Assembly (NCBI GenBank): GCA_021811385.1
Contig: JAJZPC010000006.1
Location: forward strand, 1-56,667
Direction of reading: 5' to 3'
Length of the DNA stretch: 56,667 bases
Source of the DNA: Deltaproteobacteria bacterium
GTDB taxonomy: Bacteria; Desulfobacterota; Desulfobulbia; Desulfobulbales; Desulfurivibrionaceae
Below the pieces are notes generated by a model. The model did not search any database. It was not told the origin of the DNA and was given only the letters and a program-made list of their open reading frames with translations. The translations under genes were made by a program, and so were the position numbers. Below, one piece after another: positions 1 to 56,667 of this stretch (positions are counted from its first letter, which is position 1; every line of letters begins with the position of its first letter).

Positions 1-1
1 G

Positions 2-643
2 ATGGCTTTCCAGGGGTATCCCTATGCCACCAGAAAGACCGGCGGCCTCGGGATCGGGTTGACCATCTCCCAACAGCTCATTGAGCTCATGCATGGAAAA
101 ATCGGCATGAAAAGCGCGCCAAGCAAGGGAAGCACTTTTTTTGTCGATCTTGACCTGCCGGTGGCCAAGGAAGGAGATGCCCGGTCCGCCATGGAGCCAC
201 GACCGGCAGGCCCCATGGCGGGCGCCGACGGGCAACGCTACAAGGGGATCGGCATGAATATTCTTATCGCGGAAGACAACCCGGTAAACCAGAAGTTGCT
301 CCGCCTCATGCTTGAGATGAATGGCCACAAGGTGCAGGTAACCGGCGACGGCAAGGAGGCCGTGGCCGTTTTCCAGAGCGAGAAGGTTGATCTTGTCCTG
401 ATGGATGTGCAGATGCCGGGGATGAACGGCTTTGAGGCAACCGCCACCATCCGGGAGCTTGAAAAGGCCACCGGCAAGCATGTGCCGATCATTGCCGTTA
501 CCGCCCATGTCATGCCGGGCTATAAGGAGGAGTGCCTCAAGGCGGGCATGGACAACTATCTGTCCAAGCCCTTCCGCATGCAGGAACTTTTCGCGATAAT
601 CGAAGAAACCCTTGCCCAATTGAACAGTCCGGCCCGAAATTGA
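2..643 (+). CDS. Hybrid histidine kinase, C-terminal part (5' end cut by window edge)
   Basis: The visible 213 residues begin inside the HATPase domain: the GGLGIGL glycine box lies near residue 14, followed by the last strand (GSTFFVDLDLPV). After a short linker a full receiver domain starts at about residue 83 (MNILIAEDNPVN). It has the phospho-acceptor Asp in LMDVQMPGMNG, the switch Thr in AVTAH and the Lys in YLSKPF. This is the order expected of a hybrid kinase that passes phosphate internally to its receiver. The sensor and dimerisation domains lie outside the window, so the signal is unknown. The stop is one base before the yejB start, so it may be co-transcribed with the peptide importer. 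Confidence 0.9.
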   Translation: MAFQGYPYATRKTGGLGIGLTISQQLIELMHGKIGMKSAPSKGSTFFVDLDLPVAKEGDARSAMEPRPAGPMAGADGQRYKGIGMNILIAEDNPVNQKLLRLMLEMNGHKVQVTGDGKEAVAVFQSEKVDLVLMDVQMPGMNGFEATATIRELEKATGKHVPIIAVTAHVMPGYKEECLKAGMDNYLSKPFRMQELFAIIEETLAQLNSPARN

Positions 644-644
644 G

Positions 645-1706
645 ATGGCTGCCTATATTGTAAGACGTCTGCTGCTCATGATCCCCACCCTTTTCGGGAT
701 CATGCTGGTCACCTTTGCCGTCACCCAGTTCGTGCCGGGCGGACCGGTGGAACGGATGCTTGCCCAGTTGCAGGGGCAAGACCGCGCCGGCGGCGAGATC
801 CGCGCCAGCCGCGGCATGGATCTCTACCAGGGCAACAAGGGGCTCGACGAAGAGCGGGTGGCGCAGCTTACCCAGCTGTACGGCTTTGACAAGCCTCCGG
901 CTGAGCGCTTCCTCTCCATGATGAAAAACTACCTGGTCTTTGATTTCGGCCAGAGCTATTACCACCACAGCAGCGTCTCGGTCCTGGTCATTTCCAAACT
1001 GCCTGTTTCCATGTCCCTTGGCTTGTGGTCCTTTCTCATCGTCTACGGGGTCTGCATCCCGCTCGGCATCTCCAAGGCCATGCGGGAAGGCTCCCGGTTC
1101 GATGTCGCCACCACCACCGTCATCCTGATCGGCTACGCCATTCCCGGCTTTGTCCTGGCCATCGCCCTCATCGTCCTCTTTGGCGGCGGGAGTTTTTTCA
1201 GCATCTTTCCCTTGCGGGGGCTGGTCTCGGACAACTGGGCAGAGATGGGGGTGGCGGCCAAGGTGGCGGACTATCTCTGGCACATGGTTCTGCCCGTGCT
1301 CTCCAGCACGGTGGGCAGCCTGGCGGTCATGACCCTGTTGACCAAAAACTCCTTTCTCGAAGAGATCCGCAAGCAATACGTGCTCACCGCCAGGGCCAAG
1401 GGGTTGAGCGAAAACCGGGTTCTGTACCGGCATGTGTTCCGCAACGCCATCATCCCCATCATCACCGGTTTTCCAGGTTCCTTCATCACCGCCTTTTTCA
1501 CCGGCAGCCTGCTGATCGAGACCATCTTCTCCCTGGACGGCATGGGGCTGCTTGCCTACGAATCCATGCTCAACCGCGATTATCCGGTGGTGCTGGGCAC
1601 CTTGTATTTTTTCACCATCATCGGGTTGATCTCCCGGTTGTTGTCGGACCTGAGCTATGTGGTGGTGGACCCGCGCATCAGTTTTGAAAGTGTGGAGTCC
1701 CGCTGA
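645..1706 (+). CDS. yejB: Yej-type oligopeptide ABC transporter, permease B
   Basis: This 353-residue inner-membrane protein belongs to the DppB/OppB permease superfamily. It opens with the standard first helix (MAAYIVRRLLLMIPTLFGIM), and an extracytoplasmic segment follows up to about residue 120. The cytoplasmic EAA loop that contacts the ATPase is visible near residue 245 (YVLTARAKGLSENRVLYRHV). The long first loop and overall length fit YejB rather than DppB. It pairs with the next gene to form the translocation channel, and yejF encodes the ATPase. No yejA-type binding protein is visible in the window. The start lies one base after the upstream kinase stop. Confidence 0.9.
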   Translation: MAAYIVRRLLLMIPTLFGIMLVTFAVTQFVPGGPVERMLAQLQGQDRAGGEIRASRGMDLYQGNKGLDEERVAQLTQLYGFDKPPAERFLSMMKNYLVFDFGQSYYHHSSVSVLVISKLPVSMSLGLWSFLIVYGVCIPLGISKAMREGSRFDVATTTVILIGYAIPGFVLAIALIVLFGGGSFFSIFPLRGLVSDNWAEMGVAAKVADYLWHMVLPVLSSTVGSLAVMTLLTKNSFLEEIRKQYVLTARAKGLSENRVLYRHVFRNAIIPIITGFPGSFITAFFTGSLLIETIFSLDGMGLLAYESMLNRDYPVVLGTLYFFTIIGLISRLLSDLSYVVVDPRISFESVESR

Positions 1707-1708
1707 GC

Positions 1709-2737
1709 ATGCAACCGACCCCCCAGAAACTCTCCTCCCGGCGCTGGCGGCGCTTCAAGGCCAACAAGCGCGGCTATTACAGCCTGATCCTCTTTTCGGT
1801 CTGCTTTATCCTCTCCTTAGGCGCGGAGATTCTCAGCAACGACAAACCCCTGCTGGTTTCCTACCAGGGGAGCTTGTATTTCCCCCTGTTTCGCGAATAC
1901 CCGGAAACAACCTTTGGCGGGGAATTCGAAACCGAAACCGATTACCAGGATCCCTTTATCAGGCAAAAGCTCACCACCGGCGGGAATCATGCCCTGTTCC
2001 CGCCCAACCCCCACAGCTACGCCTCGATCAACCTCCAGCTCAACCAACCGGTCCCCTCCCCGCCCGATGCGGATAACCATCTGGGCACCGACGACCGGGG
2101 CCGCGATGTCCTGGCCCGGCTGCTCTACGGTTTTCGCCTCTCGGTGCTTTTCGCCTTTGCCCTCACCTTTGTCGGCACGGTCGTCGGCATCATCACCGGG
2201 GCGGTGCAGGGCTATCTCGGCGGGCGCACCGACCTGTTCATGCAGCGCTTCATCGAGATATGGAGCGCAATGCCCGAGCTGTACCTGCTGATCATCTTTG
2301 CCTCGATCTTCAAGCCCAGCGTGCTCCTGCTTTTGATCCTGCTTTCGATCTTCGGCTGGATGGGGCTGGCGGATTACGTGCGGGCCGAGTTCCTCAAGGG
2401 CCGCAACCTCGATTATGTCAAGGCGGCCAAGGCGCTGGGCGTGGGCAACATCACCATCATGTTCCGCCACCTGCTCCCCAACGGCATGACCCCAGTGATC
2501 ACCTTTTTGCCCTTCCGTCTGAGCGGCTCGATCCTGGCCCTCACCAGCCTCGATTTCCTGGGTCTCGGCGTACCCGCCCCCACCCCGAGTCTCGGCGAGC
2601 TGCTGGCCCAGGGCAAGAACAATATCGAGGCGTGGTGGCTTTCCCTGACCACCTTCGGGGTGCTGGTCGGCACCCTGGTCCTGCTGATCTTTATAGGTGA
2701 AGCGTTGCGGGAAACCTTTGATCCGAGGAAGGTGTAG
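1709..2737 (+). CDS. yejE: Yej-type oligopeptide ABC transporter, permease E
   Basis: This 342-residue permease is of the OppC/DppC type. A basic N-terminus and first helix (residues about 20-38) precede a long soluble segment (about 40-125) that is characteristic of YejE. The segment carries the GTDDRGRDVLARLLYG motif before the transmembrane core. The EAA loop is seen near residue 235 (YVKAAKALGVGNITIMFRHL). It starts two bases after the yejB stop and is clearly translated as part of the same unit. The third member, yejF, is separated from it by a 149-base gap filled by a palindromic repeat. Confidence 0.9.
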   Translation: MQPTPQKLSSRRWRRFKANKRGYYSLILFSVCFILSLGAEILSNDKPLLVSYQGSLYFPLFREYPETTFGGEFETETDYQDPFIRQKLTTGGNHALFPPNPHSYASINLQLNQPVPSPPDADNHLGTDDRGRDVLARLLYGFRLSVLFAFALTFVGTVVGIITGAVQGYLGGRTDLFMQRFIEIWSAMPELYLLIIFASIFKPSVLLLLILLSIFGWMGLADYVRAEFLKGRNLDYVKAAKALGVGNITIMFRHLLPNGMTPVITFLPFRLSGSILALTSLDFLGLGVPAPTPSLGELLAQGKNNIEAWWLSLTTFGVLVGTLVLLIFIGEALRETFDPRKV

Positions 2738-2743
2738 CTTATA

Positions 2744-2872
2744 AAAAATCCCCCCTCGCCCCCCTTTTTCAAAGGGGGGATTCTGCAAAAAAAGATGAAT
2801 TCGAATGGATTGAGGGAAGGAACGTATTCTTTTTACCTCCCCCTTTGCAAAAGGGGGATTGAGGGGGATTTC
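2744..2872. repeat. MITE-like palindromic repeat between yejE and yejF
   Basis: Two GC-rich hairpins lie at 2744-2783 and 2837-2872 and are inverted copies of one another (AAATCCCCC... against its complement), enclosing about 55 bases of neutral sequence. This is the terminal-inverted-repeat layout of small non-autonomous repeats. No coding capacity is apparent. It separates yejF from yejBE and may act as an mRNA processing or attenuation point within the operon. It resembles, but is not identical in sequence to, the four elements in the cobalamin operon. Confidence 0.75.
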
Positions 2873-2886
2873 ATAAAGGATGATCC

Positions 2887-4476
2887 ATGCTGCTTGAGCT
2901 GAAAAATCTCTCCGCCGGTTTTTACTCGGACCGTGGCTTTACCCCGGTGCTGGATAAGGTCTCCTTCTCCATCGCTCCCGGAGAAACCGCGGCCCTGGTG
3001 GGCGAATCCGGGTCCGGCAAATCGGTGACCGCCCTTTCCATCCTGGGGCTGCTGGAGAAAGACGCAGCCAGGATCGAAGGGCAGATCCTCTTCAATGGCG
3101 AAGATCTGGTGGCCTTTCCGGAGACCCGGCTGCGGAGGATTCGCGGCAACCGGATCGCCATGATTTTTCAGGAACCCATGACCTCGCTCAATCCGGTCTA
3201 CTCCATCGGCGCCCAGCTCATCGAGCCGCTGCTCCTGCATCAGAATCTCGATAAAAAAGCGGCGGCGAAAAAGGCCGAGAACCTCCTGGAGCGGTGCGGG
3301 ATTACCGACGCGCCCCAGCGGCTGAACAGCTTCCCCCACCAGCTTTCCGGCGGCCAGCGTCAGCGGGTGATGATCGCCATGGCCCTGGCCTGCCGCCCGG
3401 ATCTCCTGATCGCCGACGAGCCGACCACGGCGCTGGACGTCACCATCCAGGCGCAGATCCTGGCCTTGATCAAGGAGATCCAGCAGGAGCTGGGCATGGC
3501 GTTGCTGCTCATCACCCACGATCTCAACATGGTGGAAAAGATCGCAGGGCAGGTCCATATCATGCACCAGGGCCGAATCGTGGAAAGCGGCCCCACCGGT
3601 GAGGTGTTTCGCAACCCGCAAGATCCCTACACCATCCATCTGCTGAACAGCGTGCCCCACGAAGCACCCATCCCCAAGGACAACCCACCCCCGCTCCTTG
3701 CCGCGGCCAACCTCTCCTGCCACTTCCCGATCAAGGCCGGTTTCTTGCGGCGCACGGTGAATACGATCAAGGCGGTGGACGGGGTGAGCCTTACCATCAA
3801 GCAGGGCACCACCTTCGGGGTGGTCGGTGAATCAGGCTCGGGGAAAAGCACCCTGGGCATGTGCCTCCTGAAGCTGGTCAACAGCCGGGGAAGCCTGCTC
3901 TATGAGGGGCGCGATCTGCTGACCCTGTCCAACAGCCAGTGGCGGCCCCTGCGCCGTGATCTGCAGGTGGTGTTCCAGGATCCCTTTTCCTCCCTGTCGC
4001 CCAGGCTCAATGTGGGGCAGATCGTGGGCGAGGGGTTGAGCGTGCATGGCTTGGGCAACCGGGAGGAGCGAAAACAACGGGTGGCCGAGGCGTTGATCGA
4101 GGTCGGCCTTGAACCGGGGATGATCGAACGCTATCCCCATGAGTTTTCCGGCGGCCAGCGGCAGCGGATCGCCATTGCCAGGGCGGTGGTGCTCAAGCCC
4201 CGCTTCCTGGTGCTGGACGAGCCCACCAGCGCCCTGGACATGACCATCCAGGCCCAGATCATCGAGCTCTTGAAGAGCCTCCAAGCCAGGCATAATATCA
4301 CCTACTTCTTCATCTCCCACGATCTGCGGGTGATCAAGGCCATGGCCGACGAGGTGGCGGTGATGCAAAACGGCCGCATTGTCGAGTCCGGCCCTGCAAC
4401 GCAGCTCTTTGCCAGCCCCTCCCACCCCTATACCCAAAAGCTCTTTTCCGCAGCCTTTGACCTGGCGCCGGTCTAG
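2887..4476 (+). CDS. yejF: Yej-type peptide ABC transporter, double ATPase
   Basis: This 529-residue protein contains two complete ABC ATPase domains in tandem, as in YejF. Domain 1 has a Walker A (GESGSGKS, about residue 40), signature LSGGQRQRV and Walker [13 protein letters not shown]. Domain 2 has GESGSGKS (about residue 318), FSGGQRQRI and [12 protein letters not shown]. Both carry the oligopeptide-family C-terminal extension after the nucleotide-binding fold ([12 protein letters not shown] and [12 protein letters not shown]). It powers uptake through YejB and YejE. Its last 85 bases are duplicated 804 bases downstream, beyond a toxin-antitoxin module. Confidence 0.93.
4387..4471 (+). 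repeat. 85-bp direct repeat, copy 1 (3' end of yejF)
   Basis: This segment, encoding the last residues of YejF, recurs at 5191-5275 at a constant offset of 804 bases with three mismatches (for example at 4414). The copies flank the toxin-antitoxin module, so they mark either an insertion at the yejF 3' end that preserved the gene or a tandem duplication later eroded. Confidence 0.9.
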
Positions 4477-4522
4477 GCAGCCTGCGCCATTTTTTCCCCT
4501 GACAGCCACGCGTTCTTTTGTT

Positions 4523-4558
4523 TTGACAAGCCAATCATCGACATGTACAATTGTACAT
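4523..4558 (+). promoter_or_regulatory. Sigma-70 promoter overlapping a perfect palindromic operator (TA module)
   Basis: TTGACA (4523-4528) and TACAAT (4546-4551) are separated by 17 bases, a near-consensus vegetative promoter. The -10 box lies inside the perfect 16-base palindrome ATGTACAATTGTACAT (4543-4558), so a bound repressor would cover it. The expected transcription start is about 4558, one base before the toxin ATG, predicting a leaderless or nearly leaderless mRNA. No Shine-Dalgarno sequence precedes the ATG, which agrees. Confidence 0.75.
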
Positions 4559-4957
4559 ATGAAAATCGTAGCCGACACCAATATCTTCCTGGCAACCGCA
4601 CTGAACGAGCCTGAAAAAAAGGCAATCATTGCCATTACGTGCGGACACGAACTCATAGCCCCGGAAATTTTGCCGTTTGAAATCGGAAATGCCTTGTCGG
4701 CTATGGTCAAAAGGGAACGGCTGAATCGCAAGGAAGGGTTGTCGGCCTACGACGAGATACAGAAGATTCCCGTTGAACTGCGCAGCATCGATATCCGCAA
4801 GGCGTTGACCATCGCGGGCCAGCACAAGATATATGCCTATGACGCCTACTTTCTCGAGTGCGCACGGGCTACCCACAGCCCGCTGTTCACCTTGGATGCC
4901 GCCCTGAAAAAAATCGCCGTCAAACTTGGCATTACACTGCTGGAGGTGGAACCATGA
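4559..4957 (+). CDS. PIN-domain toxin of a VapC-like toxin-antitoxin pair
   Basis: This 132-residue protein has the PIN nuclease layout: the first acidic residue in IVADTNIF (D6), a conserved Glu in the second helix (FEIGNALS), an Asp in YAYDAYFLECA and the final Asp in LFTLDAAL. PIN toxins of this size are Mg-dependent RNases that cut tRNA or rRNA. The ATG at 4559 was chosen because it begins the PIN fold and sits directly behind a palindromic promoter-operator; extending the frame upstream runs into yejF. Its stop overlaps the antitoxin start (ATGA). The toxin-first order is the reverse of most vapBC operons. Confidence 0.85.
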   Translation: MKIVADTNIFLATALNEPEKKAIIAITCGHELIAPEILPFEIGNALSAMVKRERLNRKEGLSAYDEIQKIPVELRSIDIRKALTIAGQHKIYAYDAYFLECARATHSPLFTLDAALKKIAVKLGITLLEVEP

Positions 4958-5169
4958 AGGCTTACAATTATTCGGATGCCCGCAAACGCCTTTCCGAGGT
5001 GCTCGATATCGCCAAAAACGAAGAGGTGTTGATCAAGCGCAGGAGCGGGGAGACCTTTTCCCTGGTCCTCAAGAAATCAACCCAGTCCCCTTTCGATATC
5101 CCAGGGATCACAACCAAGGCGACGACCGAGGATATCCTGGCGGCGATCAGGGATTCCCGCTCGCGTTAA
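4954..5169 (+). CDS. Phd/YefM-like antitoxin
   Basis: This 71-residue protein starts on the ATGA overlapping the toxin stop. Its N-terminal half (YSDARKRLSEVLDIAKNEEV) followed by IKRRSGETFSLVLKK has the pattern of a Phd/YefM DNA-binding fold. The C-terminal tail (about residues 45-71), rich in Thr, Asp and Ile, would wrap and inhibit the PIN toxin. The likely binding site is the 16-base palindrome at 4543-4558. The family call rests on pattern recognition of a short sequence. Partner and function follow from context. Confidence 0.75.
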   Translation: MKAYNYSDARKRLSEVLDIAKNEEVLIKRRSGETFSLVLKKSTQSPFDIPGITTKATTEDILAAIRDSRSR

Positions 5170-5190
5170 GCACAAACCAGGATTGGTCAA

Positions 5191-5275
5191 TCCGGCCCTG
5201 CAACGCAGCTCTTTGCCGGCCCCTCCCACCCCTATACCCAAAAGCTCTTTTCCGCGGCCTTTGACCTGGCGGCGG
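5191..5275 (+). repeat. 85-bp direct repeat, copy 2
   Basis: Second copy of the yejF 3' end, matching 4387-4471 in all but three positions. Homology ends at the point where yejF has its stop and this copy runs on into the PIN remnant. Confidence 0.9.
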
Positions 5276-5442
5276 AGTTTTTCAACCTGGCCAGAGGCAA
5301 GGGCATCCAAGGCTCCAACACGGATTACCTCCTCTGTGCCGTGGCGCATCGCCACCGGTTGCCCATTTTCACCACGGACCAGGATTTCGAGCGCTACGCC
5401 TCGGTGGTGCCGATCCGCTTGTACCAGCCGCGCCCGCGGTAG
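5191..5442 (+). pseudogene. Fusion remnant: yejF 3' end joined in frame to the C-terminal half of a second PIN toxin
   Basis: Codons 5191-5275 repeat the end of yejF (copy 2 of the 85-bp direct repeat). The yejF stop is missing here, so the frame continues into a VapC-type C-terminal half with KGIQGSNTDYLLCAVAHRH, LPIFTTDQDF and a stop at 5440-5442. The fragment keeps the second-half acidic residues of PIN but lacks the first half, a start codon and a ribosome site. It is therefore a decayed toxin gene and not the same PIN lineage as the intact toxin just upstream. It indicates recombination at a toxin-antitoxin hotspot after yejF. Confidence 0.8.
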
Positions 5443-5569
5443 CGTTTCCGGCGGAAGATTCAGCTTTTGGGGATAGCCCCAAGCTCCGATCATATCCTGA
5501 TTCCTGATAAAAGCGCGGACAGGATTATTTCTCTGCCCAGCAGTGCGAAGGCGGAGAAAAATCGCCCGC

Positions 5570-5583
5570 CTGACTTAGGTCAA
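5570..5583. promoter_or_regulatory. FNR/Crp-type dyad upstream of the ferredoxin gene
   Basis: CTGACTTAGGTCAA has the half-sites TGAC and GTCA separated by four bases. It matches the architecture of the site at 7160-7173 (TTGACCTGGGTCAA). It lies 58 bases before the 4Fe-4S protein start. This geometry is that of FNR/ANR/DNR-family operators; the actual regulator is not identified. Confidence 0.45.
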
Positions 5584-5641
5584 TGTTTTTAGCGTCGTTC
5601 CTGGTAGGCTGGCGCCAGGAAAACAATCAAAGGAGATGGCG

Positions 5642-6661
5642 ATGCATTCCGCGCAAAAACAACCGGCAGCCCAGCCCCGGATCGACCTTCACACACTGCG
5701 GCTGCTGGTGCAGTCCGGCTTTCTGCTGATCTGCCTCTACAGCGGTTACCGCTTTTATCGGTTCTACCTGTGGGCCATGGGCAATTCCGCGACCTTTGTG
5801 GAGCGCCCTCCGGCAATCGAGGGGTTTTTACCGATCAGTGGCCTGGTCAGTCTCAAGCGCTTCCTGCTGACCGGAAGTTATGATCGCATCCACCCTGCCG
5901 CCTTGACCATTTTCATCGCCGCCCTGCTGATCGCTATTTTTTTCCGCAAGGGTTTTTGCGGCTGGATCTGTCCGGTCGGCTTCGTCTCCCATCTGGTCGA
6001 AAGAGTTGCCCGGCGGCTGAAAATGCTCCGGCGTCCGCCGAACTGGCTGGATTATCCCCTGCTCAGCCTCAAGTACCTCCTGCTGGCTTTTTTCTCCTGG
6101 ATTATCCTGGGTAAGATGGACCTGGCCGCCATCGAAGCTTTTACGGATACCCCTTACAACCTGGTGGTGGACGCCCGGATGCTGCTCTTTTTCATCGCCC
6201 CGTCCGCCACCACCGTTTGGGTGGTGAGCATCCTGGTGATCGGCTCCTTTTTTCTGCGCAACTTCTGGTGCCGTTATTTCTGCCCCTACGGGGCGTTAAT
6301 GGGAATCCTCTCCTGGTTTGGTCCGCTGCGGGTCAGCCGGGACGAGCAAAGTTGCATCAACTGCAAGAAATGCGAGAAGGCATGCCCCGGCTCGATCCGG
6401 GTTGCCGAACAGATTGTGGTGACCAGCCCGGAATGCCTCGGGTGCCTGGAATGCGTGGCAACCTGCCCGGTGCACGACTGCCTGCGGGTTTCCACCTACC
6501 GGCGCGTGAAACTGCCGTCATGGCTTCTGCCGCTGGGGGTTCTGTTTATTTTTTTTCTCGCCTGGGCGGTGGCCAACCTAACCGGCCATTGGCAATCAAC
6601 GGTGCCTCCGGAGATCCTGAAGAGCTATTACCCGATGTCCTTTACTATCGGCCATCCGTAA
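5642..6661 (+). CDS. NapH/CcoG-like membrane 4Fe-4S ferredoxin
   Basis: This 339-residue polytopic membrane protein has two cytoplasmic-type cysteine motifs in its membrane part (CGWICPVG and CRYFCPYG) and two 4Fe-4S ferredoxin motifs near residues 237-275 (CINCKKCEKACPG and CLGCLECVATCPV). It ends with one further helix. This is the NapH/YccM pattern, whose members pass electrons between quinol and periplasmic or cytoplasmic redox partners. The ATG at 5642 is preferred over 5636 because AAAGGAG ends at 5635, giving a 6-base spacer. An FNR-like dyad upstream suggests anaerobic control. No dedicated partner gene is adjacent, so the electron acceptor is unknown. Confidence 0.85.
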   Translation: MHSAQKQPAAQPRIDLHTLRLLVQSGFLLICLYSGYRFYRFYLWAMGNSATFVERPPAIEGFLPISGLVSLKRFLLTGSYDRIHPAALTIFIAALLIAIFFRKGFCGWICPVGFVSHLVERVARRLKMLRRPPNWLDYPLLSLKYLLLAFFSWIILGKMDLAAIEAFTDTPYNLVVDARMLLFFIAPSATTVWVVSILVIGSFFLRNFWCRYFCPYGALMGILSWFGPLRVSRDEQSCINCKKCEKACPGSIRVAEQIVVTSPECLGCLECVATCPVHDCLRVSTYRRVKLPSWLLPLGVLFIFFLAWAVANLTGHWQSTVPPEILKSYYPMSFTIGHP

Positions 6662-6708
6662 TCATCTGCGTTGCGAGGCACATCCCCCGGACCCCGGGCG
6701 GGCCGCCA

Positions 6709-7080
6709 TCACCGGCGCAAGGCCGCGATTCTGCTCCGCAGCCATTCTTCCAGCGGCGGGTTCAGGCGATGCACCGTGCCGCCCGGCAGCCGTCCGTCTT
6801 CCCGCACCGCCGCCTCGAAGAGCCCGGCGGGCACCTCCACCTTGGCCAATTCCTCGGCGCCGGCCATGTTCCGGCGGATGAGAGTCGCCTGGGGCGGCGT
6901 CTCCCAGTCGAACAACACGAAATAGACCGATTCGTCACGCATGGAACTGACGAAGTCGTGGCCCCGGGTCCAGCCCGATCCCCATTCGAGATACATGTCC
7001 ACCGCCTTTTCAGGGGTCATCTGCCAGTCGATGGACTCCATCAGTTGATGCTGACGGCAAAGCTCTTCTGCATTCATCAT
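6709..7080 (-). CDS. Small conserved protein, possibly DVU0772-like
   Basis: This 123-residue soluble protein has no signal peptide or membrane helix. It contains the conserved-looking stretch IDWQMTPEKAVDMYLEWGSG, then SVYFVLFDWETPPQATLIRR and a C-terminal EEWLRSRI. It resembles a small family I associate with sulfate reducers (typified by DVU0772), but I cannot confirm this, and no biochemical function is known to me. It is transcribed opposite to both neighbours. Its start lies about 76 bases from the palindromic hairpin at 7156-7177, which could serve it as an operator. Confidence 0.65.
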   Translation of the reverse strand: MMNAEELCRQHQLMESIDWQMTPEKAVDMYLEWGSGWTRGHDFVSSMRDESVYFVLFDWETPPQATLIRRNMAGAEELAKVEVPAGLFEAAVREDGRLPGGTVHRLNPPLEEWLRSRIAALRR

Positions 7081-7155
7081 GATCGCGCGCCTCCTCTGGA
7101 TGAAACAACGTTGAACAACCGGTTGCTCCCATCATAGAGTACGACGGCTCCCCCA

Positions 7156-7186
7156 CGCCTTGACCTGGGTCAAGGCGGATTTTTTT
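7156..7186 (+). promoter_or_regulatory. Perfect 10-bp inverted repeat with FNR-type core and T-tract, in the gap before the hydrogenase
   Basis: CGCCTTGACC (7156-7165) is perfectly complementary to GGTCAAGGCG (7168-7177) and is followed by seven T residues (7180-7186). The core TTGACCTGGGTCAA (7160-7173) is a symmetrical FNR/ANR-like dyad. It could be an operator for the divergent genes, or an intrinsic terminator/attenuator in the hydrogenase leader; the sequence permits both. It is the only notable structure in the 302-base gap 7081-7382. Confidence 0.55.
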
Positions 7187-7382
7187 CAGTGCTCATCTTC
7201 CGCTCAGGGAATGATCCGGGATGTCCCAGGAAGAAAGGCTGTGCAATGTTAATATTAAATTCAATCTCCATCCTTTCCCGCCGCAAAACCTGCTTTCTTT
7301 CACTCCAAAATCTGGTACCCTTTCATGGAGATACGCAGGAAAGTGGACGCAACCGGGAGGAATTCGGCATGGAGGCCGTGAG

Positions 7383-8936
7383 ATGACCGCAACCAGAATA
7401 ACCATTGACCCCCTGACCCGGGTGGAAGGGCATCTCAAATTCGAGACCCGGATCGAGAACGGGGTGGTTGCCTCGGCCCGGACTTCGGGCATGCTCTTTC
7501 GCGGCATTGAAAAGGCGCTCATCGGTTATGATCCCCGCACCGCCTTGCAGTTGACCCAACGGGTCTGCGGCGTCTGTCCGTATGCCCACGCGGAAGCGGC
7601 CGCCCTGGCCCTGGAAGACGCCATGGGCATCCGCCCCAATGCCAACGGGCAATTGCTCCGCAACCTCATTGTCGGCGCGTATCAGGTGCAGGATTGCCTG
7701 TTTCATTTTTATCAACTGAGCGCCCTGGATTTCATCGACGTCACCACAGTGCTCGATTACCGGGGGGCGGACCCCGGCTTGAGCACGATGCGGGACTGGG
7801 TGCGCAATGAGACCCGTTCCCAGCGGATCTTTCCCGCCGCCCCTTTTCTCCCCGCTTACAAGGGCAATGTGTCGAAGGATAAGGAATACTCCCTTTCGGC
7901 GGTGCGCAATTACCTGGAATCCTTTGCCGTGATGGCCGACCTGCACAAGATGGTGGCCCTGTTCGGCGGCAAATCCCCCCACCCCGTGGCCATTGAGGCG
8001 GGCGGGCTCACCACCCGGCCGACCATCGGCAACCTCGCCCAATACCGCACCTTGCTCAATCGGGTCGAGCGCTTTGTCCATTCCTGCTACCGGGAAGATA
8101 TCCTGGCGGTGGCTAAGGCTTTTCCGGCCTATTTCAAGGAAGGACGCGGCTACGGCAATTTTCTCTCGTTCCCCTATTTCCCGGACGCCTCGGGCAAGAA
8201 CCATTTCTTTGCCGGTGGCGCGACCATTGCGGGCAAGCACACCCTCCTCGACCTCAATGCCATTACCGAAGACCACGCCTACAGTTACTACAAAAACAAG
8301 GCCGGCCAGGGGATCAAGCCCCTGGGGGCAAATCGGCTCGAACCCCTGGACTGGCAAGAGTTCCAGCGCGAGGAACAGCGGGAGGACGGAAAATACAGCT
8401 GGAGCCGCGCCCCCCGCTACGGCGGCAAGGTCATGGAAACCGGGGCTGCGGCGCGGGTGGTGAACACCTATCACGCAGGCCGCAATCCGGCCCTGCGCAA
8501 ACTGGTGGACCGGCTCAACCGGGATCTCGGCATCGGTTTAAAAGACTACAATTCGGTGCTGGGCCGCCATTTGAGCCGGTATATCACGGTCTCGCTTTTA
8601 ATCAACCGGCTCAAGGAACAGGTCGAGCAGGTCGAGCCGGGGGTGCTCGGTTTCAGCGAAAAGGAAATGCCCCGCAACGTTAAGGGCATCGGGATTACCG
8701 AGGCTTCGCGCGGCGCCCTCGGCCATTGGGTGAAAATCGATAATAAGGGCTTGATCGAAAACTATGAAATGGTGATGCCCACCACCTGGAACATGGGCCC
8801 GCGGGACGCCTCCGGACAACCGGGGGCGGTGGAACAAATGTTGATCGGCACCCGGATCGCTGATCCGGCCAACCCCCTGGAATTGGCCCGCATCGTCCGC
8901 TCCGCCGATCCCTGCGTCGCCTGCTCGGTGCATTAA
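7383..8936 (+). CDS. NiFe hydrogenase large subunit without C-terminal extension
   Basis: This 517-residue protein carries the nickel-iron site. The N-terminal L1 motif is RVCGVCPYAHAEAA (C62, C65) and the C-terminal L2 motif is DPCVACSVH (C511, C514). Translation stops directly after H517, so the peptide that a maturation endopeptidase normally removes is absent. That is a feature of H2-sensing (regulatory) hydrogenases rather than most energy-conserving ones. The ATG at 7383 was chosen because GGAGG lies 7 bases upstream and the fold starts at ITIDPLTRVEGH. It precedes the small subunit by one base, the reverse of the usual small-large order. No hyp or protease gene is nearby. Confidence 0.93.
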   Translation: MTATRITIDPLTRVEGHLKFETRIENGVVASARTSGMLFRGIEKALIGYDPRTALQLTQRVCGVCPYAHAEAAALALEDAMGIRPNANGQLLRNLIVGAYQVQDCLFHFYQLSALDFIDVTTVLDYRGADPGLSTMRDWVRNETRSQRIFPAAPFLPAYKGNVSKDKEYSLSAVRNYLESFAVMADLHKMVALFGGKSPHPVAIEAGGLTTRPTIGNLAQYRTLLNRVERFVHSCYREDILAVAKAFPAYFKEGRGYGNFLSFPYFPDASGKNHFFAGGATIAGKHTLLDLNAITEDHAYSYYKNKAGQGIKPLGANRLEPLDWQEFQREEQREDGKYSWSRAPRYGGKVMETGAAARVVNTYHAGRNPALRKLVDRLNRDLGIGLKDYNSVLGRHLSRYITVSLLINRLKEQVEQVEPGVLGFSEKEMPRNVKGIGITEASRGALGHWVKIDNKGLIENYEMVMPTTWNMGPRDASGQPGAVEQMLIGTRIADPANPLELARIVRSADPCVACSVH

Positions 8937-8937
8937 A

Positions 8938-9891
8938 ATGGCTATCACCCTGAATCGACGAAAATTTCTGCAAAGAATGTATCAGGTGGTGATCGCGGCC
9001 GGAGCCGCGCCGCTGCTCTCCTTCGACGAGTTGCTGGCCGCCGATGCCACCCCTTCGTCCGCAGGCTGGTTGCGCCCCAACCTGATCTGGCTGCAGGGAG
9101 CGTCCTGCTCCGGCTGCTCCACCTCGTTTCTCAATGTCGAGCAGATAACCATTCTGGACTTTCTCACCTATTTCAGCCGGGTGCTGTACCATCCGAATCT
9201 CTCTACGGCCACCGGCGATCAGGTGCCGCGGATATTGACCAAGGTTGCCGTTTCCGACAAGCCGTATATCCTGATCATGGAGGGCGCTATCCCCGTTGGC
9301 ATGCCCCATGCCTGCATGATGGCCGACCGCCCCATCGGCGAATGGGTAAAAGGTCTGGCCGCGAAAGCCTCTGTCTGTATCGCCGCCGGAACCTGCGCCG
9401 CCTCGGGCGGGGTGGCAAAAATGGCCGGCACCCTCACCGGCGTCGCCTCGCTTGATGATTTTCTCAGACAGCGGGGGATCAAGACCCCGGTGGTCAACCT
9501 GCCCGCCTGTCCCATGCACCCCGAGCATTTGGTTTACACCCTGCTGCATTTCATCAAGAGCAAGCGGTTGCCGGAACTGGACGATGCGCGGCGTCCGCGG
9601 CAGTTCTTCACCCATTCGGTCCATGAACGCTGCCCCCGCTACCCCGCCTTTCAGGCCCGGGATTTCGCCCTCCGCATCGGCGAGGAAGGCTGCCTGCTGG
9701 AATTGGGCTGCCAAGGGCCGGTTACCTACAACGATTGCGTCGCCATCGGCTACAACGGCAATACCAACAACTGCGTTCGGGCCGGGCACCCCTGCATCGG
9801 CTGCGCCGGCGAGCTGTTCCCCCGTCCCCGGCTCTATCACACCCACGATGATCCCAAGGCAAAGACCGGGGTTGTTGTGAAAAAATCCTAG
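8938..9891 (+). CDS. NiFe hydrogenase small subunit, Tat-exported
   Basis: This 317-residue iron-sulfur subunit begins with a twin-arginine signal (NRRKFLQRM, then a hydrophobic stretch), indicating export of the folded heterodimer. Proximal-cluster cysteines are seen in SCSGCSTSFLN, AAGTCAASGG and LPACPMHPEH. Distal and medial cluster ligands are in SVHERCPRYPAF, EEGCLLELGCQG and NNCVRAGHPCIGCAGE. There is no C-terminal membrane anchor, and no cytochrome b or c3 gene follows. The electron acceptor is therefore not obvious; the next gene, a kinase with a periplasmic di-haem domain, is a candidate. Confidence 0.93.
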   Translation: MAITLNRRKFLQRMYQVVIAAGAAPLLSFDELLAADATPSSAGWLRPNLIWLQGASCSGCSTSFLNVEQITILDFLTYFSRVLYHPNLSTATGDQVPRILTKVAVSDKPYILIMEGAIPVGMPHACMMADRPIGEWVKGLAAKASVCIAAGTCAASGGVAKMAGTLTGVASLDDFLRQRGIKTPVVNLPACPMHPEHLVYTLLHFIKSKRLPELDDARRPRQFFTHSVHERCPRYPAFQARDFALRIGEEGCLLELGCQGPVTYNDCVAIGYNGNTNNCVRAGHPCIGCAGELFPRPRLYHTHDDPKAKTGVVVKKS

Positions 9892-9904
9892 GAGGAGGCC
9901 GGAG

Positions 9905-12235
9905 ATGGAAAAACCGAAACCGGGCAACCGGGAGCCCAACCCAGACCGGGTGGTGCCGCGCTTTCTCCTGATAGCCTTCTCCTGCCTGTTGCTGATCTCG
10001 GTGGTGGCCGGGATCATCTTCCATTACTACCAGAAGCAGATGATGAACCGCACCATCCGCGAGCAGGGCCACGGCATCCTCTCCAGCTATGTTTCCCAGA
10101 CCCGCGATTCCATCGAAAAAGGCCAGCGCAAGACCTTTCAATTGGTGATGGACAACATCGCCCAGCTGGAAGGGGTGACCGCCACCACCCTCTACCCCCG
10201 CGAAGGGTTGATGAACTACCATTCCGGCACGGTTACGGTGGGGCTGCCCTTTGTCCATAGTCAGCCGGCCGGGTTTGTCAGCACCAATCTCGACCTGTAC
10301 GAAAAAACCAGGGGGATGTTCCTGCGCAAGGACTGGCACCTGGTCGGTCGTTTCGATTCCGCCGCCGGCCAGGCCCATCTGGCAAAAGTCCAGAACCGCT
10401 CCTGCACCGAATGCCATTACGTTTTGGATAAAAATCTCCGCTTCGACGCCCAGAACCGGGCCGAGGTGCTCGACGCCCGCGAGGCCCATTTTTACGAACG
10501 CATCCCGGTGGAGGACAAGTGCACCGTCTGCCATACCTACTGGAAGACCGGAGAGACCGCCGGGGTGCTGGGGGTGACCATCGATAAAACCACCTTCCTG
10601 CAGCAGACGGCGGAGAGCACCCGGCAGCTCATCTACATCCTGCTGGCCAATGCCACGGTGGTGTTGTTGGTCACCTTTCTCATCGCCACCATGTACCGGC
10701 GCATTCTCATCACCCGGAGCCAACTGGCCGACAAGAGCGATCGTCTGTCCGGCCTGCTCAACAACTCGGGCCAAGGCTTTCTCTCCTTTGGCCCGGACCT
10801 GACGGTGGAACCGGAATACAGCCGGGAATGCGTGACCTTTTTCGGCAAGGAGGTGGCCGGTGAATCCGTGGCCGCCCTGCTTTTTCCCGAAGAGAGCGAG
10901 GAGCAGACTCGTTTTGGCTCCAATATTGAACGGATCTTACAGACCGCCGACGAATTTCAGCGCGACATCCTGCTCTCACTGATGCCCAAGGAGCTTTTTC
11001 TCAACGACCGTTACCTGGATATCGCCTACCGTTTGCTGGACGCAAAGCGGCTGATGCTGATCATCACCGATATCACCGAGCAGCGCCGCCTTGAGGCCCG
11101 GGTGGCGGAAGAGCAGGTCCGCCTGCGCTTCATCGTGGCCGCGGCCACCGAATCGGCCGAGCTGTTCGAGGTGCTTGACGATTACCGGAATTTCAGCGAA
11201 AATACCCTGCCCCGGCTGCTGGCCGCCCCGGATGAGGAACTGGCCGCTGGCCTGGCCGAGATTTACCGGCAGGTACACACCTTCAAGGGACTTTTCGGCC
11301 AACTGGAGTTCATCCATCTGCCGCGCCGTCTCCATCAATACGAATCCGCCCTCAACCGGCTGCGCCGCGACTTGGCCAAGCAGCAGCCGGACCGGGCCCT
11401 GCTCGAACAAGAGCAAACCCTGGCCGATCAGGCCCTGGCGCAGGAACTGGCCGTGCTCAAGGAAACCCTGGGCGATTCCTTTTTTGCCCGGCGGGGCCAT
11501 CTTTCCCTGACCCCCGAGCAGACCGAGATGCTGGAGCGGTTGGCCGACCGGCTCTTGCAGACCAAGGGGCCGGTCCTGGATTCCGAAGAAACCATGGAGA
11601 TGCTGCGGCTCATCAAGCGTTTGCGCTATGTCTCCTTTAGCGAGCTGCTCTCCGGGCAGGCCAAGGCAGCGGTGCGGCTGGCCGAGCGCCTGGAAAAGGA
11701 GCTGGCCCCGGTGGAGGTGGAGGACAACAACGTCCGGGTTGCCCCGGAGATTTACAGCCCTTTTACCAAGTCGCTGATCCATCTCTTCCGCAATGCCGTG
11801 GATCACGGCATCGAGGATCCGGAGGAACGGCTGGAACTGGGCAAGGAGGAAGAGGGCCACCTCCGCTGCCGCACATTCATGGAGGATGACCGGATCATTG
11901 TCGAGATCAACGACGATGGCCGCGGCCTTGATCTCGAGGCGATCCGGCGCAAGGGGGTGGCCGCCGGACTTTTCACCCCGGAACAGGGCGCTGCTTTGGA
12001 TGAGGCTGCGCTGCGACTGCTGATCTTTGAAGACGAGTTCTCCACCAAGGAGGAAGTAAGCGAGCTGTCGGGCCGCGGCGTAGGGCTGGCTGCGGTCCGC
12101 ATGGAAACGGAAAAGCTGGGCGGCAGGATTGAGGTGGACTCGACCCTTGGTCAGGGAACCAGATTCAGATTTATCCTTCCTTATCTTGAATCATTGACGG
12201 ACTTGCAAAAAGGGGAAAAGGCCACGGGTCCGTAA
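9905..12235 (+). CDS. Membrane CheA-like histidine kinase with periplasmic c-type di-haem sensor
   Basis: This 776-residue protein has, in order: a transmembrane helix (about 18-40); a periplasmic domain with two CXXCH haem motifs, CTECH (167-171) and CTVCH (206-210); a second helix (about 238-262); a PAS-like region; an Hpt domain with the phospho-accepting His in VHTFKG (H458); and a CheA-type ATPase with HLFRNAVDHGIE, NDDGRGLD, and the F-box and G-box EDEFSTKEEVSELSGRGVG. It has no HisKA domain and no CheW-like regulatory domain. Phosphate would pass from the Hpt to the CheY encoded two genes on. It starts 13 bases after the hydrogenase small subunit behind GGAGG, suggesting that hydrogenase redox state is its input. 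Confidence 0.88.
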   Translation: MEKPKPGNREPNPDRVVPRFLLIAFSCLLLISVVAGIIFHYYQKQMMNRTIREQGHGILSSYVSQTRDSIEKGQRKTFQLVMDNIAQLEGVTATTLYPREGLMNYHSGTVTVGLPFVHSQPAGFVSTNLDLYEKTRGMFLRKDWHLVGRFDSAAGQAHLAKVQNRSCTECHYVLDKNLRFDAQNRAEVLDAREAHFYERIPVEDKCTVCHTYWKTGETAGVLGVTIDKTTFLQQTAESTRQLIYILLANATVVLLVTFLIATMYRRILITRSQLADKSDRLSGLLNNSGQGFLSFGPDLTVEPEYSRECVTFFGKEVAGESVAALLFPEESEEQTRFGSNIERILQTADEFQRDILLSLMPKELFLNDRYLDIAYRLLDAKRLMLIITDITEQRRLEARVAEEQVRLRFIVAAATESAELFEVLDDYRNFSENTLPRLLAAPDEELAAGLAEIYRQVHTFKGLFGQLEFIHLPRRLHQYESALNRLRRDLAKQQPDRALLEQEQTLADQALAQELAVLKETLGDSFFARRGHLSLTPEQTEMLERLADRLLQTKGPVLDSEETMEMLRLIKRLRYVSFSELLSGQAKAAVRLAERLEKELAPVEVEDNNVRVAPEIYSPFTKSLIHLFRNAVDHGIEDPEERLELGKEEEGHLRCRTFMEDDRIIVEINDDGRGLDLEAIRRKGVAAGLFTPEQGAALDEAALRLLIFEDEFSTKEEVSELSGRGVGLAAVRMETEKLGGRIEVDSTLGQGTRFRFILPYLESLTDLQKGEKATGP

Positions 12236-12351
12236 CACAAGATTACAAGGTTACAAAGCAACAATCCTCGCCGCAACACGCGGCGGAACGGTTACAATCA
12301 TAGGACAACCGGAAATTTTGTCGATCACCATGCGGCCAGGGAGAAAAAGCA

Positions 12352-12882
12352 ATGAGCGCTACCCAAAATGACAGACACAGCCGGTTGGTCCAGGCCATCG
12401 GAGACCGGACCGTGGGCTACCTGAGAGATGAGCTGAAGATCCCGGTGCGGATAACCACGGTGCACATGCGGGATGTCAAGCGCATGCAATTGCTGCATCT
12501 GACCTCGATTCTGTCGGTGGAGGCGGACATCCGCATGCTCATCGCCTTCAGCTTCGACCGGGAGATGACGGAGCGGGTTTTTATCGCCAGCACCGAAGGG
12601 TTGGAGATCGCCGACGATGAACAGGAAATGATGCGGGAAGAAACCGTGGCCGAGCTGATCAACATTATCGTCGGCAACGCCATGGGGGATTTGGCCTCCG
12701 AGGGCACGGTCATCCCCATTTCCCCTCCCATTATCATCAGCGAAGCCAAAAATATTACCCGCAACAAGGGAGCGACCTTTTACACCCTGGATATCGTTAC
12801 CGACAGCGGCATGTTGAGCATTCATTTCATCGGCCCCAAGGAACTTTTTGATCTGAGCCTCAATTATGTGGAGAACTTGTAA
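12352..12882 (+). CDS. cheX: CheX-family phosphatase-like protein
   Basis: This 176-residue cytoplasmic protein has the CheC/CheX phosphatase helix EETVAELINIIVGNAMGDL near residue 100, containing the ExxN catalytic pattern. CheX dephosphorylates CheY-P. The start has GGGAG 8-12 bases upstream. It overlaps the next gene by one base (TAATG), so CheX and CheY are coupled. A 116-base gap separates it from the kinase gene; this holds only a small hairpin near CCGC...GCGG. With the kinase and CheY it makes a complete kinase-receiver-phosphatase set. Confidence 0.8.
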   Translation: MSATQNDRHSRLVQAIGDRTVGYLRDELKIPVRITTVHMRDVKRMQLLHLTSILSVEADIRMLIAFSFDREMTERVFIASTEGLEIADDEQEMMREETVAELINIIVGNAMGDLASEGTVIPISPPIIISEAKNITRNKGATFYTLDIVTDSGMLSIHFIGPKELFDLSLNYVENL

Positions 12883-13280
12883 TGAGTAAAACGAACATCA
12901 TGGTGGTGGACGATTCGGCCCTGACCGCAAAACGGCTGGTGGCCATGCTGGAACAGCTCGGCTACGAGGTCGGCAAAATCTGCAAAACCGGCCTGGAGGC
13001 GGTCGAAACCATCGAATATATGACCAACAAAGGCCTCTCTATCCCGGATCTCATCACCATGGACATCACCATGCCGGACATGGACGGCATTGCCGCGACC
13101 CGCCAGATTCTTGCCATGCAAAAGCAGGCCCTGATCATCATGGTAACCTCCCACGGCCAGGAACAAATGGTGATCGAAGCCATCGGCGCCGGGGCCAAGG
13201 GATATGTGCTCAAGCCGATCAATATTGACAAATTACGGGACAGCATCAAGAACGTGTTTGCCCGCTATGGCAGGAACTAG
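12882..13280 (+). CDS. Stand-alone CheY-like response regulator
   Basis: This 132-residue single receiver domain has the acidic pair in VVDDSA, the phospho-acceptor in [11 protein letters not shown], the switch residue in VTSHGQ and the Lys in VLKPIN. No DNA-binding or enzymatic output domain is attached, so output is by protein-protein contact, such as a flagellar motor or another regulator outside the window. It is probably phosphorylated by the haem-CheA and dephosphorylated by CheX. Its start overlaps the cheX stop. Confidence 0.9.
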
Positions 13281-13300
13281 GCGCAATTAAGGAGAAAGCA

Positions 13301-13897
13301 ATGAAAGAATATGGAAAAAAACTGTTCCTTGGCGGGTTGGTAATGGCGTGTCTGTTTCTGGCCGGAGGTCTCGCGGCGCAGGAAAGACCAGCCGCCGCAG
13401 CCAATCCCAAGGTGTTTTTCGATATCACCATCGGCGATGAAAAGGGTGGGCGGATCGTGATGGAGCTGTTTGCCGATGTGGTGCCGAAAACAGCGGAGAA
13501 TTTCCGGCAGCTGGCCACCCATGAAAAAGGCTTCGGGTTCAAGGGCAGCATCTTTCACCGCATTATTCCCCAGTTCATGCTCCAGGGCGGCGATATCACC
13601 AACGCCGATGGCACCGGCGGCAAATCCATTTATGGCCGCACCTTTGCCGATGAGAACTTCATCCGCAAGCATCTGGAGCCGGGAACGCTGTCCATGGCCA
13701 ATGCCGGGCCAAACACCAATGGTTCTCAATTTTTCATAACCACCGTTAAAACGCCCTGGCTCGACGGCAAGCATGTGGTCTTCGGCAAGGTGGTTGAAGG
13801 CCTCGATGTGGTACGGAAGATTGAAGAAATGGGGTCGCGCAACGGTCGACCGAGAATAAAGGTGGTAATAGTAAACTGCGGCCAGCTGGAGCAATAG
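13301..13897 (+). CDS. Exported cyclophilin-type peptidyl-prolyl isomerase
   Basis: This 198-residue protein has a cleavable signal peptide (basic MKEYGKK, then a hydrophobic core to about residue 26) followed by a cyclophilin domain. The active-site [14 protein letters not shown] motif is near residue 87, with NTNGSQFFI downstream. It would accelerate proline isomerisation in periplasmic proteins. It starts 20 bases after the CheY stop behind AAGGAG with no terminator between, so it probably belongs to the hydrogenase-signalling transcript and may assist folding of its exported parts. Confidence 0.9.
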
Positions 13898-13920
13898 GCT
13901 GTCCCGCCTGCGGGACTAGC
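13898..13920. terminator. Hairpin between convergent genes
   Basis: GTCCCG CCTG CGGGAC (13901-13916) is extended by GCT/AGC with one bulge. It lies between the convergent cyclophilin and lipoprotein genes and could stop both transcripts, but it lacks a clear T-tract. Confidence 0.5.
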
Positions 13921-13930
13921 GGTCTGACGC

Positions 13931-14386
13931 TCACATATCCAGTCGTTCCAAGGCGGTGACCGCACCCTCGTTGAATTCGACCCTGGCCACGGTATATTCC
14001 TCACGGGTGTCGCGGTTGACCCAGACGTTTTCGTACTGCACGCTGCTCCTGCCTGATTTGTCCCGCACCTGCACCGGGATGGTCATCCGATCCGTCTGGG
14101 TGAGTATCCGGGTTTTGGAGTATGTCCAGACCGTTGCTTCCCCCTTGTCCGTGGTTCGGGTGTAAATCCTGTCCGGCATACCCCAGGCAAGTCTGACCAT
14201 TTCCTCGGAAAAGCCGAGTTCTATCTGGCCGGCCCGGATTTTTTGCTGGATCTCCGGGCTGAAGGAATTGAAGATGTCTTGGCTTGAGGCAATGCGGCGG
14301 TCCCGGATCTGCTGGGCGGTCATGCAGGCGGAAAGAGCACAGGCGACCGCCAGAATGAGGAGCAACAGCCTTGTTTTTTTCATCAT
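13931..14386 (-). CDS. Putative lipoprotein of unknown function
   Basis: This 151-residue protein has a lipoprotein signal peptide ending in the lipobox LSAC (Cys about residue 21), so it should be membrane-anchored outside the cytoplasm. The rest includes KIRAGQIELGFSEEMVRLAWGMPDRIY, the pattern of SmpA/OmlA-like small lipoproteins in which a processing sequence leads into a G-x-P turn, then short beta strands. It is the last gene of the minus-strand run beginning at 19338, 26 bases after the membrane protein gene. Function is unknown. Confidence 0.7.
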   Translation of the reverse strand: MMKKTRLLLLILAVACALSACMTAQQIRDRRIASSQDIFNSFSPEIQQKIRAGQIELGFSEEMVRLAWGMPDRIYTRTTDKGEATVWTYSKTRILTQTDRMTIPVQVRDKSGRSSVQYENVWVNRDTREEYTVARVEFNEGAVTALERLDM

Positions 14387-14412
14387 GACACTCCCCCCGT
14401 TGTTTTCAGGCC

Positions 14413-15420
14413 CTACCCTTCCCCGCCACTGATCAGGTACTTGAGATAGTGATAGAACGACAACCCTGAAAAAATCACCAGCAAGACCAGCGAAAGCCGC
14501 ACCGCCAGCCGCTGATACCGATCAACCACCCCACCAAGTCCTCCCCTGCCCCGCACCAGACCGGCGAGTGGCACGCTGGCCCCGAAGAAAGCCGCGGGGA
14601 TCAAGGCGCCATACAGACCGAAGCCGAAATAATGATACTCCGGCTTGAGAATGCAGAACGGGCATTTATGGTAGGGCATGGCGTAGACATAGGATGAGAT
14701 CACCGTGGTGATCACCACCAGGGAAAGGACGAAAAACCAGAGCCAGCCCGCAGCATAGAGCCCGGCCAGCCAAGCGTGCCAGCGCTGCAACAATCTCCCC
14801 CCCACTATCATAAGTACGGCAATGGAAGCAATAAAGGCGATGAGCAAGCCCTGTTGCGAATAGCCGGTTATGAGATTGGTGCCTCCACCGGTGCTCTCGC
14901 CGAACACCACGGCGCAGCAGGAGGTGATGATGTCCGGTTTGATCCCGGCGATGTACAGGGTTTGCAGGGAGGCATCCAGCACCAGCATCGGCAGGAGCAG
15001 GAGCAGGGCCAGATATTTGATCCGCACCAGGGGGTAATGCTCCGAACGGATGTCCAGCTGGTGGAGAAGAATCCAGAAGCCGTAGAAGAAGACGCCGAAC
15101 AGCTTGACCAGCAGCGCGGGCATGCCGTAAGGATTTGCCAGCAGGGCGCCGGTGGCGCACATGGCCCCGACGATAACCTGGCAGAACTCATCGGCTGCCA
15201 GCACGAAGAGGATCAGGGTGATGATCTGAAAGCCCAGGCCGTAGGCAACCAGGGTGGAAGAAAGCCAGATCTCGTTTTCCAGCCGGATCTGCCGGTTGCT
15301 GTCGCTGCCCGGCTCCCAGAAACGCAAAACCCGCACCGCGGTTTTTGCGGCCACCGCGCCGAGCACCAGCACCACCAGGCTGCAGAGGCTTAAGGCCAGG
15401 CTCCAGGGGTTAAGGAACAT
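14413..15420 (-). CDS. Polytopic membrane protein with CPFC motif, in the NosL/ABC locus
   Basis: This 335-residue protein has about eight predicted transmembrane helices. A CPFC motif (MPYHKCPFCILKPEYHYFG, about residue 245) lies between two helices, with His and Tyr residues close by, suggesting a thiol or metal site. I do not recognise a named family. Its start overlaps the ATPase gene stop by 11 bases, so it is translated with the ABC transporter. The neighbouring NosL and TlpA-like genes point to metal delivery or thiol-redox work outside the cytoplasm; that role is inferred from context only. Confidence 0.7.
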   Translation of the reverse strand: MFLNPWSLALSLCSLVVLVLGAVAAKTAVRVLRFWEPGSDSNRQIRLENEIWLSSTLVAYGLGFQIITLILFVLAADEFCQVIVGAMCATGALLANPYGMPALLVKLFGVFFYGFWILLHQLDIRSEHYPLVRIKYLALLLLLPMLVLDASLQTLYIAGIKPDIITSCCAVVFGESTGGGTNLITGYSQQGLLIAFIASIAVLMIVGGRLLQRWHAWLAGLYAAGWLWFFVLSLVVITTVISSYVYAMPYHKCPFCILKPEYHYFGFGLYGALIPAAFFGASVPLAGLVRGRGGLGGVVDRYQRLAVRLSLVLLVIFSGLSFYHYLKYLISGGEG

Positions 15421-16087
15421 GGATTCTGCCGTCCTTGATGGTCACGGTCCGGTCAATGGCCGGATGCTCGAAGACCAGCGGGTCGTGGGAGGCGATAACA
15501 ATGGTCTTGCCCGCCTCCTTGAGCTGGAGCATGATCGCCATGAATTCCCGGCTTAAGCCCGTGTCGAGATGGGCCGTGGGCTCGTCGGCCAGGATGATGG
15601 GCTGGTTGTTGATCAGCGCCCTGGCAATGGCTACCCGTTGCAGCTCGCCGCCGGAGATCTGCCCGGCCGGGAACTGGGCCCGATGGGTGATGCCGAAGCG
15701 CTTCAGCAGCTCTTGCGCCCTTTGCCTGCGCTCCTTGGGCGGCACGCCCAGCGGCAGCAGAGGCAGGGTGATGTTCTCCAGCACCGTGAGTTCGGGCAGG
15801 ATATTGAAACGCTGGAAGATAAAGCCGATGGTCTCCCGCCGGTGCAGGGTGAGGAACCGGTCCGGCAGCCGGGCCAGCTGCCGCTCGGCAATGGCGGCCC
15901 GGCCGCTGGTGGGCGGGAAGATGCAGCCGATGATGGCCAGCAGGGTGGACTTGCCCGAGCCGCTCGGCCCCTTGAGGCAGACCATGCACCCCTGCTCCAC
16001 CGTAAGGTCGATGTCGCTCAGGGCCCGTACCTCGTTGGCCCTGCCCTGGTTGTAAATCTTGCTCACCCCGGAAAGTTCGATCAACAT
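15410..16087 (-). CDS. LolD/MacB-type ABC transporter ATPase
   Basis: This 225-residue ATPase has Walker A GPSGSGKS (about residue 39), signature ISGGELQRV, Walker B IILADEPTAHLD and the H-loop IASHDP. It belongs to the group that works with FtsX/MacB-type permeases, which extrude or extract substrates from the membrane rather than import them. The partner permease is the next gene upstream in the operon (16092-17288), four bases away. Confidence 0.9.
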   Translation of the reverse strand: MLIELSGVSKIYNQGRANEVRALSDIDLTVEQGCMVCLKGPSGSGKSTLLAIIGCIFPPTSGRAAIAERQLARLPDRFLTLHRRETIGFIFQRFNILPELTVLENITLPLLPLGVPPKERRQRAQELLKRFGITHRAQFPAGQISGGELQRVAIARALINNQPIILADEPTAHLDTGLSREFMAIMLQLKEAGKTIVIASHDPLVFEHPAIDRTVTIKDGRIHVP

Positions 16088-16091
16088 CGCC

Positions 16092-17288
16092 TCAGCCTCC
16101 CAGCGCCGAATCGGCGGGAACCGTGGCGCTGCGCCAGGCCGGAATCACCGTGGCCGCCAGATAGGGAATCACGGTAAAGGCGAAAATCAGCAGGATATCC
16201 CCCACCGCCATTCTCGGCAGCAGATGCAGGTCGGGCCTCAGCACGGACCAGCCCATGAGCACCGGCCGGAACAGGGCGGCGGCACAGTAGACCACATGGA
16301 TGTAGGCTGCGGTCATGCCCACCAGACAGGCCAATCCGGAAACGATCACCGACTCCCAGAAACGGACCGCCAGGATGTCGCTGGTTTCCCAGCCCAGCAC
16401 CTTGAGGATGGCTATTTCCCGCCGCTCCTCAGGGGAAAGGCCGGACGCCTTGTCCCAGGCCAGGATGACAAAGGCCGCCAGGGCGGAAAGCAGACAGATG
16501 GAGCCGAAGCCGCTGCGCCAGCCGAAAACGACCTGATATGTTTTTTGGATCTGCGGCCGGGTCAGCACCCGCACCGAAGGCAATGTTTCGGAGATCTTTT
16601 TGGCAATGGTGTCGATCTCCTTGGGGTTGGCCACGTAAACGCAGAGGTCGGTGACCAGCCCGGCGGGAATAGAAAAGAGATCGCGGGCGTCGGCCAGGTT
16701 CATGACGATGAGGTCGTTGGTCAGGATATCGGTATCCCGCGAGAACTCCCCGCTGACCTCAAAGGGCTTCAGGGAAAGATCGGGCCGGAACAGGGAGAAG
16801 GTGGTGCGCCCGGCAAGATCCAGGGCCTTGGTGATGGAATGGCCGACAACCACCCTGCCCTGCTCATCGGGCCCCGGCATTGCGCCTTTGGCCAGGGCGG
16901 CATCGAGGCGATTGCCCTCGGGCATCTCATCCACGGCCATGCCCATGACCGTGGAGTTGGCCAAGCGGACCTCGTCGAAATAATAGCCCCAGATCCGGGG
17001 CACCACCCTCCGGATGCCGAAGATTCCAGCCAGCTTGTCCCGGTAGGCCAGAGGGATGGCTTCCTGCCGGCCGGCCGACATCTTTTGCAGGGTAATCTCC
17101 GGGGTATGGGTCAGCACCTGTTTGGCCTTGTCGGAAAGGGCCTGGGTCACCATCTGGAAGGAAGCGAGCAGGAAGATCACCGCTGCAAAGACCAGCAGCA
17201 CGCTGAGGCTTTTCAGCCGGTGCCGCCACAGGGACGAGAGGGCATAATCGAGGATATTGAGCTGTTTTTCGAGGTTGGATTGGGCCAT
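16092..17288 (-). CDS. FtsX/MacB-type ABC permease
   Basis: This 398-residue protein has one N-terminal helix (about 27-48), a large extracytoplasmic domain (about 50-260) and three C-terminal helices. The cytoplasmic EERREIAILKVLGW segment is the typical FtsX coupling loop. It forms a transporter with the adjacent ATPase. No periplasmic adaptor is encoded nearby. Position after nosL recalls the NosF-NosY ABC pair used in copper-site assembly, but NosY has a different fold, so the analogy is only functional. Confidence 0.88.
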   Translation of the reverse strand: MAQSNLEKQLNILDYALSSLWRHRLKSLSVLLVFAAVIFLLASFQMVTQALSDKAKQVLTHTPEITLQKMSAGRQEAIPLAYRDKLAGIFGIRRVVPRIWGYYFDEVRLANSTVMGMAVDEMPEGNRLDAALAKGAMPGPDEQGRVVVGHSITKALDLAGRTTFSLFRPDLSLKPFEVSGEFSRDTDILTNDLIVMNLADARDLFSIPAGLVTDLCVYVANPKEIDTIAKKISETLPSVRVLTRPQIQKTYQVVFGWRSGFGSICLLSALAAFVILAWDKASGLSPEERREIAILKVLGWETSDILAVRFWESVIVSGLACLVGMTAAYIHVVYCAAALFRPVLMGWSVLRPDLHLLPRMAVGDILLIFAFTVIPYLAATVIPAWRSATVPADSALGG

Positions 17289-17293
17289 GGCGG

Positions 17294-17575
17294 TCAGCGG
17301 GAAGGCGGCCGCCAGAAGGCGCCGGTGGGAAAATGTTCGATGGCTCCGGGATGATCCATGAAGGGGGCCATTGCGTCGCTCACTGCCGGATGCCGGGTGT
17401 AGCGGGCCTCGGTGGCCACGGCCAGATCAGTGAGCCCGAGAGAGCGGGTGGCCACCTCCAACTGGGCAAGGGTGGCATCTTGAACCCTGCGCCTGTTTTG
17501 GCCATCCATGAGCAGCGCCCCATCAAGGGCCAGGAGCAGGCAGAAAAACAGACTGAAAACAAAAGCGGGTCGCAT
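17294..17575 (-). CDS. Small protein with N-terminal membrane anchor, between nosL and the permease
   Basis: This 93-residue protein has an N-terminal hydrophobic segment (MRPAFVFSLFFCLLLALDGA) followed by a soluble, mostly helical tail with DATLAQLEVATRSLGLTDLAVATEARYTRHP. The ATG at 17575 lies four bases after the nosL stop, so it is probably translationally coupled; the longer frame upstream would run through nosL. No family recognised. The spacing (4 bases upstream, 5 downstream) indicates a true operon member. Confidence 0.65.
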   Translation of the reverse strand: MRPAFVFSLFFCLLLALDGALLMDGQNRRRVQDATLAQLEVATRSLGLTDLAVATEARYTRHPAVSDAMAPFMDHPGAIEHFPTGAFWRPPSR

Positions 17576-17579
17576 CGGC

Positions 17580-18095
17580 TCAGCGCATCTTCTGGCCATG
17601 GCGCATGGACTGCACCAATGGCTCGGTGATTTCCACAAAGCGCAACACCTTGGTTCCCTTGTGATCCTTGCGGAAATTTTCCGCCGCTCCGGCGGAACCA
17701 AAGGGGATGAACTCGTGGCCCATGGGTCCGTACATGTCGCTGCCGATAACATACCAGGCCGCACGGCCATCGAGCCAGGCGAGGGTGTAGTAGTCTTTCA
17801 CCCAGATTTCCTTTGTGCTCTGTCCGGCCGCGCCGAAGGAGGCAGGGTTGAAGTGAAAGGCCAGCATGTCCTTTACCCCGTCGAAAAACTTCACGCTGCC
17901 GTTGGACAGCCGGATCTGGGCGGTCCAGTCCGGATACTTGGCCACAAACATCCCGCAGACCGGACAGCGCTCCTGGGGATTGATCTCCTTGGCAGGCTCG
18001 GCCAGAAGCGGAGTCGCCATCAAGAAAAAGGAGACGACACAGGCAACCAGGACATACCGGCGAACAAAACATTTCTTGAGAAATACGTTTGTCAT
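17580..18095 (-). CDS. nosL: NosL-family metal (copper) chaperone
   Basis: This 171-residue protein has a signal peptide (hydrophobic stretch about residues 14-32) and the NosL hallmark RCPVCGMFV near residue 43, followed by FFDGVKDMLAFHF and GHEFIPFG. NosL proteins bind Cu(I) through the CxxCGM and Met/His residues and deliver it to periplasmic enzymes such as nitrous oxide reductase. Unlike classical NosL it has no obvious lipobox cysteine at the cleavage site. No nosZ is present in the window; the closest exported candidate client is the beta-propeller cytochrome at 19613. Confidence 0.88.
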   Translation of the reverse strand: MTNVFLKKCFVRRYVLVACVVSFFLMATPLLAEPAKEINPQERCPVCGMFVAKYPDWTAQIRLSNGSVKFFDGVKDMLAFHFNPASFGAAGQSTKEIWVKDYYTLAWLDGRAAWYVIGSDMYGPMGHEFIPFGSAGAAENFRKDHKGTKVLRFVEITEPLVQSMRHGQKMR

Positions 18096-18106
18096 TTTCT
18101 GGCAAC

Positions 18107-18634
18107 CTATTGCTTTTCTGTATTTTTACTGAAATATCCGCCCAGCAGATTTTTGAGCTCCTGCTCGCTGACCCCACCAAGGATGGCGGCGAGAATCCGG
18201 TGATCCGGGCTGATGATGATGGTTTGCGGTTCCACCTTGATATTGTAGCGGCTTGAGATTGCCCCGTCCTTGTCGATCAGCACCGGAAAACCGATCTCCA
18301 GGTCAGCCACGAACCGGCGCACCGTGGCCTCGTCGGAATGTTGGTTGACATAGACCACCCGCAGCCCGGCTTCCCTGTATTTTTCAAAGTACTGGTTGAA
18401 GATCGGGGTATCGGCCCGGCAAAACTTGCAATCCGTGGACCAGAAACGGAGAATGACCGGTTGTCCTTGGTAGGAGGCAAGAGAGACCGGCTGCCCGTTG
18501 AGATCGGTTCCGGCAAAATCAGGGGCCGGGTCGCCGATTTTGAGCTTCCTTGCGGATGAATCGCCACCGGAACAGGCAGCCAGGGCCAGGAGTATGGAGC
18601 AAAGCAGAAATGCCGGGAGTATTTTCTTTAACAT
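18107..18634 (-). CDS. TlpA/ResA-like thioredoxin-fold lipoprotein
   Basis: This 175-residue protein has a lipoprotein signal with lipobox LAAC (Cys about residue 21) and an AhpC-TSA/TlpA fold. The fold is seen in IGDPAPDFAGTDLNGQPVSL, the redox motif STDCKFCRADTP (CKFC, about residue 72-75) and the cis-Pro strand VEPQTIIISP. Such proteins reduce disulfides or prepare thiols for haem or copper insertion outside the cytoplasm. It lies 11 bases before nosL in the same operon. Confidence 0.88.
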   Translation of the reverse strand: MLKKILPAFLLCSILLALAACSGGDSSARKLKIGDPAPDFAGTDLNGQPVSLASYQGQPVILRFWSTDCKFCRADTPIFNQYFEKYREAGLRVVYVNQHSDEATVRRFVADLEIGFPVLIDKDGAISSRYNIKVEPQTIIISPDHRILAAILGGVSEQELKNLLGGYFSKNTEKQ

Positions 18635-18660
18635 TAAAGTCGATCCGAAAATTCAAAAAA

Positions 18661-19338
18661 TCAGGCCCCCTGTGCGGAGAGAACGCCCTGCCGCATGGAA
18701 AAGACCCTGGCGCCCTTTTGGGTGGCGGCAAGATCGCTGTTGTGGGTCACCACCACAAAGGTTGTTCCCTGCTCATTATACCTTCTGAACAGCGCAAGGA
18801 TATCCTTTTCTGTTTCCTCGTCCAGATCCCCGGTGGGTTCGTCGGCCAAAATGATATCCGGACAGTTGATAAAGGAGCGGGCAATGGCGACCCGCCGCTG
18901 CTGGCCGCCGGAAAGCTGGGAGGGAAAGGCGTTGGCCTTGTCCGCCAAACCGATCTGGGCGAGAATGTCCAGGGCAAGTTCCCGGCTGCCCGAGGGGTTC
19001 CGGCCGAAGCTCAAGGGCAGCAGGATGTTCTCCATGACCGAGAGGGTGGGAATCAGGCTGGCGAACTGAAAGATAAAGCCGATCTTGCTGTTGCGCATGG
19101 TGGAAAGGGCCTGGTCGGACTGCTGCCAGTTTTCCACGCCATCAATATATACCTGCCCCCTGTCCGGGGAGGTCAAACCGCCGATCAGGCTTAGAAGCGT
19201 GGTTTTTCCCGAACCGGAATGCCCCAGAATAACAAGGAAATCTCCTTTGTTCACGGAAAGATTCACCGCGTTGACGGCATGTACCATGGTGGTTTCCACC
19301 GGGTAGCTCTTGATAAGATCCTTGCATTCGATAATCAC
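18661..19338 (-). CDS. LolD/MacB-type ABC transporter ATPase (second set)
   Basis: This 225-residue ATPase has Walker A GHSGSGKT, signature LSGGQQRRV, Walker B IILADEPTGDLD and the H-loop VVTHNS. The GTG at 19338 is chosen as start because GGGG lies 6 bases upstream and the fold begins MIIECKDLIKSY; longer TTG starts are possible. The likely permease partner is the MacB-like protein at 20903-22096 on the other strand, because the downstream permease at 16092 already has its own ATPase. It is the first gene of the minus-strand run that includes tlpA and nosL. Confidence 0.87.
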   Translation of the reverse strand: MIIECKDLIKSYPVETTMVHAVNAVNLSVNKGDFLVILGHSGSGKTTLLSLIGGLTSPDRGQVYIDGVENWQQSDQALSTMRNSKIGFIFQFASLIPTLSVMENILLPLSFGRNPSGSRELALDILAQIGLADKANAFPSQLSGGQQRRVAIARSFINCPDIILADEPTGDLDEETEKDILALFRRYNEQGTTFVVVTHNSDLAATQKGARVFSMRQGVLSAQGA

Positions 19339-19612
19339 GTTTTTCCCCAAGGCAGAATTCAGTATCCGTTCCAACTAGCGGCAAACAGGCAATAAAAATC
19401 CTTTTGCACAATCTCCTGCAAAATTATTTGCCTCACTCTAAAAATGAGGTTGCCAATATACCACCGAGTGGTAATATCGTAAACAGCCATGTGGCATTTT
19501 GTCGCATGGCATTTTGTCGCACCACGGAAATCTGCCTTGAACACGCTCGGTGAGCTGGCCGCGCTGTTTGAGGTCATTATAAGTGAACAGACAGTTAAAC
19601 GAGGAGAACACA
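19339..19612. promoter_or_regulatory. Divergent control region of the propeller cytochrome and the ABC/NosL operon
   Basis: The 274-base gap holds an inverted repeat TACCAC-CGA-GTGGTA (19459-19473) and a perfect 15-base tandem duplication TGGCATTTTGTCGCA at 19492-19506 and 19507-19521. The duplication is long enough for two adjacent protein sites. A possible -10 box TATAAG is at 19578-19583, but no convincing -35 accompanies it, suggesting activator-dependent initiation. Functions are inferred. Confidence 0.45.
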
Positions 19613-20803
19613 ATGCAATTCATCAAAGCTTCATGGCGTAACTCTCTTATCACCGGCACCGTCGTCGCCCTTGGCCTCGTCGGCGCCTCCGCGGCCATGG
19701 CTGCGGACAACTATGCCGGCACCGCTTACATCGCCGGCATGGGCGGCCACTTCGCCAAGGCCGTGTTCAAAATCGACCCCAAGGCCGAGACCCCCATCTC
19801 CCTGACCGAAGAGCTGGACAAAATCGACATCGGCGACGGCAAGACCCACCCTTTCCATGATTCCCGCATCGACAACAAGGATCGCAACACCATCTACTGG
19901 TCCACCTACAAGCCGGACCATGCGGCCAACAACTCCTACCATTACGGCAAGACCGATCTCAAGACCGGCAAGGTCGTAGTGGACAAGACCTTCCCGGTAC
20001 CGGCCAAGGTTATGAGCACCAAGGCCGGCTACTGCGCCTCCGCCCAGACCAAAGACTACTTCATGCCCATCTCCATGAACAAGCCGGGCTACATCAGCAT
20101 CATCGACAAGAAGACCATGGAGATGAAGCACAACATCTTTCTGGAAGGCACCGAGGCCGACATCAAGGGCGGCGTCAAATACACCCACGGCATCAACTCT
20201 CCGGACATGAAGGAGATTTTGATCACCCTCAACGAAGCCAACGTTACTCCGGACAACAAGGAGCTGGGCGACGGCATCGGCAAGTTGCACCTGTTTGTTG
20301 TTGACGCCAAGGCGCTTGAGCAGGGCAAGGTCAAGGTGCTGCGCAAGGGTGTGGCGGACGGCAACGCCAAGTCCACCATCAGCTTCCGTCAGTACTACTC
20401 TCCGGACGGCAAGTACATCGCCAACGCCACCGGCGACATCCTTTTCCTGATCGACGCCAAGACTCTGAAGACCGTAGCATCCGTGACCATGGATAAGCTG
20501 GAAGAGACCCACGACGCCATCTTCACCCCGGACAGCAAGTACGTGATGATCACCACCCGGACCAAGACCATTCTTCCCGGCTGCGTTGATCCTGCCAAGC
20601 CTGCCGACGGCGAGTGGCGCATGGACGGCCAGGTTCGTCTCTTCGACGTGGCTGCCAAGAAACTGGTCGGCAAACCGACCTCCACCTGCCTGAAGTGCCA
20701 TGACGAGCAGATCGGCACCGGCGATGACGCTCCGCACGCCATCCTCTGCGGCCTTGACGTGAACTGGGCTGCAAAGGGCGCAAAGGTAGCAAAGAAGAAA
20801 TAA
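19613..20803 (+). CDS. Periplasmic beta-propeller c-type cytochrome, highly codon-biased
   Basis: This 396-residue protein starts at ATG 19613 behind GAGGAG and has a clear signal peptide cleaved near AMA30. The body has repeated YVTN-like blade strands (YISIIDKKTMEM, YIANATGDILFLIDAKTLKTV, VRLFDVAAKKLV). Histidines recur at blade-like positions (THPFHDSR, YTHGINSPD, ETHDAIFTPD), as in propellers with a metal-lined channel. One haem-binding CLKCH lies at residues 359-363. Codon choice is strongly skewed to C-ending codons, unlike its neighbours, implying very high expression; a strong terminator follows. The specific reaction is unknown. Adjacent nosL suggests copper, which is inference. Confidence 0.8.
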   Translation: MQFIKASWRNSLITGTVVALGLVGASAAMAADNYAGTAYIAGMGGHFAKAVFKIDPKAETPISLTEELDKIDIGDGKTHPFHDSRIDNKDRNTIYWSTYKPDHAANNSYHYGKTDLKTGKVVVDKTFPVPAKVMSTKAGYCASAQTKDYFMPISMNKPGYISIIDKKTMEMKHNIFLEGTEADIKGGVKYTHGINSPDMKEILITLNEANVTPDNKELGDGIGKLHLFVVDAKALEQGKVKVLRKGVADGNAKSTISFRQYYSPDGKYIANATGDILFLIDAKTLKTVASVTMDKLEETHDAIFTPDSKYVMITTRTKTILPGCVDPAKPADGEWRMDGQVRLFDVAAKKLVGKPTSTCLKCHDEQIGTGDDAPHAILCGLDVNWAAKGAKVAKKK

Positions 20804-20835
20804 GTTCCCTTTGCCAGTTTTTTTTGTTTCACTCG

Positions 20836-20870
20836 AAAACCGGGGGGCTGAAGCCCTCCGGTTTTCTTAT
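20836..20870 (+). terminator. Intrinsic terminator of the propeller cytochrome gene
   Basis: AAAACCGGGGGG pairs with CCCTCCGGTTTT through one G-U pair across a short loop at 20836-20865, followed by CTTATTT. It lies between the cytochrome stop and the downstream permease, so the permease would be expressed at a lower level. Confidence 0.75.
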
Positions 20871-20902
20871 TTGATGAATCCCTCGAATAGACGTAAGGCC
20901 CT

Positions 20903-22096
20903 ATGACACCCAGCAACGCACACTCCATCATCGCCATTGCCTGGAAAGGCGTGACCCGGAAAATGTTCCGCAACCTCATCCTCATGCTGGCGGTTGGCCT
21001 GCTCGTCGCCCTGCTGACCTTTGCCATGCTCTTCAACAAGGCGGTGGAAGAGGATATCGAGGCGGCAAGCAAGCGGCTTGGCGCGGACATTGTCATAGTG
21101 CCTTCCGAGGCCAAGGGCAGCGCCGAGGAATTCATCCTGGAAAGCAAGATCAAAAGCTTTTACATGGACAAGTTCGTCTTCGACGACATCAGCGGGTTGC
21201 CCGATATCAAGCAGGCGACCTACCATATCTACCTCAACACCCTTACCTCGGGGTGTTGCAGCATCGACGAGGGACAGGTCATTGTTTTCGATCAGGACAA
21301 GGATTTCGTGGTGGCCCCCTGGCTGGAGACCGGCCCCAAGCGTTTGGAGCCGGGGCAGGTGTATGTGGGGAGTTATGTGTACGATTTTCTCGGCCTGATC
21401 AACACGGCCAGTCTTTTTGGGCAGGGGGTCAAGGTGGTCGGCCACCTCCAGCAGACCGGCACTGGACTTGACCATGGGGTATTCATGCGATTGGACGACC
21501 TGAGCAAGATCTCCCCCGAGGCAACGGGGGGGTATCAGGCCGGAAAAATATCCATCATCTTCATCAAGGTGAAAGACGGGGTTTCCGTGGCCAAGGTGGT
21601 CGCGGATATCCGCAACATCAACCCCACGGTCGGAGTGATGACCAGGGGCGACATCGGCGCCGACGCCAGAAATACCCTGGGGGACATCCTCCGGGTGTTC
21701 TCCATCACCATCCTCATCTCCTCGCTGCTCGCCCTGCTGCTTGCCTGGTCAACCTTCACCGTGCTGGCCAACGAACGGCGGCGGGAGGTCGGCATCCTTC
21801 GGGCCATCGGCGCCCACCAGAGCCACATCATGAAGATCTTCCTGGCCGAGGCCATGCTGATCAGCACCATGGGCGGCGTTGCCGGGGTGGTCATGGGCCA
21901 TTCCCTGATCCATTATCTGGCCAAGGACTTCACCCTGCTCCGCACCCTTGGCGCCGTCTCGGCCATCACCGCAGGCAATATCGCCATCGGGGTTATCGGT
22001 ATGGGAGTCGGCATCGCCATCTGCCTTATCGGCGCCGCCATCCCCATTCTCCGCTTGGCCCGGCTGGAACCGCTGCTGGCGATCAAGGAAGCATAA
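20903..22096 (+). CDS. MacB/FtsX-type ABC permease (second set)
   Basis: This 397-residue protein has an N-terminal helix (about 26-45), a periplasmic domain (about 46-265) and three C-terminal helices. The coupling segment ERRREVGILRAIGAHQSHIMKI is diagnostic of the MacB/FtsX class. A conspicuous TSGCCSID double cysteine (about residue 115) sits in the periplasmic domain. It has no ATPase on its own strand, and the lone ATPase at 18661-19338 is the likely partner. The two flank the propeller cytochrome divergently. Confidence 0.87.
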   Translation: MTPSNAHSIIAIAWKGVTRKMFRNLILMLAVGLLVALLTFAMLFNKAVEEDIEAASKRLGADIVIVPSEAKGSAEEFILESKIKSFYMDKFVFDDISGLPDIKQATYHIYLNTLTSGCCSIDEGQVIVFDQDKDFVVAPWLETGPKRLEPGQVYVGSYVYDFLGLINTASLFGQGVKVVGHLQQTGTGLDHGVFMRLDDLSKISPEATGGYQAGKISIIFIKVKDGVSVAKVVADIRNINPTVGVMTRGDIGADARNTLGDILRVFSITILISSLLALLLAWSTFTVLANERRREVGILRAIGAHQSHIMKIFLAEAMLISTMGGVAGVVMGHSLIHYLAKDFTLLRTLGAVSAITAGNIAIGVIGMGVGIAICLIGAAIPILRLARLEPLLAIKEA

Positions 22097-22098
22097 TC

Positions 22099-22130
22099 AG
22101 CTGATAGCTGTCAGCTTACAGCTATCAGCT
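22099..22130. terminator. Bidirectional hairpin between convergent genes
   Basis: AGCTGATAGCTGT (22099-22111) and ACAGCTATCAGCT (22118-22130) form a perfect 13-bp stem with a 6-base loop, filling the 32-base gap between the convergent permease and cbiH. There is no T-tract on either side, but the position fits a shared transcription stop. Confidence 0.6.
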
Positions 22131-22899
22131 ATAACGCATACTTTGCCGCGTACCCCCGGGGTGTGACCATGAATCCCTGCCAGGCAAAGGTCACGGAATT
22201 ACCGACAATGATGGTGGTTTGCATGTCGATCTCGTTCTCCAGCATCTTCCCCAGGGTGGTGAGCACAATCCGTTCATTCTCACGGGTGGCGGCGGTGACG
22301 ATGCCCACCGGGGTTTCAGGGGCGCGGTGCGCCAGCAGAATCTCGCGGGCCTTGACGATATGCTCGGCCCGCTTCTTCGATTTCGGGTTGTAGATCACCA
22401 CCACAAAATCCGCCGATGCCGCGGCCTCAAGCCGTTTCTCGATCTTTTCCCAGGGAGTCAGCAGGTCGGAAAGGCTGATCGCGGCGAAATCATGCATGAG
22501 CGGCGCGCCCAAACGGGCGGCGCAGGCATTGAGCGCGGCGATGCCTGCGATCACCTCGATATCGACGCACACGTTCTGTTCCCTTGCCATCTCGAAAACC
22601 AGCCCGGCCATGGCATAGATGCCCGGATCGCCTCCGGAAACCAGGGCCACGATGCGGCCTTGCGCCGCCAGGTCCAGCGCCTTACGGCACCGGTCAACCT
22701 CCTTCATCATCTGGGAGGCCAACACCTCCTTGCCCGCAAGAAACTCGGGGATCAGATCAAGATAGGTCTGGTAGCCCACGATCACTTCGGCTGCGGTAAG
22801 GGCTTCCCCCGCAGCAGGGGTCATATGTCTTGCCGAGCCCGGTCCTGTTCCGACAACGTACAGTTTGCCCTGGCCACCGCCATGGTTACATTGTGCCAT
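22129..22899 (-). CDS. cbiH: Cobalt-precorrin-3B C17-methyltransferase
   Basis: This 256-residue SAM-dependent methyltransferase has GKLYVVGTGPGSARHMTP at the N-terminus, the VSGGDPGIYAMAGLV loop near residue 87 and VIYNPKSKKRAEH, typical of CbiH/CobJ. It methylates C17 and contracts the corrin ring. The ATG at 22899 lies inside cbiG, giving a 79-base overlap; no start codon closer to the fold is available. It is the last gene of the cobalamin operon. Confidence 0.92.
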   Translation of the reverse strand: MAQCNHGGGQGKLYVVGTGPGSARHMTPAAGEALTAAEVIVGYQTYLDLIPEFLAGKEVLASQMMKEVDRCRKALDLAAQGRIVALVSGGDPGIYAMAGLVFEMAREQNVCVDIEVIAGIAALNACAARLGAPLMHDFAAISLSDLLTPWEKIEKRLEAAASADFVVVIYNPKSKKRAEHIVKAREILLAHRAPETPVGIVTAATRENERIVLTTLGKMLENEIDMQTTIIVGNSVTFAWQGFMVTPRGYAAKYAL

Positions 22900-23825
22900 T
22901 TTCTTTTCCCAACCAGTAAATCGTTACTCTGTGCGCTGAGCAGGGCAGCGGGTTCGGCCACGCCGATCGCGCCCACATTACGCAGCGCCGCCTCGGATAC
23001 CGCAACATCTTCCACCCTGTTCAACTCTTCCTTGCTGAAAAATTCCAGCCGCAAGCCTTGCTCATGTGCAAAGGCCAGCAGCCCGACTTCATCCTGCTTG
23101 AGGTCAATGGAGGCCAGATTGCGGATGCTCATTTGCGACAGGTTCTGTTCCACAAACAACTCTTCACAGGCCTGCCGGAGTTCCGCAACCGAAACCCCTC
23201 GGTTGCACCCCACCCCGACCACCAGATTTTTGGGGCGAAACACAACGGCATTGCCGTAGTCGCCAAGACGCGGGGTCACCACAATGTCGGCCTGCTCCAC
23301 CTCGGCAACCTCCGCCAGCCCTTGGGGCAACGAGGCAATAGCCAGTTCGGAAAAAATCCTAAGGCAGCCGGTGTTGACCAGCCTGGCGCTGGCTGTTGTC
23401 AACCCTTCCTTGCTTTCGCAGGCCAGATCCTGTCCCCTGGCCCAAAGATCAAGAGGGGCAAGCCCCAAGGTGTCGGAGGCGGTGGTGATCACCGCTTCGC
23501 CGCCAAGCAGATTCGCCACCCGCCGGGCCAAATCGTTGCCGCCGCCCAGATGGCCGGAGAGCAGGCTGACAACATGACGCCCTTTTTCATCCACCACCAC
23601 CACGCAGGGGTCGCTCTCCTTGCCTTGCAGAAGCGGGGCAATTGCCCGCACCACAATGCCGGTGGCCATGACACAGACAAAGCCGTCCACCTCCCGCCAG
23701 TGTTCAGCCAAGGCCCGGGCCACCCCGTCTGTTTGCGGCAGCAGCAAGGCTTCCGGCATTTTTGGGGCCAGATCGGCGGCCAGCTCCTTGCCGCCGTTGG
23801 TTATGGCGAGGATCCCGATCTTCAT
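22821..23825 (-). CDS. cbiG: Cobalt-precorrin-5A hydrolase
   Basis: This 334-residue protein carries the CbiG N-terminal part (MATGIVVRAIAPLLQGKESD, VVSLLSGHLGGGNDLA) and the C-terminal CobE-like domain (VGVGCNRGVSVAELRQAC, VGLLAFAHEQG). CbiG opens the lactone and releases acetaldehyde in the anaerobic route, so its presence defines the oxygen-independent pathway. About 15 residues extend past the usual family end and overlap cbiH in another frame. Confidence 0.93.
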   Translation of the reverse strand: MKIGILAITNGGKELAADLAPKMPEALLLPQTDGVARALAEHWREVDGFVCVMATGIVVRAIAPLLQGKESDPCVVVVDEKGRHVVSLLSGHLGGGNDLARRVANLLGGEAVITTASDTLGLAPLDLWARGQDLACESKEGLTTASARLVNTGCLRIFSELAIASLPQGLAEVAEVEQADIVVTPRLGDYGNAVVFRPKNLVVGVGCNRGVSVAELRQACEELFVEQNLSQMSIRNLASIDLKQDEVGLLAFAHEQGLRLEFFSKEELNRVEDVAVSEAALRNVGAIGVAEPAALLSAQSNDLLVGKRKWHNVTMAVARANCTLSEQDRARQDI

Positions 23826-23828
23826 GGC

Positions 23829-24662
23829 TTACTGCGCCGCATCCCGAAAGCCGTGGCCGAAATGCTGGTCATACAGTTTGGACAGCGCCGGAGGCGGCGA
23901 GCTGGCCAGCACCTCTCCCACCGCGATGATCGCGGTTTTGGTGATCCCCGCCTCCTTGACCTGTCCAGCAATGGTCCCAAGGGTGCCGCGGATGATCCGC
24001 TCTTCCGGCCAGCTCACCTTCTCGACCACGGCCACCGGGGTGTCCTGCGGGTAGCCGCCGCTGCGCAACTCGGCAACAACCTGCTCGATCATGCCGATAC
24101 TGAGCAGGATCAGCATGGTGGCCCGATGGCTTGCCAGGGATGAAAGATTTTCTTTTTCCGGCACCGGGGTTCGCCCTGCTCTCCGAGTGATGATCACGGT
24201 TTGCGACACCTCGGGCAGGGTCAGCTCGGTGGTCAGGGCTGCGGCTGTGGCCATGGCCGAACTCACCCCGGGAACCACATGGAAGGGAATCCCGGCGGCC
24301 GCCAGGCGGGCAATCTGCTCGTTGATGGCCCCGTAGATCGAAGGGTCGCCGGTATGGAGCCGGACTACCTTTTTCCCCTGCTGCCAGGCATTGATCACCA
24401 GCGCCATGACCTCGTCGAGATTCAGGCCGGCGGAATTATGCACTTCGGCACTCACTCCCGCAAGCAAGGATTCTGGCACCAGACTGCCGGTGTAGACGAT
24501 GCAATCAGCCTCCCGCAGCAGACGCTGGCCCTTGACCGTGATCAGCTCCGGGTCGCCGGGGCCTGCGCCCACGAAAAAGACGGGAAAACGTCTTGTTTGA
24601 CTCCCCCTGCCTCGATGGGAGGGGGCAGGGGGGAGGGTGAAGTTGCAACCTGCCGAGGTCAT
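23829..24662 (-). CDS. cbiF: Cobalt-precorrin-4 C11-methyltransferase, start supplied by a repeat element
   Basis: The 277-residue frame contains a normal CbiF/CobM from VFFVGAGPGDPELITVKG onward, with HTGDPSIYGAINEQ and VVPGVSSAMATAAAL. About 26 residues precede the conserved start, encoded by the palindromic element at 24599-24716 (TLPPAPSHRGRG). No ATG, GTG or TTG suitable for initiation lies between the element and the fold. Initiation therefore probably uses the element's own ATG at 24662, preceded by GGGGGAACC. The original start seems to have been lost on insertion. Confidence 0.9.
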   Translation of the reverse strand: MTSAGCNFTLPPAPSHRGRGSQTRRFPVFFVGAGPGDPELITVKGQRLLREADCIVYTGSLVPESLLAGVSAEVHNSAGLNLDEVMALVINAWQQGKKVVRLHTGDPSIYGAINEQIARLAAAGIPFHVVPGVSSAMATAAALTTELTLPEVSQTVIITRRAGRTPVPEKENLSSLASHRATMLILLSIGMIEQVVAELRSGGYPQDTPVAVVEKVSWPEERIIRGTLGTIAGQVKEAGITKTAIIAVGEVLASSPPPALSKLYDQHFGHGFRDAAQ

Positions 24663-24716
24663 AGGTGGTTCCCCCTCTCCCTAACCCTCCCCCGCCAGGG
24701 GGGAGGGGACTTTTTG
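24599..24716. repeat. GC-rich palindromic element, copy 1 (overlaps cbiF start)
   Basis: CTCCCCCTGCCTCGATGGGA... forms one stem-loop and CCCTCCCCCGCCAGGGGGGA... a second, with about 30 bases between them. Both halves match the elements at 27604, 29767 and, inverted, 31147. It fills the space between cbiL and cbiF and runs into the cbiF reading frame. Confidence 0.85.
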
Positions 24717-24741
24717 GCTTTTTGCAATAGGTTCATTGAAA

Positions 24742-25476
24742 TCATGATTTTCTCACAATGATGGTGGAGAAATAATGGGGCTCGTCATTGTTCCCTGTAA
24801 GCGCGGTGGTCAGATCGCGCCTGATCCTCTGGCCGGACTGGCTGGATCGCTCCACCAGCACGGCCTTGTCCAGCAGATTCATCTCCGTCAGCAGCGGCAC
24901 CAGCCGATCCATCACTCGGTGCACCTTCATGAGAACCACCGAGTCGAATTGCTCCAAGGTTTCCCGCAAGCGGCCATTCTCAAAGGTGGCAGGGATGACC
25001 ACCAGCCGGTCATCCCCCAGGCAGAGGGGCTGGCCGGCGGCCGCGGCGGAAGCGCCGATGGCGGATACTCCGGGGATGATCTCCACCGGCAGATCCGGGG
25101 CCAGGTCAAAAAGGGTTTCGCAGACATAGAACCCGGTGCTGTAGATGGCAGGGTCGCCAAGGGTGGGAAAGGCAACATCCCTGCCGGCTTGCAAATGGCC
25201 CACGATCTGGGCCGCTGCCGCATTCCAGGCCTTTTTCACCTCCGGGTCCGGGCTTTGACCCATGCGGATCTTTTTCATGGGAAAATGGTGGGTGATGATC
25301 TCCTTGCCGGACCGGTTCACCACCCCTTCCACGATTCCCAGGGCCGTGCTCTCCCCGTCTTTTTTCGCTGCGGGCGCAAGCCACACCCCGCATCGCTCCA
25401 AGATCCTGACTGCCTTGAGGGTCATGAGTTCCGGATCGCCCGGCCCTACGCCTACAACGTATAATGTTCCCTTCAT
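24742..25476 (-). CDS. cbiL: Cobalt-precorrin-2 C20-methyltransferase
   Basis: This 244-residue protein shows the CbiL/CobI pattern: MKGTLYVVGVGPGDPELMTL at the N-terminus, FPTLGDPAIYSTGFYVCE near residue 100 and IIPGVSAIGASAAAAGQPL. It adds the C20 methyl group to cobalt-precorrin-2. The start overlaps the cbiET stop (ATGA), so translation is coupled. Confidence 0.93.
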   Translation of the reverse strand: MKGTLYVVGVGPGDPELMTLKAVRILERCGVWLAPAAKKDGESTALGIVEGVVNRSGKEIITHHFPMKKIRMGQSPDPEVKKAWNAAAAQIVGHLQAGRDVAFPTLGDPAIYSTGFYVCETLFDLAPDLPVEIIPGVSAIGASAAAAGQPLCLGDDRLVVIPATFENGRLRETLEQFDSVVLMKVHRVMDRLVPLLTEMNLLDKAVLVERSSQSGQRIRRDLTTALTGNNDEPHYFSTIIVRKS

Positions 25477-26711
25477 TTGCTTCCTGTCATTACGGTTATG
25501 GGATTCAAAATCGTTCCCGGTTCTTGCGCTGGAAAAGTCGTTCGTTCAATTTGTATCCGGGTCATTGCAACCTTCAACCCATGCTCGGCCATGCGTTGCG
25601 GCGCCTCGGCCACGGTTTGTTCGATCACCCCGTTCACCACCATTCTGCCTCCGACCGGGAGACGATGGGCGGCTTGGCCGATCATTTCCGCCAATCTGCC
25701 GCCGCTGCCGCCGATGAAAACCCGATCCGGGTCCGGCAAGTTGCTTAACACCGTTGGGGCCTCGCCCTGGACGGGGATGATGTTGTAGCAGCCGAATCGA
25801 CGGATATTGCGTTGCACATTGGCAAAGGCCTCGGCCGTGTGGTCAACGGCGAAAACAGTCAAGCCCGGATGCATCCGGGCTGCGGCCACGGAGATGGAGC
25901 CGCTGCCCGCGCCGAGATCCCAGAGCACCCCGGTGCTCGGTAGCCGCAAGGCGTGCAGGGTCACGGCCCGCACCTCGTCCTTGGTGATCAGGCCTCGGCT
26001 GTGGGCAATCTCCTCTTCGCCAAGCCCGAACACCGGGAGATTCTCTTCCGCAAGGCCTGGCCTGGTGATGATCAGCACATTCAGCTCGGCAAAATCCTGG
26101 TTCGCCGCCTCGGCAAGGGTTCCGGAAAAAAGACGCTCTTCCGCGCTCCCGAGATTTTCGGCAACATGCACCCGGCAGTGGCTCAGCAGGTCGTCGGCTT
26201 CGATCAGCTCCAGATAATCAATGAGCTGCCGGGCCAAGCGGGCAGGCGTGTTGCGCCGGTCGGTGAAGGCAAAGGTCTTTTCCCGTGCCAGAAGCAGGCC
26301 GGGCACATGCAGGGTTTTCCTGCCATGGAGGCTGAGCAGGGCCATATCATCCCAAGGCAGATGAAACCGGGCACACGCCTCCTGCATGGTGGAAAGCGCC
26401 GGGAGGATCATCAATTGTTCGCTGCCGAACTCCTTGAGCAGCCTGCGGCCGATCCCGAAAAACAGGGGGTCGCCACTGGCCAACACCCCCACATCCCCGT
26501 TGGCCAGTGTCTGCCGGATACCGGCCAAGGCAGGGGCCAGGGGAGAGATGGGGCATTTCGCCCCTGGCATTCCCTGCACCAGCGGAAGATGACGGGAGTC
26601 CCCGACGATGAGATCGCACCGGGCCAACATCCCGGTCTGTTGCGCGGTGAGCCCCCGGCTGCCGACGCCTATGAGAAAAAGTCTAAGCCGTTTCGACAAT
26701 TGACTCGTCAT
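25473..26711 (-). CDS. cbiET: Cobalt-precorrin-7 methyltransferase/decarboxylase fusion
   Basis: This 412-residue fusion has an N-terminal CbiE domain (about 1-205; LIGVGSRGLTAQQ, VLASGDPLFFGIGRRLL) and a C-terminal CbiT domain (about 210-412) with the class I SAM motif LWDLGAGSGSISVAAARMHP. Together they methylate C5 and C15 and decarboxylate the C12 side chain. This is the same architecture as CobL. It starts 72 bases after the cbiD stop; that gap contains an AGCCGT/ACGGCT hairpin. Confidence 0.93.
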   Translation of the reverse strand: MTSQLSKRLRLFLIGVGSRGLTAQQTGMLARCDLIVGDSRHLPLVQGMPGAKCPISPLAPALAGIRQTLANGDVGVLASGDPLFFGIGRRLLKEFGSEQLMILPALSTMQEACARFHLPWDDMALLSLHGRKTLHVPGLLLAREKTFAFTDRRNTPARLARQLIDYLELIEADDLLSHCRVHVAENLGSAEERLFSGTLAEAANQDFAELNVLIITRPGLAEENLPVFGLGEEEIAHSRGLITKDEVRAVTLHALRLPSTGVLWDLGAGSGSISVAAARMHPGLTVFAVDHTAEAFANVQRNIRRFGCYNIIPVQGEAPTVLSNLPDPDRVFIGGSGGRLAEMIGQAAHRLPVGGRMVVNGVIEQTVAEAPQRMAEHGLKVAMTRIQIERTTFPAQEPGTILNPITVMTGSK

Positions 26712-26783
26712 CTGGGTTGACCCAACGGCATAAGGAGCCGTAAAGAAACGGCTAATCCCCTACAGGCACTGTCGCAACGGCTC

Positions 26784-27992
26784 CTAAACATGCAGCTCCA
26801 CCAGGGTGTGATTGTTCACCAGATAGACCCGCACCTCCAGGCCGGAAACCTTTTCGGCATATCGCTTGGCTGCTTCGCAGACCTTTCGGATCAGGTCGTT
26901 TCTCCCCTGTTCCTGCAGCCGGACATGGATCTCCCTGGCGGTATTGACCCCCTGGAGACTCGCCAGCAAGACAGGGTCCGCCCCCAGACGGGCGAGAAGC
27001 GCCAACCCATCGGCCACGTCCAGGGCGCCATGCCGGACATGGGTCTGGGGGATACCCAAGGCCGCCTTCATGATCTTGGCCCACATCCCGGCCAGATGGA
27101 TCGTGGTAAAACCCCGCCGGGCCGCGGCCAGCAGGGAAAATTCCAGGTAATCGCCCATCATGGCATATGCCTCTTCCGGCAGGGAGAGCAGGGTTTGCAC
27201 CCCCTTTTCCGAGGTGCGGCCGGTGGACAGCACCACTTCGGCAAGTCCTGCCTCCTTGGCCACGGACAGAGAAGCCTCGATCGTGGCGGTCCAGGCTTCG
27301 GCGGACACCGGGCGGACAATGCCGGTGGTACCGAGGATGGAAAGGCCGCCCACTATGCCCAACCGGTAGTTCAGGGTTTTCTCCGCCAGCTCCTCGCCCC
27401 TGGGCACGGAAATTACTATCTCCAAGGGGTTACCCACCTCTTTGCCCAAACCCTCCAGAATCGCGGCCAGAATCATCCGGCGCGGCACCGGGTTGATCGC
27501 CGGTTCCCCGGGCTTGACCGCAAGTCCGGGCTTGGTTACCCGGCCAACCCCTTCCCCGCCGCAGAGAAAGATATTTGTCTGTTCAAGACGAATACCGTTC
27601 AACGCCCCCTCCCTCGACGGGAGGGGGCTGGGGGGTGGGTGAAACAGCAACCTGCCTGGTTCATCGCTGTTCCCCCCTCTCCCTGACCCTCCCCCTCCGG
27701 GGGGGAGGGAACTTCTACAGGCGGCTCCTTCCGGCAGAAAACGAACACTGGCCACAATCTCCGCGCCGTTGGTCACATCCGGATCATCCCCGGCATCCTT
27801 GATTACCGAGGCCCAGGCCTGGCCGGACTTTACTTCGCATCGATGCACAACAAAGCCATGGCGGCTGCCATCGGGAAAGGGGATCTCCACCCGCTCCGGC
27901 CTGGATCGGCCCAGAAGCAACAACACCGCTGCCTTGGCCGCCGCGGCAGCACAGGCGCCGGTGGTATATCCGCTTCGCAGTCTGCGGGCCAT
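26784..27992 (-). CDS. cbiD: Cobalt-precorrin-5B C1-methyltransferase with repeat-encoded insertion
   Basis: This 402-residue CbiD starts LRSGYTTGACAAAAAKAAV and contains DPDVTNGAEIVASV, GGEGVGRVTKPGLAV, EPAINPVPRRMI and FTTIHLAGMWAKIMKAA. Between FLPEG and IFLCGGEGVG it carries some 45 extra residues, ending in HPPPSPLPSREGALN, which are not part of the family. They correspond to the palindromic element at 27604-27714, inserted in frame. The insert lies at a surface-like loop before the substrate-binding region, so the enzyme may still work. Without the insert the length fits the family. Confidence 0.92.
   Translation of the reverse strand: MARRLRSGYTTGACAAAAAKAAVLLLLGRSRPERVEIPFPDGSRHGFVVHRCEVKSGQAWASVIKDAGDDPDVTNGAEIVASVRFLPEGAACRSSLPPGGGGSGRGGNSDEPGRLLFHPPPSPLPSREGALNGIRLEQTNIFLCGGEGVGRVTKPGLAVKPGEPAINPVPRRMILAAILEGLGKEVGNPLEIVISVPRGEELAEKTLNYRLGIVGGLSILGTTGIVRPVSAEAWTATIEASLSVAKEAGLAEVVLSTGRTSEKGVQTLLSLPEEAYAMMGDYLEFSLLAAARRGFTTIHLAGMWAKIMKAALGIPQTHVRHGALDVADGLALLARLGADPVLLASLQGVNTAREIHVRLQEQGRNDLIRKVCEAAKRYAEKVSGLEVRVYLVNNHTLVELHV
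27604..27714. repeat. GC-rich palindromic element, copy 2 (in frame inside cbiD)
   Basis: The element reads GCCCCCTCCCTCGACGGGAG... to ...GGGGGGGAGGGAACTT on the plus strand. It is about 111 bases, two stem-loops with a short spacer. It leaves the cbiD frame open and encodes SLPPGGGGSGRGGNSDEPG and HPPPSPLPSREG on the minus strand. Confidence 0.88.
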
Positions 27993-27999
27993 GGGTTCC

Positions 28000-28638
28000 C
28001 TATACCTCTTTAGCCAGGCGGATCAGGGCGTTGACAATGGCCACGGCCACCGGGGTGCCGCCCTTTCTCCCCCGGCAGGTGATAAAGGGATATCCTTTCT
28101 CGCTCAGCAGCTCCTTGGACTCGGCCGCATTGACAAAACCAACGGGCGCGCCAATGAGCAGGCCCGGACAAAGATCCGGGGCCAGATTATCCCAGCAGTC
28201 CATGACCTTGAGCAGGGCGGTGGGCGCGTTGCCCACCGAAACGATTCCGATATTTTCCGTCAAGCCCTTCTCAATGGCCACCTCGGAACGGGTCAGACCG
28301 CGCTCCTTGGCAAGCCGGGCCACCTCGGGCTCCGCCACCTTGCAGACCACCGTGCCTCCCCAGTGCGCAAGCAGCCCCTTGCTCACCCCGGCCGCGCCCA
28401 TGTTGACATCGGTCAGGATGTTGCGGCCCGCCCGGATCGCCGCAATCCCGGCGTCAATGGCCTTGGGGTGAAAAACCAGGCTCTCGGCAAAGGAGAAATC
28501 CCCTGTGGCGTGGATCACCCGCTGGACCACCTTGAAGGTTCTGGGATCAAAATCAGTGGGGCCAAGCTCCTGGGCAATGATTCGGAAGCTTTCCGCCTCG
28601 ATTGCTTCCGGGGCTATCTGCATGATGGTGTTTTTCAT
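28000..28638 (-). CDS. cbiC: Cobalt-precorrin-8X methylmutase
   Basis: This 212-residue CbiC/CobH protein has VQRVIHATGDFSFAESLVF near residue 38 with the catalytic His, then TDVNMGAAGVSKGLL and GAPVGFVNAAESKELL. It moves the C11 methyl to C12, forming cobyrinate. The gene lies five bases after cbiA and seven before cbiD. Confidence 0.94.
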   Translation of the reverse strand: MKNTIMQIAPEAIEAESFRIIAQELGPTDFDPRTFKVVQRVIHATGDFSFAESLVFHPKAIDAGIAAIRAGRNILTDVNMGAAGVSKGLLAHWGGTVVCKVAEPEVARLAKERGLTRSEVAIEKGLTENIGIVSVGNAPTALLKVMDCWDNLAPDLCPGLLIGAPVGFVNAAESKELLSEKGYPFITCRGRKGGTPVAVAIVNALIRLAKEV

Positions 28639-28643
28639 TTATT

Positions 28644-30146
28644 TCATTCCCCTGGGCCGGCGGATCGGCAAGCCCGGACAAATTCCACCGCCATCGACGG
28701 GTTGAACCCGAAGTGGAGGTGCAGATACCCGCCCAGCACATTTTTATAACGATATCCTTCGCGGTTGTCGTCGCCGTCAACATTGCTGTTCACCGCATAG
28801 ATCCGTTCGATATGGGCGGGCATTGCATCGATCACCGAGTAATGGAACTCATGGCCCCGCAGCACGGTGCCCACCGGGCCGAAGAAGCACTCCTTTTCAA
28901 GGCGCACCTCCCGGTAGCCGAGACTGGCCCGTTTTTTCTGCATGCGGGCCGACACCGGAAACACCCCAACCATGGGCAGCGCCCCGATATCGTCGCCAAC
29001 GATGCCCTCGGTCAGGTACATGAAGCCGCCGCACTCGGCATAGAGCACCCTGCCGGACTGGGCCCACTCGTAAATTGCCTGCCGCATGGTGAGGTTGCCG
29101 GAAAGCTCCCGGGCGTACAACTCCGGGTAGCCGCCGCCCAGATAGAGACCGTCCAGCCCCTCGGGCAAAGAGCGATCCTCCAGGGGGCTGAAAAAAACCA
29201 GCTCCGCCCCCGCAGCTCGCAACAAATCGAAGTTGTCCTCGTAGTAAAAACAAAAAGCCCTGTCCCTGGCCACCCCGATCCGGGCCCGCACTTCCACCTG
29301 CCGGACCGGGACATCTTCCCCTGGCGCTACGGTTGCGCCTGCGGCCAGTTCCAGCAGACGCTCCAGGTTGACCTGGGCGCTGATCGTTGCCGCCAGAGTA
29401 TCCAAAGCCTCCGGGCTGATGGGCCGCTCCTCCCCGGTGAACAGGCCGAGGTGCCGGGCGGGCATGGAAAAATCAAGGTTCTGAGGCAGATGCCCCAGGA
29501 TCTCGGCCCGGCAATGTTGGCGGATAGCCCCGCTCACCAGCTCCAAATGCCTTGGGCCGGCAACCCGGTTCAGGATCACCGCCACCGGCGCCACCTCGGG
29601 CATCAGCGTTTCAAAGCCCTTTAAGACCGCAGCCACGCTTTCCGCGGCGGAGCGCACATCAAGGATCAGCACCACCGGCACGCCCAGAGCCCTGGCCAGG
29701 GCCGCGCTGGAAGATGCTTGGCCGTCGAACATCCCCATGACCCCTTCGATCACCGAGATCGATATTGACTCCCCCTCCCTTGACGGGAGGGGGCTGGGGG
29801 GTGGGTGAATGTGCGATCCGCCGATTTCATCGCTGGTTCCCCCCCTCCCCAACCCTCCCTCCGCCAGGTAAGCGCAGACTCCGGGAGGGAGGGAGTTTTT
29901 TTGACACCTTGCAAATGTTTTCCGCACCTGCGGTTCGCCCATCATCCACAGGTCCAGATTCCGGGAAACCCGGCCGCAGGCCAGCTGGTGCAACCCCGGA
30001 TCGATGAAATCCGGCCCGCATTTGAAGGGCTGCACCGCCAGACCCATATTGCGCAGGGCGGCAAGCAACCCCAGGGTGATGGTGGTCTTGCCGGAGCCGC
30101 TGCTGGTGCCTGCAATCAGGATGGCGGATCTTTGCTCACCGGCCAT
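28644..30146 (-). CDS. cbiA: Cobyrinate a,c-diamide synthase with repeat-encoded insertion
   Basis: This 500-residue amidotransferase has an N-terminal P-loop (LIAGTSSGSGKTTITLGLL), the SVIEGVMGMFDG motif and a C-terminal glutaminase domain with YLGGGYPELYA and the Cys in LYAECGGFMYL. It amidates side chains a and c using glutamine and ATP. Between FARC and the SVIEGVMG motif it contains about 43 residues (SLPPGVCAYLAEG, GLGRGGTSDEIGG, HPPPSPLPSREG) that correspond to the palindromic element at 29767-29899. The start at 30146 overlaps the btuF-like stop by 11 bases. Confidence 0.92.
   Translation of the reverse strand: MAGEQRSAILIAGTSSGSGKTTITLGLLAALRNMGLAVQPFKCGPDFIDPGLHQLACGRVSRNLDLWMMGEPQVRKTFARCQKNSLPPGVCAYLAEGGLGRGGTSDEIGGSHIHPPPSPLPSREGESISISVIEGVMGMFDGQASSSAALARALGVPVVLILDVRSAAESVAAVLKGFETLMPEVAPVAVILNRVAGPRHLELVSGAIRQHCRAEILGHLPQNLDFSMPARHLGLFTGEERPISPEALDTLAATISAQVNLERLLELAAGATVAPGEDVPVRQVEVRARIGVARDRAFCFYYEDNFDLLRAAGAELVFFSPLEDRSLPEGLDGLYLGGGYPELYARELSGNLTMRQAIYEWAQSGRVLYAECGGFMYLTEGIVGDDIGALPMVGVFPVSARMQKKRASLGYREVRLEKECFFGPVGTVLRGHEFHYSVIDAMPAHIERIYAVNSNVDGDDNREGYRYKNVLGGYLHLHFGFNPSMAVEFVRACRSAGPGE
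29767..29899. repeat. GC-rich palindromic element, copy 3 (in frame inside cbiA)
   Basis: Same two stem-loop architecture as copies 1 and 2. The second loop is enlarged by CAGGTAAGCGCAGACTCCG, which recurs as a close variant in copy 4. It keeps the cbiA frame open and encodes the same peptide core as copy 2, in the same frame and orientation. Confidence 0.88.
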
Positions 30147-31095
30147 CGGCAGCCCCTTTTTTTCGCGTCGGGCCGGAAAAAAGCTCGGGGTAGAGCAACG
30201 CGCCGATGGTGCGTATTCCTTCGATAATCCGCATGGTTGGCCGCGAAACCAAACGTTCGTCAACAAGAAAGACCCGATTGTTGCGCACCGCCTTGATCGC
30301 CTGAAATCCAGGCTCCTGCATGATTGTCTCCATGGTCACCGGATTCATCCGTCCCTGCTGGGCGAGAAAAACCTCGATCTCCGCACCCTTGGCCAGGATG
30401 CGTTCCTTGCCATAGGCGGCGATATTGGTTTCCCGGACCTGGCTGGCATCCGCGGCCACGTTGATGCCCCCGGCCTGTTGCAGCACAAAGATGGCGATGC
30501 TTTCCTGGGCAAAGGTCTTCATCTTGGTGTGGATGGCTTCAAAGTAGACCTTGGCCCTGGACTTTTCCCCCACCTTGCCGACGATTTTCCGGATGGCCGC
30601 AAGCTCCGCCTGGAAGGTGGCGACCATCTCCTCGGCCTGTCGGGTTCTGCCGGTGAGCAAACCCAGGGCCCGCCAGTAGTCGAAGATTTCCTCCACCGTA
30701 TTGGGCTGGAGGGATACCACCGTAATCCCCGCCTGGCGTAGGGTGGCCATGAGCTGCGGCGCGGAACGCTCGATCATCGGCCGGACCAGAACAAGATCGG
30801 GCCGGGCGCCAATGATTTTCTCAGGGTCTTCGTGATAACTGAAATGCTTCTTGTCCCGGAGCTGGGGCAAATCACTGTCCGCGCCTTCAATGCCGATGAT
30901 CTCAGGGCCGAGCCCCAGGCTGATCAGGTTCTCGGTGTGTGCCGGATAAAGCGAGATGATCCGGGTAAAGGGACGCGTCACCGTGACGGTTTTGCCCTCG
31001 CTGTCCTGGAAGGTGGCGGGTGCGGCGCCAGCCGAGGCGTGCGGGCTGAAACCGGCCAGCAGGGCAAAAACAAGAAAAAACAGACGCATCATCAT
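30136..31095 (-). CDS. btuF: Cobalamin/metal-chelate ABC transporter, periplasmic binding protein
   Basis: This 319-residue protein has an Sec signal peptide (MMMRLFFLVFALLAGFSPHASA) and a class III (BtuF/FepB) binding-protein fold: RIISLYPAHTENLISLGLG, EIIGIEGADSDLP, EKIIGARPDLVLVRP and a long helix near residue 165. It should deliver corrinoid or another chelate to BtuC. Three consecutive ATG codons occur at 31095-31089 and the ribosome site is weak; a GTG at about 31104 is an alternative. A palindromic element fills the gap to btuD. Confidence 0.85.
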   Translation of the reverse strand: MMMRLFFLVFALLAGFSPHASAGAAPATFQDSEGKTVTVTRPFTRIISLYPAHTENLISLGLGPEIIGIEGADSDLPQLRDKKHFSYHEDPEKIIGARPDLVLVRPMIERSAPQLMATLRQAGITVVSLQPNTVEEIFDYWRALGLLTGRTRQAEEMVATFQAELAAIRKIVGKVGEKSRAKVYFEAIHTKMKTFAQESIAIFVLQQAGGINVAADASQVRETNIAAYGKERILAKGAEIEVFLAQQGRMNPVTMETIMQEPGFQAIKAVRNNRVFLVDERLVSRPTMRIIEGIRTIGALLYPELFSGPTRKKGAADGR

Positions 31096-31146
31096 TCTAG
31101 GCACAATCTCAACTCCAGTCAGTAATGTCCGGTTAGGTGCGCATAA

Positions 31147-31267
31147 GCTCCCCCTTCCTCGGAGTCTACACTTACCTGACGGGGGGGTGGGTGGATGTGC
31201 CAGAGGCACCAGAGCCTGCACCTTCCCCCTCACCCTATCCCTCTCCCGCGAGGGGAGAGGGGACTTT
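31147..31267. repeat. GC-rich palindromic element, copy 4 (between btuD and btuF, inverted)
   Basis: In minus-strand sense it shows the same halves as copies 1-3 in the opposite orientation, including CAGGTAAGTGTAGACTCCG, a two-base variant of the loop in copy 3. It lies wholly in the intergenic space. Confidence 0.82.
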
Positions 31268-31273
31268 GAAACC

Positions 31274-32065
31274 TCAACTCCAGTAGCGAAAAGAAATCTG
31301 TTGGGTGTTGCTGAACTCGTCAAACGCCACCCTGCTCTCCACCCCGAACACCTTTTTGATCAGGGCCGGGTCCAACACCGTGTCCGTGGGGCCGCTGGCC
31401 GCGACCTTGCCTTTCTGCATGAAGATCAGCTCGTCGCAGTAGGCCGCGGCCAGGTTCAGGTTGTGGATCACCGCGATCACGGTGCGGCCCTCTTCCTGCA
31501 CCAGCCTTTTGGCCACGTTGAAGATCTGCATGGTGTACTGCACATCCAGGCTGGAAGTTGCCTCGTCAAAGAGCAGATAGGGGGTCTGCTGGGCCAAGGC
31601 GCGGGCCACGACAACCCGCTGTTTCTCCCCGCCGGAGAGTTCGTTGACAAAACGGTCCTTGAAATGGCTGATGCCGATGGCCTCCATGGCCGCGTCCACC
31701 TGACGCCAATCCTCGGCCGCGGGTGAGGCAAAGCGGCCGATATGGGGGTGCCGCCCCATGAGCACCACCTCCTGAACGGTAAAGGCAAAATCGATGCCGA
31801 AATCCTGGGGCACCAGGGCGACCATCCGGGCCAGATCGCGGCGTCTGTACCCAGCCACCGGCTGACCCATAAAGGTGATGCTTCCCTGGTCAGGGAACTT
31901 GGTGCCGGTGAGCAGATCGAGAAAGGTGGTCTTGCCGCAGCCGTTGGGGCCGACTATCCCGTAAAACCTGCCCGGCGCAAGGGAGATATCCAGCCCGGCC
32001 AGGGCCTGGATCTCCCCGTAGGCAAAGCCGACCCCGGTCAGTTCAAAGCCGCAGGCAATGGTCAT
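31274..32065 (-). CDS. btuD: Cobalamin-type ABC transporter ATPase
   Basis: This 263-residue ATPase is of the FecE/BtuD family, with Walker A GPNGCGKTT (about residue 38), signature LSGGEKQRV, Walker B YLLFDEATSSLD and H-loop AVIHNLN. It starts on an ATGA overlap with btuC, so the pair is translationally coupled. It energises uptake through the adjacent BtuC-like permease. Confidence 0.92.
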   Translation of the reverse strand: MTIACGFELTGVGFAYGEIQALAGLDISLAPGRFYGIVGPNGCGKTTFLDLLTGTKFPDQGSITFMGQPVAGYRRRDLARMVALVPQDFGIDFAFTVQEVVLMGRHPHIGRFASPAAEDWRQVDAAMEAIGISHFKDRFVNELSGGEKQRVVVARALAQQTPYLLFDEATSSLDVQYTMQIFNVAKRLVQEEGRTVIAVIHNLNLAAAYCDELIFMQKGKVAASGPTDTVLDPALIKKVFGVESRVAFDEFSNTQQISFRYWS

Positions 32066-33093
32066 ATCGCCTTCCTCTGCCGTCTGCGAAAGAGCACGCA
32101 GAAAAACGGGCCGCCGATCAGGGCGGTGAGCACGCCGATGGGCACCTCCACCGGCAGCACCGCCCGGGTCACGGTATCGGCCACCAGCAAAAGCAGGGCT
32201 CCGGCCAGGACGGAAACCGGCAGCAGCTTCCGGTTGTCCGGCCCCACCAGAAAACGCATGAGATGCGGAACAATGAGCCCGATAAAACCGATGATCCCGG
32301 AAACCGAGACGCAGACCGCCGTCACCAGGGAGGCGGACAGGAGCAGAATCCAGCGCACCCTGGTGCTTTCAACACCCAGGGTATCCGCCGACCGGTTGCC
32401 CAGGCTGAGGATATTGAGATCCCTGGCGTAAAAAAGGGAGAGCAGCAGACCGCAGAGCAGAGCCACCGTCACCACCCCCACATCCAGCCAAGTGCGGGAA
32501 GCGAAGCTGCCCATGAGCCAGAAGATGATCACCGCCACCTGCTCGTCGGCAAGATACTTCAAAAAGCTGATCCCGGCCGCCAGGATCGCCCCGACGATAA
32601 CGCCGGAGAGGATCAGGGTGTTGGCCGAGATCTGCCCGTTGAAGCTGGAAAGGTAGAGCACCACCAGCAGGGTGAGGGCCGCGCCGGTAAAGGCGAAAAG
32701 CGGCACGGAAAAATTCCCCATCATGCTCAGGTTGGCCACCAGGGCCAGGGCCGCGCCAAAGGCCGCGCCGGAAGAGACCCCGAGGGTGTACGGATCGGCC
32801 AGCGGGTTGAGCAGAATGCCCTGGTAGATGACGCCGCTCATGGCAAGGCCGCCGCCCACCAGAGTGGCGGTGAGGATCCGGGGCAAGCGGACATCAAAAA
32901 CCACAAAGGGGATCACCGGGTCGATCCCCGCCAGCAGCGCGGGATTGGAGGTTATCCTGGCCGCGATCACCCGAAGGATATCACCGCCGGGCACGACGAT
33001 ATGGCCCATGCCGGTGGCATAAACGATGGCCCCGAAGGTGGCTGCCGCCAGGGACAGGGTCAGCAGCCATATGGTGTATCCGCTTTGCCTCAT
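32062..33093 (-). CDS. btuC: Cobalamin-type ABC transporter permease (FecCD family)
   Basis: This 343-residue protein has about ten helices with the family motifs RLPRILTATLVGGGLAMSG, NPLADPYTLGVSSGAAFGA and the ATPase-contact GIIGFIGLIVPHLMRFLVGPD. It imports a corrinoid, or possibly a ferric chelate. Placement between cbiK and btuD/btuF under a cobalamin riboswitch supports corrinoid uptake. It starts six bases after the cbiK stop. Confidence 0.9.
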   Translation of the reverse strand: MRQSGYTIWLLTLSLAAATFGAIVYATGMGHIVVPGGDILRVIAARITSNPALLAGIDPVIPFVVFDVRLPRILTATLVGGGLAMSGVIYQGILLNPLADPYTLGVSSGAAFGAALALVANLSMMGNFSVPLFAFTGAALTLLVVLYLSSFNGQISANTLILSGVIVGAILAAGISFLKYLADEQVAVIIFWLMGSFASRTWLDVGVVTVALLCGLLLSLFYARDLNILSLGNRSADTLGVESTRVRWILLLSASLVTAVCVSVSGIIGFIGLIVPHLMRFLVGPDNRKLLPVSVLAGALLLLVADTVTRAVLPVEVPIGVLTALIGGPFFCVLFRRRQRKAI

Positions 33094-33099
33094 TGGTTT

Positions 33100-34077
33100 T
33101 CAAATACCTTCATCGCTCATGGCGTCCTTGATATGTTGGGAAAAAATCGTGGCAAAGGCATCGGATTCTCCCAGGCCGACAAGGGAAGCAGCCACGTTGA
33201 TCCCGCGCGCCTCAAGCAGGCTTTTCAGGGAATCCGGCTCAGGTCCGGCCATGTCGTTCTTGGCATGGTCTCCGGCCACGGTCATGAAGGGCTTGAGCAG
33301 CACCTTCCCGGTCTTGTCCGCGGCCAGCTCTTCGAAAAGACGGGCGTTGTCCGGAAAGCCCTCGACCATGGTAACATAGATGCGCACCCCGGGATACCGC
33401 TTGCGCATCACCTGTTCGAACTCCAGGTAGACCCCGGTGGAATAATGCTCATTGCCGTGGGCAAAATAGACCAGCGCCCGCCCACCCTTTTTGGCCATCT
33501 CCACGTCCGGAGCCAAAAGGGCCGCCACCTGCTCGATATCGTGGCGGTATTCGTGCTCGATGCCGTGGGTTCCCAGGGCAGGCCGCCCGATCAGGATCTT
33601 CTTGAACGGCATATTCCGTTTTTTCACGGTCTTGATGGCGTTCAACCCCTGCACATAGGAGGCCAGATCGGCAAACTCCTCCCCGCTCGAGATATGGGTC
33701 GGCTGGACAACGATGTAACCGTACCCTTCGTCCTGCAGGTCGGCGATGGCGGCCAGGGGCCCCTTGACATTGATGATCTCAGCGGGCACCTCGGGATGTT
33801 GTGCCGCATAGGCGGGATCCTTGCGCCGCTCCTGCCAGATCCTCCGGATGATGTTCGAGGTGAAGGCCAATCGCACCGGGATGCCGGGCAAATCCTTCTG
33901 GATCTGCTCCCGGATATTGAGGATGCCGGGCAATCCACTCTCATGGCTGGTGCCGAACACCGCCAGCACCACCGCCTTTTTCTCCGCCGGGGCCGCCTGG
34001 ACATTCACGGCGCCAAGCGTCAGAAACAGGGCAACCAGCAACCAAACAGCATTGTGTGACATTTTTCTCAAACGCAT
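33100..34077 (-). CDS. cbiK: Exported sirohydrochlorin cobaltochelatase
   Basis: This 325-residue CbiK-family chelatase has a signal peptide (residues about 1-29, ending VNVQA-AP) and the conserved AVFGTSHESG, IVVQPTHISSGEEF and YFAHGNEHYSTG motifs, the last with metal-binding His residues. It resembles the periplasmic CbiK of Desulfovibrio, which inserts cobalt or iron and may have a transport role. The ATG at 34077 is preferred because GGAGAAG precedes it; an in-frame ATG at 34089 has a poorer ribosome site. A cobalamin riboswitch lies upstream. A periplasmic chelatase leaves open how cobalt enters the cytoplasmic pathway. Confidence 0.9.
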   Translation of the reverse strand: MRLRKMSHNAVWLLVALFLTLGAVNVQAAPAEKKAVVLAVFGTSHESGLPGILNIREQIQKDLPGIPVRLAFTSNIIRRIWQERRKDPAYAAQHPEVPAEIINVKGPLAAIADLQDEGYGYIVVQPTHISSGEEFADLASYVQGLNAIKTVKKRNMPFKKILIGRPALGTHGIEHEYRHDIEQVAALLAPDVEMAKKGGRALVYFAHGNEHYSTGVYLEFEQVMRKRYPGVRIYVTMVEGFPDNARLFEELAADKTGKVLLKPFMTVAGDHAKNDMAGPEPDSLKSLLEARGINVAASLVGLGESDAFATIFSQHIKDAMSDEGI

Positions 34078-34198
34078 CTTCTTCTCCATCTTTTAAAAGG
34101 TTGATAAGTTCCCTTCAAAAAAAGACGGTACCCCCCTGCGAATTCTGCGTAACGCGCAAGGCCGGAAACCTTTCCTCGAAGGTTGCAGCAAAAAAAAT

Positions 34199-34375
34199 CA
34201 ACGAGGCAGGTCTCCTGACTTTTCCCAAAACCGGTTCGCCTTCCCACCCCACAACAGGGGGCAGTGGCTTGAGAACCGGCGTTCCTGCTTCGCATTGGAA
34301 GCAGGAGGAAATTACAGTGGCGGGACCGTTCCCGATTTGCACGGGATTCCCTTTTAAGCCCAATGGGCGCCTTAT
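34199..34375 (-). ncRNA. Cobalamin riboswitch upstream of cbiK
   Basis: On the minus strand the leader contains GGGAATCCCGTGCAAATCGG, then the core CCGCCACTGTAA and finally AGTCAGGAGACCTGCCT, the three conserved blocks of the AdoCbl-type aptamer in correct order. It lies about 110 bases before the cbiK start. That gap has an AACCTT/AAGGTT hairpin and a T-run but no clean terminator, so the output mechanism is uncertain. Confidence 0.93.
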
Positions 34376-34449
34376 TGACAACACACATGTGGTTTCTACA
34401 AAAACCGGCGATTCACCTCGCACAAGACCGAAAAACATCCGGATTCAAT

Positions 34450-35424
34450 CTACCCAAGGGTCATGAAATAATAGACCAGCCCAACGGCAACCACCGACCC
34501 CATGCGCAATACCTGACTGACCCCCACAAGCTCAAGGGCAAGGCGCGGGGAAAAGATTCCCACATAGTACGGGAACTGATGCCGCACCGCCCGGATCGGG
34601 GTGGAAAGGATATTGCCGACCAAGAGAGCGAGAACCACCTCTTTGTAGCTGAGGCTGTTATCCGCCAGCAAGGCTCCTGCCGCAGCCAGACCGGCGGAAA
34701 ATTCCACGGTGACATGGGCCATGACAATGCCGAGGCTTTGCGGCTGGAGCCAGGCCAGAAACCAGGCCTTGGTGGCAAACAACTGCTCCAGCCAGACAAA
34801 CACCCCATGCTTGCCCAAAAAATAGAACAGGATGTACACGGGCACGGTGAAATAGAGGAGTCCCTTGATCCTTTTGCGAAATCTTTTGATGCTTTTATCC
34901 AGGGCCTGACGCCAGCCGGTTTTTTCCCGGATCAAGCCCGCGATCTCAGCGTGCGCAGCCTGGAGAGGAGAGAGCAGCAACCTGCCTCCGATCACCACCA
35001 GCACGGTTTGCAGCACTGCCGCGCTAAAGGTCAGCGCCAGGTAGAGCAGGGCCGCCATTTTAATGAGCGGCGCGGTGAGGAAGAAAACCGTGGGCAGATG
35101 GAGAAAAAAACGGGGCAAGCCGTTGAAGAGATTGGCAAGCACCAACTCGCGCTTGCTCAGCTGCCCCTTGTCATAGGCCTCGGCCAGCATGGTATTCGCG
35201 GTAACCCCGGAGAAGAACGCCATGGAAAAGCTGGCCCCGGAGGTGGGGGAGAGTCTGCCCAAGCGCACCAAGGGGTGGGTCAGGGAGGCCAGCCGGTGTG
35301 TCCAGTTAAGGGCCTCGATGAAATTGGCGACGATAAGCCCCACGGACATCCAGAAGAGAATCTTGGCCAACGGCCAGAGCAGATGCGCCCAGAGGGTGGT
35401 GATAAGATGCAGTTCCTGCGGCAT
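34450..35424 (-). CDS. Nucleoside-recognition (Gate) domain membrane protein, B12-regulated
   Basis: This 324-residue membrane protein has about eight helices and the nucleoside-recognition motifs FSMAFFSGVTANTMLAEAY and LANLFNGLPRFFLHLP, with a second repeat near AHVTVEFSAGLAAAGALL. Members of this class often lie beside cobalamin genes and are suspected to move a corrinoid precursor, nucleoside-like compound or cobalt; none of that is proven here. Its own cobalamin riboswitch and terminator directly precede it. The ATG follows the terminator T-tract with no separate ribosome site. Confidence 0.82.
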   Translation of the reverse strand: MPQELHLITTLWAHLLWPLAKILFWMSVGLIVANFIEALNWTHRLASLTHPLVRLGRLSPTSGASFSMAFFSGVTANTMLAEAYDKGQLSKRELVLANLFNGLPRFFLHLPTVFFLTAPLIKMAALLYLALTFSAAVLQTVLVVIGGRLLLSPLQAAHAEIAGLIREKTGWRQALDKSIKRFRKRIKGLLYFTVPVYILFYFLGKHGVFVWLEQLFATKAWFLAWLQPQSLGIVMAHVTVEFSAGLAAAGALLADNSLSYKEVVLALLVGNILSTPIRAVRHQFPYYVGIFSPRLALELVGVSQVLRMGSVVAVGLVYYFMTLG

Positions 35425-35459
35425 AAAAAAAACCCCGGACCGATTTTCTCGATCCGGGG
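35425..35459 (-). terminator. Riboswitch-controlled intrinsic terminator abutting the start codon
   Basis: In minus-strand sense CCCCGGA pairs with TCCGGGG (35453-35459 with 35433-35439), with an inner CGA/TCG extension, followed by eight T residues (35432-35425) that run straight into the ATG at 35424. The 3' arm also contains the only G-rich sequence able to act as a ribosome site. Confidence 0.82.
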
Positions 35460-35530
35460 AGGCCCTGTTTCATCCACGGCAGATCATCACATAATCACTT
35501 GTCCACGGCGATCATGCGGCATAATGTTTC

Positions 35531-35683
35531 AAGGCAGGTCTTCTGACTTCCGGTTCATCCTTGTCTCGCGCCTTCCCATTTGAAAAAACAGTGGCGTGAT
35601 TGCGAAACGCGTCCCCGGTTACAGCGGCGGGCCCGTCCCCGATTTGCACGGGGTTCCCTTTCAAGCTCTCAAAGGAGCACCTT
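35531..35683 (-). ncRNA. Cobalamin riboswitch upstream of the nucleoside-recognition membrane protein
   Basis: The minus strand shows GGGAACCCCGTGCAAATCGG, a slightly variant core CCGCCGCTGTAA and the 3' block AGTCAGAAGACCTGCCTT. The order and spacing match an AdoCbl-type aptamer. An intrinsic terminator follows before the gene, so ligand binding should stop transcription. Confidence 0.93.
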
Positions 35684-35692
35684 GGAAATCGT

Positions 35693-35721
35693 TATCTAGC
35701 ATATTTAACGAAACTTTGCCA
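35693..35721 (-). promoter_or_regulatory. Extended -10 promoter of the riboswitch leader
   Basis: On the minus strand TGCTAGATA gives an extended -10 (TAGATA at 35698-35693), with a weak TGGCAA 17 bases upstream. The predicted start, about 35686, falls directly at the 5' end of the aptamer. Confidence 0.5.
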
Positions 35722-35864
35722 CCATTCTTCTTTCGGTCCGGAGGCCAAAACAATCCACCCGCATACCCCAAGACTTTCTCTGGCAAAATTTTCCCCTTTC
35801 GCCTACATTCGTATGCATGGGTTTGCGCCGGTCACGGCGCCGTTTTCAATACCGGAGAAATTAC

Positions 35865-36443
35865 ATGGAAACATTCGAACAACTTCTTGAAAAATCGACC
35901 AAAATACATGGTCACATCTGCGCGGGCCAGGTTATCGGGGTGCGCATGTCCATGATCGGCCTGCGGGAGATCGGCATCGATGATCCCAAGGCGCAGCGCA
36001 AGGATTTCTATGTGCTGGTGGAGATCGACCGCTGCGCCACCGACGCCATCCAAACCGTCACCGGCTGTTCCCTGGGCAAACGCTCCCTCAAATGGCTCGA
36101 CTACGGGATCATGGCCGCCACCTTTGTCAATCTCAAGACCGGCAAGGCCGTGCGCATTACGGCCCTTGAGGAATCACGGGAGACCTCGAAAAAATACTGC
36201 CCGGAGATCGGCGACAAGTACAAGCAGCAACTGGAGGCCTACCGGATCATGCCCGAGGCGGAGCTCTTTAAGGTGCAACCGGTCAAAGTCGCCGTGCCCG
36301 AAGAGGACATGCCCGGCCGGCCCAAGCGGCGGGTGCAATGCGAACGTTGCGGCGACTGGGTGCAGGATTGCCGCGAGGTGATGCAGGATGGCAAACCACT
36401 CTGCAAGCCCTGCGCGCATGGCCGTTATTACGAAATCATCTGA
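35865..36443 (+). CDS. FmdE-family protein with C-terminal zinc ribbon
   Basis: This 192-residue protein has the FmdE core: KIHGHICAGQVIGVRMSM near residue 12, EIDRCATDAIQTVTGCSLGKRSL and a Thr/Val-rich sheet. It ends with a zinc ribbon CERCGDW...CKPCAHG (about 165-187). FmdE-like proteins occur beside molybdenum or tungsten enzymes and their cofactor genes, but their reaction is unsettled. The ATG at 35865 follows GGAG by 7 bases. The downstream MoeA-like gene supports a molybdopterin role. It is divergent from the B12 leader. Confidence 0.85.
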   Translation: METFEQLLEKSTKIHGHICAGQVIGVRMSMIGLREIGIDDPKAQRKDFYVLVEIDRCATDAIQTVTGCSLGKRSLKWLDYGIMAATFVNLKTGKAVRITALEESRETSKKYCPEIGDKYKQQLEAYRIMPEAELFKVQPVKVAVPEEDMPGRPKRRVQCERCGDWVQDCREVMQDGKPLCKPCAHGRYYEII

Positions 36444-36470
36444 GCCTGCGAGAGGCAATTGGAGCACAGC

Positions 36471-37496
36471 ATGACTAAAACAATCCCGGTTGAGCAGGCC
36501 GTCGGCATGGTCCTGCCCCACGACATCACGGAAATCCGCACCGAGGAGTTTAAGGGCCGCGCCTTCAAGAAAGGGCATATCATCAAGGCGGAGGATATCG
36601 AACGGTTGAAGCGGCTGGGCAAGGACAACATCTATGTTTTGGAGCTTAAGCCCGACGACATCCATGAAAACGAGGCGGCCGAACTGATGGCGAAAGCACT
36701 GGCCGGACCGGGCACCTCGGTGTCCGGGGAGCCGGTGGAAGGCAAGCTCAACATCGTCGCGGCCCACGACGGGCTGCTCAAGGTCGATGTCGAGGCGCTG
36801 TACCGATTCAACCTGCTGGGCGAGGTGATGTGCGCCACCCTGCACAACAACACCCCGGTCAAGAAGGGCGAACAGCTGGCCGGAACCAGGCTCATCCCCC
36901 TGGTGTCCAAAAGAGGGATCGTCAACAATGCCGTTGCCATCGCCCAAAAAGCCGGGGGAATCATCAAGGTTGCCCAACTGAAACAGGCTCGGGCCGGGCT
37001 GATCATCACCGGCAACGAGGTCTTTCACGGCCGGATCAAGGATGCCTTTGAGCCGGTGCTGCGCAAGAAACTGGAACGGCTCGGCTCGGAAGTGGTTGCA
37101 GTCCGCTTCGCCCCGGATAATATCGAGACCATTGCCGCGGAGATCAAGGCTTGCCTGGATGCGGGGGCGGATCTCATCGTCACCAGCGGCGGCATGTCCG
37201 TGGACCCGGATGACGTTACCAGGCAGGGCATTGCCAGGGCCGGTGCCGAGGACATCGTCTACGGCACCCCGGTTCTGCCCGGGGCCATGTTTCTGGTGGG
37301 CTATATCGGAGCGGTGCCGGTGCTGGGGTTGCCTGCCTGCGGCATGTTCCACAAGATCACCGTCTTCGACCTGATCCTGCCCAGGGTGCTGTGCGGCGAA
37401 AAGATCACCCGGCATGACATGGCCCTGTTGGGGCATGGCGGCCTATGCCGGCAGTGCAGGACCTGTGTGTATCCCATCTGCGGCTTCGGCAAGTAG
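36471..37496 (+). CDS. MoeA/MogA-like molybdopterin-binding protein
   Basis: This 341-residue protein has an N-terminal region (KTIPVEQAVGMVLPHDITEI, FKKGHIIKAEDIERL) followed by a molybdopterin-binding domain from about residue 165: LIITGNEVFHGRIKD, DLIVTSGGMSVDPDD and VLGLPACGMFHK. It ends with a cysteine motif LCRQCRTCVYPICGFG. MoeA-like proteins insert Mo or W into molybdopterin. The Cys-rich tail is unusual and may bind metal. ATG 36471 is preferred, with GGAG 6 bases upstream. It follows the FmdE gene by 27 bases. Confidence 0.85.
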   Translation: MTKTIPVEQAVGMVLPHDITEIRTEEFKGRAFKKGHIIKAEDIERLKRLGKDNIYVLELKPDDIHENEAAELMAKALAGPGTSVSGEPVEGKLNIVAAHDGLLKVDVEALYRFNLLGEVMCATLHNNTPVKKGEQLAGTRLIPLVSKRGIVNNAVAIAQKAGGIIKVAQLKQARAGLIITGNEVFHGRIKDAFEPVLRKKLERLGSEVVAVRFAPDNIETIAAEIKACLDAGADLIVTSGGMSVDPDDVTRQGIARAGAEDIVYGTPVLPGAMFLVGYIGAVPVLGLPACGMFHKITVFDLILPRVLCGEKITRHDMALLGHGGLCRQCRTCVYPICGFGK

Positions 37497-37497
37497 T

Positions 37498-37634
37498 TAA
37501 CTGTAGCAGCACCGCATCTGCTTCGCAGTCTCGCTTACTCGCTTAGCTGTCATCGGCCTGCTCGTGTGCAACAGCACACTTCGCAGACCTCTTCCGCGCA
37601 TCTGCGACACTTCTGCGACACTGCTGAACAGTTA
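37498..37634. other. Structured intergenic region with near-terminal inverted repeats
   Basis: TAACTGTAGCAG (37498-37509) is complementary, with two unpaired bases, to CTGCTGAACAGTTA (37621-37634). Inside are a GTGTGC-AACA-GCACAC hairpin and a TCTGCGACACT tandem pair. It lies between convergent genes. It could be a termination region, a small mobile repeat or an RNA; nothing decides between these. Confidence 0.4.
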
Positions 37635-37655
37635 CAATCTCAAGTCAGAGGATTT

Positions 37656-38078
37656 TCATTCCGAAACCTTTGAAACCTTGCCGCGCATCGCCTTCACCCT
37701 GCCCCGCTTCTCCTTGCCTTCCAACCGTTTTTCCTTGGAACCGCGGGAGGGTTTGGTGGGCCTGCGCTTGCGTTCCTGCTTGACCGCGCCCCGAATGAGT
37801 TCCCGCAGCCGTTCCAGGGCATCGGCCCGGTTCTTTTCCAGACTGCGAAACTGCTGCGCCTTGATGACGATCTCGCCCTCTTTGGTGATGCGCTGATCGC
37901 TTAATCCCAGCAGCCTCTCCTTGTAAAAATCCGGCAGCGACGAGGCGCGGATATCAAAGCGCAGGTGCACGGCCGAGGAGACCTTGTTGACATTCTGCCC
38001 TCCGGATCCCTGGGCGCGGATGGCGGTGATCTCTATCTCGTTTTCCGGAATGACGATGGTGGTTGAGATCTGTAGCAT
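37656..38078 (-). CDS. arfB: Ribosome-rescue peptidyl-tRNA hydrolase
   Basis: This 140-residue protein contains the release-factor GGQ motif in IRAQGSGGQNVNKVSSAVHL (about residue 20) and a basic C-terminal tail (QERKRRPTKPSRGSKEKRLEGKEKR split across residues 100-130). The GGQ domain hydrolyses peptidyl-tRNA while the tail enters the empty mRNA channel of stalled ribosomes. The absence of codon-recognition domains separates it from RF1/RF2. It starts 18 bases after the stop of the upstream regulator gene. Confidence 0.92.
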   Translation of the reverse strand: MLQISTTIVIPENEIEITAIRAQGSGGQNVNKVSSAVHLRFDIRASSLPDFYKERLLGLSDQRITKEGEIVIKAQQFRSLEKNRADALERLRELIRGAVKQERKRRPTKPSRGSKEKRLEGKEKRGRVKAMRGKVSKVSE

Positions 38079-38096
38079 GGTTTCGCCTTTGCCTGT

Positions 38097-39524
38097 TCAA
38101 GAATCATGGTGGCGAAAGCTGTTCGCCTGGATGGCGGTGCGCCGCATGATCTTTTGTAATGCCGCCCTGGTCAGGCCGGAGATCTCCGCAGCCCGGCTTA
38201 CATTGCCCCCGGTATCCTGCAGCAACCGCACCACATACTGACTCGTGAATTTCTGCAGCAGATCCTCCTTAGCCTCCTTGTAAGCCGGCACACTTTCGTT
38301 TCCGGACGGCATCGAGAGCCAAGAAGCGGTTTCATCAGGAAACTCTGAAGGAATAAGGGCCTGAAGATCTTTGGCCGAGATGACGGAATCGGCACTGAAC
38401 AGCACGGCCTGCCGAACCACATTCTGCAACTCCCGAACATTGCCCGGCCACGCTCTTCCCATGAGGGCGGTTATGGCATCCGCGGAAAAATGCTTCCCGC
38501 CGATGCCGAGTTCACAGCAAACCTGCCGGCAGAAATGATCCACCAACAGGGGAATGTCCCCCCTGATCTGCATCAGTCGGGGAGGGGTGAGAGCCACCAC
38601 GTTCAGCCGGTAAAAAAGATCCTCGCGGAAAGAACGATCGATGATCTTTTTCTCAAGATCCTGGTTGGTGATGGCGATGATCCGGACGTTGATCCTGCGG
38701 GTTCTGGTGTCCCCCAGAGGCTTTATCTCCTGTTCCTGCAAGACACGGAGCAGTTTGGTCTGAACCGAAACCGGAATATCGCCGATCTCGTCCAGACACA
38801 GGCTCCCGCCGTCCGCCTCCACGAAAAGCCCGGGATAATCGCGCTCCGCCCCTGTGAAAGCGCCGCGCCTATGGCCGAACAACTCGCTCTCCAGCAGGTG
38901 TTCCGGAATGGCCGGACAATTGACCATGATCAGGGGACGGTTGCGCCGTTTACTCAGGCTGTGCACCGCCCTGGCCGCAAGCTCCTTGCCCGTGCCGGAT
39001 TCGCCGCGGATCAGCACCGTGTAATCGGACAGGGCCACGGTTTTGAGGCGCTCGCAAAATTGGCTCATCGCCGGGCTCCGGCCGATAAAGGAGGCAAAGG
39101 CCTCCTTCTGACAGACCTGTTCCTTCAGGGTAACATTCTCCCGGACCAACCGGTTTCTTTCCAGCCCCTTGTGGATCACCCGCAGAATGGTGTCCTTGTC
39201 GAAGGGCTTGGTGATAAAATCGTAGGCCCCCTTCTTGATGGCGTCAACCGCCAGATCAATGCTGGCAAAGGCGGTCATCATGACCACGGAGAGTTCCGGA
39301 TCCCTGGCCCGCAGCTTCTCAAGCAGGGCGATGCCGTTCATCTCCGGCATCATCACGTCAAGCAGAGCGAGGTCAAAGGATTGTTCGGCCATCAACCGCA
39401 GGGCCTCGTTGGCCCTGGTGGCGGTGACCACCTCAAGCCCCGCGATATTGCGCTCAATGGTTCTTTGCAGACCGGTGAGCATGTCTTCTTCGTCATCAAC
39501 GATCAAAAGCCGTTCAAACGGCAT
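38097..39524 (-). CDS. NtrC-family sigma-54-dependent response regulator
   Basis: This 475-residue protein has a receiver domain (1-120; LLIVDDEED, phospho-Asp in LLDVMMPEMNG, KPF), an AAA+ domain with Walker A GESGTGKE, intact GAFTGA (GHRRGAFTGAE, about residue 220) and Walker B GSLCLDEIGD, and a Fis-type helix-turn-helix (GGNVSRAAEISGLTRAALQK). The intact GAFTGA means it should activate sigma-54 polymerase. ATG 39524 has GGGAGG 8 bases upstream; an ATG at 39554 overlapping the kinase stop is possible. Its partner is the upstream haem-sensor kinase, and its target is probably the promoter at 42336-42350. Confidence 0.92.
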   Translation of the reverse strand: MPFERLLIVDDEEDMLTGLQRTIERNIAGLEVVTATRANEALRLMAEQSFDLALLDVMMPEMNGIALLEKLRARDPELSVVMMTAFASIDLAVDAIKKGAYDFITKPFDKDTILRVIHKGLERNRLVRENVTLKEQVCQKEAFASFIGRSPAMSQFCERLKTVALSDYTVLIRGESGTGKELAARAVHSLSKRRNRPLIMVNCPAIPEHLLESELFGHRRGAFTGAERDYPGLFVEADGGSLCLDEIGDIPVSVQTKLLRVLQEQEIKPLGDTRTRRINVRIIAITNQDLEKKIIDRSFREDLFYRLNVVALTPPRLMQIRGDIPLLVDHFCRQVCCELGIGGKHFSADAITALMGRAWPGNVRELQNVVRQAVLFSADSVISAKDLQALIPSEFPDETASWLSMPSGNESVPAYKEAKEDLLQKFTSQYVVRLLQDTGGNVSRAAEISGLTRAALQKIMRRTAIQANSFRHHDS

Positions 39525-39550
39525 AGGCCCTGCCTCCCGCCCTGTTGTTT

Positions 39551-42106
39551 TCATGCGCCCTGGAGCGGCAATATAATGGTAAAGGCCGCGCCCCTCCCCG
39601 GTTCGCTCCGGACATAAATCTCCCCGCCGTGGTCACGGATGATCCCATAACTCAAGGAGAGGCCGAGGCCGGTACCGTCCCTCGGTCCCTTGGTGGTGAA
39701 AAAAGGCTCAAAGATCTTGTCCTGGATCTCCGGGGCAATACCCGGACCAGTATCACGCACCACGATCTTCACCTGGCCCTTGCCTCGCAGGCAGTGGGAT
39801 TCGACGCCGATTTCCCCATTTTCGCCGATGGCCTGGGCCGCGTTGATGAACAGATTCATGAAAACCTGCTTCATCTTTTCCGCATCCATTTCAAGGAGCG
39901 GAATGTCGGGGTCCAGCTTCTGCACCACGGTAATCCCCTGCTTGGCCAGTTGACTTGAAACCATGGAAACCACCTGTTCGATGGCTGCATTCAGGGAGCC
40001 GGACGCCCGCGTTGTCTGCTGGTTCCGCGCGAAGCTCAACAGATCGTGGACAATGCGCTGGCAGTTTTTTACATGCTTTTCAATAATGCTCAGATCTTCG
40101 ACCTTGTCCGGCAAATCGACAAAATCCTCTTTCAAGAGATCGGTATAGCAGAGAATAATCCCGAGGGGATTATTGATCTCATGGGCGACTCCGGCTGCCA
40201 GCTGCCCGAGGGCAACAAGCTTTTCCGTCTGCTGCATGCGGTGCTCCACCTGTTTTTGCTGGGTGACGTCCTTGGCGTAACAGACGATATTTTTCAGCAC
40301 GCCGTGATCATCAAAGGCCGGATAGAAATGGGTCTCAAAAATCTGGCCGTTGGGGAGCTGGCAGAAATCGGAAACCGGTTCCAGCAGCTTGACTTGGGAA
40401 ATATGGCTAAACAGCTCGAAGGGGACCGGTCGCCTCGCTGCCAACTCTTCGGTATGATGGTTGAGGACCATGTCCGGGCTGAAATCATATCTGGCCAGAA
40501 AAGCCTTGTTCACCATGCGGAGAAATCCGTCCGGAGAAACAAGCACGACAAGGTCGGCGATCGCGTCAAAAACCGACTGAAGAAGCTCCTTGCTTTGCAG
40601 GAGGCTCTCCATGTTCTGCAGGCTCTCCATGGTAACGCCGACCTGCCGGCCGATGGAAAGAAGAAGCTCCCGGTGCCGGGGGTCAATCTCACCGACATCA
40701 TACCCGGTGAAGGTCATGATTCCGAGAATCCTGTTCCGGCAGCAGAGCGGGATGTTGAGGCATTTTCCCTCGGCAGGATCGGAGGAGGTGAAAAAGTTCA
40801 GCTCCCCGCAAACCGTCTCGCAGATCGTCGAGGAAGCAGGAGCATGCCCCTCCGCCTCCGCAAGAATCTGGTGGGAAATCACGTCGCAGGAAAGATTGTC
40901 GGCAAGTTCGGGGGCGTTGTCTTGGCACTGCAGGGAAAGGCCTTGGCGATCCGGGCGGAACAGGTAAATCCCCGCGCCTTTTGCCGGGATCACTTCCAGG
41001 GTTTGCCGTAAGACCTTGGGAAGAATGGAGCGAAGATTCACGGACTGGGTGATGAGTTCGGCGATGATGTTCAAGGTCTGGAGTTCGCGGTTCCGCTCCT
41101 GCATCTGCCTGCGCAGCTGGTCCTTGGACTCCTGCAACGCCTTGGTCCTTTCCTCGACCTTTCCTTCAAGGTTCTCCGCGTAGTCGGTGAGTTGCCGCCG
41201 GTTTTCCTTCAGGTGGCGGGCGATGAGGGTAGCGGTCGCATTCAGTTCCCCGATTTCATCCAGGCTTCGGGCCTGCCGGTAAAGCTGTTCACCTTTCTGG
41301 TCGGTGAGGTTTAGACGGAAGATATCCAACAGGGTGCGGATGTTCTGAATGATGAGCCTGTTGAAGAAAAAGGCGATGATGGCGTACAAGAAGAAAAAAG
41401 ACAGGAACACGGTGCTGAACACGGAAAGGGCGAACTCGCCGATGCGGCGCAACCCTTCTCCCACGGGAATGCCGACGCTGACCACGCTGTTTATCTGGTC
41501 TGTCTTCTTGAAAAAACCCGCAGTCCTGCCGTAGGACTCGACGATGCTTCCCGGTGCGTCCTCCGGCCTGCCATGGCAGTGCAGACAGGAATCTTCGTAG
41601 CGAACCGGGCTGAATTTCATAAAATACTGCTCCCCGGCAACCATGCGCATCCCTTGCCAGGATTCAGCCTGGGGATGATCGTTGAAATACCGGATCATCT
41701 CCAGCTCCCGCTGGTCTGCCTCAAATTCAGGATTTTTGGCATTAATGGCGACCCGGCGGTAGGAGATATCGGGCAGGTCATCCTTGAACTTTTCCATGAC
41801 CACGCGGCTCACGTAGGAAGTGGACATGGCCTCGATGACAAAACGATCCTGGCCGAGCACTTCGTACATCTTAGGCCGCAGGATCTCCTGGACATAGACG
41901 TGGTTGGCCTCCACCGCCGCCATGACCAGCTCGGCCTTGTGCAACGCCTCCTCCTGCAAACTTTTTTTCTGGTGCGTATAAATAATGGCGGACCAAAACA
42001 GGCAGAAGAGAAAAAGGATGAGGGCCAGGCCGATTAGAAATTTCTTCTGCGCCCCGGGCGGCTTGATATTGGACAACAGTTCTTTCGAGTTTTTGCCGAA
42101 CGCCAT
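39551..42106 (-). CDS. Sensor histidine kinase with c-type haem (DUF3365/Tll0287-like) input domain
   Basis: This 851-residue kinase has, in order: a transmembrane helix (about 20-42); a periplasmic domain with one haem motif CLHCHG (174-178); a second helix (about 225-250); a HAMP-like linker and coiled coil; a GAF domain (about 360-500); a PAS domain (about 510-630); HisKA with the phospho-His in [11 protein letters not shown]; and HATPase ([28 protein letters not shown]). It would report redox state or a small ligand at haem to the NtrC-type partner 26 bases downstream. The ATG at 42106 is preferred; one at 42166 lacks a ribosome site. Confidence 0.9.
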
Positions 42107-42335
42107 GTTCCATCCCCGGTGATGACCAGAAGATTTTTTCGACAACGTGTTGTGGTCTGATTCCATGTAAGCATGAAATCAGATCTGGTGTCAACCAAAG
42201 GCATCACTGGATACTTGAAGATGCAGTTTCTGGGCTCATCTTCTTTAATTTTTTCGACAAAACAAAACGGAAGAATACTACCAACCTTTTGTTATTTTGA
42301 TATTTTTCACTTTTCTCCAACATGTCCATGGAATC

Positions 42336-42350
42336 GGCACTTTCCTTGCA
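42336..42350 (+). promoter_or_regulatory. Sigma-54 promoter of the YeiH-family transporter gene
   Basis: GGCAC (42336-42340), five bases, then TTGCA (42346-42350) reproduces the sigma-54 -24/-12 elements with exact spacing; only the first T of TGGCAC is replaced by C. It faces the transporter at 42536, predicting a start near 42361 and a leader of about 175 bases. The rest of the 429-base divergent gap (42107-42535) is AT-rich with no other clear site; activator sites were not identified by eye. Confidence 0.78.
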
Positions 42351-42535
42351 ATGACACGCAGACAAACGTACCCATCACCAGCACCAATCACATTCACCCG
42401 GAGGAGGAAAGAGCACAAACAGGGTATCAGGGCTGCGCATTGGAAACCGTACAGCCATGCCGTAACTGGAAAAAGAAGGGGCCGTTTTCCCCCTCTCGCC
42501 GGTCACCTTGTGCATGGTCAAAAAAAGGAGAAAAC

Positions 42536-44350
42536 ATGGACGAGAAGAACATTGATGAAGACAAATTGACCGAGGGACGCTGCGATTCGGAAGAAACCTG
42601 CACAGTAGAGAAAAAGAAAGGCTGGCTGAGCGAAGACTGGCTTTCGCTCTGGCTGGGCCTCTTTATTTTCATGCTTTCCCTTGGGGCGTTTCAAGGGGCC
42701 GATATTCTCGGCTGGGGCGCCTCAACAAGCGTCTGGAACGACGTCGCTAAATCCACCAAGCCCGTGTCCATCGCCTACCAGACCGTCAAGGGTGAAATCA
42801 CCAAAATCGACGGGACCAAGGTAACCCTCAAGAAATCGGATGGGAAAGAGGTTACCGTCACCGTAAAGACCGCCCCTTCCACTCTCGCGGTGGGGCAGCC
42901 ATACGAACAAAAAGGTCTTTCGGCCACGGCCTCGCTGTTCATCACCTATCTGGTAATGCTGGTGATCATGGGCTTGGGCTCGACGATGATCGGGGCGGAC
43001 TTTAAAAAATTCGCCATCGGCTTCACCCTGATCTTCTGGATCAGTTATCTCTGTTGGCTCATGGGACACTTTGCCAATATCGCCGCTACCAAGAATGAAA
43101 TGGCGAAGTTCGGCATCAACTGGACGCTCAGCATGACCGGGGAGTTCGGCTTCATCATCGCCCTGATCGCCGGACTCTTGGTCGGCAACTTCTTTCCCGG
43201 CCTGGCCTCGGCCATGAAGGAAGCGGCCCGGCCCGAGCTGTATATCAAAACCGCCATCGTCATCATGGGCGCGGGCCTCGGAGTCAAGGCCGCCCAGTCG
43301 TTCGGACTGGCGAGCAATATCATGTTCCGGGGATTTTGCGCCATTGTCGAGGCCTATCTTATCTACTGGGCAACGGTCTACTGGATCTCACGGAAGTACT
43401 TCAAATTCAGCCGTGAATGGTCGGCGCCTCTTGCCTCGGGCATCTCCATCTGCGGGGTTTCCGCAGCCATCGCCACCGGTGGAGCCATCCGCGCCCGTCC
43501 GGTGATCCCGATCATGGTTTCCTCCTTGGTCGTAATCTTTGTGGCGGTGGAAATGGTCCTTCTTCCTTTTGCCGCCAAGCTTTTCCTCTGGCAGGAACCG
43601 CTGGTCGCCGGGGCGTGGATGGGGCTGGCAGTCAAGTCCGACGGTGGGGCCATTGCCAGCGGCGCGGTGACCGACGCCCTGATCAGGGCGCAGGCCATGG
43701 ATATGGAAGGCATCAACTACGCCGAAGGCTGGATCACCATGACCGCCACCACGGTGAAGATGTTCATTGATATTTTCATCGGCGTCTGGGCTGTAATCCT
43801 TGCCTACATCTGGTGCGCAAAGATCGAATGCAAACCCGGACAGAAAGTACGCCTCATTGAAATCTGGAACCGTTTCCCTAAATTCGTCCTCGGTTACATC
43901 CTCACCTTTATTATTCTGCTTGTCATCTGCTGGCCGGCGGTCAAGGCGATTGCTCCGGCAGAGCACGCTCTTACGGATCTGAAGGTGCAGATCAGCTCGT
44001 TGGAAAAACAGATCAGCGCCGGCAAGGATCCTGCCGCCGTCGCGACCTTGCAGGCAACACTGCAAGAGGCTAAGGCCAGGGAAAAAGAGCTGAAAGACTC
44101 GACCAAGGAACCCAACAAGCTGATCTCCAAGGCCAAATCAGCAACGAGTCAAGGCGATGTGTTCAGGAAGATATTCTTTCTCCTCTGTTTCTTCACCATC
44201 GGAGTGGTTTCAAACTTCAAGAAGCTGGCGCAGGAAGGGATCGGCAAACTCGCCGCCGTCTACGCCATTTCCCTTTTCGGCTTTATCATCTGGGTCGGAC
44301 TTGCTATTTCGTGGTTGTTTTTCCACGGGGTTAAACCGCCAATTCTCTAA
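42536..44350 (+). CDS. YeiH-family putative sulfate exporter with extra soluble inserts
   Basis: This 604-residue membrane protein has the UPF0324/YeiH core: TAIVIMGAGLGVKAAQ, SGISICGVSAAIATGGAIRA and GAWMGLAVKSDGGAIASGAV. An acidic, charged cytoplasmic N-terminus (about 1-35) precedes helix 1. A small beta-rich domain (GEITKIDGTKVTLKKSDGKE, about 78-105) sits between helices 1 and 2, and a coiled coil (about 475-525) lies before the last helices. These inserts make it far longer than the usual 340 residues. Members are annotated as sulfate or sulfur-anion exporters without firm proof. ATG 42536 follows AAAGGAG. Confidence 0.85.
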   Translation: MDEKNIDEDKLTEGRCDSEETCTVEKKKGWLSEDWLSLWLGLFIFMLSLGAFQGADILGWGASTSVWNDVAKSTKPVSIAYQTVKGEITKIDGTKVTLKKSDGKEVTVTVKTAPSTLAVGQPYEQKGLSATASLFITYLVMLVIMGLGSTMIGADFKKFAIGFTLIFWISYLCWLMGHFANIAATKNEMAKFGINWTLSMTGEFGFIIALIAGLLVGNFFPGLASAMKEAARPELYIKTAIVIMGAGLGVKAAQSFGLASNIMFRGFCAIVEAYLIYWATVYWISRKYFKFSREWSAPLASGISICGVSAAIATGGAIRARPVIPIMVSSLVVIFVAVEMVLLPFAAKLFLWQEPLVAGAWMGLAVKSDGGAIASGAVTDALIRAQAMDMEGINYAEGWITMTATTVKMFIDIFIGVWAVILAYIWCAKIECKPGQKVRLIEIWNRFPKFVLGYILTFIILLVICWPAVKAIAPAEHALTDLKVQISSLEKQISAGKDPAAVATLQATLQEAKAREKELKDSTKEPNKLISKAKSATSQGDVFRKIFFLLCFFTIGVVSNFKKLAQEGIGKLAAVYAISLFGFIIWVGLAISWLFFHGVKPPIL

Positions 44351-44362
44351 GGGGGATCAGAC

Positions 44363-44527
44363 ATGAGTGACGACAAATCAAAGATTGTCGAGGAAATGAA
44401 AAAAATGGAGTATGAGCCGCTCCTGCCGGCAGAGATATCTCTTATCAAATGGAGCATCTGTCTCGGGGTAGGCCTTCTTATTATGTTCTATTTCTTGAGC
44501 CAGCTGCTTTTCCCCGGCGGCCATTAA
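44363..44527 (+). CDS. 54-residue single-span membrane protein downstream of the transporter
   Basis: The frame starts at ATG 44363, 12 bases after the transporter stop, behind GGGGGA, and encodes 54 residues. A charged N-terminus (MSDDKSKIVEEMKKMEYEP) is followed by one hydrophobic helix (about residues 31-50, ICLGVGLLIMFYFLSQLLF) and GGH at the end. The tight spacing and good ribosome site make it a likely subunit or regulator of the transporter. No family is recognised. Confidence 0.75.
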   Translation: MSDDKSKIVEEMKKMEYEPLLPAEISLIKWSICLGVGLLIMFYFLSQLLFPGGH

Positions 44528-44535
44528 CAAAAAAA

Positions 44536-44572
44536 CATGGCGAACTTTGGGCTTTGCTCAAAGTTCGCCATG
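44536..44572. terminator. Perfect 14-bp hairpin after the small membrane protein
   Basis: CATGGCGAACTTTG (44536-44549) pairs perfectly with CAAAGTTCGCCATG (44559-44572) over a 9-base loop. An A-run precedes it, so the T-tract is on the minus strand; on the plus strand it ends the transporter transcript without a T-tract. It probably stops transcription from both sides. Confidence 0.7.
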
Positions 44573-44582
44573 GTGACGCTCA

Positions 44583-44618
44583 TAAAAAAAACGCCGCCTC
44601 CGCAAAGGGACGGCGTTT
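44583..44618 (-). terminator. Intrinsic terminator of the minus-strand gene at 44647
   Basis: In minus-strand sense AAACGCCG (44618-44611) pairs with CGGCGTTT (44596-44589) around a CCC/GGAGG-containing inner stem and is followed by a run of T. Confidence 0.75.
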
Positions 44619-44646
44619 AATCGTTGCAGCCCATAACCCTCTTCGC

Positions 44647-44919
44647 CTAACGAGTCAAGGCGTTATAGGCCTCTTCGTACTCTCGCAGCCGTTGCCGCCA
44701 AGCGGACAACCCTTCATAGCCATTGCGCCACGCCTCCACATCCCGTGCTTCGCCGGCGATTTTCGGCATTTCTCCGGCGATCAGCTGCTCCGTGGAAATC
44801 CCGTATCGCTTCTCGAACCGGGAAAGTTCCTTTTCTTGCCGGTCGATCATATTCCTGCACACAGTAATCTCTCTGGAAATGGAGATCCCGTACTCATCGG
44901 TTTGCAGATCGTCATGCAT
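44647..44919 (-). CDS. Small helical protein of unknown function
   Basis: This 90-residue charged, helical, soluble protein contains SISREITVCRNMIDRQEKEL, FEKRYGISTEQLIAGEMP and a C-terminal WRQRLREYEEAYNAL. The FEKRYGIS segment recalls small antitoxin-like proteins that pair with unrelated toxins, but no toxin gene is adjacent, so I leave it unnamed. The ATG at 44919 has an A-G6 ribosome site; the longer frame starts at a poorer codon. It is the last gene of a run with the ribosome-hibernation gene (32 bases upstream). Confidence 0.6.
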   Translation of the reverse strand: MHDDLQTDEYGISISREITVCRNMIDRQEKELSRFEKRYGISTEQLIAGEMPKIAGEARDVEAWRNGYEGLSAWRQRLREYEEAYNALTR

Positions 44920-44951
44920 CCTGTTCCCCCCTTCTCGCCCGGAGGCTCTCG

Positions 44952-45524
44952 TCAATTTCCTTTGCCGGACACGGTCTTGCCGACGACGCGCACGCTGGTT
45001 GCCTGGGGGCCATTGTTCCCCTGCTCCTCGACAAACCGCACCTCGTCGCCAACGGAGAGATCGGCAAAATCCGCATTGATCAGGCTGTTGCGGTGGAAGT
45101 AGATATCGTCGCCCGCGCCGGTGACGATCCGGCCGTAATCCTCATAGGGGTAGAGCTCCGTGATCTTTCCCTGGGGCATCTCCTCATGGACCTTCACTTC
45201 GCCTTTTTTCCGGTCGACAATCCCACGCAGCTTCCGTTCGGCCGAGTCAAAGACATCCCGCACCACCACATGCGCATCATGGTAGGACTTGTGCTGGTCA
45301 GGCTCCCGGTTGATCACGATGGTTTCCTTGGGCAGGGTGATATCGATACTGGCGTGGAAGAGGCCTCCTTTGCGCTGATGCTTGTGGGGCGCCTCAACCA
45401 CCACCCGGCAGCCGACCATGTTTTCACAGATGCTGTCCAGTTTTGCCGCCCGCTCGCGAATATAGGACTCCAAGGCCTCGGAGGTTTCCATGTTACGAAA
45501 GGTGATCTGTAGAGGTATCTGCAT
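44952..45524 (-). CDS. HPF/RaiA-type ribosome hibernation factor fused to a cold-shock domain
   Basis: This 190-residue protein has an N-terminal S30AE/HPF domain (residues 1-105; ITFRNMETSEALESYIRERA, VVVEAPHKHQRKGG). It also has a C-terminal cold-shock-like domain with GKITELYPYEDYGRI, DDIYFHRNSL and VGDEVRFVEEQGNNGPQATSV. HPF occupies the decoding region of idle ribosomes; the added OB fold may bind RNA or aid association. ATG 45524 is preceded by GGGAGG with an 8-base spacer. It starts downstream of the dksA-like gene on the same strand. Confidence 0.88.
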   Translation of the reverse strand: MQIPLQITFRNMETSEALESYIRERAAKLDSICENMVGCRVVVEAPHKHQRKGGLFHASIDITLPKETIVINREPDQHKSYHDAHVVVRDVFDSAERKLRGIVDRKKGEVKVHEEMPQGKITELYPYEDYGRIVTGAGDDIYFHRNSLINADFADLSVGDEVRFVEEQGNNGPQATSVRVVGKTVSGKGN

Positions 45525-45575
45525 GTGTTTTCCTCCCAATGGAAAATGTTATTATTTTGTCAACGCTCTCCTCTT

Positions 45576-45944
45576 TCAGGGGAGGGCCGGCGGAATCCGC
45601 TTTTTTTCCTCGACCCGGGCGCCGCAGGCAAGACAAAAGCGCGTGGCCGGCAGCGCCTGCAACCGCGGCAAGGGGATCTGCTTGCCGCACCCCTCGCATT
45701 TTCCATACTGCAAGGCATCCATCTTATCCAGGGCAAGATCGATGGCCTCGATCTCCTCTTTTTCCCGCCCGTCGAGCTGGGCATAGAGCTCGGAGAGCTC
45801 CGCCTTTTGTGCTTCCTCCTCGAACTCGATATCCTTTTCGGCCAGCTCCTGCCAGCCATCGTCGAGATGACGCAGACGGTGAAAGATATCCTGACGCATG
45901 GCCAGGAGTTTTTCCTTCAGCAGATCCAGTTCCTTTGCAGACAT
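45576..45944 (-). CDS. DksA/TraR-family zinc-finger protein
   Basis: This 122-residue protein has an N-terminal helical coiled coil (about 1-75) and a C4 zinc finger CEGCGKQIPLPRLQ...CLAC (about 82-107), the DksA/TraR pattern. DksA relatives bind RNA polymerase through the secondary channel. The coiled-coil tip does not show the DxxDxA signature of true DksA, so transcriptional activity with ppGpp is uncertain. ATG 45944 follows an A-G6 ribosome site. Confidence 0.85.
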   Translation of the reverse strand: MSAKELDLLKEKLLAMRQDIFHRLRHLDDGWQELAEKDIEFEEEAQKAELSELYAQLDGREKEEIEAIDLALDKMDALQYGKCEGCGKQIPLPRLQALPATRFCLACGARVEEKKRIPPALP

Positions 45945-45992
45945 GGCAGCCCCCCTTTCCGTATTCTCCGACGACATGAAGATCTTTATTTA

Positions 45993-46023
45993 ATTATACA
46001 GCCAAGGGGGGGCAATAACTCAA
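45993..46023 (-). promoter_or_regulatory. Sigma-70 promoter of the DksA-like/HPF operon
   Basis: The minus strand shows a consensus -10 TATAAT (45998-45993) and TTGAGT (46023-46018) separated by 19 bases. The predicted start, about 45986, gives a 42-base leader. Confidence 0.5.
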
Positions 46024-46126
46024 TCTTATTTTCCAGGCCGCGAGCAAAGGGAGGATTCGTGAAAATATCCGAAAGCCGGGAATGGTTTGCGGACGATGGC
46101 GCGGGCGGAGGATTGACGGGACGGGC

Positions 46127-47587
46127 TTAGAAGCCGAGGAGGAAAAGCTCTCCCAGTATCCATTGGCCTTTTTCCTTGCGGATGTTGGCGGACTGGGTGT
46201 TGAGTATCCGAAAGCCATGGCGGGCAGCCACGGCCTTGATGTACGAAAAGGAGTGGGCATAGCGCCCGGACGGGCGTAACCGGTAGCCCTCGCCTGCTTC
46301 CATGAACTCGGTGGAAAAAAGAAATCTGCCGTTTTCGGCAAGCCCCAAGGCCAGGGTGGCGAAAATCCGGTCCAGATCGCCCACGTAGATCAGGACATCC
46401 GCCGCGACAATCAGATCGAACGGCTCTTGGTTCTGCTCAAGAAAGGTGACGATTTCTCCAACCGCCAGTTGATCGTATACCTTCTTGGCCGCAGCCTCCT
46501 CCACCATCTTGGCGGAAAGATCCACCCCTACCCGACAATCGCTTATCTCCTGAAAAATCTGCCCGACCAGACCGGTGCCGCAGCCCAGATCCAGAAGCCG
46601 CGCAAAATGTTTCGGGCCATCGGGGTCGGCGAGCAGCAGGCTTTTGAGTTCCCACGGGGTCCGGTATTCGAGATCAACGAGCAACCGCTCTTCAAAATGC
46701 CCGGAAAAGCTGTCGAACAAATCGGCAATATAGGAAGAAGGGGCCACAACGGTTGTTTCGCCGGTAAGGGCCGCGAGGATATGCCGGGCCGAGGCCGCGT
46801 TGTGATCCAGCTCGATGAGTCTGCGGTAACAGGCAATGGCCTCGTCCACCTTGTCCCGGTCAAGATAGAGAACCCCCAGATTGCCGTGGGCCGCGCCGTA
46901 TTCCGGACGCAGAGCCACGGCAATCTCCAGGGAGGCGATGGCCTCGTCCTTACACCCAAGCTCCTTGTAGACCAGGGCCAGATTGTAATGCACCTCCGCA
47001 TCCTCCGGCGCAATCTCCATGGCGCAGAGATAGGACTGCATGGCCTCGTCCAGACGCCCCGCCCTTTTGCAGGCCAGGCCGAGATTGAAATGGATATCAC
47101 CATCCTGGGGATTGAGCTGCGCGGCCTGGTAATAGGCGCGAATGGCCTCGGTCGTGTTGCCTTGCGCCAGGTGGGCGGTGCCCAGATTGTAGGCCGCCTG
47201 CCAGTGCGTGTCGTCCAGGGAGAGAACCTTTTGAAAATGCTCGATGGCCATCTGGTGGTGCCCCAAGGAATAACGGGTTATACCCAACTCATAGGCGATT
47301 GCCGCCTCATGCGGCAGCAACTCATGTGCGCGGCCAAACCAGCGGGCCGCCTCTTCCGGCTCCCCCATGGTACGATGGAGCAGAGCCAGATAGAAACACG
47401 CATCCACATGTTCCGGACAAAGGGAAATGGTCTGGCGGTACAGGGACTTAGCCGGACCTGCCTCTCCCTGCCGGTGCAGGTCAAGGGCCCGGTGAAAAAA
47501 ATCGTCCGCATTGCTGGGGCATGGCCGGCCATTTCCGGCAGCCTGCCCGTCTGTCTGCACAGGGCGTGAATCTGTGGTCATCGGCAT
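46127..47587 (-). CDS. TPR-repeat protein fused to a class I methyltransferase
   Basis: This 486-residue cytoplasmic protein has about eight tetratricopeptide repeats (residues about 28-270; AIEHFQKVLSLDDTHWQAAYN, DGDIHFNLGLACKRAGRLDEA). The C-terminal SAM-dependent methyltransferase has motif I LLDLGCGTGLVGQ (about 330), FDLIVAADVLIYV and FLFSTEFMEAGEG. The repeats presumably select a protein partner for methylation; the target is unknown. The start is ATG 47587 or 47581, with no strong ribosome site. It is divergent from the M20 amidohydrolase. Confidence 0.85.
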   Translation of the reverse strand: MPMTTDSRPVQTDGQAAGNGRPCPSNADDFFHRALDLHRQGEAGPAKSLYRQTISLCPEHVDACFYLALLHRTMGEPEEAARWFGRAHELLPHEAAIAYELGITRYSLGHHQMAIEHFQKVLSLDDTHWQAAYNLGTAHLAQGNTTEAIRAYYQAAQLNPQDGDIHFNLGLACKRAGRLDEAMQSYLCAMEIAPEDAEVHYNLALVYKELGCKDEAIASLEIAVALRPEYGAAHGNLGVLYLDRDKVDEAIACYRRLIELDHNAASARHILAALTGETTVVAPSSYIADLFDSFSGHFEERLLVDLEYRTPWELKSLLLADPDGPKHFARLLDLGCGTGLVGQIFQEISDCRVGVDLSAKMVEEAAAKKVYDQLAVGEIVTFLEQNQEPFDLIVAADVLIYVGDLDRIFATLALGLAENGRFLFSTEFMEAGEGYRLRPSGRYAHSFSYIKAVAARHGFRILNTQSANIRKEKGQWILGELFLLGF

Positions 47588-47764
47588 CAAAAAGATGAAT
47601 TTTAATGATGTACAGCGGTCCAGTTCGAATTATGATGAATCACCGCCTGGGATTGCGGAACACGATCCGAATTCTCCAGGCAACCGGCGGGAAAAAATAC
47701 CATGCAATGCCGTATGGGTCAAGCCTGGTATGCCCAAACGTACAACACGCCCTGGAACCTGCGC

Positions 47765-48973
47765 ATGAACACAGTGCCGAAACCAAACGAACAGCTGATC
47801 ATCCGGATGCGGGATATCCGCCGCCATCTCCACCGTCATCCCGAACTTGCCTTTGCCGAGTTCGCCACGGCGCGCTTTATTGCCGAACAGCTGAAAAAAA
47901 TGGATATTCCCTGCCGGGAACAGGTGGGGCGCACGGGCATTGTCGCCGGCATCGGCAGCAGTGCGCCGGATGCCCCTTGTGTCGCCCTGCGGGCCGACAT
48001 GGATGCCCTGCCCATTACCGAGCGGACCGGCCTGCCCTTTGCCTCGGAAACCCCCGGCGTGATGCATGCCTGCGGCCACGACGGGCATGTGGCCATGCTG
48101 CTCGGCGCGGCCGCGCTTTTGAAGGAAAAAGAGGGCGAACTTCCCGGCCGGGTGCTTCTCATTTTCCAGCCCGCGGAAGAAGGTGACGGCGGCGCGCAGG
48201 GGATGATCGACGAGGGCGCCATCGACACCGCCTCCATGATCTTTGCCGGACATATCGACCGCCTTTACGAATTGGGGGAGATTGTTGTGCAGCCGGGGCT
48301 GATCTCCGCCTTTACCGATGAATTCAGCATCGAAATCCGCGGCCCGGGCGGGCATGGAGCCAAGCCCCAGGAGACCTCGGATTGCATCGTGGCCGCAGGC
48401 CAGCTCATCACCAGCCTCCAGGGGATCGTGGCCCGCGAAACCCATCCCTGCTCCCCTGCCGTCATCACCGTGGGGACCATCCACGGAGGAACAGCCGCCA
48501 ACGTGATCGCCTCGGAGGTGGTTCTTACCGGCACCCTCCGGACCACCAGCCCGGAAACCCGCGCCGCTTGCCTCGACAGCCTGAAGCGCATGACCCTTGC
48601 CATGGAGCAACTCCACCGGGTGACAACCGCCTTCACCTTTGTGGCGGGCTATCCGCCGGTGATCAACGACCCGGTCGCCGCCCGCATCGCCACGGAGGTG
48701 GCCGCCGCGATTGTGGGCCAGGACAAGGTAAAGGGCCAGCCCCTGCCCAGCCTGGGCGGGGAGGATTTCTCCTTTTTCCTGCAAAGGATCCCCGGCTGCC
48801 TGGTGCGTTTTGGCGCGAAACACACCAAGCTGCATGATGCCCCGGCCCACAGCCCTCGCTTCGACTTTGACGAAGGGGTTCTGGCCACGGGCGCCCGGTT
48901 TCTGGCGCAAGCCGCGCTCCACGCCCTGGCGCGCCTTGAAGAACGACGCGACAGGGCGCGCTACAAGATGTAA
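47765..48973 (+). CDS. M20-family amidohydrolase (hippurate/N-acyl-amino-acid hydrolase type)
   Basis: This 402-residue metalloenzyme has the M20D motifs RRHLHRHPELAFAE, LRADMDALPITE, HACGHDGHVAMLLGA (metal ligands), FQPAEEGDGGAQGMI and the C-terminal SLGGEDFSFFLQRIPG. It hydrolyses N-acyl amino acids or peptides in the cytoplasm; the exact substrate cannot be read from sequence. An ATG at 47702 in the same frame would add 21 residues unlike the family, so 47765 is preferred. Confidence 0.9.
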   Translation: MNTVPKPNEQLIIRMRDIRRHLHRHPELAFAEFATARFIAEQLKKMDIPCREQVGRTGIVAGIGSSAPDAPCVALRADMDALPITERTGLPFASETPGVMHACGHDGHVAMLLGAAALLKEKEGELPGRVLLIFQPAEEGDGGAQGMIDEGAIDTASMIFAGHIDRLYELGEIVVQPGLISAFTDEFSIEIRGPGGHGAKPQETSDCIVAAGQLITSLQGIVARETHPCSPAVITVGTIHGGTAANVIASEVVLTGTLRTTSPETRAACLDSLKRMTLAMEQLHRVTTAFTFVAGYPPVINDPVAARIATEVAAAIVGQDKVKGQPLPSLGGEDFSFFLQRIPGCLVRFGAKHTKLHDAPAHSPRFDFDEGVLATGARFLAQAALHALARLEERRDRARYKM

Positions 48974-49078
48974 CCTTGGCAAAGCACGGCAACTTTGCCG
49001 GGGAATTCATCTCCAATCCGTGGTATACACGTTTCTGCTCCCGCTCTTCCCCCGCAACCCTTTTTATCTAAAAGACAC

Positions 49079-49657
49079 ATGGAAAACGAAGAAAACGATA
49101 TCTTTTACAACGTCATCAACCGGTTTGTCGGATTTTACAGCCGTGATGCAGCCAAGGAAACACGCAACGATACCGACTGCGAATATCCTTTTGTGGCCAT
49201 GGACACCAGGCAGATCTTTGCCCAGCTCCGCTTTGTCGGCGATTTTCTCGAGCTTGACCGGGACGAGCCGGCCGCGCCCATGCCCCGTTTTCTGGATGTG
49301 GGTTGCGGGATCGGCAACGTGCTGCTCATTGCCGAACAGTTCGGTTTTGACGTGTACGGCATTGAAAAGGATGAATATTCCTTCCCGATTGCCGCCAAGC
49401 TCATCGGCGAGGATCGTGTTGCCCAGGCGGATATCTGGGCGTATGAGGGGTACGGTGAGTACGAGGTGATCTACTACTACCGCCCCTTTTCCGGACGGGT
49501 TCAACAGCTGCGCTTTGAAAAACTCATCGAGGATGCGATGAAACCAGGGGGGCTCCTCATCGCCAACCACAAAAACAGCGATGCAATCGATCAGGATCGT
49601 CGTTTCGAAAGGCTCAGCCCCTCCCTGCCGATCTGGCGGAAGATCCCGACACCATAA
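49079..49657 (+). CDS. Class I SAM-dependent methyltransferase-like protein
   Basis: This 192-residue protein has motif I RFLDVGCGIGNVLLIAEQF (about residue 70), an acidic residue after beta-2 (VYGIEKDEYS) and the later YEVIYYYRPFSG and MKPGGLLIANHKNS. That is a compact Rossmann methyltransferase. An N-terminal helix region (FYNVINRFVGFYSRDAAKET) may form a lid. The substrate is unknown. It is 105 bases after the amidohydrolase and convergent with the GGDEF gene. Confidence 0.8.
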   Translation: MENEENDIFYNVINRFVGFYSRDAAKETRNDTDCEYPFVAMDTRQIFAQLRFVGDFLELDRDEPAAPMPRFLDVGCGIGNVLLIAEQFGFDVYGIEKDEYSFPIAAKLIGEDRVAQADIWAYEGYGEYEVIYYYRPFSGRVQQLRFEKLIEDAMKPGGLLIANHKNSDAIDQDRRFERLSPSLPIWRKIPTP

Positions 49658-49663
49658 CAACGA

Positions 49664-50605
49664 TCAGGCGGCAACCACCTTGTTCCGCCCGCCGTTCTTG
49701 GCAAGGTAGAGGGCTTCGTCCGCCCTTCTCAGTATGGCCTCCAGACCGGTATCGTCTTTACGAAGACTGGTGATGCCGATACTGACCGTAAAACGGACAG
49801 TCTTGTCGTCCACATACACCTTCAGGTCGGCGATGGTCTGGCGAATCCGTTCCGCAACGACCAATGCCCCTTCCCTTTCGGTCTCCGGCAGGATAATGGA
49901 AAACTCCTCGCCGCCGAACCGGCCCAGCACGTCGCATTCCCGGAGAATTTCCTGGCAATTGGCGGTAAAAGCCTTGAGAACCTCATCGCCAACCGCGTGG
50001 CCATGGGCATCGTTTATCTTTTTGAAGTGATCGATATCCATCTGGATCGCGGAAAATATATGGGAATAGCGTTGCGAACGCAAAAACTCCTTTGTGATGA
50101 ACCCCATGAAATAACGGCGGTTAAAGACCCCGGTCAGCGGGTCGGTGATGGCCAACCGTTCAAGCTCCCGGTTCTGACCGAGAATCCTTTGCCGATAGGC
50201 CTCAAGCTGTTCAACCATCAAGTTGAACGAGTGGGAAAACTCCCCTAGAAATTCCACCCGCTGGGAAAAATCCCCCTTGGCTATCTGCCCTGTCTGCCAG
50301 GTGAGATGCCGGAGGGTCGCCTGCAGGTTCTTGAGATGATGGCAGGCCGGAAGGTTGGCCACGATCGAAACATCCATGTCACCGATGGAGAGCTGGTGGG
50401 CGGCATTGGTCAGGGAGGACAAGGCCTCGGTGAGGGCGTTGACGAATTCGCCTACCTGACGGACCTCATCCTCCCTTTGCCCTGTCAGATCAAGGGGATC
50501 AGGCTGTTCATTGTGCAGCAGCGCGTGGATATGGGCGCTGATCCTGTCCAGCCTTTCGATATCGTTATGATCCATGTGGTTACCCGGCAGGGTTGTCCCG
50601 GTCAT
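49664..50605 (-). CDS. Diguanylate cyclase (GGDEF) with HAMP-like N-terminus
   Basis: This 313-residue soluble protein has helical, HAMP/methyl-accepting-like sequence (about 20-145) followed by a GGDEF domain: DPLTGVFNRRYF, the metal-binding MDIDHFKKIND, active-site RFGGEEFSIILP and SIGITSL. It makes cyclic di-GMP. No RxxD inhibitory site is apparent before GGEEF. The start is taken at the ATGA overlapping the V4R gene stop; an ATG at 50575 is an alternative. Coupling to the V4R gene suggests that protein supplies the signal. Confidence 0.88.
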   Translation of the reverse strand: MTGTTLPGNHMDHNDIERLDRISAHIHALLHNEQPDPLDLTGQREDEVRQVGEFVNALTEALSSLTNAAHQLSIGDMDVSIVANLPACHHLKNLQATLRHLTWQTGQIAKGDFSQRVEFLGEFSHSFNLMVEQLEAYRQRILGQNRELERLAITDPLTGVFNRRYFMGFITKEFLRSQRYSHIFSAIQMDIDHFKKINDAHGHAVGDEVLKAFTANCQEILRECDVLGRFGGEEFSIILPETEREGALVVAERIRQTIADLKVYVDDKTVRFTVSIGITSLRKDDTGLEAILRRADEALYLAKNGGRNKVVAA

Positions 50606-51132
50606 ACATCCGCAAGCACGACCTCGAAACGGCATACCCGGTCGCCGGTACACCAGCAATCCGTCTCCCTTGCCGTGAACCGCTTGCCGAAATGGGCCGA
50701 AAACAAAGAGGAGATAAACCCTTCGTCAAAGGTGCACACCAATTCGTCGCTTATGGGCAACCCCGAGCAGTCGAGGTCTTCCGCCACGGTGAGAATGAAA
50801 CGGTGCTTGAGCAAATCAGAGGTCTCAACCCGCAGGATGCCGATGGACAGGGTTCTCAATGTTTCCTGGAGCGCGGCAATGAAGGCGTCGAAGTCCTGGT
50901 TTTTTTGGAGCAGATGTTCATGGAACGCCTTTCCCGCGCTCTGGCCGGCGTCAAAAAATATCCGGTTGGCCGTTGCCACATCGGTATGGGAGATAATCGC
51001 ATCCCGCAGGGTGAATTGCATCAACCGGTAGACGGCCACCGCGGTTTGCGGGCCAAGATTGGGGCGGCCCCATTCGATATCGCCAAGATGTGACCAGTCA
51101 AACCGCGAGGACTTTCGCTCTTCCTTGAACAT
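50602..51132 (-). CDS. V4R-domain putative ligand-sensing protein
   Basis: This 176-residue protein ends with the V4R (vinyl-4-reductase) domain signature FTARETDCWCTGDRVCRFEV and has a helical N-terminal region with AVAVYRLMQFTLRDAI. V4R domains bind small hydrophobic or tetrapyrrole-like ligands and act as sensor modules. It is translated together with the diguanylate cyclase through an ATGA overlap, indicating a two-protein ligand-to-c-di-GMP switch. The ATG at 51132 follows a modest AGAGG site. Confidence 0.82.
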   Translation of the reverse strand: MFKEERKSSRFDWSHLGDIEWGRPNLGPQTAVAVYRLMQFTLRDAIISHTDVATANRIFFDAGQSAGKAFHEHLLQKNQDFDAFIAALQETLRTLSIGILRVETSDLLKHRFILTVAEDLDCSGLPISDELVCTFDEGFISSLFSAHFGKRFTARETDCWCTGDRVCRFEVVLADV

Positions 51133-51261
51133 GGCCTTGCCTCTTTTGCCTTGGATGATAGCCAGAAACGCGTCAACGCCGCATATGACAATGCTAGCAT
51201 ATCCCTTTACCAAAAGGCAATGGGCCAGCGAGCGGAAAAAAGAAGAACCTGGGATCAGAGA

Positions 51262-51477
51262 CTAGAAATACGAGGCGTTGGGAAAAAGATCCTCGGGGAC
51301 ATTACCCTTGCCATGTTGCTTGGCACAGGCATATCTGGCGCAGTCGCGGAAACCGGCAAGGCAATATTTCCCTTGAATTTTCGAGGAAAACTGCGGAACG
51401 CTTGCCATGATCGTTACAAAAAAATCACAGGAGCTTAAAAATTCACAGTCTGTTTTCTTGCCGGAAGGAGTTGCCAC
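51262..51477 (-). CDS. Small cysteine-rich conserved protein (GTG start)
   Basis: This 71-residue protein has five cysteines in CEFLSSCDFF, KYCLAGFRDCARYACAKQHG and a C-terminal VPEDLFPN. I recognise this layout from small uncharacterised proteins of anaerobic bacteria, and the cysteines suggest a metal or Fe-S site. The GTG at 51477 is chosen because GGAG lies 6 bases upstream and the ATG at 51408 would discard the first two cysteines. It lies 129 bases upstream of the V4R gene on the same strand. Confidence 0.6.
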   Translation of the reverse strand: MATPSGKKTDCEFLSSCDFFVTIMASVPQFSSKIQGKYCLAGFRDCARYACAKQHGKGNVPEDLFPNASYF

Positions 51478-51692
51478 TGCGCTCTCCAAAGCTGGTTGGC
51501 CTATATTTTAAATTATAGCCCAAAAATCGGCGGATACACAATACGGAAAAACTACGGAGAACATCTCGGTTTTTACCTGGGTCTGCTCAGGATAAGATTG
51601 AGACGGGGAGGGGAACCAGCGGAATGAAGAGAAGATGAAAATGGCGGGGGTGCCCGATAGGGCCGTGATCTTTTTCAGAAGAGAAAACGAAA

Positions 51693-51722
51693 CAACCTGT
51701 TGCCCGGATGGGCAACAGGTTG
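51693..51722 (-). terminator. Intrinsic terminator of the glucosaminidase gene
   Basis: CAACCTGTTGCCC and GGGCAACAGGTTG form a perfect 13-bp stem with a GGAT loop; in minus-strand sense the stem is followed by TTTCGTTTTC. It is the main structure in the 302-base gap 51478-51779, which otherwise holds no gene I can support. Confidence 0.82.
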
Positions 51723-51779
51723 CAGGTAATGTTCGCGATACATAAACACAATGGAGGGGCCCCCCCCCTGGCACACGCT

Positions 51780-52871
51780 TTACCGGATATTTTCCAGGCT
51801 TGCCAGCCGGACCCTGCTGCCGAACACGCCGCCCTTGCCGGCAAGAACGCACTGATCATAGACCTGCAGGTCGTTGCTTTTGATAAGCTGGGTCAGATCG
51901 GCAACATAATCGGTTCCCCGGTTGGAATACTGGTGCAGACCATTGGCCAGGACAAGAGAGTCCATGGTCTCTTCCCTTTTATGCCGCAGCTCTTTGTAGG
52001 CGGGAACCCGGTTGATCATCAAGATATATGAACGAACGGAATCGAGCAGGGAGGCATATGCCGCGCCGGAGTATGCTTTTCCATCCTCGCGCCCGTCAGC
52101 CACGCGCCCCGATTTATCCCAGGTCAAGACTCCAAAGAGGTTGTTCCTCTCCAAGGAAAAGCGGGATCCACCCCATGATGATTCCAAGGCGCCCTGGGCC
52201 ATGATCAGGCTCACCGGCACCGGACTGATGCGGCGGCGCAGATCGGCCACCTCATAGGCCCGGTATTTACGGCAGAGATTCTGCAGGTAAAAGACCTCAT
52301 TCTGGGTCAAACCCGCAAGCCGGGTATAGTCTTGCGCGTTCAGGCCAAAGTTCAAGCGCTTGGGGGGGGACGCGAATTTCTCCAGGATCTTCTCAAAGGC
52401 GGACCGTTCTTCCTCAACCTCGGACAAGGCGATCATTGCCGCGGGAAGGAGAACATGGAGAAAGGCCTTTTTCTGGCTGGCCGCATCAAGGGACGGCATG
52501 TCCCCGGGAAACTTGCTGACCAGCACGGCGGGAACCTCTGAAAAAGGCTCGACTTCCCACAAGTTGTTGGCCTTGAGTTGACTCAGCAGATCCTCGGCGG
52601 TATGGACTTCAATGGTGGGGACGGACTGAAACCGTTGGGGAAAACGGATAAATACCGAGGAAGGCTGGGTCAACAGGGCGACAAGAAAGAAAAGCATGAC
52701 CAGGGACAATCCGGAGACCATCCGCACCATACAGGAATCGACCGCTTTCTTGCCGAAATACATCGGGTTTTCGTCGTGTTTCACTGCCACTACTTTTTTA
52801 TGTTTTACTACCACAACTTTTTCCTGCTCTGGGGTTACGTCCGGGGGACGGTTTGATGCAAGGCAGTCCAT
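51780..52871 (-). CDS. Bax-like membrane-anchored glucosaminidase
   Basis: This 363-residue protein has a cytoplasmic N-terminus (about 1-48), one transmembrane helix (about 50-70; MVSGLSLVMLFFLVALL) and an extracytoplasmic mannosyl-glycoprotein endo-beta-N-acetylglucosaminidase-like domain. The domain shows VPVSLIMAQGALESSWGGSR (catalytic Glu region), NNLFGVLTW, YAGAAYASLLDSVRSYIL-like sequence and TDYVADLTQLI near the end. It should cleave peptidoglycan. ATG 52871 has GGAGG directly upstream. A perfect hairpin terminator follows. Confidence 0.85.
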   Translation of the reverse strand: MDCLASNRPPDVTPEQEKVVVVKHKKVVAVKHDENPMYFGKKAVDSCMVRMVSGLSLVMLFFLVALLTQPSSVFIRFPQRFQSVPTIEVHTAEDLLSQLKANNLWEVEPFSEVPAVLVSKFPGDMPSLDAASQKKAFLHVLLPAAMIALSEVEEERSAFEKILEKFASPPKRLNFGLNAQDYTRLAGLTQNEVFYLQNLCRKYRAYEVADLRRRISPVPVSLIMAQGALESSWGGSRFSLERNNLFGVLTWDKSGRVADGREDGKAYSGAAYASLLDSVRSYILMINRVPAYKELRHKREETMDSLVLANGLHQYSNRGTDYVADLTQLIKSNDLQVYDQCVLAGKGGVFGSRVRLASLENIR

Positions 52872-53361
52872 AGATCCTCCACCTGTGCAAACACATAACA
52901 AGAGAGCAAACGCTCGTCCTTGACCGTTGCCGTTGTTCCCCCTCTTCCTGTCCCGAAGAGGTAGGCGAACATACCAGATGCATCTTGTAAAGGCAAGCAA
53001 AACATCACGGCCGCGGCCCACGCAACCATCGAAACCTACTTTCCATAGTATAGAAAGGAAATAAAAACACAACAAATAGTGTTATTGTAGCATTTAAAAT
53101 AATACCTAAGCGCCGAGGATTCCCCAACGATTTCCAGTGGTTTTCCCCCACGAGATTTTATTATTTTTTCATTACGGATAAAAAAAATGATCTGCCGGGC
53201 CCCGGTCATATTGCTACGATAAGGCCATGGACTCAAAGCATGATGGAATGGATGGAGGCGAAAAATAGTGGAAATACAACAGGATGTTGCCCATCAAGGA
53301 ACAACGGGCGGGTACGGCAGGGCAAAAAAGGCATTGATCACGCCGAGGCCGTACAGCGGGG
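52872..53361. other. 490-base intergenic region with AT-rich promoter zone
   Basis: No gene is supported. The stretch 53040-53215 is AT-rich, in contrast to its surroundings. It holds an extended -10 TGCTACAAT on the minus strand (53092-53084), predicting a leader of about 205 bases for the glucosaminidase. Near 53342-53376 GCCGAGGCC and GGCCTCGGC form a 9-bp stem overlapping the end of the topoisomerase gene, a possible terminator. Confidence 0.45.
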
Positions 53362-55431
53362 TTATTCGGCCTCGGCCTCCGGGACGTCGTCTTCCGCTGG
53401 TTTTGAAGCCTTGGCCGGCGCACTGGACTCTTGGGCCTGGACCGAGGCCTCACCCTCCTTGGCCGGAAAAAGGGTCGGTTGCACTTCGGCCGCTCCGGCA
53501 GGCTCCTTCTCGGCAGGCAATTCGGCGATCCGCCGCACCGGCCGGTCGGAAACCCGCTTGCCCAGGGCGGAAGCGCCCTTTATCAGAACCTCGCTGAAGC
53601 TGCAATCCACGTAGTTGTGGCGGGCCCGCTTGGACGGGGCGAGATGCACCCGCACCCTGCCCCCCTCCCCGATGGTCAGGTAGAGGATGGCGGAATTCTT
53701 GTGTTCCGGAAAGAGGCGGTATTCCTTTTCCAGGATGAATTTCGGGCTGTTAAACCGCTTGACATAGCAGAGATTCTGGCTGCCCTCGCGGTAGAGGATG
53801 TTGAAAACCCGTTTTTCCTCGACCTTGCCGCACCAGAGCACATCATGACCGACAAAGAGCTTGTCGATCACGTTGATGACCTTGTACATGCCGTTTTGGA
53901 AAATGAGCAGCAGCTTGTCGTATTCGGAACAGGGAAAACAATCCTCGGGCTTGGCCTTGACCTGATGGCCCAAAAAGCCGGTTTCCCGGTCATACCCCAT
54001 GGTCAGGTTGGAGAGCGCCACCTTGCGCACCTCCACCTCGCCGAAGGTGGCGATCTCGGTGCGGCGCGGGTAGAGATGGCCGTAACGGTTCAGGAGATCG
54101 TCGAGATACTTGATGGTGTACCCGACCATGTCGAGCAGATAATTCTCCACCGCCTTGATGTTATCCCGGACCTCCTTGATGTCCTTCTTCTTCTTGTCCA
54201 GGTCGTAGCGGGAGATGCGCTTGATCCGTATCTCCAGCAGCCGCTCGATGTCCTCGGTGGTCACTTCGCGGACCAGCTTGTCCTTATAGGGCAGCAGCGC
54301 CGCGCCAATGGTCTCGACCACCGCCTTGTAGGTTTTGCACTCCTCGATCTCTTTGTAGAGCCGCTCTTCGATGAAGATCTGCTCCAACAGATGGGCGTGG
54401 AGCTTTTCCTTGAGCCTCCCATGTTCGATGGTCAGCTCCTTCTCCAGGTCGAGGACCAGTTTCTTGGTATTCTGGCGCAATACCTCGCTCACCGTGAGCA
54501 CCGCCGGGTTGTTATCCACAATCACGGTCAGGTTCGGGCTGATCGGCACCTCGCAGTCGGTAAAGGCGTACAGGGCCTTGATGGTGTCCGCCGCGTAGAT
54601 GCCGCGCACCAGCTTGATCTCGATCTCCACCTCTTCGGCGGTGTAGTCGTTGATGCTCAGAATCTTGAGCTTGTTCCCCCTGGCCGCCTTTTCCACGCTC
54701 TCGATCAGCGACTGGGTGGTCGTGCCGTAGGGGATATCCTTGATGGTGATGGTCTTCTCGTTCTTCTCCTCGATCCTGGCCCGGCAGCGCAAGCGGCCGT
54801 TGCCGTCCTCGTAGCCGGAAACATCGATGGCCCCGCCCAGGAGAAAATCCGGATATAAAACAAAGGGCTCGTCGCGGAGGATATTCTTCTGGGCTTCGAG
54901 CAGCTCGCAGAAATTATGGGGCATGATCTTGGTGGCCATGCCCACCGCGATACCCTCGGCCCCCTGCATCAATAAAAGAGGAATCTTGGCGGGCAGGGCC
55001 ACGGGCTCCTGCATTCTGCCGTCGTAGGAGTCGGTGAACTCGGTGAGATCCTTGTTGAACAGGGTTTCCCTGGCCAGGGGGGAGAGACGGCACTCGATGT
55101 ACCGGGCCGCCGAGGCCTGATCGCCGGTGAAGATATTGCCGAAGTTGCCCTGCCGGTCGATGAGATAGCCCTTGTTGGCCAGGTTGACCAGGGCGGAAAA
55201 GATCGAGGCGTCGCCATGGGGGTGGAGCTTCATGCAATCGCCCACCACGTTGGCCACCTTATGGAAGCGACCGTCATCCATGTTGAACAGGGTCTGGAGA
55301 ATGCGGCGCTGCACGGGTTTCAAGCCGTCGGCCACGTCGGGGATGGCCCGCTCCCGGATGACGTAGGAGGTGTAGTCCAGGAAGTTGGTGTCAAAGAGCT
55401 TGTGCAGCTCGCCGTAATGGGAGGTATCCAT
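53362..55431 (-). CDS. parC: Type IIA topoisomerase subunit A (ParC/GyrA type)
   Basis: This 689-residue protein starts with the GyrA/ParC breakage-reunion domain: YVIRERAIPDVADGLKPVQRR, HPHGDASIFSALVNLA and the active-site Tyr in SAARYIECRLSP (about residue 110). A coiled coil follows (about 330-440) and then a shortened C-terminal region without clear GyrA-box beta-propeller repeats. The last 65 residues are Ala/Glu/Pro-rich and low-complexity. The reduced C-terminus favours a topoisomerase IV-like, decatenating enzyme. It starts two bases after the subunit B stop. Confidence 0.9.
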   Translation of the reverse strand: MDTSHYGELHKLFDTNFLDYTSYVIRERAIPDVADGLKPVQRRILQTLFNMDDGRFHKVANVVGDCMKLHPHGDASIFSALVNLANKGYLIDRQGNFGNIFTGDQASAARYIECRLSPLARETLFNKDLTEFTDSYDGRMQEPVALPAKIPLLLMQGAEGIAVGMATKIMPHNFCELLEAQKNILRDEPFVLYPDFLLGGAIDVSGYEDGNGRLRCRARIEEKNEKTITIKDIPYGTTTQSLIESVEKAARGNKLKILSINDYTAEEVEIEIKLVRGIYAADTIKALYAFTDCEVPISPNLTVIVDNNPAVLTVSEVLRQNTKKLVLDLEKELTIEHGRLKEKLHAHLLEQIFIEERLYKEIEECKTYKAVVETIGAALLPYKDKLVREVTTEDIERLLEIRIKRISRYDLDKKKKDIKEVRDNIKAVENYLLDMVGYTIKYLDDLLNRYGHLYPRRTEIATFGEVEVRKVALSNLTMGYDRETGFLGHQVKAKPEDCFPCSEYDKLLLIFQNGMYKVINVIDKLFVGHDVLWCGKVEEKRVFNILYREGSQNLCYVKRFNSPKFILEKEYRLFPEHKNSAILYLTIGEGGRVRVHLAPSKRARHNYVDCSFSEVLIKGASALGKRVSDRPVRRIAELPAEKEPAGAAEVQPTLFPAKEGEASVQAQESSAPAKASKPAEDDVPEAEAE

Positions 55432-55433
55432 GA

Positions 55434-56667
55434 TTACACGACCACCAGATGATCCATGATGTATTCTTTGCGCTCGGGCGTGTTCTTACCCATGTAAAAG
55501 GAGAGCAGCCTGGGCACCTCGCTGAGGGTGTCGATATTCACCTGCTGCAAGCGCATGTCCGGGCCGATGAACTGCTTGAACTCCTTGGGGGAGATCTCAC
55601 CCAATCCCTTGAAGCGGGTGATCTCCACCGCCTTTTTGCCCTTGCCGCCCAGCTTCTTTTCCGCCGCCTCCCGTTCCTTGTCCGAATAGCAGTAGACGGT
55701 CTCCTCCTTGTTGCGCACCCGGAAGATGGGGGTCTCAAGGATATAGACATGCCCCCGTTTGACCAACGCTTCGAAAAACTGGAGGAAATAGGTGAGCAAC
55801 AGGTTACGGATATGCAGCCCGTCCACGTCGGCGTCCGTGGCCAGGATCACCTTGTCGTAGCGCAGGGTTTCCACGGAATCCTCGATGTCCAGGGTCCGCA
55901 TCATGTTGTACATCTCGTCGTTCTTGTACAGCAGGGTCAGGGGCTGGCCGTAGACGTTCATCGGCTTGCCCTTGAGGGAAAAAACCGCCTGGGTCATGGG
56001 GTCGCGGGAGCTGACGATGGAGCCGGAGGCGGACTGGCCCTCGGTGAGAAAAAGCATGTTCTCGCGGTCCGGAGTGGAGGGCTTTTCCGGGGTCGGATGG
56101 TACTTGCAATCCTTGAGCTGGGGGATCTTTAAGGCGACCTTCTTGGCCTTGGCCTTGGCCTCCTTGCGCACATGCTGGAGCTCCTTGCGGATCTTGGCGC
56201 TCTGCTGGATCTTATCGATGATGATCTCGGCCAGCTCGGTATTCTTGTAGAAGAAATCGCAGACAAAATCCTTGACCTTGTTGACGATATCGCCCCTAAC
56301 ATCGGTGTTGCCAAGCTTGTTCTTGGTCTGCGACTCAAAGATCGGATCCTTCACCTTGACCGCGATGGCGCCAACCACCCCTTCCCGCACATCCTCGCCG
56401 GAAAACTTCTTGCCGGAAAAATCGTTGACCCCTTTCAGTATCCCCTCGCGGAAGGCGGAGAGATGGGTGCCGCCCTCGTTGGTATAGGTGCCGTTGACAA
56501 AGGAGAAATAGGTTTCGCCGTAGCCCTCGGTATGGGAAAAGGCGAACTCCAGGGTGGAATCCTTGAAATGGATCGGCGCGTAGAGCTGGGTTTCGGCGAT
56601 CTCCTTGTCCAGCAGGTCGAGCAACCCGTTGGCCGAAAAAAAGCACTCGCCTTCGTAGTAGATCTTG
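55434..56667 (-). CDS. parE: Type IIA topoisomerase subunit B (ParE/GyrB type), N-terminus cut by window edge
   Basis: The visible 410 residues include the transducer domain, with the switch-Lys region following HLSAFREGILKGVNDF, then the TOPRIM domain with ENMLFLTEGQSASGSIVSSR, the metal-binding DADVDGLHIRNLLLTYF and the C-terminal RFKGLGEISPKEFKQFIGPD. The ATPase domain lies beyond position 56667. It hydrolyses ATP to drive strand passage with subunit A. ParE and GyrB cannot be separated with certainty on this fragment; pairing with the short-tailed A subunit favours ParE. Confidence 0.9.
   Translation of the reverse strand, partial: KIYYEGECFFSANGLLDLLDKEIAETQLYAPIHFKDSTLEFAFSHTEGYGETYFSFVNGTYTNEGGTHLSAFREGILKGVNDFSGKKFSGEDVREGVVGAIAVKVKDPIFESQTKNKLGNTDVRGDIVNKVKDFVCDFFYKNTELAEIIIDKIQQSAKIRKELQHVRKEAKAKAKKVALKIPQLKDCKYHPTPEKPSTPDRENMLFLTEGQSASGSIVSSRDPMTQAVFSLKGKPMNVYGQPLTLLYKNDEMYNMMRTLDIEDSVETLRYDKVILATDADVDGLHIRNLLLTYFLQFFEALVKRGHVYILETPIFRVRNKEETVYCYSDKEREAAEKKLGGKGKKAVEITRFKGLGEISPKEFKQFIGPDMRLQQVNIDTLSEVPRLLSFYMGKNTPERKEYIMDHLVVV

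Follow-up and report, generated by a model that had tools for sequence, protein, structure and literature searches.

Few enzymes are copper-bearing propellers. They govern greenhouse-gas and sulfur chemistry, and their textbook case is nitrous oxide reductase. The window analysed here (the whole stretch of 56,667 nucleotides) encodes copper-chaperone and transporter genes around an exported propeller that carries a haem motif, which raises the question of what these genes serve. We show here that the propeller represents a conserved family. Since this family is found beside its own ATP-driven machine and copper-delivery genes, its members are probably copper-and-haem enzymes. That the locus as a whole serves to produce a periplasmic haem-copper propeller enzyme and to load it with metal is a proposal to which we give about even chances.

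Gene content and layout

The locus lies in a genome of 2.6 Mb (108 contigs, 75% complete). An initial annotation had described NosL, a TlpA-like thioredoxin, two ABC systems and a CPFC membrane protein around a propeller cytochrome, and Pfam searches and alignments confirmed the presence of every gene named. Seven minus-strand and two plus-strand genes diverge around 19375-19612; counted from the divergence, the order is ABC2, TlpA, NosL, the 93-aa protein, perm1, ABC1 and CPFC on the minus strand, and propeller and perm2 on the plus strand. The features are as follows.

14413-15420, minus strand: CPFC membrane protein (aligned relatives, AF2 model)
15410-16087, minus strand: ABC1, ATPase of module (ii) (PF00005)
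16092-17288, minus strand: perm1, FtsX/LolC-like (FtsX/MacB) permease of module (ii) (PF12704, PF02687)
17294-17575, minus strand: 93-aa protein (aligned relatives)
17580-18095, minus strand: NosL-family copper chaperone (PF05573)
18107-18634, minus strand: TlpA/ResA-like periplasmic thiol-disulfide oxidoreductase (PF00578)
18661-19374, minus strand: ABC2, ATPase partner of perm2 (PF00005 and layout)
19456-19475, no strand: palindromic candidate operator between the divergent operons
19613-20803, plus strand: type A propeller monohaem cytochrome (AF2 model, conserved residues)
20903-22096, plus strand: perm2, FtsX/MacB-type permease going with the propeller (PF02687, PF12704)

The gene arrangement around the propeller recurs far above chance. 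Two small proteins had initially been counted with the locus; the 93-aa protein does belong to module (ii), but the 151-aa lipoprotein encoded at 13931-14386 adjoins the cluster in close relatives only, lies outside the conserved unit and was rejected as a member. The ABC2 start codon may be further downstream than its call implies. The propeller protein of the window gave no tblastn match on plasmids.

The propeller cytochrome

The type A propeller is a protein of 396 aa with a Sec-type signal, a single CxxCH motif (CLKCH, C-terminal) and many histidines. Its AF2 model (pLDDT 89.2, pTM 0.86), with blades modelled at high confidence, comprises 25 strands in six blades, the last strand closing the ring with the first ones. 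The exported propeller with a haem motif and repeated His positions described initially is borne out. A scan of genome contigs for relatives yielded 106, from which 80 loci were kept and 66 sequences aligned. Invariant in all 66 were H46, H82, H110, C141, H192, R259, H300, C359xxC362H363 and C379, so that, R259 aside, seven invariant His and Cys residues are found beyond the CxxCH motif. In the secondary structure of the model, one invariant residue stands near the start of the inner strand of each blade (H82, C141, H192, R259, H300 and C379), and the CxxCH helix is placed in the loop preceding the last blade. By strand topology, one half of the propeller holds nine of the ten invariant His/Cys, a weakly significant bias (p = 0.03, or p = 0.09 with the haem motif counted once). 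From the model we infer that the invariant His and Cys converge on one site. With a signal-like N-terminus in the protein of the window and C359-H363 kept by all 66 sequences, the propeller has the export signal and CxxCH of a c-type cytochrome, and haem attachment is predicted.

No Pfam or NCBIfam family matched type A above cut-off, the nearest matches being weak and generic. Sequence searches of Pfam, NCBIfam and PDB gave only weak hydrazine synthase beta and WD40/THOC3 matches and no real relative, and Foldseek searches of the PDB with the model found generic propellers only (among the matches listed, TM-scores by query length reached 0.47). Cytochrome cd1 is an eight-bladed haem d1 protein whose cytochrome c domain is separate. 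Like the type A propeller, cytochrome cd1/NirN and hydrazine synthase beta are haem-associated propellers, and they show weak sequence and fold similarity to it, but identity is only 12-17%. The haem d1 domain PF02239 gave no match over its curated cut-off and matched weakly in three of the 66 members (best E 0.023), and SBP56/methanethiol oxidase (PF05694) was not among the type A matches. Literature searches aimed at the propeller family or its gene set found no publication on the family. The hosts are Desulfobulbales and Nitrospirota, bacteria of sediment and groundwater; the propeller is present in 12 of 12 near-complete genomes of one bacterial family, and full-length type A in roughly 13% of a Nitrospirota sample.

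Two modules at one locus

The genes had initially been read as a possible maturation set for a metal enzyme. Co-occurrence with NosL and the copper chaperone PCuAC beside the propeller largely support this reading, but dedication of the whole set to the propeller is not supported, as module (ii) is found mostly in propeller-less genomes and NosL went unmatched in five of the 50 genomes with a propeller. The single set must be split in two, a private permease with its ATPase and a neighbouring unit of general, putatively copper-supplying role.

Module (i) consists of the propeller with an FtsX-type permease and an ATPase. It is found repeatedly in both Desulfobulbales and Nitrospirota, and likewise around the distant paralogue, type B. 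Codirectional loci have propeller, then permease, then ATPase in 24 of 24 cases, ABC2 following perm2 directly; in the divergent layout the ATPase lies on the opposite side, and the permease is adjacent to the propeller in 45 of 48 loci. Eight loci have no ATPase in reach, the contig ending in some of these. The link of propeller and transporter is not absolute, because three loci with enough room (L066, L072 and L074) show neither permease nor ATPase. TlpA lies within 2.9 kb of the propeller in 40 of 42 divergent loci; that of the window has a CKFC motif and a Cys at the lipobox position, and the NCBIfam ResA model matched it best, below its cut-off. The MacB efflux pump is an ATPase fused to a permease, acting with the MacA adaptor and TolC. 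At the propeller loci ATPase and permease are separate genes, no adaptor or TolC was found among the conserved neighbours, and the MacB model score of the ABC genes of the locus was far below its cut-off. LolCDE exporter models also stayed below cut-off (LolD 213 bits versus 308, LolCE 55 versus 362).

Module (ii) comprises NosL, the 93-aa protein, perm1, ABC1 and CPFC. NosL scored 113.9 bits against PF05573 (cut-off 24) and keeps the CPVCGM motif, C44, C47 and M49 (CxxCGM) and M125 being invariant in the alignment. The 93-aa protein, with one helix and an invariant TEARYTRH...D...D...HFP.G motif in its alignment, had no Pfam or PDB match. CPFC spans the membrane several times and conserves the motifs GAMCATG, IITSCC and H-x-CPF; it had no family match, and its AF2 model (pLDDT 85) had no PDB fold match. 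As a tight unit, module (ii) flanks the propeller in 34 of the 39 divergent loci with enough sequence. It is nevertheless an independent unit that came to lie beside the propeller in this lineage, because CPFC is found mostly in propeller-less genomes (relatives in 42 of 297 phylum-sample genomes, most without propeller) and the two modules lie apart in Desulfurivibrio. The 20 CPFC regions that were read contained module (ii), mostly complete, with NosL beside the CPFC relatives. Elsewhere, the neighbours of module (ii) sometimes include multicopper oxidases (confirmed by Pfam in L180 and L189, recognised by motif in L175 and L178), a SCO1 protein (L192) and Cus-like efflux genes (L175, L176, L178, L189 and L191, by motif or Pfam), all given as raw occurrences; the multicopper-oxidase motif scan flagged L175, L178 and L180 near module (ii) and only one propeller locus (L047). 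If true, this reading would make NosL-93aa-FtsX-ABC-CPFC a general periplasmic copper-supply route in about one in seven phylum-sample genomes.

Association with copper delivery

Genome-wide co-occurrence with nosL, suggested initially as a check, was found: NosL matched in 45 of 50 propeller genomes versus 52 of 297 in the phylum sample, two samples that differ in taxonomy. At the locus level, NosL is within 2.9 kb of the propeller in 38 of 42 divergent loci. As module (ii) occurs mostly without the propeller, part of this co-occurrence may reflect common ancestry. Three of the five propeller genomes lacking a NosL match have PCuAC, and the remaining two are a 1.4-Mb MAG and Desulfogranum mediterraneum, which has propeller, permease, ATPase and a haem-copper oxidase, with neither NosL nor PCuAC. 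A further genome (G218), in which the propeller is broken by in-frame stops, gave no NosL or CPFC match, which fits joint loss.

PCuAC was matched once each in 11 of the 50 propeller genomes, adjoining the propeller in nine of the 11; across loci, it immediately adjoins the propeller or its ATPase in ten, nearly all titled Nitrospirota or Nitrospiria. This position beside the propeller makes copper the likely, and the likeliest, metal of the protein. PCuAC is a copper donor for CuA and NosL for CuZ, and TlpA reduces copper-binding cysteines before copper insertion (PMC7558416). The locus resembles CuA maturation by TlpA, Sco and PCuAC in having a TlpA-type reductant and the PCuAC donor beside a Cys-containing candidate copper protein, but the client would be a propeller rather than COX2, and many hosts have no haem-copper oxidase.

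The initial annotation had noted the locus to be without nosZ. In agreement, TIGR04246 gave nothing over cut-off in the 50 propeller genomes, the 75%-complete genome of the window included, with control genomes also below cut-off, and PF18764 gave no match in a search whose controls were likewise silent. COX1 was not found in the window's own genome at its 75% completeness. At least 16 propeller genomes have NosL but neither COX1 (haem-copper oxidase) nor nosZ detected, and these usual NosL clients are therefore absent there. Propeller genomes without a COX1 or nosZ match include many Desulfobulbales, among them that of the window; many are incomplete MAGs, and they may hold other cuproenzymes.

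A distant paralogue

Three family relatives encode type B, a distant paralogue with 22-25% identity to the window protein, which recurs in many Nitrospirota. Most type B propellers have a permease and ATPase pair, often also NosL, PCuAC or TlpA. In 23 aligned type B-like sequences, GGH56, C136, C180, H224, H275-D276, CxxCH and C342 were near-invariant. Both types share the GGH histidine, C141, H300, CxxCH and C379 (type A numbering), and at the remaining blade positions His, Cys and Arg are exchanged, the equivalence of C180 and H224 in type B with H192 and R259 in type A being drawn from motif spacing rather than automatic alignment. Judged from the sequences, this exchange would look like the pattern expected of a cofactor site with lineage-specific ligands. 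Invariant His and Cys beyond the needs of the fold in both types count for a copper site. Against PF05694 (SBP56/methanethiol oxidase), type B scored 30.5 bits, below the cut-off of 34.

Proposed function and alternatives

It is tempting to propose the following scheme. The propeller would be exported by Sec and given one c-type haem, while TlpA would hold the putative metal-binding Cys141 and Cys379 reduced. Cu(I) would be handed over by NosL here and by PCuAC in many Nitrospirota, with NosL-93aa-perm1-ABC1-CPFC acting as a general periplasmic copper-supply module recruited beside the propeller. Perm2-ABC2 might spend ATP on a mechanical loading or quality step, comparable to NosFY with NosD for nitrous oxide reductase, and the haem might exchange electrons, in either direction, with a copper site formed by His and Cys from successive blades. 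The substrate is a guess from the hosts, a small nitrogen or sulfur compound. In a broader and more doubtful version, types A and B could together form a large superfamily of six-bladed periplasmic propellers, each chain holding a covalent c-haem and, directly next to it, a copper cluster of mixed His/Cys ligation. They would be loaded by their own FtsX-type ABC machine and serve Desulfobulbales and Nitrospirota in a reaction not yet described, either respiratory or detoxifying. A second copper-propeller lineage with its own loading machine would, if true, be a sizeable piece of sediment and groundwater metabolism.

With haem iron as its one metal, the propeller might instead work as a cytochrome in electron transfer or sensing. 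Its invariant His and Cys would then ligate the haem, form a disulfide or dock a partner, while the copper genes would belong with other cuproproteins. We give this a low but not negligible probability: fold matches are generic only, module (ii) is widespread without the propeller, and D. mediterraneum dispenses with both chaperones while having a haem-copper oxidase; yet the seven additional invariant His/Cys exceed the needs of one haem, PCuAC adjoins the propeller in Nitrospirota under a different gene order, and in many hosts neither COX1 nor nosZ is there as a client of NosL. A system for transition-metal uptake or trafficking, with the propeller as periplasmic metal-binding or reductase part and the FtsX-type ABC units driving metal movement or a thiol relay, seems less probable again. 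Such a role has been proposed for the Campylobacter FetMP-FetABCDEF (P19) system, where FetABCDEF likewise joins two ABC permeases to an ATPase and to thioredoxins (PMC10783030), in the service of a periplasmic metalloprotein. It would also suit the FtrD-like gene (PF10080) adjoining NosL in L073, the similar gene at the same place in L092, and the Cus-like efflux genes near module (ii) in some genomes. However, the Campylobacter system takes up iron with FetM and FetP (P19) and has no propeller cytochrome, none of the conserved neighbours at our loci was recognised as a homologue of FTR1 or P19, and the propeller bears a c-haem and has its own permease and ATPase pair.

Canonical NosZ reduces N2O at the 4Cu:S CuZ site, and a clade III (lactonase-type) NosZ was reportedly described by He et al. 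in 2025. NosL, the invariant His of the propeller and the lack of any nosZ match over cut-off among 50 propeller genomes bring to mind a novel reductase of nitrous oxide (or nitric oxide) in place of NosZ, but we hold this to be very improbable. Like NosZ/NosDFYL of clades I and II, the locus has an exported propeller with conserved His, NosL and a dedicated ABC transporter; it differs in the c-haem, the six blades of the model and an FtsX-type ABC instead of NosDFY. The conserved set contains Cys and Arg rather than seven His, no NosZ model matched over cut-off, and neither NosD nor NosR, the classical nos partners, was recognised among the conserved neighbours. A C-terminal cupredoxin (CuA) domain gave no family match in the 66 type A members, whose C-terminus consists of CxxCH and the last strand. 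Clade III NosZ, which is cited in PMC13122619, shares with our protein a non-canonical propeller, Nitrospirota hosts and NosL context; identity with it was rejected, as the propeller has no cupredoxin domain. NosZ-like proteins of Nitrospirota have a cupredoxin domain and nosDFLYX genes (PMC11033732), whereas the propeller has neither and carries a c-haem.

A candidate operator

Between the divergent operons, the palindrome TATACCAC-CGA-GTGGTAATA, present once in the window, overlaps promoter-like sites; its general form is ATACCAC-N3-GTGGTAT, and the copy here reads ATACCAC-CGA-GTGGTA at 19458. We regard it as a candidate operator and a strong lead, graded so because the site was spotted after inspecting the window. 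The strict form was absent from 389 kb around module (ii), and the type B loci (209 kb) contained a single copy. In counts inflated by close relatives and a few duplicated loci, the type A loci (1.29 Mb) contained 25 copies, all but one of them at -500 to +100 of the propeller start, and a looser form was found in 40 of 83 upstream regions versus about 3 expected.

Type B propeller cytochromes and incomplete loci

The type B propeller cytochromes, distant paralogues of the exported six-bladed type A propeller, are common in Nitrospirota and are mostly found with the same permease and ATPase (L110-L112, L139-L156).

L110, 3804-4859, type B propeller cytochrome
L111, 4478-5644, type B propeller cytochrome
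L112, 3352-4374, type B propeller cytochrome
L139-L156, further type B propeller cytochromes

The type A gene of L014 (G218:C2:34973-35944) is broken by in-frame stops, and its 1.7-Mb genome yielded no NosL match and no match to the polytopic membrane protein CPFC. At L066, L072, and L074, the propeller gene lacks an adjoining permease and ATPase despite long flanks.

Neighboring genes

Beside the propeller module, an FtrD-like gene adjoins NosL at L073 (3921-4382; PF10080 by Pfam, which was run on this locus only) and L092 (8247-8714), with a second ABC/FtsX pair past it in both. A DUF4418 membrane protein lies directly 3' of the propeller's ATPase in two Nitrospirota (L075, 13033-13422; L083, 9300-9686), and an NrfD-type membrane protein lies upstream of the module in Desulfogranum mediterraneum (L036, 7564-8778).

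The NosL-93aa-perm1-ABC1-CPFC unit is present and the propeller absent at L173-L192. Some of these loci carry an additional NosL-like gene, and in some a multicopper oxidase or Cus-like genes lie close to the unit. Beside this unit, a run of genes at L192 (8439-16836) encodes a propeller of 677 aa, a fusion of a cytochrome with a binding protein, a pair of Sco-like proteins, and a 1,142-aa protein. The last of these, for which Pfam gave no match, resembles a multicopper protein of very large size.

Other elements of the window

19456-19475, ATACCAC-N3-GTGGTAT, a conserved palindrome in the region separating the divergent operons
34188-34389, minus strand, cobalamin riboswitch
35516-35699, minus strand, cobalamin riboswitch

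Genes at approximately 22129-28638 look like cobalamin biosynthesis genes.
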